This document shows positions 1 to 64,000 of a stretch of DNA of 64,000 nucleotides, piece by piece. This stretch comes from Panopea generosa. Taxonomy: Eukaryota; Mollusca; Bivalvia; Adapedonta; Hiatellidae. The notes below the pieces were generated by a model. The model worked only from the letters and a program-made list of their open reading frames with translations, had not been told where the DNA came from and made no database searches. Every line of letters begins with the position of its first letter. Positions within the stretch are counted from its first letter, which is position 1. Where the stretch lies: positions 16,110,482 to 16,174,481 of the forward strand of contig CM055897.1 of assembly GCA_029582155.1 (NCBI GenBank). The letters are read 5' to 3'. A program made the translations under genes and the position numbers.

Positions 1-105
1 CTTGGTCCATAGAGCATCGGACCGATTGGGGCGACGCGGGTTCGATACCCCGCCACTGCTATGTGTAATGTCTGTGAGCAAGACCTTTTATCCGCATATG
101 TTTAA
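1..105 (+). repeat. SINE-B fragment (tRNA-derived)
   Basis: This is the truncated start of a tRNA-derived SINE found at least six more times in the window. It shows a B-box-like GGTTCGATACCCCGCC, then the family body with GAGCAAGAC and TTATCCGCATATG. The 5' end is cut by the window edge and the tail is degenerate. Named SINE-B only for cross-reference here. Confidence 0.7.
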
Positions 106-612
106 ATAATTTTAAATAATATTTTTCTTGGTGTAATGAAGTTACCAACGTGTGTTTTTTCACGGTGTTGATTAAGTCATAGACACTGGTACTGGTGTGT
201 TTGTGTAGTAAGGTTTCGAACACAAAGGTGTATAGGGAGAGAACATTAAAGGAGAAAGTGAAAATGAGGATAAAGTGACTTCAAACCCAAGAGTCGCAGG
301 TTCGATCCCTCGCTCCTACATCTAAAAATACTTATCAGTCTTTTGGATGAGACTTTAACAAAAATGGAGATCCCATGTATCGGTGCTTTCACCGGGCATG
401 TATAAGACTTGGGGACACTACAAAAAGGTATTCTGTATCTCTGCACTATCATCTAAAACTCTAAAAATTACTAATACTCTTCTGGAGGCGTCGCCAAGAG
501 AGAAAACGGTGGCGACGACAAATGGAAATATCAACAACATGATAAAGTTATGGTATGGAAGAATTGAAGAATATTAGAACACTTAATGATAGACGACAGA
601 GAAAGAAAGATA

Positions 613-613
<1 letters not shown>

Positions 614-665
<52 letters not shown>

Positions 666-731
666 GAGAGAGAGAGAGTGTGTGTGTGTGTGTATGTGAG
701 ACATACAGACAGACAGACAGACAGACAGACA
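614..731. repeat. Compound microsatellite (GA)n-(GT)n-(ACAG)n
   Basis: A run of GA dinucleotides passes into GT and then into ACAG tetranucleotides. It is low complexity; the serine/leucine-rich open frames across it are artefacts. Confidence 0.95.
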
Positions 732-1197
732 CGATAATGGGATGCTCATTTAATTTTGGAATGAATAAATGAATATATTAACGTCTGCATAAATATATAC
801 TATAAAGACACGCTTTCTGTTCAATTTGCGCAGTTCGTGTGCATATCTATTACATTTGTTCAAAAGATATTGTCAGAGTTATATAATAGTATGCGTAATA
901 CTAGCTGTCATTCTTTGTACAATGACACCTGTTGAGTGTACATAAACTCTTTAGTGCAGTACATAAACACAAATCTAAGCAAGTTTTAATGAAAACGTTG
1001 GTATAATATGTCATTGCATTTTCTCAAATATAGCTTGCTTTTTTTTCCACCAAACCTGCCACGGAGTGGATCAGTATAAGGAAAATGGTAATACAAAATA
1101 ACATAAGACTATTTATAGGATAAGCATCAAAGAATTCAATTTTCACACGAACGTTTTAGAATGCAGCATCTGATTGACGTTTGAAATTTCCCCGGGA

Positions 1198-1203
1198 TGT
1201 GTG

Positions 1204-1267
<64 letters not shown>

Positions 1268-1280
1268 TGTGTGTGTGTGT
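1198..1280. repeat. (GTGC)n microsatellite
   Basis: About eighteen GTGC repeats pass into a short GT run. No gene is seen around it. Confidence 0.95.
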
Positions 1281-1411
1281 TAAGGGTGGGGGGGGGGCTT
1301 CCGCTTTCCACAAACTCCTTGATACAAATACAGATTCAACAAGTAAAGAAAAGAGATTAAAAACCCTCAGGAAATGTGGAACATGAGATATAGGGTTAGG
1401 GTGAATAGGGT

Positions 1412-1412
<1 letters not shown>

Positions 1413-1499
<87 letters not shown>

Positions 1500-1592
1500 A
1501 GAGGCAGGCAGGCAGGCAGGCAGAGAGAGGCAGGCAGGCAGAGAGGCAGGCAGGCAGGCAGGCAGGTAGGCAGGCAGACAGGCAGGCAGAGA
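1413..1592. repeat. Compound microsatellite (GA)n-(GGCA)n
   Basis: A long GA tract with rare GG interruptions is followed by GGCA repeats with interspersed AGAG. Both strands give open frames rich in Arg/Glu or Leu/Ser, typical of translated microsatellites. Confidence 0.95.
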
Positions 1593-1663
1593 GGAGAGAA
1601 TTTAAGAAACATAGGAGGATCTCCCTAAAGGTAAATCGATTGTTTATTGATTAGTTTAATATA

Positions 1664-1875
1664 CAGTAGAACTTTGATGGCTCGAACCCGATGGGACTCG
1701 ACACAATAGTTCGAGCTAAGGGTTGTTCGAGCCAAGCATTGTTTCATTGTTTAACATCATACCAAATATGTATATGTATATACATCTAAATGGGATTTTG
1801 TTCGCGACTTGATAAATGGTTCGAACTATATATGGTGTTCTAGCCATCCGTGTTCGAACCAACAAAGTTCTACTA
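1664..1875. mobile_element. pogo/Tigger-like MITE copy 1
   Basis: A 212-bp non-coding element has terminal inverted repeats: CAGTAGAACTTTGATGG at the left and a matching end reading GTTCTACTA at the right. TA dinucleotides flank it. CAGTAGAAC ends with a TA target duplication are typical of pogo/Tigger members of the Tc1/mariner superfamily. It encodes nothing and would depend on a transposase elsewhere. A sister copy lies about 1 kb downstream. Confidence 0.8.
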
Positions 1876-2632
1876 TATAATCACCTTTCGTAAGTCACTT
1901 ATTCAAATGATCATGACAACATCCGTAAGTGACTAACTGGCTAAAAATGCAAATCTCTACAATAACATAATTGACTTGTTTACAATTAGAGACAAACATA
2001 ACCTTGTACTTTACTGCAGGTAAAGAAGCGTTGATATTGATATGAATGATTGTGCACATTGTATTGTTATGCAAAGCGTTTCTGTGTATGTGACATTAAC
2101 CTTGTACTTTACTGCAGTTAGGGAAGTCTTGATATTGATATGAGTGACTTTGCACATTGTATTGTTAAATATCTGTTTTGAAACATACCACGTGTTTCAA
2201 TAACATACAAACATGACATGATCTTTAACAAATAGTTTGTTAATGTTTTAGTGTTTACTTTATTAAACATGAAACACTAGAAGGAATATAGAGCTTTAGA
2301 TAATTGCGGTGTTACTAATCAAAGTAAAAAGCTTTGTAAAACCGCTGCGTAATATATCAGCTATTCACATTTATAAGCTTACTAAAATACTTTAAAGGGA
2401 CACGCTTTAATTTTCACTTAAAACTATTTCTGAAAAGCATATATACTTATTATGTAAAGTTACATTACCATAGCATATGTTAAGTCTTGTGTTGAAAAAA
2501 AGTGCATAACTCTTGTAAATGGTTGAAAAACATTATATTTGGCAGATCTTCGACAGCAAGTGCAAATCATATATTAATTTCTTGAGTTGTATCGGAATGA
2601 TAGAACTTATTCCAAGTATATAAAGATGAATA

Positions 2633-2866
2633 CAGTAGAACTTCGATGGATCGAACCCGACGGGACTGAACAAAATAGTTCGAACGAACAGTGTCAAAGT
2701 ACATTTAAATATGTTGGCTGGACCTAATTTCTAGTTCGACTCGGTGTTCTAGTCATCGGAGGTAGAATAATAGAATTTAGATAGTATTTCGACCGGGACC
2801 AGATAAGTGATTCGATCCATGTGTGGTGTTCCAGTCATCCGTGTTAGAGCCATCGAAGTTCTACTG
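2633..2866. mobile_element. pogo/Tigger-like MITE copy 2
   Basis: A 234-bp element has the same CAGTAGAACTTCGATGG start and a mirrored CCATCGAAGTTCTACTG end, with flanking TA on both sides. Its inverted termini are closer to perfect than those of copy 1, and the interiors differ. No coding sequence is present. Confidence 0.85.
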
Positions 2867-2889
2867 TATATATATAACATGCTCTCCGT

Positions 2890-2995
2890 CTTCCGTGACC
2901 TAGTGGTTAATGCGTCTGCCTCCAGAGCGGGAGGTCGAAGGTTCAAAGCTGGTATAGCATATACTGCAATAAGACACTATGGTGTTAAAAAAATG
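2890..2995 (+). repeat. tRNA-like SINE (family C)
   Basis: An A-box-like TGACCTAGTGGTTAATGC and a B-box-like GGTTCAAAGC are spaced as in a tRNA gene. The anticodon-arm-like middle reads CTGCCTCCAGAGCGGGAGG. The tail lacks a tRNA 3' end, so this is a tRNA-derived SINE rather than a working tRNA gene. Only one copy is seen. Confidence 0.6.
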
Positions 2996-2999
2996 ACTT

Positions 3000-5900
3000 T
3001 AATAGGATTTCAACATATGCATGTATTTACGAGCAATATGAGGACTTCTTTTTTCAAAAAATCTCAGGGTGTCACTGCACCCTCTTTTAAAAAAACAACA
3101 TGGTCAACATACCAGTTATTGTGCATTTAATGTGGGTTTACATTCCTGCAATGAAACAATAAATAAAAAAAATCTTCATGGAATTCTTTTTATACCATGG
3201 AAATCCTACACCTTATTTGATATAGAGCAAAGAACACAATTCAACTGTGTTTTGAGACCTAAAGGCGAGCATCTATAATAATAATAATTATTGCTGTTGT
3301 TTTTATAAATACTTTCATTTCAACTAGACACTATCAGAGACATATAAACAATTAAGGCACAAACGATACCCTGTCCTCTGGCAGGAAACAGGTGCGAAAA
3401 TGGCACATTGTTATCATAACACAAAATCAAGGACTTGTATAGTCTTTATAGAATTCCTTGCAAAATTACTCAACCGAGATAAGGGGTCATAGAGTCACAA
3501 CCCCCAATATGTATAATTAACACGTGCCGTATACGGTAGAGAAATAATAAATTGCAGTTAACATAATTACATGCAGCTTTATTTTGATAAGAATTGTTTA
3601 TTTGAATACAAGGAAGTTTTATAGTGTACAAACAGGAAGGAATAAAACGACCTGGTAAATACAATTATCGTCTCATTAGTGGGGCGTTATGCACTGTTAA
3701 TGAATCTAAAACTATTAGTGACATGAATAATTAAATGGGTGAGCTTGTAGGGGAGTGAGTGAATGGAAGAATGAATAAATAAATGAAAATATGTAGCAGT
3801 ATACGAATATGAAGTATTTAAATAACATAGAATTAGTGATTGATATTAGCGCTGCGGCCTATTTTCGTTTCCGTGACGCGTGATTTGCAACTGCATATTG
3901 CCTTAAATTAATGTTTTTTTTTAATTAATTCCGTTTAGAGAATATTATTTTTACTTTTGCTAGGAATAAGGTGCCAGGGATGCGTGGAACATGGTAAAAA
4001 TTTTGAAAAAATCATATTTGCCGGTATGCGATTTTTTCAAAAAAATCTTATCGGAACCCATCAATCTGGGTACCAGAGTGTATCTAGATGTCCCCTGTAC
4101 GAATTGAACGACTACCAACAACCACCCATGCATGTTCGAACCCCGTGCGCTACAGCAAAAAGAGTGAAAATAAAATTATAAACGCATATCCGTGCAATTC
4201 AACCAAACTCGTCATATTTGGTTGATTGTAGGTGCAAACCCCTTGCCCAGAGGCCATTTCTTGTCGGAATTTGATGATCTTGGTGTCGTTGGGCAGGTAT
4301 TGAATAGGTCTTAATGTTGCCGTACCTCACTGACCCATGGGCACTCGGTCAATGTCATTCCTGGCGCCTAGAACTGGGGTGGTCACCCTGGCACGTGCGC
4401 CATTCCATTCTAAGAGCTATGTGCGATGGGTTCATCTTCATATATTTGTAGAGAATTTAATTCTGAGCAACTTTTGTCTTTAACTGACAAACGTGAACGT
4501 GCAAAAAAATAAATATTATACCTAGAGTCGATTTTTTTTTCTAGCTAGATCTGTCAAATAAAGACCAGTTTGTTCTTACCATTTTAAAAAATCACTTATA
4601 CTTTTTTATATTATTGATTTCAAAAATCGACATTTTGGCCGATTTTTCCATTATTTACCATGTTCGAGCCTCCGTATGGCTATAAAACTATACATTTTCG
4701 GAAAGATCTATTCAAGCCATTCATTATGATATCAAAAATATTAGGGCCAATGACCTAGACAGGTCATTAAAGGTCATCTGAAAATGACCCGAAACTCATA
4801 AAATTTAGTGATTTTTTCCCCAAAAAAGGTCATCAAAAATGTCGGAAGATCGTTCATATCTTTGCCATTTATAAACATATTTTTCTGAAATGTTCCATAA
4901 ATGTTCCTTTATGCATGTTCTATGGATTTCTATAGATTGCTAGGGCGATATATGAAGTTTAAATAGACTTTTTTTTATCTGAACGCTTTTTTCACGCTTT
5001 GTTTGGAACGAAAATTGAAGATTCACCTTGACCGTGGGGAACAAGGTCAATATCAAGAATTGTTAAGTAGGATGAGATAGGAGGATGAGATACGTTCATT
5101 GGTAAAGAGTTTATAAAGATCAAGTATCGCAATGTTGAGATATAACATTTTAAACATGACCTAAAAAAACACAAAAAACATAACATTTTTGCTTGACGAA
5201 TATTTTTATATTGAAATGTCCCCTACCTAACACTACATAAACCCCAAGGGTTGCCGCTAATTACGGATCTCGGACCCTCCTAGTTATTGAGATAATTACC
5301 ATAACTCCCTTATTGAGGGACACAATCATCAAAAAAAAAAAATTTCCCCTAACTTTCAAGAGCAGTAACTCTGTCAAAGAAATAGGGAAAAATAGGGGGA
5401 AATCACCTTCGTAGTCCTTATCCATTTGTCTTTCTAATGGTACCTTCAGATTTGACCCAAGTCATATAAAAATATATATTTCATCGAATTACGTGGTTAA
5501 ATCGAGTTTTAGGAACTTTGTGTTGTGAGGTTGGGATATCCTCATGTACCCATATTTTTGGTGTGTTTTTTTTTTTTGGCTGGGTTTATGTTGTCCATCC
5601 CTGGGGACATAGACAAGCCAATAATGTTCTGTAACTTTTACTATCCTGACATAGGATGCCCTTAAATACCTTAACCCAGGACCCATAAACATCATTCAAG
5701 TTTTTCAAAGATAACAAGTTTTTAGTTAAGCCTGGGTTTAGGTATCTGAATAACCTCTAAATGACCCCTAATTGCCCCATATACCATCCCTAGGTCAACC
5801 CCCTTAACCCAACAATACACCCATAGTTATGTCCTTCTATAAAATTAAATTGATGATAGTGTCCCTACAACATTTATTTAGGGTCAAAATTTCAAACCTG

Positions 5901-7170
5901 GTTCCGGGGTTTTGCCGAACACCCCATACTTAGTTACTATATAGATATACATTTAACCCATATAGTGCTTTTATATATATACGCATATATATGCCTCGTA
6001 ACTCAACTTATATACTATTGTTTATCTTTTCCTTCTGAGACCGACTTGTGGATGTTTGGTACATACGACAACGTAAGCGTAGGTGTTGCAGCAATTGTGA
6101 GGTCCTATATAGACCCCGCCTTTTATGAGCGCCCCGCTACAAGGATTTTATATAGACCAGGGCCTTTTTACCTTATTATACAGAGGCCGACATTCGGTGG
6201 CTTCCCAATTAAAAAATCATGTTTTTTTCCACTTGGCCTGATTTTTAAAAAAATATCATTACATTGATAGGGTATAATAACCCACTTATATATTAAGTAT
6301 TATTGTAATATCTGATAATTATTGGTTAGAACATGGCGCTGTTTTTCCCCCGATCTTGAAGTCTTGGGCGTCTTCCCAATATCTATAAAAAAAGCTCTGT
6401 AGAGCAAAACCCCATAAATGCTAATGTGTCTTAGTATTCAAGTGCGAAATAAAGATTTCACACGCTTAAATAAAATTCACACACATTACTCTATTAGAGT
6501 AATGAAAAGCCACGAGTCTAGTTTAGTTTACCGCTTCAAATCAATCAATAAGGAACGAGCAATTTTGACGTTGAATAAATTTATAATTAATCCAACGCAA
6601 AATTTACATTTGAATCCCAAAAGCTCATACGCCAATTTTTTTTTTGTAATATAACTACAAAAGTTTAAAGACAACTATAATGTGTCTTTTATATCTTTTT
6701 CAATATTTAAATGTACCAAATAAAGCCTTTGATGGTAAACTTGACCAAAATGACAAATATTTAGCGGGAAATGAAAAACGCCGAGATATTCCGCATACAT
6801 TGATATTTATGCGGAGCATCTCCGAGTTTATGGCATTCTTGGCCTGTCGGGACTAGGCGATTGCGGTAATGGTGTAAGGGAAACAACTCAATTTCAATTT
6901 TGATATAAAACTTAATTGCACACTTTACACATATTTCACCTCTAGTAAGTTAAATGATTAATTTTAAGGGGCTTTATTTTGCGAGGTCCTATATAGACCT
7001 CACAATCCATAAGGACCCCACAAGTAAGGTCTAAGATAGATCGATACCCCGTAAATGCAAGTATGTCTTAGTATATATTTTTAGGAAACATATATTCTGA
7101 ACGAAAATTAATATTGTGTTATACAGAATAATGCTTTCATGATAGATTGTTATATTTCCTCTCTGTTAGG
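3000..7170. other. Gene-free AT-rich stretch
   Basis: No supportable gene is seen; open frames are short and lack domain character or splice context. Two short motifs recur: GAGGTCCTATATAGACC at about 6,100 and 6,964, and an ACCCC...TAAATGC...GTCTTAGTAT segment at about 6,410 and 7,045. These suggest two diverged copies of an unclassified dispersed repeat. The rest is unassigned. Confidence 0.6.
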
Positions 7171-7179
7171 CCATACTTA

Positions 7180-8612
7180 AACAAGAAATGTCACTGTTAA
7201 GTGTCACATGCCCTCAAAATGGTCTGTGAAAAATAAAAATATATGATAGGAAGCGATGTATCAATGAATATCAAGAGTAGTGGATTTATGTTTCAGACTA
7301 GACATGCAATTTCAATTTTTTTTTACATTAAAACATGACCTTGACCTTTGTGTAACATTGACCTTGACATCTGATGTAATGGTCTGGGTATTTCAACAGT
7401 TAAATGCAGGTGAAAAATTATCATGTCATGATGATCACTTGTGTCAAGCTATTTAAAAATCCCTAAATGTAAGTTACTGATCAAGTGTTGATCAATTGAT
7501 CAATTAAGCCAAGTGTTTATGAAATCCGTCCATGTATGATAAAATTAAAGGACAGTCTTGAAATCTTCAACAGATTCAAAGTGTAGTCATACACACTCAA
7601 AGTATGACCATGTCTAGGATTTACTTATGACACGTCGTCATGTCATCTTGATAAATTGAGCCAAGTAAAAGACAAAGTCACAGACCAGACATGCAATATC
7701 AAACATATTGAAAGTGTGAAAGGTTAAGAGTCTTACATGCGACACTTAATTATGTCGTGTTTATCAACTGAGCCAAGTGTTTTTAAAATATATCCATAGA
7801 TGATAAAGTTATAGATCGGACAAGAAATCTTACACAGACTGAAAGTGTTGTCAAACAAACTCAAAGTGTGACCTTGACCTTTGATGTAAGCATGTGGGTC
7901 ACTTTGTAATGTCATGCTGATGAACTGAGCCAAGCGTTTTTGAAATTTATCCTAAGGTGACAAAGTTTCAGCCGGACACGAAATCTCAATCAGACTGAAA
8001 GTGTCATCAACCAAAGTTAAATTGTGACCTTGACATTTGAAGTGGGATTCTGGGTGTAACATGCAACACATCGTCATGTTATCTATGCATGAAAAAGTGA
8101 CAGGCCAGACACGAAATCTCAAACAGACTGAAAGTGTTGTCAAACAAACTAAAAGTATGACCGTGACCTTTGAGGTAAAGGTGTGGGTCTTACTAGCAAC
8201 ATGTTATGATGTTATGTTGATAATTTGTTATCTATGCATGACAAAGTTACAGGCCGGAAATGAAATCTCACACAAACTGAAAGTGTTGTCAAACAAACTC
8301 AAATTGTGATCTTGACCTTTGAGGTACGGGTATGGGTCTTACTCACGACACTTTGTCATGTTATGTTGATCATTTATAGCAAGTATCAACAAAATCCATC
8401 TATGCATGACAAAGTTACAGGCCAGACACGAAATCTCACACAAACTCAAATTGTGATTTTGACCTTTGAGGTACGGTTGTAGGTCTTACTCGAGACACGT
8501 CATTATACTATGTTGATAAAGTTACAGGCCGAACACGAAATACCGGACGGGATGACGGATGGACGGACACTGCGATCACTATATGCCACCCAAAACATAT
8601 TTTGAGGGGCAT
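7180..8612 (+). repeat. Dispersed element with internal ~165-bp minisatellite
   Basis: The core is a tandem array of units each containing a TGACCTTGACCTTTGA-like block, a CAAAGTTACAGGCC-like block and GAAATCTCA..ACTGAAAGTGTTGTC. The left edge reads ATGCCCTCAAAATG and the right edge is a near mirror of it (TTTTGAGGGGCAT), so weak terminal inverted repeats may bound it. A GGACGG-rich segment precedes the right end. The same element occurs inverted at 61,778-63,030. It is non-coding. Confidence 0.75.
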
Positions 8613-8942
8613 AAAAATGTTTGTTTGTCCACTCAAATTGCAGCCAACAAATATTTTTATTGCCTTTAAAAGAACTATTTTAATTTTTAAAACTATTGTC
8701 CTTTTTCATTCAACATGACATTGAATTAAAAAAAATCAAATTCTGCCAAGAAGAAAAAATATCTACCTGTAACCCACATGCAAATACTGGGTTGCAGCAC
8801 AGCAAACAAACATATTTTTTCAAGAATGAACATAATGCCCTTTCACTATGCTAACATAATTTATTGCAATTCATTAAAAAAATGTAAATTGAAGTGTGAT
8901 GGGTTACACATTATATGTGTTGACTTGCCAGCATTCACTTAC

Positions 8943-9985
8943 CTTTGTTCGTCCATTTATGTAGTACCTCCCACCCAAGAACTCATTAAACTTTACAAGT
9001 ATCTCGTCCAAGCGGTTTATAACATCTCTCAACCCGGGAATGTCATCGTCTGACCCTTCCATCCACATGATCTTGTCACTTCTGATGCCAGAGTTTACCA
9101 CTTGTTTGTCCTTTATATCACTTGTACGCCCACCTGATAATCTTCCAATATCAAATTTGCTACTCTTTTCACATGTTTCTATATCTTCCAGAGATTGTCT
9201 AATCAAAGTTTCACTGAATACACCATCAATAACACAAAAAAACATTTTTATCAAGATTTTCAACAGCAACCTCTGCTTTTTCTTTTTGTTTGATTGATGA
9301 TTTCCTATCTAGGAATGATGTCAACTTGTATGGTCGGACATCAAAAGGAATACCTTCATGTTTGGTTTTATTCAGCTGATCATCAGTTTTATTAATAAGT
9401 GTTTGCTCACTTCCATTTTCAGGACTGTTTCCTGATGCAACCAATGTAACTGACGATGGCCCTTGCAGACGAGAAAAACTATTGTCAGTTAAAGAAGATG
9501 TTTCTATTGGTGGAGCATGCTGACTAAGAATTGTTTTATTTTCATTTCATTTCGATTTACCTGGGCTACAGAAGACGCACGCAACTCTTGTACAGATATT
9601 TGAATTCTAACCATTGTCTTGATATTGATAATCTACTTCGTTCGAATATGGTTGCTGAAGGTTTGCATTGGTGTCCCGATCTAGCATCGATTGTCTATCG
9701 ATATGGACCGAAATATCCACCTTATCTTGAAGAGATTCACTTTTTTGCAGTCTTTTGCTCGTTATTATTTCTTATTTGCTGGCATATTGGTTTGTGTTTC
9801 GTCCAATCTTTTGTTTGATGTTCCCTGGAGCAGTAGAATGCACGCTTACAAAAACCACAACGTTTCAAGTCCTTTGTTTTACCACAAATGGAACAAGCCA
9901 GTAAGTTATCGGCACATGTCTCCATATTGTTTACATGAGCACCTGCATTGGTCTCTATTTGAAGAGCTTCGTCGGGAGGAAAGAA
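8943..9985 (-). pseudogene. EGLN/PHD-type HIF prolyl hydroxylase, exon-1 fragment
   Basis: On the minus strand a MYND zinc finger comes first: C-x2-C, then CGFCKRAFYC, then H-x3-C ending at KPIC (9,763-9,897). A Ser/Thr/Gln-rich linker follows, then the N-terminal part of a 2-oxoglutarate prolyl hydroxylase domain with FCVIDGVFS, GDKI-like SDKIMWMEG and INGRTK. EGLN proteins hydroxylate HIF-alpha for oxygen sensing, and EGLN1/2-type proteins pair MYND with this domain. Immediately after NGRTK is a perfect donor GTAAGT (8,937-8,942), where, as I recall, EGLN exon 1 ends in animals. The frame breaks at an A-run near 9,740, again in the linker near 9,500-9,620 (with a stop), and at a T-run near 9,245. 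The iron-binding HxD...H exons are not found downstream. Homology in the second duplication unit begins inside this exon. It could be an assembly-damaged real gene, but a fragment pseudogene is more likely. Confidence 0.8.
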
Positions 9986-10496
9986 CAATAACTCATGTCA
10001 CGAAATTGTTATAGGTGTAACCCAACCATTGATTTTTGTTCTTTATTCTATAGTAAATAATAAAAGTTTGAAGGCTTGTCATTCATAGAGAAACCCAATG
10101 AAAGAAGTGAAACCTACATTTTACTGTTTGTCAATCTCTGCACTACCAAAATATAATGAAAAAAGTAGGGGTCAGTGTGTAAACTGGTGACAAAGTGAAA
10201 GTAGACTTCCGAAATCATGTATCCCAATTTCCAAGTATCAATTGTTTTTTTAAATTCACATTTTAACATTACAATGCTTTTAAAATATTTAAAAGAAAAT
10301 CAATTATGAATGCCATTCAAATAAAAAAATAATCATTAAAATAATGAAAATGCATTTTTAAAGAAGAGGACGAAACAAGCCATAACCGCCATTAATATGC
10401 GACCATCACACAGAAGCACTTCCTTTTTCCAAAGGTGGTACTTGCGTCGTAGATGATCAAGACTAGACTTTCGATTGTTAACTAAAGCTGATGGAC

Positions 10497-10650
10497 AGGG
10501 TTAAACGCCATTTTCAACACATTTCAGGTTATATATGGCATATCCAGTTTTGCTGGTGGGGGAAGACTTCAGACTGAGTCAGACTGAGTAGAACTACCGT
10601 CCTCGCAAAGTAACTGGCAAAATTTCTCACATACTACGGAGGACCGTTAA
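10497..10650 (-). repeat. SINE-D, deleted copy
   Basis: The body (ending GGTTATATATGGCATATCC and GCAAAGTAACTGGC) is kept, but about 95 bp holding the tRNA-like head are missing compared with its counterpart at 27,883-28,107. The sequence jumps from CTCACATA straight to CTACGGAGGACC. Confidence 0.7.
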
Positions 10651-10756
10651 AGATTATGAACAGACATTTATGCTTATTTGGAGACGGTAACGTCTACAGC
10701 TAATTCTATTCTGTTTTATTGAATCATAAAGTATATACATGTTGATACATATATGC

Positions 10757-10881
10757 GGCGGGCCCGATTAGCTCAGTCGGTAACGCATCTGACTATCAAT
10801 CCTGGAGACTCCCTGTTGATTGATATACGACATTGTGTCTCATTATCATTCGTGTTTCGCCGCTGATTCAAGTGGGATAGT
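10757..10881 (+). repeat. SINE-A, truncated copy
   Basis: A tRNA-derived head with an A-box GATTAGCTCAGTCGGTAACGC is followed by the start of the SINE-A body. It stops after TTCAAGTGGGA. The counterpart in unit 2 (28,219-28,478) continues for roughly 230 bp more, so the tail was lost here after the duplication. Confidence 0.75.
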
Positions 10882-10901
10882 TATTTCACAAAACTATCAA
10901 A

Positions 10902-11166
10902 GGGTTTAGCCCCATTTTCAACACATTTTATGTTATTTTTGTAACTTTTATTTCAATTTAGTTGTACGCATTTTAGGTTATATATGCCATATCTAGATTT
11001 ATTGGTGGAGGAAAACCTCAGAGTGAATCGAAGTAAAACCACCGTCCTTCCATAAGTAACTGGCCAAGTTTTTGACAAAGCAGGACTCGAACCTAGGCTA
11101 CGACCAAAGTGGTGAGTGGTAAGTGATCTTGAGATTGCGCGTTAGACCGCCCAGCTACGGAGAACC
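10902..11166 (-). repeat. SINE-D copy
   Basis: A minus-strand tRNA-derived SINE. Its head (about 11,060-11,160) reads, on the minus strand, as a Ser/Leu-like tRNA with GTAGC at the 5' side and GGTTCGAGTCCTGC as the B box. The body ends with the family GGTTATATATGCCATATC block. A direct counterpart lies at 28,572-28,842. Confidence 0.7.
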
Positions 11167-11186
11167 CTCACAAAATCATTAACAAT

Positions 11187-11277
11187 GGTGGACTATCGAT
11201 ATCAAGAGTTGTCTCTACAATTGAGCCTGAATTACTTCCCCTGATAACAGGTGGTGCTCTCGTGGGCAGTTCCGGTT
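11187..11277 (+). repeat. ISL2EU left terminal inverted repeat
   Basis: Blocks shared with the inverted right end, in order, are GG, ACTATCGATATCAA, AGTT, TTACTTCCC, GTG and TTCCGGTT. The spacing is similar in both ends, though the sequence between blocks differs. Confidence 0.85.
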
Positions 11278-11655
11278 ATTTTTGTCGACATCGAATATAA
11301 TGCGTAATCTGATAGATCATCAATATATCTTGTTAAAAACAAAAATATCGAAAAGTTTTCAAAAAGAATTTGGTCAGATATTCGATGTTCGAGAAAAATA
11401 ATCGGAAACAGTGCGTTAAAAGAATTGCCAGTTATTATTATTAATTCTGTTTTTTAAGTGAATTATCATTTTAATCTCTCAGCACTACAGTAACATCTAA
11501 AATTTAAATTGCAAATTTCGTACCCCATCCATTTTAATTCTGAATGATTATTTTTTGTCTTGATCTACATTCAGTTACTGGCTCTGGCAGAAAAATATTT
11601 CAAATTCACATTTTCATTTTTTGTTTCTTCCCTTTAATTCCATGGCTGATCCTGA

Positions 11656-13150
11656 TCTCTGACTGAGAAACCAGTGTTTATTAGGGAAAGAGCTGCCTCT
11701 GGGGGGAAGCGATACTGTGTTGTGTGTAAGCACTACGAAAATGAAGTATTAGAGAATGAATTAAAAGTGACTTTACACCGTGTTCCAGGAGGCCAATCTA
11801 AAGATGAAGTTGCAAGAAAAAAGGCATGGATAAGGGTAATGAAACTACACAGGCCAAATCTACCACTAACAGATATCATGCGAGTATGCAATCTTCACTT
11901 TGAAAATCAGATGTGTATACGAGGCATATCAGTGCCAAAATACTTCAATTTGAACAAAAAAAATGACAAGCCACTGAAGATTCGTCGTCCTCTGGCGGTA
12001 AAGTACAACAATGTGCCAGAGCCCGAGATATATACAGCTGTACGTCTAAGCTTGAATTCAGATAATGAACTTAATTCTCCAGAACTGAATGTCATCGACC
12101 AGCCTGAAATGTATATAGACTGTATTGAAAGTAGTGCAACCATTGAAATCAGCAGCTCACCCCTAAACCCGCAATGTATCATTGAAGATCGCACAAGTTC
12201 AAACATTGAGTTAGGTGACCATGTATATCATCTTCCCAAGCAATTTGCTAAAACCTCAGATGCTGGATCACAAACATCAAATGTAACAATGATACCGGAG
12301 GACATTGAAAATAATGATGGAAAAACACGTTTCAATACTGGCTTTCCAACTTACTTGACTTTTCTTCTATTTTTTCAAACTTTATTGAAACATGGTGCTG
12401 ACAAATTGACGTACTGGGAGGGCCAAAAGAGATCCCTAGGTGATAGGAATTACAACAACGAAAATGTTGGCAAACCAGGGAGAAGACGCAAACTTCGTCC
12501 TATTGATGAACTTTATATGGTTTGTCTACGTCTGCGACTGGGCCTACTCCAAGAACACCTTAAAGATGTCTTTGATGTTTCTGTCATGACTGTGTCGCGA
12601 GTCATGAACACGTGGATCAATTTCATGTTTGGTCATATGTAGGCCCTGATTCCTTGGCCAACAAAGGATCAGATCATGGCAAATCTGCCAAAATGTTTTA
12701 CTGACATGCCAGAAGTGAGGATTGTTGTAGATGCAACTGATTTTTTTTTGTAAAAGGCCAAGCTCTCTAGTAGCACAAAATCAAACCTTGAGTGAATATA
12801 AACACCATAATACATTTAAGGTTTTAGTTGGAGTAGCACAAAATGGATTCCAAAACTTGAGCCCGGTGACATCATTTTGGCTGATAAGGGATTTACTGTT
12901 GCTGATTTGTTGCCATCAAATATAGGTTTGAATATGTCACCATTTGTATGGAAGTCTTGACAGATGACAAAAAAATCAGTTTTTCAAAACACAGACAATA
13001 GCTTCTTCGAGAATAGTTGTAGAGATGAAAATGGAACAGATGAAAAATGTTCGTGTCCTGCAAAAAGTTCTTCCATTGTCTGAAGCTCATTTAGCTGAAC
13101 AGATAATTGTTATATGCACTGCTATGACAAATTTGTATGAACCATTGTTT
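11656..13150 (+). pseudogene. THAP-domain DDE transposase of the ISL2EU element (decayed)
   Basis: The first open stretch encodes an N-terminal THAP zinc finger (C15-x2-C18, W52, C72-x2-H75, then VPKYF). A variable linker and a C-terminal helix-turn-helix of the HTH_Tnp_4 type (about residues 275-318) follow. A TAG at 12,640 interrupts the frame. Coding similarity resumes at once with a DDE_Tnp_4 start containing VVDATDF (first Asp), then a T-run frameshift near 12,745 leads into KHHNTFKVLVGVA. About 25-30 residues then appear deleted before LADKGF (second Asp, near 12,880), and a final VEMKMEQ segment near 13,020 probably holds the catalytic Glu. No in-frame ATG precedes the THAP domain; the frame opens after a TGA at 11,653. 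It would bind the element ends and cut and join DNA; here it is inactive. Confidence 0.88.
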
Positions 13151-13270
13151 ACCAAATGTGTAGAAAGATATGCAATACAGAACAACAAATACCAAATGTG
13201 TAGAAAGATATGCAGTACAGAACAACAATTACCAAATGTGTGGAAATATATGCAATACAGAATAACAGTA
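13151..13270. repeat. 40-bp tandem repeat, three copies
   Basis: Three consecutive 40-bp units start ACCAAATGTGTAGAAAGATA. They lie right after the last recognisable transposase codons, and the unit sequence derives from that point, so this is a local expansion in the dead gene. Confidence 0.9.
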
Positions 13271-13759
13271 TTTCACTGTTCTCTAGGGCATAATTATATC
13301 CATTAAAATTAAATGGCCAATTTATATTCTTGAAAGTTTTGTGTCGATTAATAGACCCTTTAATGAAAAAAAATCCTCATCACATGTATGCTCGATAAGC
13401 TTAATAATCATTTAACAGAAGTGTTGGATTGCATGCTATGCAGTTTGACGGTGTATTGCAACATGGGCCAACACCCCAAGGACACTGTTGGAATACTGTT
13501 TGCTACTGTTGTGACATGCTTGTTTTTAGGTGAATTAGTCGACGAAAATTATGTGACATCGACACCCACGGGCAATATAATATTATAGCAGCACTGTTCT
13601 TAGAAAAACAGCTTTAGGTTTAAAATGACAATATTAAAACCATGATTTATGTTTCTGTAACTTAAATGTTATGGAATTTAAAATCCTATTATATATGTTT
13701 TTAACAATATTGTTGCTTTTTCTTCTTTTTAATATGTTTTTAACGCAATTTTTTGAAAC
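13271..13759. other. Transposon interior without recognisable gene
   Basis: AT-rich sequence follows the transposase relic. It includes a short open frame (13,388-13,588) with no features I recognise. It is probably 3' untranslated or spacer DNA of the element. Confidence 0.5.
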
Positions 13760-13945
13760 ACATAACAGGTTATATATTGCATATCCAGTTTGTGGAGGAA
13801 GTTAAAACCTCAGATCGAATCTTAGTAGAACCATCGTTCTTCCACAAGTATCTGGCAATTTATTCACATATAGTTTTTGGACTGAGCTAGACTCAATCCA
13901 GCGAACTTGGTGGTGAGAGCCGTTTACTTGATTGCCCTGAGGCTA
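13760..13945 (-). repeat. SINE-D copy inside the transposon
   Basis: It shows the family block GGTTATATATTGCATATCC, then the GTAGAACCATCGTTCTTCC and tRNA-like remains (CTAGACTCAATCC), on the minus strand. It is diverged and nested in the ISL2EU element. Confidence 0.7.
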
Positions 13946-14779
13946 TTTCTAACACTGTTACACTCATGCTATTTCTAATGATTATCAATGATATGAGGCT
14001 TTGATATCGCATGGATCGACTTTTATTGTTCAACTTCTTACAATATTAACAAAGAAAACAACAACTGAGTCAGCGAATTTACTTTTTGTATTACCAACAT
14101 TTTGCAAACATCAAACTGAATTTACACAACATAAACCATTTGGATTTATAATATCCAATCAAAATATAAAAATATAGCATTTCAACATTCAAGGGTAAAC
14201 AACTACAACAAAGACCCTGGAAAATTACGTTTTTTTACCCATCTAGCTTCTGTTTCTCCAACATACTTAAATCCGACTTAAAAACTTGAATCTAAACAAG
14301 TAGCCAAGATATCCATATTTACGACTTGTTTGTGATAAACTGCATATCGTTTCATTGATATTAATTATACAATATATAAATAACCAGACAAAATTGAGTT
14401 TAATTATGAAGTATTTACATATGTTGGTAAAACAGAAGCCATATATCTTTAATGTGGCTTTATGGTAACACTACAGCATTCAATATTAAAAGAAACACTC
14501 CACAATTTAAAACTGAGCTTACTTATGTGTTAACCTACCAAATCAGTTTTTAGTGCATATATAAATAAACTTGTAGATACATTAATTTCCATGTTTTACT
14601 ACCGGCATATGATGTGGCTATTTAACACAAAATCCTAAAAATTACAAATTGTTAAACTTTTCAGGATTTTTTTATTATACCAGTAAGAACTTCTGAACAA
14701 AATTTAGGATGATCCGCATAATAGTATGGTAATGTATTTTAACTTTATTTTTGCACTTTGTAGACACTGTTTTAGGTTG

Positions 14780-15003
14780 GTTGGTTGAATATTTAGCGTC
14801 ATTTTTATGCCATCTAGGGCTAACAGACGATCAGTTAACCTTACCACTGTTTCCTGGGATTACCCAGTACTCGAGCACATCCCATCTCCGCAAGTAACTG
14901 ATAACTTTCCCACTTGAATCAGTGGTGAGAGACGAATGATAAGTGGACACAATGTCGTATATCAGTCATCACGGAGACTGTTGCTGGGCAGGGGATTCGG
15001 ACA
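14780..15003 (-). repeat. SINE-A copy inside the transposon
   Basis: The minus-strand copy runs from the tail (TTAGCGTCATTTTTATGCC, then GGGCTAACAGACGA) toward the tRNA-like head. The head is truncated after GCAGGGGATTCGG. It is closely related to 37,727-37,975. Confidence 0.8.
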
Positions 15004-15615
15004 CTGTTTTAAGATATAATGTTATTATAAAGTTGAAATCTATCAAAATTGCTTTGTGTGCTTTTAAAATCCTATAAAAAAAATTAAACTTATATTGGAT
15101 AAATAAGAATTATGTGCTATTTTTCACTGTATCAAGGGCATGTAACTCAAACTGCATCTACAACTGTCAAAATCTCTGCTGGTTTTCAAATTTGTCTAAG
15201 AGATGATGTTATGTATCATAGCCAAGTTCAAATTCCAATTGTTATTTTTCACAATTCAACAGAACACAGTTCCAACGTACACTATATGACACCATACTTG
15301 TATCTAATTTTAACACGCTATACTTTTATCTCCGTGTACCACACCGTAATTTTATGTACATGTGCAACACTGTACTTGTAACAGCAATAGTTTAAGACTT
15401 TATGAGCATTTAGCTTTTTAAATTTCATATTTATCTTAAATACAGTCAAATGCAGGTAACAACTGTTTTGAGCATGTTAAAGAACAATATGAGCCTGTAT
15501 GCAGCCTGGATTGTTCTTGAGGTTTCTGTTATTAACACCTCTGAGGCTTATTTATTTAATATATATAGGTCTAGGTACTTATTGACCTCTAATATTTATT
15601 GTTTCATACTGTCAT
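15004..15615. other. Spacer / probable 3' region of the YqaJ gene
   Basis: AT-rich sequence lies between the SINE and the YqaJ stop codon. The plus-strand open frames here show no domain and no splice context. Confidence 0.5.
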
Positions 15616-17330
15616 CTACTCAAGTAATGGTACCCCTCGTGTTACTAGATCTGTAAAATGTTCTGCAACCAAGAATGAGTTGTAGCAAAATTTCAACTTG
15701 AACATCATATTCTGCTGCCAGAATTCTTCACTGAACTCAACTCGCTGGACACTGATGCCCTTTTTGGTCCAAATAACAAAGTCGCACCAGTCTAAACCTA
15801 GCACTTTCATCTGCCCCATAATTTGATACATGTAGTTGTGATTTTCAACTAGTTCCAATTCATCACCTTGACTATGTTTGCTACAGAATTTTTTCAAATT
15901 GGCACACTCAATTGGATATAAATTTCTGCCAACAAATGGGCACTTAATTTCAAGAGCTCCCACACCGCACTTGTCACATTTCACAATTCCATCGACACTA
16001 GCTCCAAGGAACGGGAATTGTTTTGAAAGAACAAGACCTGTGGTTTCCACTGTCACATTTCCGCATGTTCGCAAATGCCTTGCCGCATACTCACGTATAG
16101 CTTGACTCTCTTTCTTTCTGCCATACTTCATTCCTTTAGTGTCTACATGCGCACTGTAACCTCTTAATTTAAGCAATAAATTATCCGGCTCTGTTTCAGT
16201 CTTTTTCTTGCAAATATTTCCAAAGTTTGAGGCAGTCAATACGTTCGATCGCATCTCCTTCCATTTTGGATTTGAACTTAGTCCCCTTGTTGATTCCTCA
16301 GCCTCAATCTTATTTTCACTCAATGTAATACTTGAAGTGAAGTTTTGAAATTCGGATTGGCAAACACTGGAGTTGATATTTACACTGTCACTGTACATAA
16401 ATGTGGGCTTGTACTTGGATGCTATGTGTAACAAGTCTATTATGTTCGGATTTAAAGTTCTGTATAAAACACAGGTTGGATTTACTTTTCCAAGACCTTT
16501 CATTATGTCCTTCAGAAATACATCTGAGTCCTTACAAGGTCCGGCTTGATAGGCATCGGGATATGGTTTTATAGGCAGTTCCTTGTCCTGATCTCTAGAT
16601 GGATTTAGGAACTGTATATCTTTCAGACACTCTGGTTCTAATCGCTTTGTGGACTGTGGTTTAAGTCACTCACAGCCTATGGATGTGCAAGCACTTTTGA
16701 TGTTCGCCAGAGTCAAAAGAAGTCCTCTGACATGACTGCACAAGCCATTTACTCCAGGTTTACAGTTGCAGCTACCACCATCAACACTACCTGTTTTCTT
16801 GATGATAATTACGTGAAGACTATAATAGCGTGCAAGCTTTCCATCAGATACATGTACAACATCCTTCATGCTTAGATTGCACTTTGCGCGAACATAACAA
16901 TACTGGCTGTCTTCAAGACTGTTGAGTTCAATATTATGAATATACCGTTCATAACAGAATTTCTTAGCCTTTTTAAGCTGTCTATGGCATGCTTGAGATT
17001 TTCCTGTCAGTGGATTTTTGTTGTAGATGAAGTAGTTTTCTACATCTTCATTTCTAGTTGGTGGGCATGTGCTTGTGGATATTGACTCCCATCCATCTTT
17101 CACCGATTTAATAGGTGGAACACTACTATCTGTGTTGTCACAAGAATCATCACTGTCAACATCTGAATCACTGTCTGAGTTGTCAAAACGAAGAGATCTT
17201 ATAATTCTGTGTATGAGAACTTGTTTGTTTCCCGACCGCCTTTTCTTATGATGGACAAGCCATGAACAAGATCTTTCTTCTTCCAAGAATTTAGAGTGTC
17301 TTCGTCTATGTTGTCAACCAAACTGCTCAT
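15616..17330 (-). pseudogene. SWIM zinc-finger / YqaJ-type nuclease of the ISL2EU element
   Basis: Read on the minus strand, ATG at 17,330 opens an N-terminal SAP-like segment (SWKKKDLVHGL). A frameshift near 17,255-17,275 separates it from the long frame continuing RSGNKQVLIHRI. Downstream are an acidic linker, a SWIM finger (CNC then CSHVRG, about 16,700-16,760) and a C-terminal YqaJ viral-recombinase nuclease domain. The latter has GASVDG, LEIKCPF and QIMGQM, matching the D...ExK...Q arrangement of the lambda-exonuclease-like PD-(D/E)xK fold. A single in-frame TGA (16,666-16,668) splits it; the frame on both sides is the same and the neighbouring codons (CE-stop-LKPQ) suggest a lost Trp. 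A pyrimidine tract ending GCAG just before the ATG could be a 3' splice site for a non-coding first exon. It runs convergently to the transposase and presumably processes DNA ends for the element. One stop and one shift are far less damage than the transposase shows. Confidence 0.9.
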
Positions 17331-17339
17331 TCTGCAAAA

Positions 17340-17884
17340 AAAAAGTTTTATTTTGAATACAAACAAGTTTATGTAAACGATTATTCATTAAAAAGTTTCA
17401 GGCATGCTATACTTTCTTAAATACAGTGATACACTTAGACAATTACCAAGTGTTCATAGCACATTAAGATAGTCAGCTTCATCATATGGAGTTTTGGGAG
17501 CAAAGTATTTTCAGACACAGTTTCAGGCACGCTATACTTTCTTAAATACAGTGATATACTCAGACATTTACGGTTTATATTATAAATCTCAGACGACACA
17601 GTGAAGTATTCATTTGAAAAAACTAATAGAACAAAAAAAATAAATATGTGGTCAAATACAGAGAAACCCCTCAACAAGGACATAATTATGAAATCAGGCA
17701 ATATCCTACTCACAATGCGGGTTAAATTACTTTATGAGGTCTTACTGGACATGCCCCAGGAATCAATACCTTAACCCTTAAGTCATGAATCTGACATCTT
17801 AACTTGCAATCTTTACAGAGCAAGCAGGATTGTAACATGTGACCAGTGTAGATGCAGATCAAAAACAGTCTGCTTTACCAATGC
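17340..17884. other. Element interior with a short direct repeat
   Basis: There is no gene. A segment GCTATACTTTCTTAAATACAG plus neighbouring bases occurs twice, at about 17,406 and 17,530, separated by roughly 124 bp. This is probably the promoter side or 5' region of the YqaJ gene. Confidence 0.5.
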
Positions 17885-18095
17885 AGTATGTGGAGCACGT
17901 GGTCCAGTGTTAGAGCATCGAAACCAGGATCGGAGGGTTGTGGGTTCGATCCTCTGCCATGGCTATGTGTAGTGTCCTTGAGCAAGACACTTTATCCGCA
18001 TATGCTTAGTAATGATTCTGCACAGGAAAACTTTTAGCGTGATTTGTTGTAATAACTTGTTGCACAATCGAAGTAAAATAAATAAGTTTAAAATA
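17885..18095 (+). repeat. SINE-B copy inside the transposon
   Basis: A full-length tRNA-derived SINE: GCACGTGGTCCAGTG in the head, GGGTTCGATCCTCTGCCA as the B box, then GAGCAAGACACTTTATCC and the tail AAATAAATAAGTTT-like. It inserted after the transposon did. Confidence 0.85.
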
Positions 18096-18099
18096 ATTA

Positions 18100-19240
18100 A
18101 ACAGTATTATCAGGGTTTGCTACTCAGTGCCAGTCAATAATTTTCTAAAACACCCCTATAAATCAAGAATGGAAGTTAAGGAAAAAATGGTCCAATACAT
18201 AATACATAAATGGGTTTGGAGACAATATTAACATAATATAAAAAGTTATCTTATTATTTAGCTTAATCTTTTGTATTTGATTTTTTTATTGCTTTCTTTC
18301 TCCTATTAAGGTTGTGGCTGCACAATAACAAATGACTGAATTAGTTCTACTTCATGCCCTTTCTTTTGTATATTAAGATGAAGCCATGTTGAGTGGTATT
18401 TTTTTTACAAACCACTATGTTGATTATATTGTGTATTCTATCTGCCCTGCAAGGACCCCATGCAATATCATTTTAAATACCCACTCCAATAGTTCCCTGG
18501 ACAAATATGATTTTCTCACCTTTTTGAGAGTGTCATAATTATGGAATATATGTCTATAGGCTATATATATAGTTCAAATTGTAAGTTTCTGGCATCATGC
18601 TGAGATCTCCTAATTAATCTCCCCCGACACCAAATGCACACCATGTGGTAATGTGAAATACCCTGCCACTTGTGTTTTCATACTGCACTCCCAAACGTTT
18701 TATGACCAGAAGATTTATGAAAGGATGTATGTAACAATACATCATTATTATGGTTAATTTTAAATTTTATAATTTTCAGTTATTTAAGGGCTCTATTAAA
18801 CATTCATAAAGTACAAAATCTCAATTTTGGGGTTTCCTAAACTAGTATGATTGTGTATTTATATATAAGAAATTTAAAAAAAAATCTCTTCCATCAGTTT
18901 GTACCCAGTATTTAATATATATAATCTTATTTTATTACACAATATGTGTGAACTTTCACAACAAGTTCACAAGAAAAGTATAAAATAAGGTCAATATTTA
19001 TTTTATTTTCATTTTATATCAATTATTCATGTCTAAGAAGAACTATGCTAACAGCCTAACATAAAATAATTTATACAGTTATTAAAAAAGTGAAATTGGT
19101 GGTATAGTATATTTTTGTGAGTTACCAACTACATTTAGGTAAGTATGGTTATACTGATAAGTTAACTTAATAATGTTTGAAATTTGAAATTTAGTTTAAC
19201 TTTTATTTTGTTATTTAAATCATTTACATGTTGTTGTTTT
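18100..19240. other. AT-rich interior of the transposon
   Basis: I see no gene, RNA or clear repeat here. It is probably old element spacer or unrecognised insertions. Confidence 0.5.
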
Positions 19241-19244
19241 TTAA

Positions 19245-19443
19245 CCCTTTACTTCATATAGACGCCTTTAGACACCTCTAATATAGTAAAGGCATTTGAA
19301 AACAGTGTAGAAATCAGAACAGGTCCCACACTGTTTTCTGCTCTATCAGAATAAATAGGTAAAATGTATCTTTTCATGGAAATGGACTTAAGTATGGCTT
19401 TGAGTTTGGAGAAGTCCACTTGAAATGCATATGGAGTAAAGGG
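19245..19443. mobile_element. piggyBac-like MITE, copy 1
   Basis: TTAA lies on both sides of a 199-bp non-coding element with mirrored ends: CCCTTTACTTCATAT at the left and ATATGGAGTAAAGGG at the right. TTAA targets with CCCTTT-like ends are typical of piggyBac-superfamily MITEs. This copy sits inside the ISL2EU element. Confidence 0.85.
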
Positions 19444-19449
19444 TTAAAA

Positions 19450-20320
19450 ATAGGCCATTTACAGTGAAACTGAATATATAGTATTTGCTTTAAAAAAATA
19501 CAAAAGTACTTAGCCCTTAGCCAAGGCAGTTGTTATTTATCCCCCACTCTACCCTCCCCTCTTTGATGTAATTTATAAATTCAATGTAATTTAAAGCTGT
19601 AAATAAAACATGCATTCAAGTTCATCAGTAGAACAGAATTTTTTATATAAAAAAATGGCGATAACGGCCCCTAGCCTAGGCAGTTCCTATATTATCCCCT
19701 ACCTCCCCAATGTATAATAAATAATTGTAAAACAAGAAATCACAGTATGAACTGAAACTTGACATAGCTACACAGGAGGCATTTTCATAATATTAATTAT
19801 TAAGATATTTTATAAAATCACATTTAAACTATGAGAAATGTCTTTGGAAGCAAACATTTAAGTAGATCTGATACATAAATGTATATGTTTTAATTAACAT
19901 TGCACAACGGTTCAGTATGGTACCATATGCATATTGCTTACTGAAATATTTAATTATTTTTAGTTTTTTGTACATTTTAATAAATTATGTTTTCTTCTTT
20001 TCATACATTAAACTTTTATTCTAACGAATTAAGTGCATAAATAAATGATTCTTTGATATTGACTCGATTTATGAACTATATGAAACACGTTTTAATATGA
20101 TGTCCGAATGTTGAGCACATCTGAATTCGTTGGATCTTAAACATATAATTGGATATATTCAATCAAACAATCAATAATCCGTTTATTCATAACAAACAGC
20201 AGTTATATACTTACTTGTTGGTCCTTTATGCGACTGTTGTTGGTAAATTTGTATATTCAATTACTTCCTTTATTTTGTTTATCAACAGATTTTTGTACTG
20301 CACTGCTGTTGTGAAAAACG
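19450..20320. other. AT-rich right interior of the transposon
   Basis: No gene is recognisable; frames are short and AT-biased. Confidence 0.45.
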
Positions 20321-20413
20321 AAACCGGAAATAGCAAAACACTACCCAAAGCGAAGGGAAGTAACTCTAATATAGATGACTAGGGGACGGAACTTTTGATA
20401 TCGGTAGTAAGCC
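20321..20413 (-). repeat. ISL2EU right terminal inverted repeat
   Basis: Read inward, this end runs GG, ACTACCGATATCAAAAGTT, TTACTTCCC, GTG and TTCCGGTT. It mirrors the left end block for block. The AT at 20,414-20,415 is the second copy of the target duplication. Confidence 0.85.
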
Positions 20414-20472
20414 ATTGTTTGAAACACCTGTTCTTGTATAATGATTACGCAGCAACTAGAATAGTACTTTAA

Positions 20473-20647
20473 CTCTTTACTTCATATAGACACCTTTGGA
20501 CACCTCTAATATAGAAGGCTTTTGAATTATTAGGTGAATTATGTTTATATTAACTGACTCGTTACAAGCAATCAGAACTCTTCCTGCACTGTTTTCAAAG
20601 GCCTTCTAAGATTGGTGAGGGAAAACGTGTACCCATGGAGTAAAGGG
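20473..20647. mobile_element. piggyBac-like MITE, copy 2 (unit 1)
   Basis: TTAA at 20,469 and 20,648 bound a 175-bp relative of the 19,245 MITE. It lies at the same place as the copy at 28,916 in unit 2, so it was present before the tandem duplication. Confidence 0.85.
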
Positions 20648-20760
20648 TTAACACCTGTTGTACTACAAATACATTTGCTATTTTCGTATGCTGGTGTGAA
20701 AATGCAAATGAACAGACTACTATTTTGTAACAAACAAGAGACCCAAATCACGCCTGCTAA

Positions 20761-23202
20761 ACTTCCGGTTCAGAGTTAGATGACGTAAAAACAGCACGTG
20801 GAAGGTAAGAAATATGTGAATTTTCATTATCGAAATTGTTTTTAAAAATTCTTAATCCATAGTTCGACCCGTTTTTGAAGCTGAAATTTATAGACGAAGT
20901 ATCATAAACAACAGAAGTACGTTTGTTTTGCAAATCGTTTTCTTCAGTTCAGACGCGAGACGATTTTGATATTTAGAGCTCTACGGCGACGGCGACGGAG
21001 GCGACATAGCGCCTGTGTTCAGAGCAGAGGTTTGGTGGTAATTGTGGAAAACGGTACGTGGACCATCTATTTGCCATATTGTTTTTTCAAGTAGATTTCT
21101 AGACAGTAAACACATGTATCGCATCACTGAAAATTACTGACTACTCTACATATTCAGAGGTGGGGCATATGTAGAAGTTGGAGAAAATTGGTCGTACAAC
21201 AAAGTGGTATCATATTTATGTGTAAGTTTGTTTACAATATGCATGCACATAACAATAAGGTAAACAGGCGGACCGACAACGCATATCTTACATATGGCGG
21301 TCTGTATACCTCATATTGGGCTTTTGGTCTAGATTACCTTAAATGCGCATGGTTGAGACTTTTAAAGACATTACATAGTTCATATCAAAATAATTCGAGA
21401 TTAAATGAACACATTGTGACGAAGTATTGTAGATAAATACCTTTGTTCACTCTTAAAACGCCAGGCATGGTGGAATAGTAAAATCGGTATGTAAAAGTTC
21501 ATTAAGTGTTCATTAATAAAAATTTAACAATTAAGAAACACAAAGGGAACGACCGCTGGGTGTTTAATCTCATTTGACATCCGATTGAATCACTTCAAAG
21601 TTGTGTCGCTCTTGATTGTTAAAACAGCCTATAAAATTTATTATTAAGTCTGTTCTTGATTATTAAGAAGTTCGTAATCACTGCCCATTTGTGAATGACA
21701 CTGCACAAAATCCGCCCTTGATTGAATTCTGAACGAGTACAAACTATAAAGCCCACCGAGCTATGCTTAGAAATGGCCTTAGCAACGGATGGCTTTCAAA
21801 CATCAATCATCTCAGCTTTCATCGTAGCTCCGCCCAGAGTTACATAAACTGTCAGTCAAAACGTTTAACACTAAGTCAGTTAGTGTTCATTAAGTAAAAG
21901 TAAAAATAGAGAAAAGGCCTGAGCTAAACATAGAACTTTAACCTTGCAATGCAATAATTAACTAAGTTCGTTATGAATGTCAAGGTCAGTGATGTAAACA
22001 TTTATAAAATGATTGTGATCAGTTAACACAATCAATACATATAACTTAAGAACAAAATAGATTAAAACGAATTAAAACCCGAGCTAAACAAAAAACGTTA
22101 ACCTAAGGTTGCTATGTACATTGATTGTATAACATGATAGGAATGTGTTTTTGAAGTTTAGTCACTATAACTTCGGTAGTTTGTTCAGAAAGAAAGAAAA
22201 TGCTGAACTAAACATAAAACTTTAACAAGTGGACGATAACAACGACAACGACGACGGCAGAGTCATGACAATAGCTATTCATGTTTTACAAAAAGACGAG
22301 CTAAAAAGGGGCTAATATCCATCGAGCGACCTCAAACTGTTCCCTGGTCGAGTGCAGACACTAGTGTGTATATTGTAGTTGTATGGATGTTTATGAGAGT
22401 CGGGGATTTATGTTAACACTGCTATATATATTCGGTGTGTGGGGGACGACAAGGGACCGAACCCACTGGGCATTCCCTCTGTTCAAGGTAGACTAACACA
22501 CATGATGTTGATATGGGCCCAATAAAATAAATAGGCCAGCTGAGTTCCGCATCGGACAGTGATTCATTATTGGGTAGCCAACGTATGACATTTTAAGTGA
22601 TGTAGGCCTATTTTATTTAAGCTAAAAACTCCATCAACATTATTTTCAAACCGACAAAACGTTTTTTGTTAGTTTATTGATTTGTTTTTTACGAGTATGT
22701 TGTGATATTCAAACTTTTAAGCAGGATGGAAACAATGCTCAATACATTTTGACCGTGCAGTTGTGCACAACTCGACATAAGTATTTTGTTCTTATTTTCA
22801 TAGAACGTGTTCTGTACCATTTCCCCGCTCTCTGTACCAATCACATTTTGGCATATTTCGTTTTACCATGTTCTTTATCTTCGGAGTATTTAGACTTATG
22901 AAACGATTTTATGTTATATGTAAACATACAAGTAAATATAATGATTGAACTCGGGATTAAATCAACGATAGTGGCCGCTTTGAAAGGCGAGGTAGAGCTC
23001 TATATGTCAAAATCGCCTACCGTCTGTACAGAAGAAAACGACTTTATAAGAAACCGTACTAGACTTATTCTACAAGATTAAGCTTCAAAAACGGGTCCAA
23101 CTATGGATTTTGATTTTTTAAAAACAATTTTTATAATGGAAAATCACACATTTCTTACCTCACATGTGTTGTTTTTACGTCATCTAACTCTGGACCGGAA
23201 GT
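20761..23202. mobile_element. Element with ~240-bp terminal inverted repeats (unclassified)
   Basis: The left arm (20,761-21,005) and the inverted right arm (about 22,968-23,202) share ACTTCCGGT, AGAGTTAGATGACGTAAAAAC, CCATAGTT, ACCCGTTTTTGAAGCT, CGTTTTCTTC and AGAGCTCTAC in order, with moderate divergence. The interior has no transposase-like frame. A degenerate GACGACGGCAGAGTCATGAC..GAGCTAAAAAG segment near 22,250 resembles the end of a common bivalve repeat. No target duplication could be identified. A corresponding arm pair is absent in unit 2. Confidence 0.7.
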
Positions 23203-23826
23203 TGCACATATGGTACAGCCGTCTGATAGGTCTCACAAAAGCATTGAATTAAAAAAAAAACTGGTCAATGTATGCTTTTTTCCCCTTTATAATTGCCTTT
23301 CTTGAACCAGTGAAGAATTTGAGCCCAGACACATGCTGCAGAATTTGATATTTCACTCTGTTTTGGATATAAATATTACAACGGAGCCCTATGGGAAATG
23401 TAATAGTGTTGTGAGACGTGAATAGTTAACTTAATGTCAACATTAAATTTTTCTCGATAATTATGAAATTCAGCGGGACTGCTTTTGGAAATAAATTGAA
23501 CCATGTGTTCTAAATTACTACACAATTTGAAGAGTAACTAGGATCCAGGTGTATAAGCGCAGTAAACAATACGATAAAACTTAAAAATCATATTTTTAGC
23601 TCCGCCAAGCCGCAAGTGTTTTTCATTAGGAAACGAAATGCAGTTAATCTGTATGGTTCATTTAGGCCGATTGCACTGGGAATGTAAATACTATCTATTA
23701 ATAAAATGGTTTCAAATACTTGTTCTAAATAATAACACAATATCTGGAATAGCAATAGTCTTTACAATCGGACAAGTGTAACACCCAAATTCACGTCTTG
23801 TTTGAAGGTAGTAGCGTATCATTGTC

Positions 23827-24545
23827 TCAGTAGAATTTATTACCGGCCATAGCCAACATCCATGTTGGTAGTTTTATAAAGTTAGAAATGAACCAGGCTG
23901 TACGAACGTAACCTTGCTTTTTAAGGAAAACGTTGATTTGTCGCATTTCTATTGGTTCGTGTCCTTCTTTGTCTGTAAGACTATATTCACGGGCTAAGTC
24001 GTACGCCATAACGATCTTTCCAGATTTTTTCATTATGTTCGGATCCGTCGCCAGACTTGCAAATCATTGTCCAGCAAATTCGGTTGTTTCACCTTTTTCA
24101 AAAACTTCCATTGACATTTTTGGGTCCATCCCTGTAGATTTCGATTCAAATCCCTCTTCATTTGATTTTTTGGCACTTTCACGTTATGTAATTAACACCG
24201 TTTCTGTCCCAACCGCCCCGGGCCATAAGCTTACATATGCAACATTATTTTTTCGCAATTCGAACCCACAATCAGCAGCCATACGATCACATGCTTCTTT
24301 TCCAATACCATAGGCAACGTTGAATAAATAACGCAGACCTCCTCCAGAGGAAATATTGACAATCAGACCCTGTTTCCGCGGGACCATCAGTCTAGCTGCA
24401 AAAACTGAACATATGTAGTGATTTCGTAACCCGACATTATTCACGTCGTCCCACATCGTTGTAGGCTGCTCCCAAAATTTCATCCCCATCTGCGAGAAAA
24501 TAGCATTCCCTGCAGAATAAGCGTTGTTGACTAGGATGTCTAACT
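23827..24545 (-). pseudogene. DHRS1-like short-chain dehydrogenase, truncated copy (unit 1)
   Basis: This is the sister of the intact gene at 31,304-32,302. Residues from about LDILVNNAY to the C-terminal AMAGNKFY remain, including the active-site YGIGK. About 560 bp are deleted just upstream: the sequence jumps from the CTAACTGA codons to GGGTATAATAAATG, which in unit 2 lies upstream of the gene. The N-terminal NAD(P)-binding TGxxxGIG half and the start codon are therefore lost. Two in-frame stops are also present: a TAA near 24,185 where unit 2 has TTA, and a TGA near 24,067 where unit 2 has a Cys codon. Confidence 0.92.
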
Positions 24546-24879
24546 GATCGGGTATAATAAATGTAGGTTTAAAGAGGATGACTTATAAGTCCGATATTTT
24601 ATAATAAGATTGTTTTCAGTCAGAATGTTCTCGTCATTTAAATTGCGTCCCATGATCAATTCAACAAAAGAACTTTCCTAAATCCGATAATTCCCGAACG
24701 AGTTGGCAGATCAAATATCAAGGACAAGGCTATCAGCACGACCGTCGTGTCGATTATTTTCTTTATTGGCACGACGGAATCATTTTAATTTACATAGCAC
24801 ATTAGTGAGGAGAAATAACAAATTGGCGGAATTAATATTAGACAAGACATGAAAGGAGTCAATAAAGAAAATAGACAAA

Positions 24880-25100
24880 ACATGACAAAACATGCAACCA
24901 AAGAATCAAAAGACCAAATAGTGTAATACAACATGCAGCAGACAAGACATCACAAGACATCTCCTCTGACAATACCAGGAAGGCTGCCAATAATGTAACC
25001 AAAAAATAAAAATTCCAAATAGTATATTACAACATGCAGCAGACAAACATCACAAGGCAACCCCTCTGACAATACAATTGAGGCTTCCATATGAAGACAT
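24880..25100. repeat. ~104-bp minisatellite, about two copies (unit 1)
   Basis: Units contain CAAAAGACCAAATAGTG, AACATGCAGCAGACAAGACATC and CCCCTCTGACAATAC. Unit 2 carries about three copies at the same place, so repeat number changed after the duplication. Confidence 0.75.
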
Positions 25101-25109
25101 CATAATAAC

Positions 25110-25970
25110 ACGAATTGTCAAAGGCATAACAGGGATTTTAGTCATACATAGCTGGCATATGCTTTAAGAAGAGCAATTACTACTTGGTAAATTGTACAGC
25201 TGCAGTAAGGTTTTTTATAGGAAACAAATTATGGAAATACAACATGTCCTCTAAAACATATGCAGCTATTATTCAGAACCTAGTTTTTTTAATACAGCAA
25301 AATAACTAAATCACAAGCATCATGTGAACAGTAAACGTTTTAAAATATATAGTTTTATTTTCATGGAAACAATTAGGTTGTGTGGGCAGCAATTTTTAGT
25401 ACCTGTATCACCAGAATATGTAAATAAAAATCTGATTGGTGCATTATATAACAATGTAGAGAAAGCCTCAAATTCCGAAAGTTATGCAGATGCCTGTGAG
25501 AAATCTATTAAATGAGTGACTTTTTTATGTCCCCCTCAAACATGTCCAAATTACTTTATTCACTAGACCTTTGTATTAATTCGCGTATTTATGCAACTTC
25601 AGAGTTTTATTAAACTCGTTCAAGAAAAGTTTTTATAAGTGTACTTGGCGAGTATAATAAATGTTGTTGTTAATAAATGTATAGTCGAATCGATAAAAGT
25701 GTTTTTTTAGTTAGAATTATTTTTTAGGCCAGACTTACACATCTCGTTATGGTTATTCGGCCTATGAAGGGAGCTACATATATGTCCTTTTGTAAGTTAC
25801 TAATTTGAATTTTTATTTATACGTGGGAAATGTGATCAAAAGAATCTGACACTTGCTTGTAATTCATACAGAGTTTCATTAAACTTGTCCAGGAAAAACT
25901 GCCTTTTCCTGAACTCGTTTAATAAAATGCTGCATGCAATGACGAGTGTCAGATCTTATTAATCACAATC
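25110..25970. other. Intergenic DNA shared by both units
   Basis: No gene is seen. It matches 33,250-34,125 closely. A 63-aa open frame here is not preserved in unit 2, which argues against it being a gene. Confidence 0.6.
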
Positions 25971-25974
25971 TAAT

Positions 25975-26184
25975 TTGAGAGCGCGTGGTCCAGTGGTAGA
26001 TCACCGAACCCATGATCGTGAGGGTCGTGTGTTTGATTCTACTCCACGGTCATGTGTAGCGTCCTTGGGCAAGATACTTTTCCGCATATGCTTAGTACTG
26101 GTTCTAACCAGGAATCCTTCGAGCGTGATTTGCCTTAGTTGTAAGAACTTGTTTCACAATCAAAGTAAAATAAATAAGTTTAAA
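25975..26184 (+). repeat. SINE-B copy (unit 1)
   Basis: GAGCGCGTGGTCCAGTGGTAG starts the head, and the family body and AAATAAATAAGTTT tail follow. The orthologous insertion is at 34,132 in unit 2, so this SINE predates the tandem duplication. Confidence 0.9.
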
Positions 26185-26189
26185 CTTGA

Positions 26190-27305
26190 ATATAAGTACA
26201 CATCCTTTATAAACAATAGATGTAGTCGCTAGTTGTTCCCAACACATTTGGATATGAAGCATTAAGTTTGTTATCATATTTTCAATAGATGATAAACATG
26301 TCACAAATAATTGTCCTTCGTGGTCATCCAAAGAACTGTTAATGCATGAAAAACCACTGCCTTAAAAGGTTCTTGGGCAGTGGGTTCCTCTGCATACATT
26401 CTTTTATGCACAATATCAGCTGCATAGGCATTATTTCTTACATAAGAACTGAGAACTTTTATAAGCATTTGTTTCGAGGAAACAATACTTAGATTTCCTT
26501 TACCTAAAACTGCTGTAATTTCGGTTATTAAACCTAACATGTCCTGTTTTTTATTTCACTTTCACACTGGAACGGTATACTCCTTGTACTGCAATTATTT
26601 TTTTTTCTTTTCTTTTATCATTTCTCCATTTAACATATTTTATCTTGTCTTTGTGATATTTTCTCGCCTGACCAGTATTTGCTGATAACTTCATTGTTAA
26701 AAGATTCCAATGTATTCGCTCCATAAACGTTCACCCTGAGGTGAGTATCCAAATTTTTTTTCATTTTTATATGAAACTACAGGTTCATTAATTTATCGTT
26801 ATCTGGAAATAACTCCAGATTTATCAAATTTGTACTTGTTTGTATACTTATAATTGTGTTGATATTATCATATAGTCGTTGAAAATTCGTATATTTATAA
26901 CATCTAATACTAACATACTAATTTTCATAGACAATATAGATTATAGCATGCCAATATTTCACTGGTATGTACGATCTGCTCCATTGAAAATATCTACATT
27001 TAAACTAAAAAACATTGACTGATTGTTTGGAATTCCAAATTACTGCTTCTGAATATGACAAAGATTTCTTGATAATTCACAGTTTAGCTATTGGGATTCT
27101 GAATGGAGGACATTCATTTGTGGAACAATACACATCATATCGCTTTCCCTTTCGTCCTTACAGAGTTTTACGATTTAAGTGCGTGATTTAAGTTTATATC
27201 ATAGTTTTAAAATGCTATTAACGAAAGTTTTGGTATTTGCTAGCTGTATATACTGATTATGTGTAACAACACCGTTGTCGGGTTAACGTATACTTTGTTT
27301 GTGAT
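26190..27305. other. Intergenic DNA shared by both units
   Basis: Matches 34,335-35,450 at high identity. I recognise no exon; minus-strand frames near 26,100-26,540 are short and without a domain. Confidence 0.55.
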
Positions 27306-27882
27306 TATTTGAAGAGCTTCGTCGGGAGGAAAGAACAATAACTCTTGTCACGAAATTGTTATAGGTGTAACCCCACCATTGATTTATGTTCTTTATTCTA
27401 TAGTAAATAATAAAAGTTTGAAGGCTTGTCATTTATAGGGAAACCTAAAATGAAAGAAGTGAAACCTACATTTTACTGTTTGTCAATCTCTGCACTACCA
27501 AAATATGATGAGAAAAGTAGGGGGCATTTGTCATATAAAAGATTTTTTATGCTCAGTGTGTACACTGTTGACAAATTGAAAGTAGACTTCCGAAATCATG
27601 TATCCCAATTTCCAAGTATCAATTGTTTTTCTAAATTCACATTTTAACATTACAATGCTGCTTTCAAAATATCTAAAATAAATCAATTATGAATGCCATT
27701 CAAATAAAAAAATGATCATTAAAATAATGAAAATGCATTTTTAAAGAAGAGGATGAAACAAGCCTTAACCGCCATTAATATGCGACCATCACATAGAAGC
27801 ACTTCCTTTTTCCAAAGGTGGTACTTGCGTCGTAGATGATCAAGACTGGACTTTCGATTGTAAACTGAAGCTGATGAACGGG

Positions 27883-28107
27883 GTTAAACGCTATTTTCAA
27901 CTCATTTCAGGTTATATATGACATATCCAGTTTTGCTGGTGGAGGAAGACTTAAGTAGACTGAGTAGAACTACCGTCCTCGCAAAGTAACTGGCAAACGT
28001 TCTCACATAAAGTTTTTGGCACGAGCAGGACTCGAACCTAACGACTTTAGCGGTGAGAGGTAAGTGATCTTGAGACGGTGCCTTAGACCACTCGGCTACG
28101 GAGGACC
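27883..28107 (-). repeat. SINE-D, complete copy
   Basis: On the minus strand the head reads as a Ser/Leu-like tRNA (GTAGCCGAGTGGTCTAAGGC at the 5' side, GGTTCGAGTCCTGC as B box). The body follows, ending in GGATATG and AACCTGAAATG. Confidence 0.8.
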
Positions 28108-28218
28108 GTTAAAGATTATGGACAGACATTTATGCTTATTTGAAGACGGTTACGTATACAGTTAATTCTATTCTGTTTTATTGAATCATAAAGTATATAC
28201 ATGTTGATACATATATGC

Positions 28219-28478
28219 GGCGGGCCCGATTAGCTCAGTCGGTAACGCATCTGACTATTAATTCAGGAGTCTCCCTGTTGATTGATATACGACATTGTGT
28301 CTCATTATCATTCGTGTCTCGCCGCTGATTCAAGTGGGAAAGTTATCAGTTACTTTCGGAGATGGTATGTGCTCTAGTACTGGTTAAGCTTTCATGATCC
28401 CAGAAAAGAGCGGTTAGGTTAACTGGTCGTCTGTTAGCCCTTAGTAGCAAATAGGTGACGCTAAAAATTGAATCATTT
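28219..28478 (+). repeat. SINE-A, complete copy
   Basis: Head with GATTAGCTCAGTCGGTAACGC, middle with TTCAAGTGGGAAAGTTATCAG, tail with GTCGTCTGTTAGCCC and GTGACGCTAAAAATTGAAT. It is the reference copy for the family in this window. Confidence 0.85.
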
Positions 28479-28571
28479 AATCATGTTTATAATAACGTAT
28501 TGATTTTTATTTACTAGTTGATATAGTATATATATACTAGCATATAATTGACTATTTCACAAAACTATCAA

Positions 28572-28842
28572 AGGGTTTAGTCCGATATTCAACACATTTT
28601 AGGTTATTATTTGTAACTTTTATTTCAATTTAGTTGTACGCATTTTAGGTTATATATGGCATATCTAGTTTTATTGGTGGAGGAAAACCTTAGAGTGAAT
28701 CGGAGTAAAACCACAGTTCTTCTGTAAGCAACTGGCCAAGTTTTTAACAAAGCAGGACTCGAACCTAGGCTACGACCTAAGCGGTGAGTGGTAAGTGATC
28801 TTGAGACGGCGCTTTAGACCGCCCAGCTACGGAGGACCCTTA
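28572..28842 (-). repeat. SINE-D copy (unit 2)
   Basis: Counterpart of 10,902-11,166. The body is interrupted by about 45 bp of TTTGTAACTTTTATTTCAAT-type sequence, and the interruption is present in both units. Confidence 0.7.
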
Positions 28843-28847
28843 AAAAA

Positions 28848-28866
28848 ACATTAACAATTGTTTAAA
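28848..28866. other. Empty target site of the ISL2EU insertion
   Basis: The sequence AACAATTGTTT (AT at 28,857-28,858) is continuous here. In unit 1 the same sequence is split after AACAAT by the 9,227-bp element and resumes ATTGTTT. Flanking sequence matches on both sides. Confidence 0.92.
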
Positions 28867-28915
28867 ACACCTGTTCTAATATAATGATTACGCAGCAACA
28901 AGAATAGTACTTTAA

Positions 28916-29126
28916 CCCTTTGCTTCATATAGACACCTTAGGACTTCTCTAATATAGACGCCTTTGGACACCTCTAATATAAAAGACTTTTGAATTATTG
29001 GGTGCATTATGTTTATATTAACTGACAGAGTGGAAAACAGTTACGAGCAATCTGAACTCTTCCTGCACTTTTTTCAAAGGCCTTCTGAGATTGGTGCGGG
29101 AAAACGCGTACTTTTGGAGTAAAGTG
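28916..29126. mobile_element. piggyBac-like MITE, copy 3 (unit 2)
   Basis: TTAA at 28,912 and 29,127 bound the element. It is orthologous to 20,473-20,647 but has an extra internal repeat of the TCTAATATAGACGCC-type segment. Confidence 0.85.
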
Positions 29127-29210
29127 TTAACACCTGTTGTACTACAAATACATTTGCTATTTTCGTATGCTGGTGTGAAAATGCAAATGAACGGACTACT
29201 ACTTTGTAAC

Positions 29211-30061
29211 TAACAAGAGACCCATGGACCTTAACGGCCACCTGATAATCCTTGATGACATAAAGCTATATGAATATATACTCCAACTTTTATCCTTTGG
29301 GAAGCAGCAAAAATCCATCAATTGATTTTAATGTAGGCCCTTCCCCCAGGGCCAAACAGTGAGACAGAGGGACGACATGAAATTCACATTTTTTGTAAAT
29401 AACAAATAGATGTCAATAATCATGCTCATCAATTGTTTCCCAGTGCTTCTAATAAGATGAAGATTTTTAAAATTTACTTTGAAATTAACTGTTTTGGTCC
29501 CGCCCATAAGCTGCATGGGTGCGGGGATCATGAAATTCACATATATATTAACCGTCAATTCAACAACAACAAATAACACCAAAATATTCACATAAGTCTA
29601 TTCAGTCATAAGAAATAACACTTTTTGTCATTTCATAATGATTGAGCTTACGATTTTTGAGAATTCGAAAAGGTTAATTGCTTACGGACGTACTAATTTT
29701 GTTAAGGCCCCTACCCCAGGGTCAAATCGTGAGACCCAGGGACATGTAATTCACATTTCTATAAGGGATCTTTAATGCGTCCATAGTCATGCTAACCATT
29801 TGTTTCCCAGTGCTTCCTATAGTAAGAATATGGTGTTTAAAGTTTACCTTGAATGTGCCTGCTTTGGCCCCGCCTCAAGGTCCCAGAGGACGGGGACTAT
29901 GCAATTCACCCTAAGGTACCAAAGCTGCATACAACATTTCATTACGATTGAGCTTACGGTTTTTGAGAATTGTTTATAGAGGCACAACGCATACCGCACG
30001 ACGACCGACAAAAGGCGATCGCAAAAGGTCACATGAGACTAAGTCTCAGGTGACGTAAAAA
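29211..30061 (+). repeat. Bivalve-type dispersed repeat with ~330-bp internal duplications
   Basis: It opens AACAAGAGACCCATGGACCT and closes AGTCTCAGGTGACGTAAAAA, preceded by CGACGACCGAC. Inside, the block AGGCCC..CCCCAGGG..CA.A..GTGAGAC.. followed by TTTCCCAGTGCTTC and GAGCTTACG.TTTTTGAGAA is repeated at least twice. The ends resemble a repeat I associate with bivalve genomes. Unit 1 shares only the first dozen bases. Confidence 0.65.
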
Positions 30062-30064
30062 ACA

Positions 30065-30712
30065 AAAGGAAGACGTAGTTTTCCGACATATGATACTTTA
30101 TTCGGATGTTTTTATTTTTGAAACTTTTTCACAGCAGAAGTCACTACTAGACTAGATGTTGGTTATGTTGATTTGCGGGGATTAAAATAAAAAACATATA
30201 GAATAGTCTCAGGAAACAGGATCTTGTTTAATATTGGGTTATGATTAGCATAACATTCTGTTTAGTAATTGTTAATCCATGCTGTTTTATGAATAATACT
30301 ATCTAACAAATGATCTCATGATCTCTTTGTACCGCACGCAATGTAGACAATAGAAAACTCGGACAAGAGGGGAAATGAAATATGCAAAATCCCTCATATC
30401 TCCTTACACCGGAAAAAGCGGTATTCTGTTTTCAGGTAACACTGACGGACTCACACTACTATTACCTCCCTTGAGTACTCCAGATAGATGAAGGAGGTAG
30501 AAATAAAACTTCAGTTCTCTTTTTCTTCTTTTTTCAGGGCTTTGTACTGCAATGGTTTGTTTTTTGCTAGCATGAGTTAAATGGTGAGTATTTTAGAAAT
30601 CACCACTGAAAATTTGATGCTCTATACCAGATTTCTGGACAATTCTATGTCATTTCAGAATTGTTGGTTCAAACCGCATCTAGGGCGAATAGTTGACATA
30701 TAATTACTCTGG
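30065..30712. other. Unit-2-specific intergenic DNA
   Basis: No gene or repeat is recognised, and no counterpart is seen in unit 1. Confidence 0.5.
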
Positions 30713-31303
30713 AAATTGATAGGTCTCACAAAAGCATTGAACTTAAAAAAAAAACCTGGTCAATGTATGCTTTTTTCTCCCTTTATAATTGCATATCTTG
30801 AACCAGTGAAGAATCTGAACCCAGACACATGCTGCAGAATTTGATTTTTCACTCCGTTTTTGGACATAAATGTTACAACGGAGCCCTATGGGAAATGTAA
30901 GAGTGGTGTGAGACGTGAATAGTTAACTTAATGTCAACATTAATTTTTTCTCTATAATTATGAAATTTAGCGGAATTGCTTTTGCAAATGATTTGAACCA
31001 TGTGTTCTAAATTACTACACAATTTGTAGAGTAACTAGGATCCAGGTGTATAAGCGCAGTAAAAAAAACAATAAAACTCCGCCAAGCTGTAAGTGTTTTC
31101 CATTGGGAAATGAAATGCAGTCAATCTATATGGTTTATTTAGGCTGATTGCAGTGGGAATGTAAATACTATCTATTTATAAAAATGTTTCAAATACTTGT
31201 TCTAAATAATGACACAATATCTGGAATAGCAATAGTCTTTACAATCGGACAAGTGTAACACCCAAATATACGTCATGTTTGAAGGAAGTAGCATACCATT
31301 GTC

Positions 31304-32302
31304 TCAGTAAAATTTATTACCGGCCATAGCCAACATCCATGTTGGTATTTTTATAAAGTTAGGAATGAACCAGGCTGTACGAACATAACCTTGACGTTTA
31401 AGGAACACGTTGATTTGTCTCATTTCTGTCGGTGTGTGTCCTTCTTTGTCTGTAAGACCAAATTCACGGGCTAAGTCGCACGTCATAACGATCTTTCCAG
31501 ATTTTTTCATTATGTTCGGATCCGTCGCCAGGCTTGCAATACATTGTCCAGCAAATTCGGTTGTTTCACCTTTTTCAAAAACTTCCATTGACGTTTTTGG
31601 GTCCATCCCTGTAGATTTCGAATTAAATCCCTCTTCATTTGATTTTTTGGCACTGTCACGTAATGTAGTTAACACCGTTTCTGTCCCAACCGCCCCGGGC
31701 CATAAGCTTACATATGCAACATTATTTTTTCGCAATTCGAACCCACAATCAGCAGCCATACGATCACATGCTTCTTTTCCAATACCATAGGCAACGTTGA
31801 ATAAATAACGCAGACCTCCTCCAGAGGAAATATTGACAATCAGACCCTGTTTCCGCGGGACCATCAGTCTAGCTGCAAAAACTGAACATATGTAGTGATT
31901 TCGTAACCCGACATTATTCACGTCGTCCCACATCGTTGTAGGCTGCTCCCAAAATTTCATCCCCATCTGCGAGAAAATGGCATTCACTGCCGAATAAGCG
32001 TTGTTGACTAGGATGTCTAACTGACCGTCGTTTTCACGTTTTACTCGTTCAAACAAACCTTCAATATCACTGTCTTTAGAATGATCACATTGTACGGGGA
32101 TACACCTTCCCCCACGACTCTCGATTTCATTCGCCGTTTCTCTTAAGGATCCTCCTACCTTGGACCCTTTTACAGGATCAAGGGTCCTTCCAGTTATGTA
32201 AACAGTCGCACCCTTCTCTGCCAATTGAAGAGCAATTCCTTTTCCGATTCCACGCGTCGCGCCGGTAACAATACACACTTTTCCTGCTAATGTACTAGCC
32301 AT
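31304..32302 (-). CDS. DHRS1-like short-chain dehydrogenase/reductase (intact, 332 aa)
   Basis: A classical SDR by sequence: TGATRGIG at residues 13-20 binds NAD(P), NNAY at 100-103 replaces NNAG, Ser is in NISSG near 159, and the catalytic Y172-x3-K176 lies in AYGIGK. The extended C-terminal part (GLTDKEGHTP, RQINVFL, ending AMAGNKFY) and length fit the DHRS1 family, whose vertebrate member is an ER-associated NADPH reductase of carbonyl and steroid substrates. The start is an ATG with no alternative upstream in frame. The whole reading frame is one exon, whereas vertebrate DHRS1 has introns, as I recall. The substrate here is unknown. It lies in unit 2; a broken sister copy is at 23,827 and a divergent paralog at 46,896, all on the minus strand. 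Confidence 0.93.
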   Translation of the reverse strand: MASTLAGKVCIVTGATRGIGKGIALQLAEKGATVYITGRTLDPVKGSKVGGSLRETANEIESRGGRCIPVQCDHSKDSDIEGLFERVKRENDGQLDILVNNAYSAVNAIFSQMGMKFWEQPTTMWDDVNNVGLRNHYICSVFAARLMVPRKQGLIVNISSGGGLRYLFNVAYGIGKEACDRMAADCGFELRKNNVAYVSLWPGAVGTETVLTTLRDSAKKSNEEGFNSKSTGMDPKTSMEVFEKGETTEFAGQCIASLATDPNIMKKSGKIVMTCDLAREFGLTDKEGHTPTEMRQINVFLKRQGYVRTAWFIPNFIKIPTWMLAMAGNKFY

Positions 32303-32930
32303 TTTAGATTTATTACGTATTCCAGTTTAAAGTAACTATACAAAACACTGTCTAATTATGTTGTCCAAGGCGGTATCTCGTTTTGAAGAAAGCGGACTAA
32401 AATGTGTAACATATTCTTGTCCAAAGTCCATTATACACAATCGCTGACTAAGTTTATCTCGCGTTGGCCCTGTCATAATGTTTATATAATCGGGGGAACC
32501 AGTCGCTATGCAAACACAGCCAGAGTATGCCGTTACCTTTACACATTACGAGATAACGGACAGACGAGGCACTCATATCACGGACCGGGTATAATAAATG
32601 TAGGTTTAAAGAGGATGACCTAATAGTCGATATTTTAGGATAAAATATTTAACACTGATTGTTTTACAGTCAGAATGTTTTTGTCAATTAAATCGCGTCC
32701 CGTGATAAATTCAACAAAAGAACTATCCTAAATCCGATAATTCCTGAGCGAGTAGACCGGAATGAATGGGAAGATCAAATATCAAGGACAAGGCTTTCGA
32801 CACGACCGTCGTGTCGATTATTTTCTTTATCGGCACGACGGAATCATATTAATTTACATAGCACATGAGTGAGGAGAAATAACGAATTGAGACATAAAAG
32901 GAGTAAATAAAAGGAAAAAAAGACAAGACA
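32303..32930 (-). promoter_or_regulatory. Upstream region of the intact DHRS1-like gene
   Basis: This segment is 5' of the gene and holds no other gene. It includes GGGTATAATAAATG (about 32,588) and a hairpin with 9-bp arms CGACACGAC/GTCGTGTCG (about 32,797-32,817), followed by CGGCACGACGG. The hairpin is kept in unit 1. Promoter function is inference only. Confidence 0.35.
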
Positions 32931-32934
32931 TGAC

Positions 32935-33245
32935 AATACATGCAACCAAAGAATCAAAAGACCAAATAGTGTAATACAAAATGCAACAGACAAGACGTCA
33001 CAAGACAACCCCTCTGACAATACCAGGAAGGCTGCCAATACATGCAACCAAAACATCAAAATACCAAATAGTGTAATACAACATGCAGCAGACAAGAAGT
33101 CACAAGACAACCCCCCTGACAATACAAGGAAGGCTGCCAATACATGCAACCAAAAAATCAAAATACCAAATAGTGTATTTACAACATTCAGCAGACAAGA
33201 CATCACAAGACAACCCCTCTGACAATACAAGGAAGGCTGCCATAT
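32935..33245. repeat. ~104-bp minisatellite, about three copies (unit 2)
   Basis: Units run ACATGCAACCAAA..ATCAAA..ACCAAATAGTGTA, GCAGACAAGA..TCACAAGACAACCCC and GACAATACAAGGAAGGCTGCC. A minus-strand open frame over it simply reads the repeat. Confidence 0.85.
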
Positions 33246-33249
33246 AAAG

Positions 33250-34125
33250 ACATCAGAATAACACGAATTGTCCAAAGCATAACATGTATTTTAGTCATAC
33301 ATAGTTGGCATATGCATTAATAAGAGAAATTACTATTTGGTAAATTGTACAGCTGCAGTTAAGTTTTTATAGGAAACAAATTATGGAAATACAACAACAT
33401 GGCCTCTAAAACATATGCAAGCTTTTTTTTTCAGAGCATAGCTTTTTAAAACAACAAAATAACTAAATCACAAGCATCATGTGAACAGTAAACGTTTAAA
33501 AATATATAGATTTATTTCCATAAAAACAATTAAGTTCTGTGGGCAGCAATTTTTAGCACCTGCATTCCGGAATATGTAAAAAAATCTGATTGATGCATTA
33601 TATAACAATGTAGAGAGAGCCTCAAATTCCGAAAGTTATCCAGATGCCTGTGAACATCCACTAAATGAGAGACTTTTTCTATGTCCCCCTCAAACATGTC
33701 CAAATTACTTTATTCACCAGACCGTTGTATTAATTCGCGTATTTATGCAACTGCATAGTTTTATTAAACTTATTGATTAAAAGTTTTAAATAAGTGTGCT
33801 TGACGAGTATAATGATTGTTGTTGTTTATTAAATGTATAGTTGAATCGATGAATGTGTTGTTTTAGTTAGAATTATTTTTTTAGGCCAGACTCATCTCGT
33901 TATGGTTATTCGACCTATGAAGGGAGCTACATATATGTCCTCTTGTAAGTTACTAATTTGAATTTTTATCTGTACGTGGGAAATCTGATCAAATGAATCC
34001 GACACTTGCTTGTAATTCATACAGAATTTCATTAAACTCGTCCAGGAAAATGTACCTTTTCTCTGTACTCGTTTAATAACATTCTGAATGCAATGACGAG
34101 TGTCAGATCATATTAATCTCAATCA
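33250..34125. other. Intergenic DNA of unit 2
   Basis: Matches 25,110-25,970; no gene is seen. Confidence 0.55.
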
Positions 34126-34131
34126 AATTTG

Positions 34132-34335
34132 AGAGCGCGTGGTCCAGTGGTAGATCACCGAACCCATGATCGTGAGGGTCGTGTGTTTGATCCTCCGCCA
34201 CGGCTATGTGAAGCGTCCTTGGGCAAGATACTTTTCTGCATATGCTTGGTACTGGTTCTAACCAGGAAGATTCGAGTGTGATTTGCCTGAGTTGTAAGAA
34301 CTTCACAATCGAAGTAAAATAAATAAGTTTAAACT
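34132..34335 (+). repeat. SINE-B copy (unit 2)
   Basis: Ortholog of the 25,975 copy: GAGCGCGTGGTCCAGTGGTAG head, GTTTGATCCTCCGCCACGG B-box region, AAATAAATAAGTTT tail. Confidence 0.9.
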
Positions 34336-34339
34336 TGAA

Positions 34340-35655
34340 TATAAGTACACAACCTTTATAAACAATAGATGTAGTCGCTAGTTGTTCCCAACACATTTGA
34401 ATATGAAGCATTAAGTTTGTTATCATATTTTCAATAGATGATAAACATGTCACAAATAATTGTACTTTGTGGTCATCCAAAGAACTGTTAATGCATGAAA
34501 AGCCACTGCCTTAAAAGGTTCGTGGGCAGTGGGTTCCTCTGCATACATTCTTTTATGCACAATATCAGCTGCATAGGCATTATTTCTTACATTAGAATTG
34601 AGAACTTTTTTAAGCATTTGTTTCGAAGGAACGATACTTGGATTTCCTTTACCTAAAACTGCTGTAATTTCGGTTATTAAACCTTACATATTTTATTTTT
34701 TATTTCACTTTCACACTGGAACAGTATACTCCTTGTACAGCAATTGTTTTGGTTTTTTTTCTTTTCTTTTGTCATTTCTCCATTTAACATATTTTATTTT
34801 GTCTTTGTGATATTTTCTCGCCTGACCAGTATTTGCTGATAACTCCATTGTTAAAAGATTCCAATGTATTCGCTGCATAAATGTTAACCCTGGGGTGAGT
34901 ATTCGAAAAGCATTTTTTCATTTTTATATGAAACTACAGGTTCATTAATTTATCGTTATCTGGAAATAACTCCAGATTTATCAAATTTGTACTTGTTTGT
35001 ATACTTATAATTGTGTTGATATTATCATATAGTCGTTGAAAATTCGTATATTTATAACATCTTATACTAGTATACTAATTTTCATAGACAATATAGATTA
35101 TAGTATGCCAATATTTCACTGGTATGTACGATCTGCTCCATTGAAAATATCTACATTTAAACTATAAAACATTGACTGATTATTCAATAAAATCAGGGAC
35201 GGAATTCCAAATTACAGCTCCTGAATATGACAAAGATTTCTATATAATTCGCAGTTTAGCTATTGGAGTTCTGAATGCAGGACATTCATTTGTGGAACAA
35301 TATAAAAGAGTTTTACGATTTTAGTGCGTGACTGAAGCTTATATCATAGTTTTAAAATGCTATTAATGAATGTTTTGGTATTTGCCTGCTGTTTATACTG
35401 ATTATGTGTAACAACACCGTTGTCGAGTTAACGTATAACTTGTTTGTGATTAATTATTTTATTTCTTAAAGTTATATACAACACAAACATAGTGGTATAA
35501 CAAGATATTTTGTTGCATATTATACACATGTTGATTATTGTAAAAAAATGTGCACAACCCCTTGTGGTATATGCTACAGTTGAACTATACAAACAACCAT
35601 GTAAACTGGGGGGAAACAAATCAAGCAACAAAGTAAATCATAGTTTTATATTGTG
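34340..35655. other. Intergenic DNA across the end of unit 2
   Basis: Homology with unit 1 stops at 35,452. No exon or RNA gene is seen on either side of that point. Confidence 0.55.
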
Positions 35656-35661
35656 AATTTA

Positions 35662-35795
35662 CCAACAAGATAACCATATTTATGTTGTATGTAACATAAT
35701 GGTAACCATATTTATGTTGTATGTAGCATAATGGTAACCATATTTATGTTGTATGTAGCATAATGAAAAACATATTTATGTTGAATATAACATAA
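35662..35795. repeat. ~32-bp tandem repeat, four copies
   Basis: Units read TAACCATATTTATGTTGTAT and then GTAGCATAATGG, with growing divergence in the last copy. Confidence 0.9.
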
Positions 35796-35799
35796 TGAA

Positions 35800-36265
35800 A
35801 TAACTTATTTAAATAGATATAAGGACTCAGAATAAAGAAAGAGTAACGTAGATATACAAAAGGAACAAAGGAGAGAATAGATGAAGAGGGGAAATAAGGA
35901 TCAGCAGGATTGTTTTTATATTTTAAATGAAAAGAGAATAAAGAGAGATAATAAAGAGGTGAAATAAAGGTAGCCTTCTTAACATAAACGTATAACTTGG
36001 TTTGCACTTCACTTTAAATTAATATTTATTTTCTTAACAGTCCTGGGCACTCTTCATGCCCACAAATAAGTATATAAAAGTGTAAATTACAATGTTTTCC
36101 GTGTTTCATGCATCAGTTTATTTTGTTTTTGTATTGTTAGAACAGACAAAAATAATGACATAATTGCCTATATTTCAGAGAGAACAATATAAATACTAAA
36201 TAATTAAGTACTTTACATCTCCTAAATAATTGATCTTCCTGTAATTGATAACATGTTGATAACGT
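35800..36265. other. AT-rich intergenic DNA
   Basis: I see no gene, RNA or repeat unit. Confidence 0.5.
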
Positions 36266-36268
36266 TAG

Positions 36269-36475
36269 TTTAAACTTATTTATTTTACTTCGATTGTGAA
36301 ACAAGTTCTTACAACTTAGACAAATCACGCTCGAAGTCTTCCTGGGTAGAACCAGTACAAAGCATATGCGGAAAAAGTGTCTTGCTCAAGGACACCACAC
36401 ATAGCCATAGCGGAGGATCGAACCCACGACTCTCCGATCTTGGGTTCGGTGCTCTACCACTGGACCACGCGTTCC
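36269..36475 (-). repeat. SINE-B copy, minus strand
   Basis: The inverted copy runs from AAACTTATTTATTTTACTTCG (tail) to GGTGCTCTACCACTGGACCAC (head). All family blocks are present. Confidence 0.9.
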
Positions 36476-36489
36476 AATAACGTTGATAA

Positions 36490-36870
36490 CGTTATTATAT
36501 GATGAGTAATGCTTGCGCAATGGCCTTGGCAGTTAGGTTATCGGTCTTTAATAGCAGTTTATATGCGTCAGCATTTATTCTCCTCTCGATCAAGATTAAC
36601 AATTTTCTGCCATGGAAATCAGAAATGCAAAACTTCTAAAGTGCGTGTTATTCTTGCATATGTCAAGATACTTGAGATTCTTGTTATTTAGCAAATGTTG
36701 ACATAGTTATTATATGATGGGTAATTCATGCGTAATGGCCTTGGCTCGGTCTAAAATAAAAGTATATATACTGCAGCATTCTATCCTCCTCTCGATCAAC
36801 AATTCTCTGCCACGGAATCGTTTGTTCGATATCATCTTTACTTAGTTGTGACTTTGACATTGACATGTGT
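36490..36870 (+). promoter_or_regulatory. Tandemly duplicated promoter-like segment
   Basis: Two related segments (36,490-36,630 and 36,705-36,820) share GTTATTATATGATG, AATGGCCTTGGC, a TATA-like element (TTTATATGC or AGTATATATAC), CTCCTCTCGATCAA and TTCTGCCA.GGAA. After the second copy comes a GTAAGT donor-like site near 36,868, so this could be a duplicated first exon with its promoter. No coding exon was found downstream before the SINEs. Confidence 0.3.
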
Positions 36871-37058
36871 AAGTATACATTTTTACTATTTTGTAATATT
36901 TCTTTAATTAAAAACTGTTGTTGTTTTTTTTCAAATTCCTAACTGTTTAAGATAGGATGACTTATCTGGTGAATCGATGGTTAAATAGTAGGATTTACCA
37001 TGAACATTGTTGAACTAAATAACTGGTTGAGTAATATGTGCTTTAGATTTGTTTAAGT

Positions 37059-37274
37059 GTGGAACATATGGTTCAGTGGTAGCGCCTCATCCCAATGATC
37101 GGAGGGTCGTGGGTTCGATCCTCCGCCACGGCTATGTTTGATGTCACTGAGCAAGACAGTTTTTCCGCATATGCTTAGTACTGGTTCCAACCTGGAAGAC
37201 ATCGAGTGTAAATTGCATAAGTTTTATAACTTATATCTCAAACGAAGAAAAAAATAAATAAGTTTAAACTAATA
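37059..37274 (+). repeat. SINE-B copy
   Basis: A-box region TGGTTCAGTGGTAGCGCC, B box GGGTTCGATCCTCCGCCACGG, family body with GAGCAAGACAGTTTTTCCGC, and tail AAAATAAATAAGTTTAAAC. Confidence 0.9.
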
Positions 37275-37279
37275 TTACT

Positions 37280-37720
37280 CCTGGTTTAATCCTTCGAATG
37301 AACTATAATGTTATGTACTGTGTTTGTTTAACCAGGTCCTACCTAACGTGTCCATGGTTAGGTAGTGAGCCGGAATAAATCATCACCTTTTGTTTATCTA
37401 ATCTAATTACTTTCTATCTGCATTTTTCAAATCAGTTTTTATTTTTGTACTCATATTCTTGATGTCTTTATTTTTATCATGTTTGACAGTTAGACAGTTA
37501 AATATAATTCATGTTTTATTATTTTATAACTTAATAATTAAGGTCGTTGAGGTTCAAATTAACATTTGATTAATTAAATAGCACATGTATTGTTTCCTTC
37601 AATTCCACACAATCATTGTAATATCTTCGAACTAAATGAGACACCTTAACACTGGGAGTAACAAGGCGGTTAAACAAAGTAACACAAAACGTTGCTACAA
37701 GTAAATACAATTGATTGATT
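37280..37720. other. AT-rich intergenic DNA
   Basis: I see no gene. The segment separates a SINE-B from a SINE-A. Confidence 0.5.
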
Positions 37721-37726
37721 TATTGA

Positions 37727-37975
37727 ATTTTTAGCGTCATTTTTATGCCATCGAGGGCTAACAGACGAGCAGTTAACCTAACAACTGTTTACGGGGATTA
37801 ACCAGTACACGAGCACATCCCGTCTCCGCAAGTAACTGACAACTTTCTCACTTGAATCAGTGGTGAGAGACGAATGATAATGAAACACAATTTCGTATAT
37901 CAATCATCACTGAGACTGTTGCCAGGCGGGGAATTCGAACTCACGACCCCTGGATTGATAGTCAGACGCGTAAAA
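37727..37975 (-). repeat. SINE-A copy, minus strand
   Basis: It runs from the tail (TTTTTAGCGTCATTTTTATGCC) through CTCACTTGAATCAGTGGTGAG to the tRNA-like head (GAATTCGAACTCACGACCCC, TGATAGTCAGACGCG). It is nearly complete. Confidence 0.85.
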
Positions 37976-37979
37976 GTAA

Positions 37980-39730
37980 ATACAAAAGAAGATATATGTG
38001 TAACATGAATCATGTCATATTCACATGCGCATAAATTTTAAATTTAAAGGGTTGTCAACTGAAAATAAATCTGAACACATCGTGCTCAAAACTATACTCT
38101 GTTTGTAATGTATAAAATTATGAAGTATTTGCTAAAATAATGAATCTAGCCATTTTCTGAGTACATATGCACCGAAACTATACCGTATGTGTGTCCCCAA
38201 TACGTTTTCCAACTGAATTAGACAAACGTGTCCGGAATTAGATCGAATTAAAGACACGTGTGTGCGTAATACAGTCTGGTCTTTTATTAGGATGATGTTT
38301 AACGATTTATACTTTTATTTTTAAACTTAAATTAGATCTTAATTCAGTCACTATACTCGCGTTTCAGGTTTTGATATTTTAAATTAACGAAAGTTGAATA
38401 TTTAGCGTTAGTTTTTATATTTACCGGACACCACGTGCAATAAGGCTAAACACTAATTACCACGAACATGAGTTTTTAACATTTAGCGAAAGTTTAATAT
38501 TTGCGTTACTCCAAAATGTTATATTTGAATCGTTAGTTAGATATGCTGCCAAAGTATTCGTTTATTACTTGAGCCAGTTTGACTATAAAAATATAATTGA
38601 CAATATTGCATGTACCTAATTAAATATGGTATTGGTGTGCAACGACTTTCACTTTTTAAAACTAGTTTTATAAAATATGCTGATAATTTCTGAAATAGAA
38701 AAACGTCCGATAGTAACACTTTGAGATTATTATTCCCATATGGCCATATATATATATATAGACCACATTTTAGCTAACTAGAGTCGAAGGCTCACATGTG
38801 CAATTTTTTTGATCATCGTACCTGACTTCCGTTCGCCTGTTCGTTGTTAACAATTGCTTTAAAGGGAATATATTAGAAAAAAATGCTATCAATGCCTTAA
38901 AAATAAAATAAATATTTAAATGTATAAAAAGCATCCCATTATCATTATTAAATAACTGTTTGGTATGTCAAATCCACCAAAACGTTATCAAAACTAAAGT
39001 CCTGTATCCGCTCCTGCCCTTCGCATAACGGATTTTTAAATTGAAATCAATATGTAATCACGTGACTCATTTAAAACGTCGCAAAAAATGTTGTATTTTT
39101 AAGCAGGAAATCTATTTTATTCTAACCTAGGCGCAGCCCAAGTTAGGAAATCCCTTTTAATATATTATTTTGCCATGTTTAAATATATATCCTCATGTCA
39201 ATACGGGGTCAGTGAGTATATATAGGTATGATATATGGGGAAACAATGTCTTTAGCCAAGTTTGAAAAATCCTGATGAATTCTTTTAAAAATGTTAGATC
39301 GAAAAATGAAATAATAAGACCACGAAAAGTCTATGTTGTCGTGCTGGTTTGTGAGCTGTTTAACTTTTAAGATAATACCTGCGTCAAAATCTGATATTTT
39401 GTTATTTTTTTATAAAAAATTAAGTTATCAAAATGAATTTCTATTACACCTATGAAACTGATCTTTACAAAATAGATAACAAATATTTTAATCTTTTCTA
39501 CAAGGGGCCAAAAATATCTAGTTTTCACTCAATAGTGATTAGAAGCTTTTACAGGAAACATTTGAAGTCGTCTTCTGTGAAAGTATGATTGCTAGGATTG
39601 TGTTATTTTATATCGTATATATAAGCCGATGGTCACCTGCCATGTTTAAACTTCAATGCTCTTCTGAGACTTAGCCGATTTAAAATGTGAAAACATATGA
39701 CAAGTGTAATCAAGTGAGCAAATGATGTTG
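37980..39730. other. Gene-free stretch upstream of the Ig-domain exons
   Basis: AT-rich DNA with a short (TA)n run near 38,747. No exon with splice signals was recognised; unseen 5' exons of the Ig gene could lie here. Confidence 0.5.
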
Positions 39731-39732
39731 AT

Positions 39733-40544
39733 ATGGACCTCTTTTTATTAATAAAAATCAAAAGGAGGCTGAACCACAAATACTGGTCTGTTGTGGACGT
39801 CAGCAATGCCAGTTCCGCGGAAAGGGTCATCTTTCAAATATATTTAGATGACCAGATAGTAGTAATATTCGACTTCTTTGAGTTTAAGAAATCGATTTAC
39901 TCTATACCACGACCAGAATTTTCTTTACAACTGGACAAAACGTATACAGCCCGTGAAGGTCACGACATTGAAATAGACGTGGTTGTCAACGGAAACCTCA
40001 GTCACGTTGATACTTTTTTCAATGCTGGTACCATGAGCTTCATTTATGTAAATACAAGTTCGGAACCAGCTGAATTGCTAGCCAAGCCACTATCAATTTC
40101 GGATGCAATTAGTATACGATTAGAAAGTCTGACGGACGAATCTACCAAAGTGCATATCACACTTAAACAAAAGTATGCTAAATTTGGTGGTTATCTGGTG
40201 GTTAACAGGATGCGAAAATACGACACTCATGCTCCAGGACATTTATTGAATGTATATATCATCAAAATTCTATCTCCTGTGTTTAATGAAGCCATTCCAC
40301 CAAATACAGTAGGTTTCTATGAGTTACCGGACAATGTCGTGGTATTCAATGAATACCCGAATTACATTTCATGTAATGCCATGGGTAACCCTAAACCGGA
40401 AGTGTCAATACTGAAGTTGAAAGGATACGGCGTGACAGAGTTTGTGCCGGGCGTCTGTACACGTATTTCAACAGAATAAATGACTTTCAAAGAACTGAGG
40501 CTCAGAAGCAGTGATCCCGAAGTTGAGGGGTTATATATTTGTAG
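39733..40544 (+). pseudogene. Immunoglobulin-domain gene, exon with premature stop
   Basis: The frame encodes an atypical Ig-like segment (EFSLQLDKTYTAREGHDIEID and onward). A clearer Ig domain follows: the first Cys is in NYISCNAMGNPKPEV, and the second is in the classical D-x-E-G-L-Y-I-C motif just before a donor GTATGT at 40,545. A TAA at 40,477-40,479 lies between the two Cys, but the same frame continues open to the donor, so a single nonsense change is the simplest reading. The 5' limit is uncertain: an ATG at 39,733 or a splice acceptor near 39,766 are both possible. Such domains belong to cell-surface or extracellular adhesion proteins. It joins in phase 2 with the exon at 41,857. Confidence 0.7.
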
Positions 40545-40564
40545 GTATGTTCTATTTTTCGATA

Positions 40565-40755
40565 CGTCTGAGATATCTATAATTTCTAAGGTCGTGGGTT
40601 CGGGTCTAGCTCGGTCCAATCATTTGATGTTAGAAGGTTTATAAGCTACTTGCGAAAGGACGGTTTCTACTTAGATCCATTCTGCTTAATTAATCTGGAT
40701 ATACCACATTAACCTACCATGTGTTGAAAATTGCGTTAAACCCAATAAAAATAAA
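40565..40755 (+). repeat. SINE-D copy in the Ig-gene intron
   Basis: It starts in a B-box-like GGTCGTGGGTTCGGGTC, has GCGAAAGGACGGTTTCTAC in the body and ends GGATATACCACATTAACC...GTGTTGAAAATTGCGTTAAAC. The orientation is opposite to the other SINE-D copies. Confidence 0.7.
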
Positions 40756-40872
40756 TCTTTAACGAGTACATTACGGTAAAAAGGGTATGCGGCAGTTATA
40801 ATGCATGTCTCTATGTAAGTATGCATATCTGGAATTGATGTATATGTTATATAATTATGCTTTATTATAATT

Positions 40873-40962
40873 CACAGACGGACGGACGCGCGGACGAACA
40901 AACGGACAGACAGACGAGCGGGCGGGCGGGCGTGCTGGCGGGCAGGCAGGCAGGCAGGCAGG
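40873..40962. repeat. GGAC/GGCG/GGCA-rich microsatellite
   Basis: Degenerate tetranucleotide repeats shift from GGAC to GGCG to GGCA. Confidence 0.85.
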
Positions 40963-41079
40963 TATTGTGTAGTCATTTGTATGAGATACACGTTATAAGT
41001 AAATCTGTAACAGACTGGCATTCAGGATTAGTATGCAGCATATAATAGCCTGTGATACAGACGTATATGTCAAACATAT

Positions 41080-41760
41080 GATCACGTGGCTGTCATAGAC
41101 CAACATATGAGGTATGAATGAAGCAGTTAATAGTCTTTGACACGTATTTATATGTAAAGTATATACTCACGTGTGTGTAATAGACCAGTATTATGCGGAA
41201 AGTATGTAGCAATCAATAGTTTGTGACACACATGTTTATGTATAGCATATGGTCACGTGTCTGTAATGGGCCGGCATATAGGGTAAGTATGTAACAGTCA
41301 ATAGTTTATGATACACATGTATAGATAAAGCATATGATCATATGATCACGTGTCTGTAATAGACCGACATATAGTGTAAGTATGTAGCAGTCAAAAGTTT
41401 GTGATACACATGTGTATATAGATAAAACATATGATCACGTGTCTGCAATTGACCGTCATATGGGGTAAGTATGTAGCAGTCAATAGTTTGTGATACACAT
41501 GTATTTAGATCAAACATAATTATGATCACGTGTCTGTAATAGACCGGCATATAGGGTAAGTATGTAGCAGTCAATTGTTTGTGATACACATGTATAGATA
41601 AAACAAAACATGATCATTTGGTCACTTGTCTGTAATAGGCCGGCATATAGGGTAAGTGTTTAGCAGTCAACAGCCTGCGACACAAATGTATAGATAAAAT
41701 ATATAATTACGTGTCTGTAATATACCAGCATATATGTTAATCAGTCACTAGTCTATGCTA
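41080..41760. repeat. ~90-bp tandem array, about seven units
   Basis: Units contain GATCACGTGTCTGTAATAGA, CCGGCATATAGGGTAAGTATG, AGCAGTCAATAGTTTGTGA and ACACATGTATAGATAAA. Unit length varies through small insertions. The array fills most of the intron before the next Ig exon. Confidence 0.88.
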
Positions 41761-41856
41761 CGCATGCATGGTGGAAAATGCATAATTATCTCAAAATTCC
41801 ACGACCTCAGCATCCTTAAATAATAACAATCTTCGTATTTTTCATGGTTTAAACAG

Positions 41857-42067
41857 AGCCAAAGCTGGAACCACAACTATTGAGAAGAGAGTAGATGTAT
41901 ATAAGTTCAAGCTAGCTGTGTTTGACGATTCTATGACAGGTGTGATGGGAAACACGACAGATGGAGTAATCATCCCATGTCAAGCTTCTGGAAAACCTAG
42001 ACCAAGATTAGAAATCCATGCAAATGATCCAAACGGTCCAGATCTTAGCGACCTTATAACTTACCAG
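41857..42067 (+). CDS. Immunoglobulin-domain gene, next exon
   Basis: Acceptor TTTAAACAG at 41,856 and donor GTACAG at 42,068 bound a 211-bp exon. Splicing to the previous exon restores an Arg codon and completes the C-terminal strand of its Ig domain (AKAGTTTIEKRVDVY). The exon then starts a new Ig domain whose first Cys is in GVIIPCQASGKPRPR. It ends in phase 0. Exons completing this domain were not found in the following 4 kb of tandem arrays. Confidence 0.7.
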
Positions 42068-42217
42068 GTACAGTCAAATATAAACCAAGCACCAAAAACA
42101 ATGAAAATGTCTTTAGTCAGAAAACTGTCTCATCAATGTTATTTAATCTAAAAGGAACACACGGTAATTTTAATTTGATGTAACTGCCGAAGGTACAAGT
42201 TTCCCGAGTGGTGATTT

Positions 42218-43025
42218 TACCGCTGACTGCTCCAAAGTGGTGACGACCGTCGTCACATCTGACTGTTCCAAAGTGGTGACGATCGTCATCACATTTCGCT
42301 GTTCCAAAGTGGTGACGACCATTGTCACATCTGACTGTTCCAAAATGATGAAGACCGTTGTCAAATCTGACTGTTCCAAAGTGATGGCGACCGTTGACAC
42401 ATCTGACTGTTCCAAAGTGATGACGACAGTTGTCACATCTGACTGTTCCAAAGTGATGACGACCGTTGTCACATCTGACTGTCCAAAGTGGTGACGACCG
42501 TTGTCACATCTGACTGTTCCAAAGTGGTGACGACTGTTGTCACATTTGACTGTGCCAAAGTGGTGACGACCGTTGTCACATCTGACTGTTCCAAAGTGGT
42601 GACGACCGTTGTCACATTTGACTGTGCCAAAGTGGTGACAACCGTTGTGTCACAATACTGGCTGTTCGAGAGTAGTGACGACCGTTGTCAAATCTGACTA
42701 TTCAAAAGTGGTAACGACCGTTGCTATGTCTGTCTGTTCAAAAGTGGTGACGACCGTTGACACATCTGACTGTTCCAAAGTAGTGACGACCGTTGTCACA
42801 TCTGACTTCCACAGTGGTGACGACCGTTGTGTCACAATACTGGCTGTTCCAAAGTGGTGACAACCGTTGTCAAATCTGACTGTTCCAAAGTGGCGACGAC
42901 CGTTGTCATATCCGACTATTCCAAAGTGATGACGACCGTTGTCACAATACTGACTGTTCAAAATGGATGACGACCGTTGTCACAATATCGACTGTTCAAA
43001 CGTGGTGACGACCGCTGTCACAATA
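42218..43025. repeat. 36-bp minisatellite array
   Basis: About twenty units read GACTGTTCCAAAGTGGTGAC and then GACCGTTGTCACATCT. Because 36 is a multiple of three, the units give long open frames on both strands (VTTVVTSDCSK on the plus). These are not genes. Confidence 0.93.
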
Positions 43026-43038
43026 CTGACTTTCTAAG

Positions 43039-44690
43039 TAGATGCTCCACATGAACCATTTGTTAGTCGGGTGCATGCCATGTCCAATGTAACAGCTCCA
43101 CATAAACCAGTTGTTAAAAAGGTACATGTCACGTCCTAACTAGCAGCTCCATATGAAACAGTTGTTAGTCGGGTACTTGTCACGTCCGAAGTAACACATC
43201 CACCTGAAACAGTTGTTAGTCGGGTACATGTCACGTCCAAAGTAGCAGCTCCACCTGAAACAGCTATAAGCTGGGTACATGTCACGTCCAAAGTAGCAGC
43301 TCCACATGAAACAATTGTTAGCCGGGTACATGTCACGTCCAAAGTAGCAGCTCCACATTAAATAGTTGGGTACTTGTCACGTCCAAAGTAGCAGCTCCAC
43401 ATGAAACAGTTGTTAGTTGGGTACATGACATGGCCAATGTTGCAGCTCCACATGCAACAGTTGTTTGTTGGGTACATGTCACGTCCAAAGTAGCAGCTCC
43501 ACCTGAAACAGTTGTTAGTCGGGAACATGTCACGTCCAAAGTAGCAGCTCCACATGAAACAGTTGTTAGTTGGGTACATGTCACGTCCAAAGTAGCAGCT
43601 CCACATGAAACAGTTGTTAGTTGGGTACATGTCACGTCCAAAGAAGTAGCTCCACATGAAATAGTTGTTTGTTTGGTACATGTCACGTGCAAAGTAGCAG
43701 CTCCACATGAAACAGTTGTTTGTCGTTTACATTTCACGTTCAAAGTAACAGCTCCACCTGAAACAGTTGTCAGTCGGGTACATGTCACGTGCAAAGTAGC
43801 AGCTCCACATGAAACAGTTGTTTGTCGTTTACATTCCACGTTCAAAGTAACAGCTCCACCTGAAACAGTTGTCAGTTGGGTACATGTCACTTCCAAAGTA
43901 GCAGCTCCACATGTAACAGTTGTTAGTCGGGTACATGTCACATCCAATGTAGCAGCTCCACATGAAACAGTTGTTTGTTGGGTACATGTCACGTCCAAAG
44001 TAGCAGCTCCGCCTGAAACAGTTGTTTGTCGTTTACATTTCACGTTCAAAGTAACAGCTCCACCTGAACCAGTTGTCAGTCGGGTACATGTCACGTGCAA
44101 AGTAGCAGCTCCACATGAAACAGTTGTTTGTCGTTTACATTTCACGTTCAAAGAAACAGCTCCACCTGAAACAGTTGTCAGTCGGGTACATGTCACTTCC
44201 AAAGTAGCAGCTCCACATGAAACAGTTGTTAGTCGGGTACATGTCACTTCCAAAGTAGCAGCTCCACATGAAACAGTTGTTAGTCGGGTACATGTCACAT
44301 CCAATGTAGCAGTTCCACATGAAACAGTTGTTTGTTGGGTACATGTCACGTCCAAAGTAGCAGCCCCACCTGAAACAGTTGTTTATCGGGTACATGTCAC
44401 GTCCAAAGTAGCAGCTCCACATGAAACAGGTGTTTGTTGGGTACATGTCACGTCCAAAGTAGAATCTCCATATGAAACAATTGTTTGTCGTGTACATGTC
44501 ACGTCCAAAGTAACAACTCCACTTGAAACAGTTGTTAGTCGGGTACATGTCACTTCCAAAGTAGCAGCTCCACATGAAACAGTTGTTAGTTGGGTACATG
44601 TCGCGTCCAAAGTAGCAGCTCCACATGAAACAGTTGGTTTGTTTGGTACATGTCACGTCCAAAGTAGCAGTTCCACCTTAAACAGTTGTT
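43039..44690. repeat. 51-bp minisatellite array, about 32 units
   Basis: Units read AGCAGCTCCACATGAAACAG, TTGTTAGTCGGGTACATGTC and ACGTCCAAAGT. Sub-variants alternate (GTTTGTCGTTTACATTTCACG versus TTAGTCGGGTACATG). The 17-codon period yields a 420-residue open frame on the plus and a 340-residue one on the minus strand, both pure repeats (for example VAAPHETVVSWVHVTSK). I do not regard either as a protein gene. Confidence 0.93.
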
Positions 44691-44789
44691 AATTCAGTAA
44701 CTGTCACATTCTAAATCGTAGTATTACTGTTGCTAATGCGGTACATGGCACGTCCATATTTGCTTAGACCTGCACATCAAACAGTTGCT

Positions 44790-45380
44790 ACTTTTATATA
44801 CGCATACGTTACTTGGATGCGATTGGTACATGTACGTGGCAAGCAACTATTTTATGTGCAAGAGCTACTTTGGACGTTCAAGGTACAGGTCTAGCAACTG
44901 TTTTATGTGCAGGGGCTACTTTGGACGTGCCAGGTACCGAACTAGCAACTGTTATATACCCAAACAACTTTGGACGTGCATGGTTTCGGACTGAAACTGT
45001 TTCATGCACATCGTTACCATGGATGCGGCAGGTACCTGGTTAGTAATTGTTTATGTGCCACAGCTACTTTGGACGTGCAAAATACCTGGCTAGCAACTGG
45101 TCTATGTACATTGATACCTTTGATACGGTAGGTACCGGACTAGCAACAGTTGTATGCGCTGCAGCTATCTTGGACGAGGCAGGTGTCGGGGTATTAACAC
45201 TGTTAACAAATGTATCGCTATTTTGGACGTCACACGTGACATGTAACGAAATAGCAACTGTTTATAATGTAGACGCTACTTTTATTTGGACGTTACATTA
45301 GCAACTGTTCTATGTGCAAGAGCTACTTTCGACGCGCTATGTACGTGGCTAGCAGCTATCTTACTTGCAGTCGCTATTTT
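44790..45380. repeat. Inverted, diverged continuation of the 51-bp array
   Basis: Blocks such as GCTACTTTGGACGTGC..GGTAC and CTAGCAACTGTT are the reverse complement of the 51-bp unit (AACAGTTG..GTAC..GCACGTCCAAAGTAGC). So the array flips orientation around 44,700-44,790 and decays outward. Confidence 0.8.
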
Positions 45381-45384
45381 GAAC

Positions 45385-46500
45385 GTAACCGATATACATC
45401 TTAGGAAAGGAAAAACAGTTTTATATTCACTTTGGTTACCGCCAAAACAGTTGTCTTTTCCGTGCGTGAACGATTATATGGTGGATCTAACATGGGGATG
45501 CTGATACGGCAGTATATCTAACATAAAAAAAAATGTTTAGTTACCAGTACAATTGCAGTTATCGTGCTAACGTAACGTCGCAATAAAAGGTAAAACGTCT
45601 AATAGCGGTTAACGTTGACGTTTGTGTGACGATCTGTTAGTGGTAACAATCGGAACATCGCTCGGCTATTTCCGCCTACCAACAAAATAACGTTATTGGT
45701 CTCGATTTTGCTCACCTGAAGCAGGTAACCTTCTGATTGAATTTCTGGATCCGTCTACGTCAGTTCATAGTAATACATAGAGAATACCATGTATGAGTCT
45801 GTTATTATCAACTTTATCAGATAAGGCTTGTTGTTTCGTGCTGAACCTGATAAAGTTGATAATATTAGGTACTTACTTGGTATTCTATTTATCATTATTG
45901 CAAGTTCTTTTTTTTTTATTCATTTTAAGTAGTCTACGAGTTAAAAGTAGTTCCGTCCAGGTCAATATGTATAATCATATATAATGGCGTCTTGCGCCTG
46001 ATAAACTTACATTGACGTGATAAACATATGTTTATCAGGCAGGCAGTTTATCGACAGACATGGACGCATTAACATGATAAAATAATTATGCTCTATAACA
46101 AAACAGTCGAAATTCTGAGATAGCTTTAATAAACATCGAAGTAATGCACAATGTATAAATATATCCAAACTATTTAGGCACGTTAGGTAGGTGTTAATCT
46201 ATTTTTTCAGTAAGGTAAAATGAAAACTTGAAAACACTATGGAAATTACAAATAATTGAATAAAGGAATAAAAACTAAAGGTCACTTATAACATATGTGC
46301 AGCGTAGCGTATACGTCCTTTAGACAAAATTAATATAGGAATCCGAAGATATGGTAGCAAAAGGAATGTCCACTAACACCGCCTAGATCTATGTTAAAGT
46401 TTAAAATATTTGCTGCAAATATAACTGTAAGGAAAATCACATGATTCAGTCAATTAAACTGCCGACCATTTAGGGTAGACACGACTTGATGTTAATGTTA
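45385..46500. other. Intergenic DNA with a short hairpin
   Basis: No gene is seen. Inverted arms ATTATCAACTTTATCAG and CTGATAAAGTTGATAAT at about 45,807-45,867 could form a 17-bp stem. Confidence 0.6.
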
Positions 46501-46895
46501 AATATCACCTCCCAGCAAGAGACTCGGTCGTGGATGAGTGATCTCAGACTGTCACAAGATAACTTAAATTTAACCTGAAGTCGCGGGTTTGAATCCAGCA
46601 TAATTCGAAACTACAGCTGAGTATCATTTATCAGAAGTAGTGTGCAGGAATAGCGTAAAACACATTTTATCCACCTCCTTCCTGTGTATATTCACTTACG
46701 CACCAATTCATGTGTCAATAGAAGATATGCGTACACCAGCTAATACAATTATTAGCATTTATTAATTTAAACATATTTTATTTCAATATATCTTGAAATG
46801 GGGTCGGGCCACAAGCTCTGCCAACATAGATCTGGCCCTTCCCCTACAGTTTAACAAAACATCATGGCAATACAACAGTTTGAATTTATCTATTA

Positions 46896-47900
46896 TTAGA
46901 AGAATTTATTTCCAGCCATTGCCAAAATCCATTTCGGTATCCTCACAAAGTCGGGAATACACCATGCCAGACGTGTGAATCCAAACTGCTTCAACAAATG
47001 ATTGATCTGTCGCATGTTAAAAGGCGTGTGTCCTTCTATATCTGTTAGTCCATACTCTCTACCCAGATCGGCTCCCGTGACGATCTTGCCAGACTTCTTC
47101 ATAATCGCGTCATCCGCGGCCAGAGAAGCAATACACTTTCCCACAAACTCTGGCGTCTCACATGTCTGAAACATTTTCATTATCTGAGCGGGATCCGACG
47201 CACCATCGACACGTGCTTTGTTTGGATCCTTGGATATTTCCTCACTCAGCTGTGAACAATAATCGTTATTATGTTCTGTTCCAACAGGTCCTGGCCATAA
47301 GCTTAGGAATGCCACGTTGCTTTTCTTCAACTCAATTGCACAGTCGGCCGCCATTCGATCTAGCGCTTCCTTCCCTGTTCCAAAAACTGGAGAGGCCATG
47401 TAAATCAGTCCGGAGGCGCCAGAAATGTTTATGATCAGACCTTTTTTACGGGGAACCATTAGCCTGGACGCAAGCACTGCACATTGATAATGATTCCGTA
47501 ATCCAACGCTATTGAAATCGTCCCATGTCTCCAAAGGCAGCTCATAGAATTGCTGTCCTAATTGGTCTCGCATTTTAATACCTGCTGAAAATGCGTTGTT
47601 TACCAAAAGATCGAGCTGTCCTTCATTTTCCCGGCTCACTTGCTCAAATAAACGAACAATATCGTCGTCCTTCGAATGGTCGCACCGTACAGGTATGCAT
47701 ACTCCTCCGCGAGCCTCAATTTCCGATGCCGTATCCCTTAATGAACCCCCAACACTCCCATCTTTTGGTGGGTCAAGAGTCCTTCCTGTAATATACACCT
47801 TAGCTCCCTTCCCTGCAAGGTGTAGGGCTATCCCCTTTCCAACTCCACGGGTTGACCCTGTAACAATACAAACTTGTCCAGCTAGAACTTTAGATGACAT
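46896..47900 (-). CDS. DHRS1-like short-chain dehydrogenase paralog with Tyr-to-Phe active site (334 aa)
   Basis: The ATG at 47,900 gives MSSKVLAGQVCIVTG; the frame is open upstream but without an ATG. TGSTRGVG (14-21), NNAF (101-104) and Ser in NISG (160) align with the 31,304 gene, as do the C-terminal GLTDIEGHTP and AMAGNKFF. The catalytic YxxxK motif reads PVFGTGK: codon TTT gives Phe at about 173, while Lys is kept. The SDR proton donor is thus missing. It is a full-length single exon with no stops or shifts. Identity to the unit-2 protein is moderate, so it is an older paralog, not part of the tandem duplication. A donor-like ACAGGTAAGC upstream (about 48,048) could end a 5' non-coding exon. 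It may be a pseudo-enzyme or use another residue. Confidence 0.92.
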   Translation of the reverse strand: MSSKVLAGQVCIVTGSTRGVGKGIALHLAGKGAKVYITGRTLDPPKDGSVGGSLRDTASEIEARGGVCIPVRCDHSKDDDIVRLFEQVSRENEGQLDLLVNNAFSAGIKMRDQLGQQFYELPLETWDDFNSVGLRNHYQCAVLASRLMVPRKKGLIINISGASGLIYMASPVFGTGKEALDRMAADCAIELKKSNVAFLSLWPGPVGTEHNNDYCSQLSEEISKDPNKARVDGASDPAQIMKMFQTCETPEFVGKCIASLAADDAIMKKSGKIVTGADLGREYGLTDIEGHTPFNMRQINHLLKQFGFTRLAWCIPDFVRIPKWILAMAGNKFF

Positions 47901-49810
47901 TTTCCTTTCTATTGTAAAATCTTTACTATACACAGTAAGCAGATATGACACAGTGTAATGTAGATTTAACTCTGTTTTGTGTTCTGTTTCAAATACCGGC
48001 AAACCCGGGTATGTTTCGAATATTTGTATGTATAACGTGTATATAAGCTTACCTGTGTTATAAGTCCGATATTGGAATATCGATTATCACGGTCAGGGAA
48101 CTCTGTCACAACGTAGAGTGATTCGCGTCGACAGTTTGTCACAGATTCACGTCGATCTGATGCGGGAAAACACGGCATATTCTGATGTATAAAGTCAATT
48201 ATTTACTGGATACAGCTATAGGTTTCAAACTTTTTACATGATCGAGTTTCATCTAATATTAATTAGCATTTTCAATGTTCCAATCAACCAATTGTGAATT
48301 AGTAAATGTTTAAAACGCAATAATTAATAAATCCTCGCTAAATATGTATGTAAAACGAAAGTAGAAATGCAGTTGTCAATAAAAACATTAATCAGTGCAA
48401 AATATCATTTATAAATGTTGTTTAAGTAATTTTGTTTAAAAAAAGAGTGATAACTAATTGACTTTTTACTTATACCATGTGAGAAATTCCGTTTGAAAAA
48501 AGCTTCAAGTGTCACAGGTTTGTGTCGATGTTGATTTAAATGTCACGGGTTCTTCTCTACAGGGTCACAGATTCTAGTCGACACTGTTGGCAGGAATGGA
48601 CATATCTTTTGTCGAAGATTCCTCGCTGTATTGTGATTTGAATAAAGGCCTATCATTGATTAGATGTCCTTTCTCAGCCACCAATGAAACAGCTCATATT
48701 TTCGAAAATAAAATATTTCATTTTACATTGAATGTCATGACTGTCAGTAAATGTTAACCTCTTTCCTTTGCCGATGACATCGTTCCAGGAACGAGAAAGT
48801 AGATCAACTAAGCCGGTTAGAAGTTACGACTAGCCAAATAATGTCTTACCTATGCATGTATCTTTGGACGAAAATGTAAATGAGGCATGTACCAAAACTG
48901 TTCATTTATTTGCGGATTGATGTCATTACGCTAGCACGAACATTTTCATAGTGATACCACATGGAAGTCGGTGGGTGTGTTTCAGGGAGGGGGAGGGGGT
49001 GGGAGGGGTTTGGGAGGTAAAATAAAAAAATCACAAACTATCAGACACTCGTAATGTAACGTTTAGGTCATCGAGTTCGAGTAAGAATTTGTCAATCTAC
49101 CATGCATTTGGCAAATTCCTCGATCCCCGTAGTAACGCCTAAGCTAAATCACAGAGATTATCATTTTGGTGGTTTAATGGCCCAGATATTATCAATTTTT
49201 GCAAGGATCAAAGGAAACTTCCGGCCATGCCATGTGAAAACATTGACCTGGTTCAAGTATTGCCTGGTGAACATGGGCTGCCATTTAACTCCAGTTCAGA
49301 CGACGTCGCACACATAAAAGAATGGCAGCGAGGGAAGGTCGGGTCATTATTTGACCAGTTCTAGTGTATGGGCGCCTCGCACTCTAATTAGTTGGGAGTT
49401 ACGACGCAAACGGTAACGAATAGTCTGTACTGAAACGCCATGCTGCCAAGCAGCGAAGGTAGCCGTGGCAACAGACACTGACGTAAGTACGTCAACGTTC
49501 GGTTCCGGTCTTTGTCTCTACAGGTTTACCGTTTACCAGGTCGTTGCGACTGTAAACAGTTCAGGTATATCGGAAACTGCCTCAGGTCGCTCATTTTATT
49601 TGCGACAGCACCATAACTGGAATGCGACCACTATGGCCGTTACCCCACCCACTATCATTTTATTGCGTCCGTTTTCAGAAATCCGTTGCATGTTGAAAAC
49701 TGTGAAAAAACAAAAAAAATCAAATCGGCCTCTATTGCATGAATAGTATGACGTGAACTGCAAAACCTGTCAACCGCATGTGCACGTGGAAAAAGTGGAA
49801 ATTAATGTTC

Positions 49811-49957
49811 AGTGCCTGGTTTCTCGAAAATACTTAAGTCTGCTATTTTACTTAAACTCAAATAGTGTGCTCAATTTAAGTATAAAATTGAGCACACTAT
49901 TGAGTTTAAGTAAAATAAGAGACTTAAGTATTTTTGTGAAACCGGGGCCTGGGCACT
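49811..49957. mobile_element. Palindromic MITE (~147 bp)
   Basis: The two halves are near-perfect inverted copies meeting at about 49,884. Arms carry AGTGCC, GGTTTC, AAAATACTTAAGTCT, TATTTTACTTAAACTCAA and TAGTGTGCTCAATTT. The right arm has a few extra bases near its outer end. It would fold into one long hairpin. Confidence 0.85.
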
Positions 49958-49959
49958 AA

Positions 49960-51120
49960 GTGCTATGTACATGGTGCATATGATCTTATTCTCAACATCG
50001 CCAGTGTAAAAATACATGTACATTGGACATGAAACACAGACAGAGCTACATCAGTTATAAAAAGAGGGATTTTTTTTTTTGCCGAGTAGAGCCTATATAT
50101 AAGATATCATTACTACATCTTTTTTTCCATTAAAATGATCATATAATCATATAAAACGTATATAACACATGAATACAAGATTTATTTTTTGTGAGGGTGG
50201 GTCCAATATACGATATATTGACATGTGTAAATAAGCACATCTCCAGAATCCCAAGTATACTTGCCGGTATTCACGTTACCCTAACTTGTCTTTCATGTTT
50301 TCTCCAGCAGATCATGATAGTTTTTGTGTACATTTTGTTTTATTATTTCATAAAAAAAAACACGAATATAACGTTACCATATGTGTTGTGTTTTATTAAC
50401 TTATCCAGAAAAGTTTGAAAAGGTTCCAAGTTCAAATCTTAATTAAATTTCTTATTTGTTAGATAAAAGAAAACGAATAATGGGGAATAACGGAAGACTT
50501 TAATCTGAGTCTCAAACTTGGGCAGTTAAATGAGAACAAGACATGCATCAATCGAAGAGCTTGATAAATACATCACTCAAAACGTCAATACGTATCAAGT
50601 GACAATTTCCACCTAAAATGATTCGTTATATGTAGAGTTTAAACTACCAGCGGAAGTCTCACGAAACATGACTATTGCTATTGTGTTGCAAGTACCGAGG
50701 TATTGTTTTGCTTCCGAGTGTCGGTTCTAACTTTCACCGACTTAATCCGTAACATAACGACGATGTTCTAAAACTATAAGCCGGACAGCCTCTGTACGAG
50801 ACTCGAATAGTAAATGGCAGTAATGGCGTAGGGTTGAACTATTCTACAATGTTAAAACTATCGACACTGAATCCGTGACATTAAAATAAGGATCGACACG
50901 CCTCCGTTACCCTGTCGTCACAAACCTGTGACATTTTAAAAAAATTAAAACTTGAAGAAATATTCATAATCAGGTGTTCAATTTGATCGTATTTTACTTA
51001 TAATATGCTACATTCCCCGGAATGTCAAAAATATACTTCATACGTTTGATTATATTAACATATCAGCGATTATATCCCCGCTATCGACTAGCAACTGTGA
51101 CAAAATTTACAAAACAATAA
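49960..51120. other. Interior without recognisable gene
   Basis: AT-rich DNA with no domain-bearing frame or splice-bounded exon. Confidence 0.5.
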
Positions 51121-51199
51121 TACTGTCGACGTGAATCTGTGACAAACTGTCGACGCGAATCACTCTACGTTGTGACAGAGTTCCCTGACCGTGGTTGAC

Positions 51200-52078
51200 G
51201 TTGGATTATATCAGGGTTTTTTTTCAAAAAAGAAATTAAATCGGCAAATATTTGTTGCCAATATCATACCTGTACATGCATGATGCGTGCCCATGTATGA
51301 AGCGTGCTAAATACCTACATATTAGGTCACGTACTCGACACATTGTGGTTATAATTTCGCCATATATATCATAAGTTATATCATTATAGTGTTATAGAAT
51401 TAAATAGTTCCATTACGGTGCTCCAGGTGTGTGTCCAAAATAAGGACAGAGTCATAAATTACGGTGAGCTTTGAGGATAAGGGTCAATACTGGCTAGAGA
51501 AAAAGCATTAAATCACGAGCATAACATAATGCTGCGATGCTTCTTTGTACAGACGCTGTAGCATGTTCGTATGCTCGGAGCTTGTTAGGGTCACAGGGGC
51601 ATGTTGGGGTCAAATATGGTGAACTGCTCCCAACCCAGGTATACTGAAGCATGTTCAAATGTTCGGAGCTTATTGAAGTTACAGGAGGTGAAATGCTCCA
51701 AGCTCCGGGTGTATAAAGGCTTGATTATTATTATTAATTGGGGTTGGTTTTTAGGTAGGGTTTTTAACTAAGGTTCTGTCGTGTTTGCGACCCGCCAAAA
51801 CAGCATTTGTCGAGTTTTGTGGTTCACGACATGGCAGAAATCAGTCACCATAGATTTAATGTATTATAAAAAATATATTTGCACACTTATGCTTCTTTTT
51901 AATACTTTATTCTTTAGATATACACTACATTAATTATTATTTTAATCAATTTCATGCCATTAAAGGTACATACCATTTTAATAACATTCGAAATGTCTTC
52001 CTTCATTTTTGAGCATGATGTCAAATGCGGGAAAGTGCAGTTGAATCCCGCATGATATTGGTCATATATTTATTCATA
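51200..52078. other. Intergenic DNA
   Basis: A short imperfect direct repeat (AGCATGTTC..ATG.TCGGAGCTT..) occurs at about 51,560 and 51,650. Nothing else is recognised. Confidence 0.45.
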
Positions 52079-52083
52079 GAGAG

Positions 52084-52131
<48 letters not shown>
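52079..52131. repeat. (GA)n-(GT)n microsatellite
   Basis: A short GA run is followed by more than twenty GT dinucleotides. Confidence 0.95.
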
Positions 52132-52132
<1 letters not shown>

Positions 52133-52909
52133 AAGCACGGATTTATTTTATCAAATATGTAGGCCTACATGTAGATGTATGCGACCTGAAAAAAACAGGA
52201 ACATGCATAGCAGACACGTTACAGTGAATCTAAACAGTCAGCAATGCAGAAAAAACAAGTCCCATATAGCCTCGTATATTGTCAACATAGTATGTCTATC
52301 CTGTGTATCTAGCTGTAAACAAGCGTAGACCGTATATGCACACCGTTTATTATCTATAGAACAGTATACCGCATCATGTTCATATAATGTCTATTGAGTA
52401 CTACTACCCAAAAATCAAACAAAAAGACAACAACACTGAAACATATGCGGATGCCGATCCATTTTATAAGAAAAAAATACGGGTATACATTATGCATGGG
52501 TGTGATCCCCTGTGATTCCTGGCCGGAAAGAAACCAACAGCCATGTACGAGCTCGGTATTCTACCATTATACTACTGCTTGGAACAGATATACAAAAAAA
52601 AATATATGAGAAACTTGGCAGGAATTTTATATACGCATGCGGAAGGTCGTGTGTTCGATCTTACCGGCATACCGTGTGTCTAAGGCGAGTTACTCCAGTT
52701 TGGCGGCGCTTAAAATACTATCTCAAGTCGACACCGCCGCGATAGAACTGAAAAAAACATTTTTACAACATACATAACGCCAATGACGTCACTGACAGTA
52801 TGTATGTATAGCGTGATGTGTATAGCAACGACGTCACTTTGAAATATAGCCTACTTACCGACGGTTTTGATAAAATTCCTTAATCAATCTAGTTAATCAT
52901 TTATTGATT

Positions 52910-55078
52910 ATGGGAAATTTAAACTGCGTCTCAATTAAACATGGAGACAGTGTAAAGGATTGGATCCGAAGAGAGACGAAGTCAGGGAAAAAGAAAAGAA
53001 ATATCGACGACGTTGTAGCAGACGAGATTAAAAAAGAAAAGAGGAAGGAAAAATGCAAAAATAAGAAGGACAAACGTGAGAAACTGAAAGCAGAAGGTAG
53101 TCTAAATAACAAATATTGCATTAGTTATTCTTATTTCTGTGGGAACAATTAATACTTAATAATACCTGGACCACTCTAATAAATAAATAGTTCATGTTAT
53201 TCTTATCAATAAGAAAAGGGGCAATTGTGTTATATAAATCATTCCATACGTGACATCAAGATTACATTAATGTATGCCATTCTTTAGAATGGATGTTAAA
53301 TCATCCACTCCACCCCCGCCCTCACCCCGCCCCACCCCATAGTACAAGGTGATTCATATAATGTAGCTTTCTTGTCCATGCATAAATGAAACAGTTACTG
53401 CTTTCAAAATGATTTATTGTAAGCAAATACTTATCAAAGTATTATTTGTGAACATATTCTTATAAAACAAGTTTAATTGAATTGAGATAGATAATCAAAA
53501 TCACAAATCTTACCTAGTATACTGTGAACTGTTAGTAAAACTCCAACTAACTCTATAGTTTGCATATGCATTTCTTTGTAGTGGAGCCAACTCTTCGTGA
53601 AGATGTGCACACTATTGGTAGTGGGAACGATGGTGCCAAAGAGGAGAATGTCACCCCAAGGTATGAAGACGACATAACAAATGATTGTTTTGAAGAAGAA
53701 GATTTGTTATTTGAGTGTGATGGATGCGAGACAGGTGTAGATGAATCACCTAACGATGAAACCGACGAGCAACGGCCACAAACACCTTTGCCAGTGGACC
53801 ACACCAATATAAACACAGACGAATGCGAAAATGAGAATTCAGCAAATGAATCAACCACAGGTTATGATTATATTTCATTTGAGAAGTCTACTTCATCGCT
53901 GAGTTTCCAAGAAGCAGCGGATGAAAACAAGCCAATGGAATTGGACTCCGCTTATATGCAAATCGTAAACACTGATTCTCACATAGATGTGGACAGGCTA
54001 ACACAATGTTATGCGAAGATCATGATGGAGCTGGGAACCAGCGACAAACCTCTGCCGAGGGAAATCCAGAGAATCAAGGAAGATCCATACAGCTTCATTC
54101 CTGCCCTCAGAGACATCCCTAGTGACGAGAAACGCGGAAGTATTGAAGAGTTGAAGTGGAGTCGCCACATGCAACGGATACAGTTAGACACGGAACGACA
54201 GGAAAGACACCTGAGATACCAGGAAAATCTTAGATTAAAATATTTTGGAGGAGTTGCCTTGAAGGAGGTGTCAAAGGATGTAGCTGATGGTTCCCGGTAT
54301 TCAAAATATGTTTCCCAGAGCAGCGGGAGTCTCGACGTAAGTGTGTTATGACGTTAAGTTTGTTAATTTGAATTTGCCGGGTCCGGTTGGCTCAGTCAGG
54401 AGCACGTCTGGTTATCAATCCAGGGGTCGCTCGTTGGAATTACCACCCGGCCACAGTCTCCACTCGTCTCTCACCGCTGACTCAAGTTGGAAATAATCAG
54501 TTCCTTATGGAGATGGATGTACTCGTTAATCTTCCAGGATCCCATGAAACAGACTGTTGCTGCTTTGGTTAACTAATCGTCTGATAGCCTTGGATTGTAT
54601 AAAAATGACGCTCACTATTCAAACAAAGAAACAAAATTAAGTTGAACTGATGCAGCTGTCAGCCATTCCTATTTAGTACCTTTATTATAATTGCCAATAC
54701 AAATTGGTGAACCATTTAATAGTATTGTTGTATCCAGTGCCGCATCCAGACCTTCAAAATCTAAGAGACTCTTGTCATCTGAGCTAGTGGGTCCGTTAAG
54801 GACATGTCCCTCCCCTCCCTGAAAATGGTTAGGTCCTATAACACATTCCCTGCATTATCCTGGTATTTTAGACCAATTGTATATCAATGAGACTACGGCG
54901 CTGAGTCATCGTGATCGGCCCATTATTCATAGTGCATTACTACATATATATTTATACAGTGTATGCATTAATTTTATTTTTTTTACAGAATACAAAACAC
55001 GCTCAAGACATCGGCAATGAGTGCGGCCTACTAAGAAGACAGAAAAGCCATTTCGATTTGAGCAGGCGAAATCAGTAA
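52910..55078 (+). CDS. Unrecognised three-exon gene, 343-aa acylated-type protein
   Basis: Exons are 52,910-53,096 (donor GTAGTC), 53,582-54,336 (acceptor TTTCTTTGTAG, donor GTAAGT) and 54,989-55,078 (acceptor TTTTTTTTACAG, stop TAA). The phases agree (1 then 0) and the joined frame is open throughout, so the coding sequence looks complete. It starts MGNLNC, a classical N-myristoylation signal with Cys6 able to be palmitoylated. A lysine-rich stretch (about 25-62) follows, then a long acidic, probably disordered part. A more conserved-looking C-terminal half has VDRLTQCYAKIMMELG, KEDPYSFIPALRDIPSDEKRG and a basic amphipathic helix (EELKWSRHMQRIQLDTERQE). No signal peptide or membrane span is seen. 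I do not recognise the family. A membrane-anchored adaptor is only an inference from the start. A SINE-A sits in intron 2. Confidence 0.8.
53160..53560. other. Intron 1 of the 52,910 gene
   Basis: Non-coding, with a C-rich patch near 53,305-53,340. It ends in a pyrimidine-rich acceptor. Confidence 0.6.
54378..54635 (+). repeat. SINE-A copy in intron 2
   Basis: GGTTGGCTCAGTCAGGAGCACG in the head, CTCTCACCGCTGACTCAAGTTGG in the middle, TAATCGTCTGATAGCC and AAAATGACGCTCA in the tail. It has the same orientation as the host gene. Confidence 0.85.
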
Positions 55079-55321
55079 ATTGGGAGAGAAAAAATAACAA
55101 AAAAGACAGTTAGACTTTTGAAATCACGAAGTACCCAATCACCTACGTAATATGTTTAAGAAATACTCTTTTAAATTAGATCAGATACAGACAGAGAAAT
55201 TGACGCAGTTATTGATTGACAATTAGAATACATTTTCAAAGAATGTTAGAGAAACAGGCACAACTGATTTAGTCACATGTTGATTTCATATCGGTAATAT
55301 TAAAACAGTGATATCCTTGCA

Positions 55322-56075
55322 GAGTCCCATTAGCTAAAACACAGACTGCTCAAGAAGAGATATAAAAAATGTCAGAGGATGGCATTATCGAACCTGTTCG
55401 TTCACCTTGGTTACCAGTATCACAAACACGATTAAATTGTTACGAAGTTAAATTCTATATGATTTTGTTGTGATTTCAGAAAAGTTAATGCCGTAAGAGA
55501 TAAAGAGCTTTAACCTCTATCCAGAATTGATGACAATCTGGGTGCTCTTAGTGGTTCAAATTTGCTTTCATGTATTAAAGATTCATATATTAAGAATCGC
55601 TATTGGCAAGCAAAAAATGAAGAATTAATTCGTCCAATGACCGCCTTCAATTAACAAGGTGGGTAACAGTTGCTGTTTTGAAATTTACTAATTTGCCATC
55701 TGTGTTTACCAGACTGATGCAGATAACGTTTTCTGACATAATCTGGGATATCCTTGTCCGATATCAGGATAAAATCATTGTGATTGCCAAGACTTTTGAT
55801 TAAAGAATTAGAAAATTTTAGTGTTGCCTTAAACAGTTTAACGTTGACTTGAAGTACACCCTAAAAGTGTAAATTATTTCAGGAGAGAATTAACATTTCT
55901 TGGTTATTACGTTATAAGTGAACATGTCAAGAGAAAGTTAAATCTGTTAAAGATTGGCCAACTGCCGGGTCTACAAAAGATACGACAGTTTCTTAAAATT
56001 GTATCTTTTACGGAATATAATATGTATATCATATTTTTTCAACAATTGCGTAAACACTGCAGGCCATTAAAAATG
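55322..56075 (+). pseudogene. Ty3/Gypsy-type retrotransposon pol fragment (decayed)
   Basis: Reading across several frameshifts and stops, the order fits a Ty3/Gypsy reverse transcriptase: DGIIEPVRSPW at about 55,380, then RKVNAVRDKEL and PLSRIDDNLGALSG, then NRYWQ and RPMTAF. The catalytic YxDD region is degraded (RYQDKIIV near 55,763). An FLGY-like segment and a WP..KIRQFLKIVSF segment follow, as in the connection to RNase H. Flanking LTRs are not seen. It is an old, inactive fragment just past the 3' end of the 52,910 gene. Confidence 0.75.
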
Positions 56076-56357
56076 TAGTTCCCATAGAAAAAATCTATAC
56101 ACAACACCAGAGATTACGCCATTAAACAATTATAGGGTAGAACCCCAAAGTGGTCGTGTCTGTGAAACATTTCCATCACTTTTTAGACGGTAGCAAAATA
56201 ACAATCAGTTCTGTGATCACGCAAGTCTAAAATCAGAAGCGTAGCATGACAACTTTGCAAGTTACTCAGGACAGGTTGTGCGAAATGGTTCCACTTCCAC
56301 TGACGGGAGTCTAAGGGAACTTCCTCCGCGGGAATTTTCAAAAATATAAGTAGAAAT

Positions 56358-56493
<136 letters not shown>

Positions 56494-57420
56494 CTTTATT
56501 TCCTCCATAGTACAAATATAAAGGAGAGTATAAACATTTAAACAGCAAATGGGAGTACAATAAATATACAAAAACATAATACACATATAGACAATTAAAT
56601 GACAATCATATATATACAATACAAACAAACATATAACTTCGATAGTTCAAACAACCTACATATATACAAACGAAATAAATAAATGATATGTCCATTCAAA
56701 TTACAAAATATATCAACACTTTTAGAAGAATATTGCATATAATGACTGATATGACTTGCCGAAACGAAACACAAGAGCATACACTATATGGGTGCTAAAA
56801 GTGGTATTAGTTCCAAATATTATCTTTCAAAAACATAATTGTATTCGTACCTTAAAAGTTAAATGAAAGGAACGCATTATTTGAAGATATTTATTATTTT
56901 ATTTTTTTTAACAATTTGAATACAAACAATAAATATATAATATAATATTTAAAATTAAAATATTATTGTGTATTGTTATTTTCGTTGTCAATACGAGATA
57001 ACGACGAGCTCAGCAACAAAGTGACAAAACACAAAAGATGAAGTATTGTGTATGTGTTATCTACATAAACGTATATCTTAATGCTTTAGTCATATGATGT
57101 AAATGTCTAAATGTAATTTTTGAAATAGCAACCGTTTGTTTATCTGTCATGTTTAAAGAAGGATAACCGGAAACTAGTTCTATAATTTGATTAAAGGCGT
57201 CCATGTTACAAAGCTTATCGTACATATCTGATCCACATACTTTGTGTATATTACATAATAAAGTATGTCGGAGGGAATTATTTGACGAGCAGAACAAAAT
57301 TAAATGTTCAGCTACAGTTTCTGTAATGAGACTGCACTGCGGACAAACAGTTTGATATTTGCGGGCAAATAATTTACCAATTATAAAAGTAACAGTTTTA
57401 CATGTGTCATTTGGTTAGAA
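56494..57420 (-). mobile_element. 5'-truncated non-LTR retrotransposon (LINE) 3' end
   Basis: On the minus strand a frame ending at 57,061 encodes the C-terminal zinc-binding tail of a LINE ORF2: GKLFARKYQTVCPQC, then ETVAEHLILFC, i.e. C-x2-C ... H-x4-C, followed by a short tail. This resembles the RT C-terminal zinc finger of several non-LTR clades. About 570 bp of 3' untranslated DNA follow, ending at the tetranucleotide tract. The 5' part is missing, as in most LINE copies. Confidence 0.75.
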
Positions 57421-57424
57421 CACA

Positions 57425-58330
57425 TTACATAAATATTTACCTACATCGGGAAATGTCGGCCCGGACAGCACACTCTAACTTAGGTCGATGTTTCACATAA
57501 AGGACACAGTGATGCATGGAACAGTTCATGTCAAAACGTTTAAGTACCTATTTGTAACCCCCTTCTGTTACATTTCCATTGCTATTCTCGACTCTTCAGC
57601 CGTTTCAATATTTAGGCATTGGTTTCCAATATTACTCAGCACTTTGTAGATTAATTGAGTATGCAACGCTACGCGCTTCAAAATGCTTGACAAACTTTAA
57701 TTTAATGCAAAAGGCCAGTTTCGCAGATGCAGGGACGTAGCGTGAAAAATTTGGATGTAACTCAGAGAAAAGGTATGTGGAAAACAGATTCCCATTTCTG
57801 TTGTTGGGGTCCTAGGAAAGTCACAGTTTAGAAATAAAAGTATAAATGGTTGCTTCTGTTGACCTTTAAACTTAAACAAAATATTTACACGTGTTTTGAT
57901 TTCAAATGTTACTCAGCAGAGTAACTGAGTATGCCACGCTACGCGCCTGAGATGGTTCGATGTTTAAGCCAACCATGGTTACGAAATTACCCACCGTCCT
58001 GGTAGACTACGCTCAAACTGTGATGCAATAATAATGAATTAATTTTATTATATGTATATTAATGAGTACGAAATAAATAAATTTACTGATATAGCTCTCT
58101 AAATTCGTACAGAAAAATGTTCAGTAAAAGAACATACTTTCTTCAAGGTTAAACTGATATTTATAAACTGAAACATGATAAGGCCCTAGCTGTATATGCT
58201 GCACTGTTGATTCAAGCAACATATATAAATGCGTAATTAAATCATTGTTTTGACACGATGTTGTATATAACTGTATACTATTTATACAAGATCCAAGATT
58301 TATTTATAGTGACAGATAAAATACAGATAG
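57425..58330. other. Gene-free stretch with diverged repeat
   Basis: A segment at about 57,735-57,850 (GACGTAGCGTGAAAA, GTAACTCAG, ATGGTTG) is a diverged copy of 56,250-56,360, just outside the LINE insertion. A third related CACGCTACGCGCC end lies near 57,935. I see no gene. Confidence 0.45.
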
Positions 58331-58334
58331 CATA

Positions 58335-58745
58335 GCTACTGACCGACATTCGGTTCCAGGATCGGAGATTCATGGGATTCAGTGGCGTAGCTGACCCTAA
58401 AATGATGTGCAAGCCCATCGGGTTCTAGTGGGGTCGGGGAGGGGTTTGGGGACATGGCCTTCTCCCCCATAAAAAAAAAGGACTTTCAGGATGCATTTCC
58501 TGCGTTCAGAGGGCATTTCAAGGAGATATAATGATGCATTCTCAAAAATATGTGCAATCCCGGGCGTTGTGGCGTAAAGGCAGCTACGCCACTGGGATTG
58601 ACCCTCCACATGGTTATGTGTATAATGTCCTTGAGTCAGACACATTATCTGCATATATTTAGTAATGGTTCTACCAAGGAAGACCTGGAGTGTGATTTGC
58701 CTAATTAATAACTTGTTTCGTAATCGAAAAATAATATATAAGTTT
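58335..58745 (+). repeat. SINE-B copy split by a MITE
   Basis: The head side (CCAGGATCGGAGATTCATGGGATT) and body side (GACCCTCCACATGGTTATGTG, then GAGTCAGACACATTATCTGC) are separated by 215 bp. Joined, they give a normal SINE-B. Confidence 0.8.
58380..58594. mobile_element. MITE with CAGTGGCGTAGCTG termini
   Basis: Perfect 14-bp inverted ends CAGTGGCGTAGCTG/CAGCTACGCCACTG bound 215 bp of non-coding DNA, flanked by GGATT on both sides as a 5-bp target duplication. CAGTGGCGTAGC-type ends occur on hAT-like and related MITEs of marine animals; the 5-bp duplication does not fit hAT well, so the superfamily is open. Confidence 0.85.
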
Positions 58746-59057
58746 AACAAAAAAGAACTACATTTGTGTTTATTTGTAGGTCCTATTATGGCTAAAGGCC
58801 TAAATTACTTGAAATAAACTAATGTAATTGGCATGGCAGAACATATATAAAATATTTTACGCACTACAGAAATAATAAGGACCTACATCAGAACAAGGAC
58901 TTATAATGCAATGGGATATATATGAAGGACAGTCGGCGGTTTCGCCTCATTCGGGGCCTCTCACCAGAGTAGCCTCCCTTTGAAATGTGATATGATACTC
59001 TTCACAAAGGAGGACAGCCGGTCGGAAATCTTGTGATTATCAGTATATTATGGTGTG

Positions 59058-59286
59058 ATGCACAGTGTCCGTCGGGGATTTGGACAAGTAGTACGTACTT
59101 TCACAAAACTTAAGTTAATCACAGTGTTAAACAAAACCTATACAATTAAATTATTTGAAGCTCGGAACATGAGTGTCAAAGAAGCAGCATACGGGTCATG
59201 GCGTTCGCCTATCAGCAGTAAACTTGTATCGGAAAGTAGTGTTTCTTTCCAAGAAATCCATGTTGACAGTCATCCGGATCAAAAAG
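59058..59286 (+). CDS. First exon of an S9 prolyl-oligopeptidase-like gene (partial)
   Basis: ATG at 59,058 opens a basic N-terminus (HSVRRGFGQVVRTFTKLK), possibly a targeting sequence. A second Met begins MSVKEAAYGSWRSPISS, followed by EIHVDSHPDQK. The motif YGSW-SPI-S at the start of a beta-propeller is typical of S9-family acylaminoacyl/dipeptidyl peptidase-like proteins. A donor GTCAGT follows Lys at 59,286 in phase 1. No further exon of this gene was recognised in the remaining 4.7 kb, so its body probably lies beyond the window. Confidence 0.55.
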
Positions 59287-59289
59287 GTC

Positions 59290-60385
59290 AGTAGATTGTG
59301 AAGGCCAGTATATTTGCTTTCGGTTCAAAAGCTGTCTATTTAGCTTATGTATACCAAAGTTTGCGCAGCTTTCCCTATTTATATTTGATTTAAAATTTAT
59401 TTTATTGTGTAGACTTTGCTCATCTTCCTTGACACAAGAGGATGACAGTGGTTTCATCAACCTACTGATTCATCTACCTTAATTTTGTGTTGAAAACAGG
59501 TAGTGATTTCATCAACCTTAATTTAGTATAGTGTTATATGGCATGCCAATTAACAAGGTGTGTTAATCCAATATACAGCAAGAAGACTGACAATTATGGA
59601 TAGGTGAGAACCAGTTATGGTCTGTTGAACACTGGGGCTATACTTAAATGTAGGGAAGTATATCATTGAAAACTAACAAGTAATAAAATATTCAATATTA
59701 TTAATTTTTTATAAAAAATTAAAACAATTTTAGGCAAAACACTCACCAATATCATCAATGATTATCATGAACATTGCCGATTCAGACAAATTGGCCTTTA
59801 AGTAAATTAGCACATATATCAAATACAAACTCAAACTTCTGTCATTTTAGCTGCAGTATACAAATTTTATAATCAAAAGAACTTCAACAATTTTAAACAC
59901 AAATTTATGGGAAAGGTATTGTTTTGATGAGAATTTCATTCTGCAGTGTATCCTGGGATGAATGGAAATTAAGGTAATTTAAAACAAGATATTGTAAGAT
60001 TTTGCGTGAATACACGAACATTCACAAAATCTCAATCAGTTGCCTTTCCTTCTCTATGTAATTCCTTGATGATATGTACAGAATTTTAACTGTATAAACT
60101 ATGTGTATTATTAAACAGGAAAAAGATATTTTATAAACAAATGTTGTTTTTTTATATTACACTTTATTTTCACATTTTTATGTCTCATCTTTTTTATTAA
60201 TTAGTTTTCACATATTACGGTAACTGCTACTCTGAGTTTAATAACACACAATCATTGCCATTCTTAAACACACACTTGTTCAGTTTGAAAGTGTGAGTCT
60301 TAATGATTATTGTTGTTCTGTTGTTGGGGAGAGAATGTATTCTTCAGCCTCTTCATCATCCTGGTTGATGGACAAGGCTTATTGA
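59290..60385. other. AT-rich, probably intronic DNA
   Basis: No exon or repeat is recognised; it follows the S9-like exon. Confidence 0.5.
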
Positions 60386-61089
60386 GTTGAGGTCATTTTG
60401 TAACCAAGTCATTTCGTAACTGGTTTGAAATGTTGGTCATTTCATAACCATATTTTCGGTCATTTTGTAACCGGTGGAAAATAATGTATAAATGGTTTAT
60501 AAAGATGATTAAAACATTGTTTTATAGTATTTTTATGATAATAGAATTATTATCATATTAAAATGAAAAATGACATGTAAATAGAGTAAGTTTTGGTCAT
60601 TTTGTAACCAGTTGGACATATTGTGTAAATGGTTTATAAAGATGAATAAAGAAGAATTAAACAATATTTTATGTTATTTTTATGGTATTAAAATCATATT
60701 AAAATGAAAAATGACAATTCGACTAATATTTTTCTTCCATGCTGATATGTCAGTAATTAATTTTAGTGTTAAGAAACAAAATGAGTCCTTTTACCTATTA
60801 ATTATTATGTTAATTGCTAATGATATATACTAGATAATTGCAATTAAAAGTGAAGTATTTCATATGTAATTGATAGATTGAAAATTAATTAACTAATAAC
60901 TATCATGCTTATTGCCGATTATCTTTTAATTGCAATTAAAATATTAAAGTGTGATTGATCTATATTGTTTAATTTGTTTAACAAATAACTATTATGTTAA
61001 CCGCTGATTATCCTTTATTTGCAATTAAAATTTTACAGTGTGGTTGATCTATTTAATCCTTTAATTACCATCACAGCTGTGTTTCCAGA

Positions 61090-61498
61090 CACAATTTATA
61101 CAGGATGAGTGTTCCACTGGTCACCAGAACAACGACTGCAAAGGTACGTAAAACACATTTAATAATATTAAAAAGCATGGTTTAATATAATATGAGTATA
61201 ATATGTAAAAAATAATAACATAAATAATATTATAAATAATGTTATAATATAGTGTCGTTATTTTCATTTGTTTTCTATTTAATTTTTAAAATTAATTTAA
61301 TTGTATTCTTTTCACATGTTTTCTGGCTGGCACAGAAGGCTTACTGCCAGGACCCAGGTGGTACCCCCATTTTACGTCATGGTGCAGCTCCTCAGCCGTG
61401 AGGCAGCCTATGTCGAAACACAAGTGAAGTTAGTCTCAGCAAACAAGATAACAAAGAAGAAAAAGAAGAGGACTCAACAAATGGAGGGGAGAATTTAA
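61090..61498 (+). other. Exon-like pair inside the inverted-repeat element
   Basis: Segment 1 (61,090-61,142) lies between a GTGTTTCCAG acceptor and a GTACGT donor. Segment 2 starts after GGCTGGCACAG (61,336). Joined in phase 1 they stay open from TQFIQDECSTGHQ to RWYPHFTSWC and stop near 61,430. An alternative frame of segment 2 runs to 61,498. A polyadenylation signal AATAAA lies near 61,599. I recognise no family; it could be the end of a transposon-encoded or captured gene. Confidence 0.3.
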
Positions 61499-61777
61499 GG
61501 CGTGATGTCAGCTGACAATCTTCTAAGAAAATTTTCAAGTTTATAAAGTCATTAAATGTAGTGTAAATGAATGTATGAATGTGCAGATTCTTTCGTAAAT
61601 AAATGGCTTTGAAATTGCTCTGTTAATATACTTTTTTTTAAAGTTTATATTGTAGTAAAAGCTCTTAAATATTTTGCTCCATTAATATACTTTTATGTGG
61701 TAACAACTCTTTTGTATATAAAATTTATATAAAAAATATAATAAATAATTTGCTCTGTTAATTTTTGTATCTTTTTT

Positions 61778-63030
61778 ATGCCCCCCATCCCCCCACCAAA
61801 TAAATTTTTGGATGGCATATAGTAATCACGGCGGCCGTCCCTCTGTCCGTCCGGTATTTCATTTCCGGCCTGTATATTTGTCATGCATAGATGGATTTTG
61901 TTGATACTTGGTACTAATAATCAACATAACATGACGACGTGTTGCTAGTAAGACACACACCTGTACCTCAAAGGTCAAGGTCACAATTTGAGTTTGTTTA
62001 ACACTTTGTGTCTGTGAGATTTTGTGTTCGGTCTGTAACTTTGTCATGCATTTTGTCATCCATAGATGGATTTTAATGATACTTGTTACAATTGATCAAC
62101 ATAACATGATGATGTGTCACGAGAAAGACCCACACCCATACCTCAAAGGTCAAGGTCACAATTTGAGTTTGACAACACTTTGAGTCTGTGTGAGATCTGC
62201 AACTTTGTCATGCAAAGATAGATTTTTATAAATACTTGTTATAAATGATCAACATAACATATCGACGTGTTGCACTTAATACCCAAACTCCAACTTCAAA
62301 GGTCAAGGTCACAATTTAACTTTGTTTGACAACACTTTCAGTCATTTTGACATTTCTTGTCCGGTCTGTCATCCATGGATAAATTTTAAAAACACTTGGC
62401 TCAGTTGATCAACATGACATTAAATGGCGCATGTAAGACCCAGAACCTTCCCTCAAAGATCAAGGTCACACTTTCAATTTGTTTGATATTGTGTGTCTGG
62501 TCTGTGACTTTGCCTTTAACTTGGCTCAATTTATCAAGATTACATGACGACGTGTCATAAGTAAGACCTAAACCCATACCTCAAAGGTCAAGGTCACACT
62601 TTTAGTATGTATGACAACACTTTGAATCTGTTTGAGATTTCAAGTCCATCCTTTAACTTTATCATATTACGTGGATGGATTTCAAAAACACTTGGCTCGA
62701 TTTATCAACAATTGATCTGTTACTTTGTCTTACATTTAGGGATTTTTAAATAGCTTGACACAAGTGATCAGCATGTCATGATTATGTTTTAGCAGTATTT
62801 AGCTGTTGAAATACCCAGACCATAACATCAGATGTCAAGGTCAAGGTTACATAAAGGTCAAGGTCACACTTTAATGTAAAAAAACATGAAATTGCATGTC
62901 TAGTCTGAAACATCAGTCTCTTACTCTTTATATTCATGGATACATTGCTATCTATTATAATATAATTATATCGTTATTTTTCAATGACCATTTGGGGGAC
63001 ATGCGACACTTACCATTGACATTTCTTGTT
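61778..63030 (-). repeat. Dispersed element with internal ~165-bp minisatellite, minus strand
   Basis: Inverted copy of the element at 7,180-8,612: GTCCGTCCGG then units with CAAAGGTCAAGGTCACA and AACTTTGTCATGCAT, ending toward GACATGCGACACTTACC..TTGACATTTCTTGTT. It lies inside the 60,391-63,449 element. Confidence 0.75.
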
Positions 63031-63588
63031 ATGTGGTAAAAATGCTTTAAATAAATTGCTTTGAAATATAATTCTCTTCGGTAAATGTACTTAATGTCAC
63101 CAATCAACTAACTGCATTAACTATTTAACATGTGGATCACATTATAGGACCCATTAGCACCTCTTTAAAGTTATTGTATTCTAAAACAAAGGAAGGTAAA
63201 TGACCAATAATGTGGTTAAAAATAGTCAATCTACTTCATGTATGTCATTTTTCATTTTAATATTAAGTGTTTATAACACAATTATCAGAAAAAATATAAT
63301 AAAATATGGTTTTATTTGTCTTTATAAACAATATTTTTTCCACCGATGACCAAATGACCAAAAATATGGTTAGGAAATGACCAACATTTCAAACCGGTTA
63401 TGAAATGACCGAAAGAATGGTTACTAAATGATTTGGTTACGAAATGACCGGATCCCGTCTGATCTGAACCATTAGCACAGCTTCACAACTGCAACTGGAA
63501 AAATATAAATTAAATCTACTCTTTTATAAAATCATGCAATTGTTTTATTTTACAGAATGTCTAAAACAAGTGCTTTCATACCAGCTTT

Positions 63589-63780
63589 TTGGCATTCAGT
63601 ACATTACAGAATAATATTGATTTATTTTTGGCATTCAGTAAATTACAGATAATATTGATTACTTTTGGCACTCAGTACATTACAGATAATATTGATTACT
63701 TTTGGCACTTAGTACATTACAGATAATATTGATTATTCTTGGCACTCAGTACATTACAGATAATATTGATTATTTTTATC
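63589..63780. repeat. ~38-bp tandem repeat, five copies
   Basis: Units read TTGGCACTCAGTACATTACA then GATAATATTGATTA.TTT. The last copy is followed by a reversed ATCTGTAAT segment. Confidence 0.9.
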
Positions 63781-64000
63781 TGTAATCATTTACAATATTA
63801 GATAAAAATAATTGCCATTTCATTATTTTCAGTTTTGGCATAACATTTTAGACTCGACCTCAACATTATGGTTTTGTACCAGCCTATAGAATAATTTTAA
63901 AAACACACACACACATCTTTCACAACTAAACTGATTAAATAATGCCTGCACAAACAGCTTTTCTTATTATTTTGATAAATCGATCTGCTACATATATCTC

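Follow-up and report, generated by a model that had tools for sequence, protein, structure and literature searches.

An ISL2EU-type transposon and its empty site in tandem units of the Panopea generosa genome

Transposons of the ISL2EU group have been described in 25 families, with AT target-site duplications and an A|AT|T target confirmed through paralogous empty sites (PMC4482050). Their inverted repeats range from 6 to 259 bp and usually have GG first; autonomous elements have a mean length of 4,840 bp and carry a THAP-DDE transposase gene plus a YqaJ gene, while the role of additional ORFs is unknown (PMC4482050). An excerpt of PMC12730594 reports that Repbase files Spy under ISL2EU. In an excerpt of PMC7826175, expansions of YqaJ and viral alkaline exonuclease domains in a clam are named endogenous viral elements.

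Here we describe an element in a window of 64,000 nucleotides, the whole stretch of Panopea generosa DNA that was analyzed. Judged by its target, ends, and domains, the element is almost certainly a member of the PHIS superfamily from its ISL2EU group. By a clock with a narrow margin, it very probably entered one unit of a tandem duplication, at A|AT|T, after that duplication had formed. The duplication consists of two units on the forward strand, 83-96% identical by block: unit 1 (9956..27310), which holds the element, and unit 2 (27306..35455), which has the empty site.

We joined 10600-11186 to 20414-20760 and aligned the joined flanks to 28060-29240. This alignment displays one clean insert of 9,227 bp in unit 1 relative to unit 2 (11187..20413, forward strand). 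The filled site reads AACAAT|GGTGG...AAGCC|ATTGTTT, and the empty site in unit 2 is AACAATTGTTT. Neither the initial G of the insert nor its final C matches the empty site, which leaves no ambiguity of even one base in where the insert begins and ends and makes the duplication exactly AT: its left copy lies at 11185..11186, its right copy at 20414..20415, and the unduplicated AT of the empty site at 28857..28858. An earlier note on this DNA had proposed a site split by 9,227 bp in unit 1 and intact in unit 2, with a 2-bp AT duplication; both proposals are confirmed, the second also by the AT found in every genomic copy with both ends readable to the base.

The inverted terminal regions, delimited by end-to-end comparison, occupy 11187..11286 on the forward strand and 20314..20413 on the reverse strand. 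Each starts with 24 bp of the form GG...ACTAYCGATATCAARAGTT, followed by TTACTTCCC and then by TTCCGGTT, in the same order at both ends; TTACTTCCC stands at element positions 46-54 on the left, and GGGAAGTAA stands 50 bp from the end on the right. The outermost sequences, GGTGGACTA and GGCTTACTA, agree with the ISL2EU pattern of inverted repeats starting with GG. When the two 100-bp ends were compared, none of 5,000 random pairs scored as high, in keeping with the imperfect inverted ends claimed earlier; the inner 74 bp are weaker, with 31 of 5,000 random pairs scoring as well.

The host genome was searched twice with the element ends, which gave 18 left-end matches, the window copy among them, and 17 right-end matches. 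AAT, which makes up 3.2% of triplets in the window, stands directly outside the left end in 15 of the 18 rows (14 of 17 when L015 and L023 count once). At the right end, ATT is at the expected base in 12 matches, one base off in 2 that represent a single duplicated insertion, and absent in 1, the end being lost in the other 2. The full A|AT...AT|T arrangement is present on both sides of the window copy, L018, L019, L021, and L022, the last of which is a 243-bp miniature. The exceptions are L032, with a different end, and L020 and L028, with TAT at the left end; L026 is without about 12 terminal bases. Most of the other copies in the search with both ends terminate at the base deduced from the window.

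The element carries a transposase gene and, convergent to it, a YqaJ gene. The N-terminal part of the transposase (11656..12639, forward strand) matches THAP (7.7e-07) and HTH_Tnp_4 (1.1e-08) in Pfam and has a stop at its end. Remnants of the DDE_Tnp_4 core follow in two frames (12731..13303, forward strand), covering profile positions 6-41, 66-94, and 109-158, of which the latter two pieces fall individually under the Pfam cutoff. The core is broken into three out-of-frame pieces, and about 24 profile positions are absent, which corresponds to a 79-bp gap relative to other copies at 12847/12848. On the reverse strand, the YqaJ exonuclease domain (PF09588, 1.4e-17) lies in an open stretch of 348 codons (15619..16662); one in-frame stop separates it from the N-terminal part of the product (16669..17313), which is without a Pfam match of its own. 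The product also matches PF01771, Viral_alk_exo (1.3e-10). In a PDB sequence search it matched exonuclease 3syy weakly (E 0.016-0.021), with GASvDG and LEIKCP aligned, motifs that we take to be the catalytic residues; in NCBIfam, the sole match, to a lambda-exonuclease family, stayed below threshold (39 vs 68 bits).

The domains of the gene pair named in the earlier note are therefore present by Pfam. Since the transposase lies in out-of-frame pieces and a stop interrupts the YqaJ gene, the window copy is, to judge from its reading frames, dead, with both genes broken; the description "whole transposon" holds for its extent and fails for its function. The relative L020 retains two open frames. 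One contains THAP, HTH_Tnp_4, and the complete DDE_Tnp_4 core (2.4e-39, profile 1-158), and the other YqaJ (3.6e-18), whose product likewise matches PF01771 (1.1e-11). A SAP-like N-terminus in L020 falls under the Pfam cutoff (18.6 vs 23.9 bits), and a PDB sequence search with the L020 transposase returned no match.

At 9,227 bp, the element has roughly double the mean length published for autonomous members, an average rather than a strictly defining trait. Relatives are of similar size, with distances between ends of 8.4 kb in L019, 8.8 kb in L021, and 10.1 kb in L018; L019 and L020 differ by about 1% (K2P 0.0096). Part of the extra length, and only part, is accounted for by passenger repeats, which are common to several copies of the element. 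One, at 14777..15002, is a nested interspersed repeat with duplicated GACACTGTTTTA at its flanks, and its insertion site is still empty in L015; related sequences lie at 37715-37940 and 28268-28475. Another interspersed repeat lies at 17891..18096, with relatives at 36265-36476, 25979-26186, and 34133-34335. It was considered as tRNA-like on box motifs only, and a tRNA search found no tRNA in it; the window as a whole, scanned by Rfam at gathering thresholds and by ARAGORN, gave nothing. The third passenger, at 19242..19447, is a miniature element with TTAACCCTTTACTTCATAT inverted ends.

The two units differ by a K2P of 0.063 overall (0.045-0.083 by block), with large indels, and half of this divergence is 0.0315 (0.0273-0.0360). 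The terminal branch of the window copy measures 0.0206, with a bootstrap median over seven copies of 0.0235 (0.0194-0.0268), and point values of this insertion clock run from 0.018 to 0.0235. Because the terminal branch falls below half the unit divergence, the comparison supports an insertion later than the duplication, by a narrow clock margin with intervals that nearly touch. That the element was instead ancestral to the duplication and was excised precisely from unit 2 is quite unlikely. Precise excision would give the same single AT, so the site sequence alone cannot separate an excised site from one that was never filled. Moreover, the two unit blocks farthest left of the insert (K2P 0.045) halve to about 0.023, equal to the bootstrap median, and date the duplication close to the insertion clock. 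However, the clock's point values all lie below the interval for half the overall unit divergence, and in principle an insertion can be no older than its terminal branch indicates. Divergent haplotypes can be mis-assembled in tandem, and the units do abut at 27306-27310; on such a reading, the pair would be a presence/absence polymorphism rather than a paralogous pair. We regard this as unlikely: a K2P of 0.063 with large indels seems high for alleles, and a short-chain-dehydrogenase gene that is open in unit 2 is missing its first 101 residues and carries two stops in unit 1.

The PF01771 matches of the window and L020 products could also suggest captured virus DNA, that is, an endogenous viral element, for which we see hardly any chance. 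The exonuclease gene sits within inverted ends beside that of a transposase, and the element is flanked by an AT duplication and has genomic relatives; YqaJ is among the listed ISL2EU genes (PMC4482050), and the four open stretches scanned contain no other viral gene. Viral contigs searched with the YqaJ and THAP/HTH proteins yielded no relative, and an 18-base end pattern matched three viral contigs, approximately the number expected by chance on a rough estimate of collection size. Membership in another PHIS group (PIF/Harbinger, Spy, Pangu, or Nuwa) is very improbable, although the DDE_Tnp_4 core is common to them: the duplications published for these groups are TWA, none, ANT, CWG, and TNA, against AT here, and a second ORF, if there is one at all, is Myb/SANT or has no known motif, against YqaJ here. 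Pfam scans of the window and L020 proteins gave no Myb match at E <= 1.

For an ISL2EU element that arrived after the duplication, the course of events would run as follows. A host segment would have been duplicated in tandem, and the element would then have entered unit 1 at A|AT|T, where a 2-bp staggered cut would double the AT while unit 2 retained the original site. By analogy with the family, movement would be cut-and-paste, with the inverted ends as the substrate of a THAP-HTH-DDE transposase; the YqaJ exonuclease might, at a guess, process broken donor or joint DNA. The window copy would have lost its coding capacity after insertion or been moved by the proteins of other copies.

For one ISL2EU family, this locus supplies an insertion known to the base, its relative age, and both ends of the element. 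Because a relative keeps both frames open and the ends are defined, the role of YqaJ in transposition could be studied on this family. A match of one ISL2EU YqaJ product to both PF01771 and PF09588 is also a warning for annotation. Transposons may be an alternative source of the clam domain expansions named in the excerpt of PMC7826175. A broader reading, to which we give slightly less than an even chance, is that an unusually long bivalve ISL2EU lineage, with relatives about 1% apart, has multiplied with mobile repeats aboard, and that the "viral" YqaJ/alkaline-exonuclease expansions in clams consist for the most part of second genes from such elements.

Compared with known systems, the element resembles ISL2EU (PMC4482050) in its AT duplication, A|AT|T target, and GG ends, its first ORF with THAP, HTH, and DDE (fragmented in the window copy, contained in a single open frame in L020), its second ORF with a YqaJ exonuclease domain, and its paralogous empty site, and the ISL2EU identity proposed earlier is supported by these traits. 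It differs in its length of about 9 kb against a mean of 4.84 kb, in the passengers of several copies, and in being broken. PIF/Harbinger has a DDE transposase of the same superfamily and two ORFs, but it duplicates 3 bp (TWA) and encodes Myb/SANT in its second ORF (PMC4482050), where the window element has AT and YqaJ. Spy has a related DDE transposase and an AT-rich target; unlike the window element, which doubles AT, it makes no duplication, targets AAATTT, and mostly has one ORF. The before/after pair, which the earlier note held to be the novel part, had its precedent in PMC4482050: paralogous empty sites had already been used there, with AT, A|AT|T, and GG ends reported. What this analysis contributes is the family, its double length, the passengers multiplied with the element, and the clock ordering of insertion and duplication.

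The two units of the tandem duplication lie head-to-tail at 9956-27310 (unit 1) and 27306-35455 (unit 2), in a window that contains 0 N. Unit 1 carries an insert of 9,227 bp at 11187-20413. When its flanks are joined and aligned to unit 2, the filled site AACAAT|insert|ATTGTTT stands against the empty site AACAATTGTTT, and both outermost bases of the insert, first and last, differ from the empty site, so that the target-site duplication is exactly AT. The alignment bears out the earlier note, which had described an insert of this length with AT doubled and an unsplit unit 2. Further indels separate the units. A 2.4-kb stretch of unit 1 between ~220-bp inverted repeats (79%), at 20760-23203, is missing in unit 2, whose segment 29224-30717 does not match it. 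A short-chain dehydrogenase gene, presumably DHRS1-like, has three minus-strand copies: 23830-24546 in unit 1, without its first 101 residues and with two stops; 31307-32326 in unit 2, open; and 46899-47903, 62% identical. Large 36-bp and 51-bp tandem arrays, in which both strands have long open frames, occupy 42223-44793.

The left end of the element is GGTGGACTATCGATATCAAGAGTT and the right end, inverted, GGCTTACTACCGATATCAAAAGTT; inward of each end repeat, TTACTTCCC is followed by TTCCGGTT. Compared over 100 bp, the two ends score 9, against a maximum of 8 among 5,000 random pairs drawn from outside the element, a result that upholds the imperfect inverted ends noticed earlier; the score of the inner 74 bp alone is reached by 31 of the 5,000. 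In the 64-kb window, TTACTTCCC and its complement are both single-copy, lying 45 bp from the left end and 50 bp from the right, and a natural guess is that they are a candidate transposase-binding site.

We searched the animal's own genome (1.474 Gb, 39 contigs, with the window at C4:16110482-16174481) using 104 bp of each end. The left end has at least 18 matches and the right at least 17, window copy included; sequence was retrieved at all 17 left-end places other than the window copy. AAT, which makes up 3.2% of window triplets, immediately precedes the left end in 15 of 18 rows, or 14 of 17 if L015 and L023, which have flanks in common, are counted once. The exceptions are L020 (TAT), L028 (TAT; match begins inside the end), and L026 (~12 end bases gone). 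At the right end, ATT stands at the expected base in 12 of 17 places and is shifted by one base in 2 (the pair L015/L023); L032 lacks it, and L014 and L020 have lost the end. A|AT and AT|T occur at both sides of the window copy, L018, L019, L021, and L022, a miniature of 243 bp that shares these ends. With these exceptions, the end points and AT proposed in the earlier note recur in other genomic copies. L015 and L023, on separate contigs, share flanks and right end; they are a single insertion duplicated along with its surroundings.

Pfam matches agree with the proposed THAP/DDE transposase and YqaJ gene on opposite strands; both are broken, and the window copy can make neither protein whole. 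THAP (7.7e-07) and HTH_Tnp_4 (1.1e-08) lie at 11656-12639 on the plus strand, followed by a stop. DDE_Tnp_4, also on the plus strand, is broken into three pieces that are collinear and fall in two frames, covering profile positions 6-41 (1.1e-07), 66-94 (0.0088), and 109-158 (2.9e-05), the latter two individually under Pfam's cutoff. The copy lacks ~130 bp at element 196/197 and 79 bp at 1661/1662, within the DDE core, both present in all nine long relatives (L012-L015, L018-L021, L023). On the minus strand, the YqaJ domain (15619-16662; 1.4e-17) is split by an in-frame stop from the N-terminal part of its gene (16669-17313). Three 40-bp tandem copies lie in the tail of the DDE region (13150-13267; apparently more in L014), and a ~125-bp tandem repeat starts upstream of the YqaJ gene (17394-17571), with copy number differing among relatives and many copies in L020.

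We tabulated the open frames of 11 among the 17 relatives. The transposase frame (573 codons) and the YqaJ frame (581 codons) are both open in L020, which has lost its right end; its transposase matches DDE_Tnp_4 over profile 1-158 (2.4e-39), HTH_Tnp_4, and THAP, and its YqaJ frame matches YqaJ (3.6e-18) and Viral_alk_exo (1.1e-11). L013 has a transposase frame of 571 codons with a differing tail, and in L014 and L019 the transposase is split but the YqaJ frame stays open over 575 and 580 codons, respectively. The others have shorter frames, or their retrieved sequence stops short of the YqaJ gene.

The empty site could also, though improbably, reflect loss of the element from unit 2 by excision. 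The units differ by K2P 0.0630, or 0.0315 per lineage (0.0273-0.0360), over six blocks (0.045 to 0.083 each; 4,840 aligned sites), after sites near gaps and the tandem array 24551-25099 were dropped. Insertion was dated with the window copy and the nine long relatives; loci that are short or diverged (eight: L016, L017, L022, L024-L028) did not enter, nor did two stretches of tandem repeats. The terminal branch of the window copy is 0.0206 (noncoding sites 0.0200, coding 0.0172), with a bootstrap median, on 7 of 10 copies, of 0.0235 (0.0194-0.0268); private differences amount to 139 of 7,728 sites, or 0.0180 (0.0149-0.0212). This clock runs below the per-lineage unit divergence (0.0194-0.0268 versus 0.0273-0.0360), which fits duplication first and insertion into unit 1 later, by a narrow margin and with equal rates assumed; excision is not needed. 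With the two left-most unit blocks alone, the margin between the two ages disappears, a point in favor of excision.

Autonomous ISL2EU elements are reported to average 4,840 bp (PMC4482050), against 9,227 bp for the window copy. A repeat at 14777-15002 lies within a duplicated GACACTGTTTTA; L015 has a single GACACTGTTTTA without the repeat and is thus its empty site. Among the long relatives whose retrieved sequence is informative here (all but L012, L013, and L023), the repeat is present in L014, L018, L019, L020, and L021; 17891-18096 is spanned by matches to L014, L018, L020, and L021, and the miniature 19242-19447 by matches to L014 and L018. Since relatives carry them, these passengers most likely entered an ancestral element and multiplied along with it; at ~0.64 kb in total, they explain the excess length only partly. 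The miniature 19242-19447 has TTAACCCTTTACTTCATAT-like ends, as does 20469-20651 in the right flank, which is common to unit 2 (28911-29130).

The description of ISL2EU in PMC4482050 includes AT duplication at A|AT|T targets, inverted repeats that span 6-259 bp and mostly begin with GG, and THAP, HTH, and DDE domains plus YqaJ, across 25 families in 14 animal species. By these traits the window element is, judged by its sequence, a member of this known group. The same paper already confirmed the A|AT|T target by paralogous empty sites, so the novelty that the earlier note saw in a natural before/after pair does not hold. Spy is placed under ISL2EU in Repbase (PMC12730594), and the authors of PMC9179366 knew of no reported proof of ISL2EU activity. 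In scallops, a section on transposon reduction lists THAP, YqaJ, and HTH_Tnp_4 genes together (PMC10225492), a grouping compatible with ISL2EU. In a clam, YqaJ and herpesvirus alkaline exonuclease domains were classed as endogenous viral elements (PMC7826175); because the YqaJ product here matches both YqaJ and Viral_alk_exo, our results suggest transposons as an alternative source of those domains.
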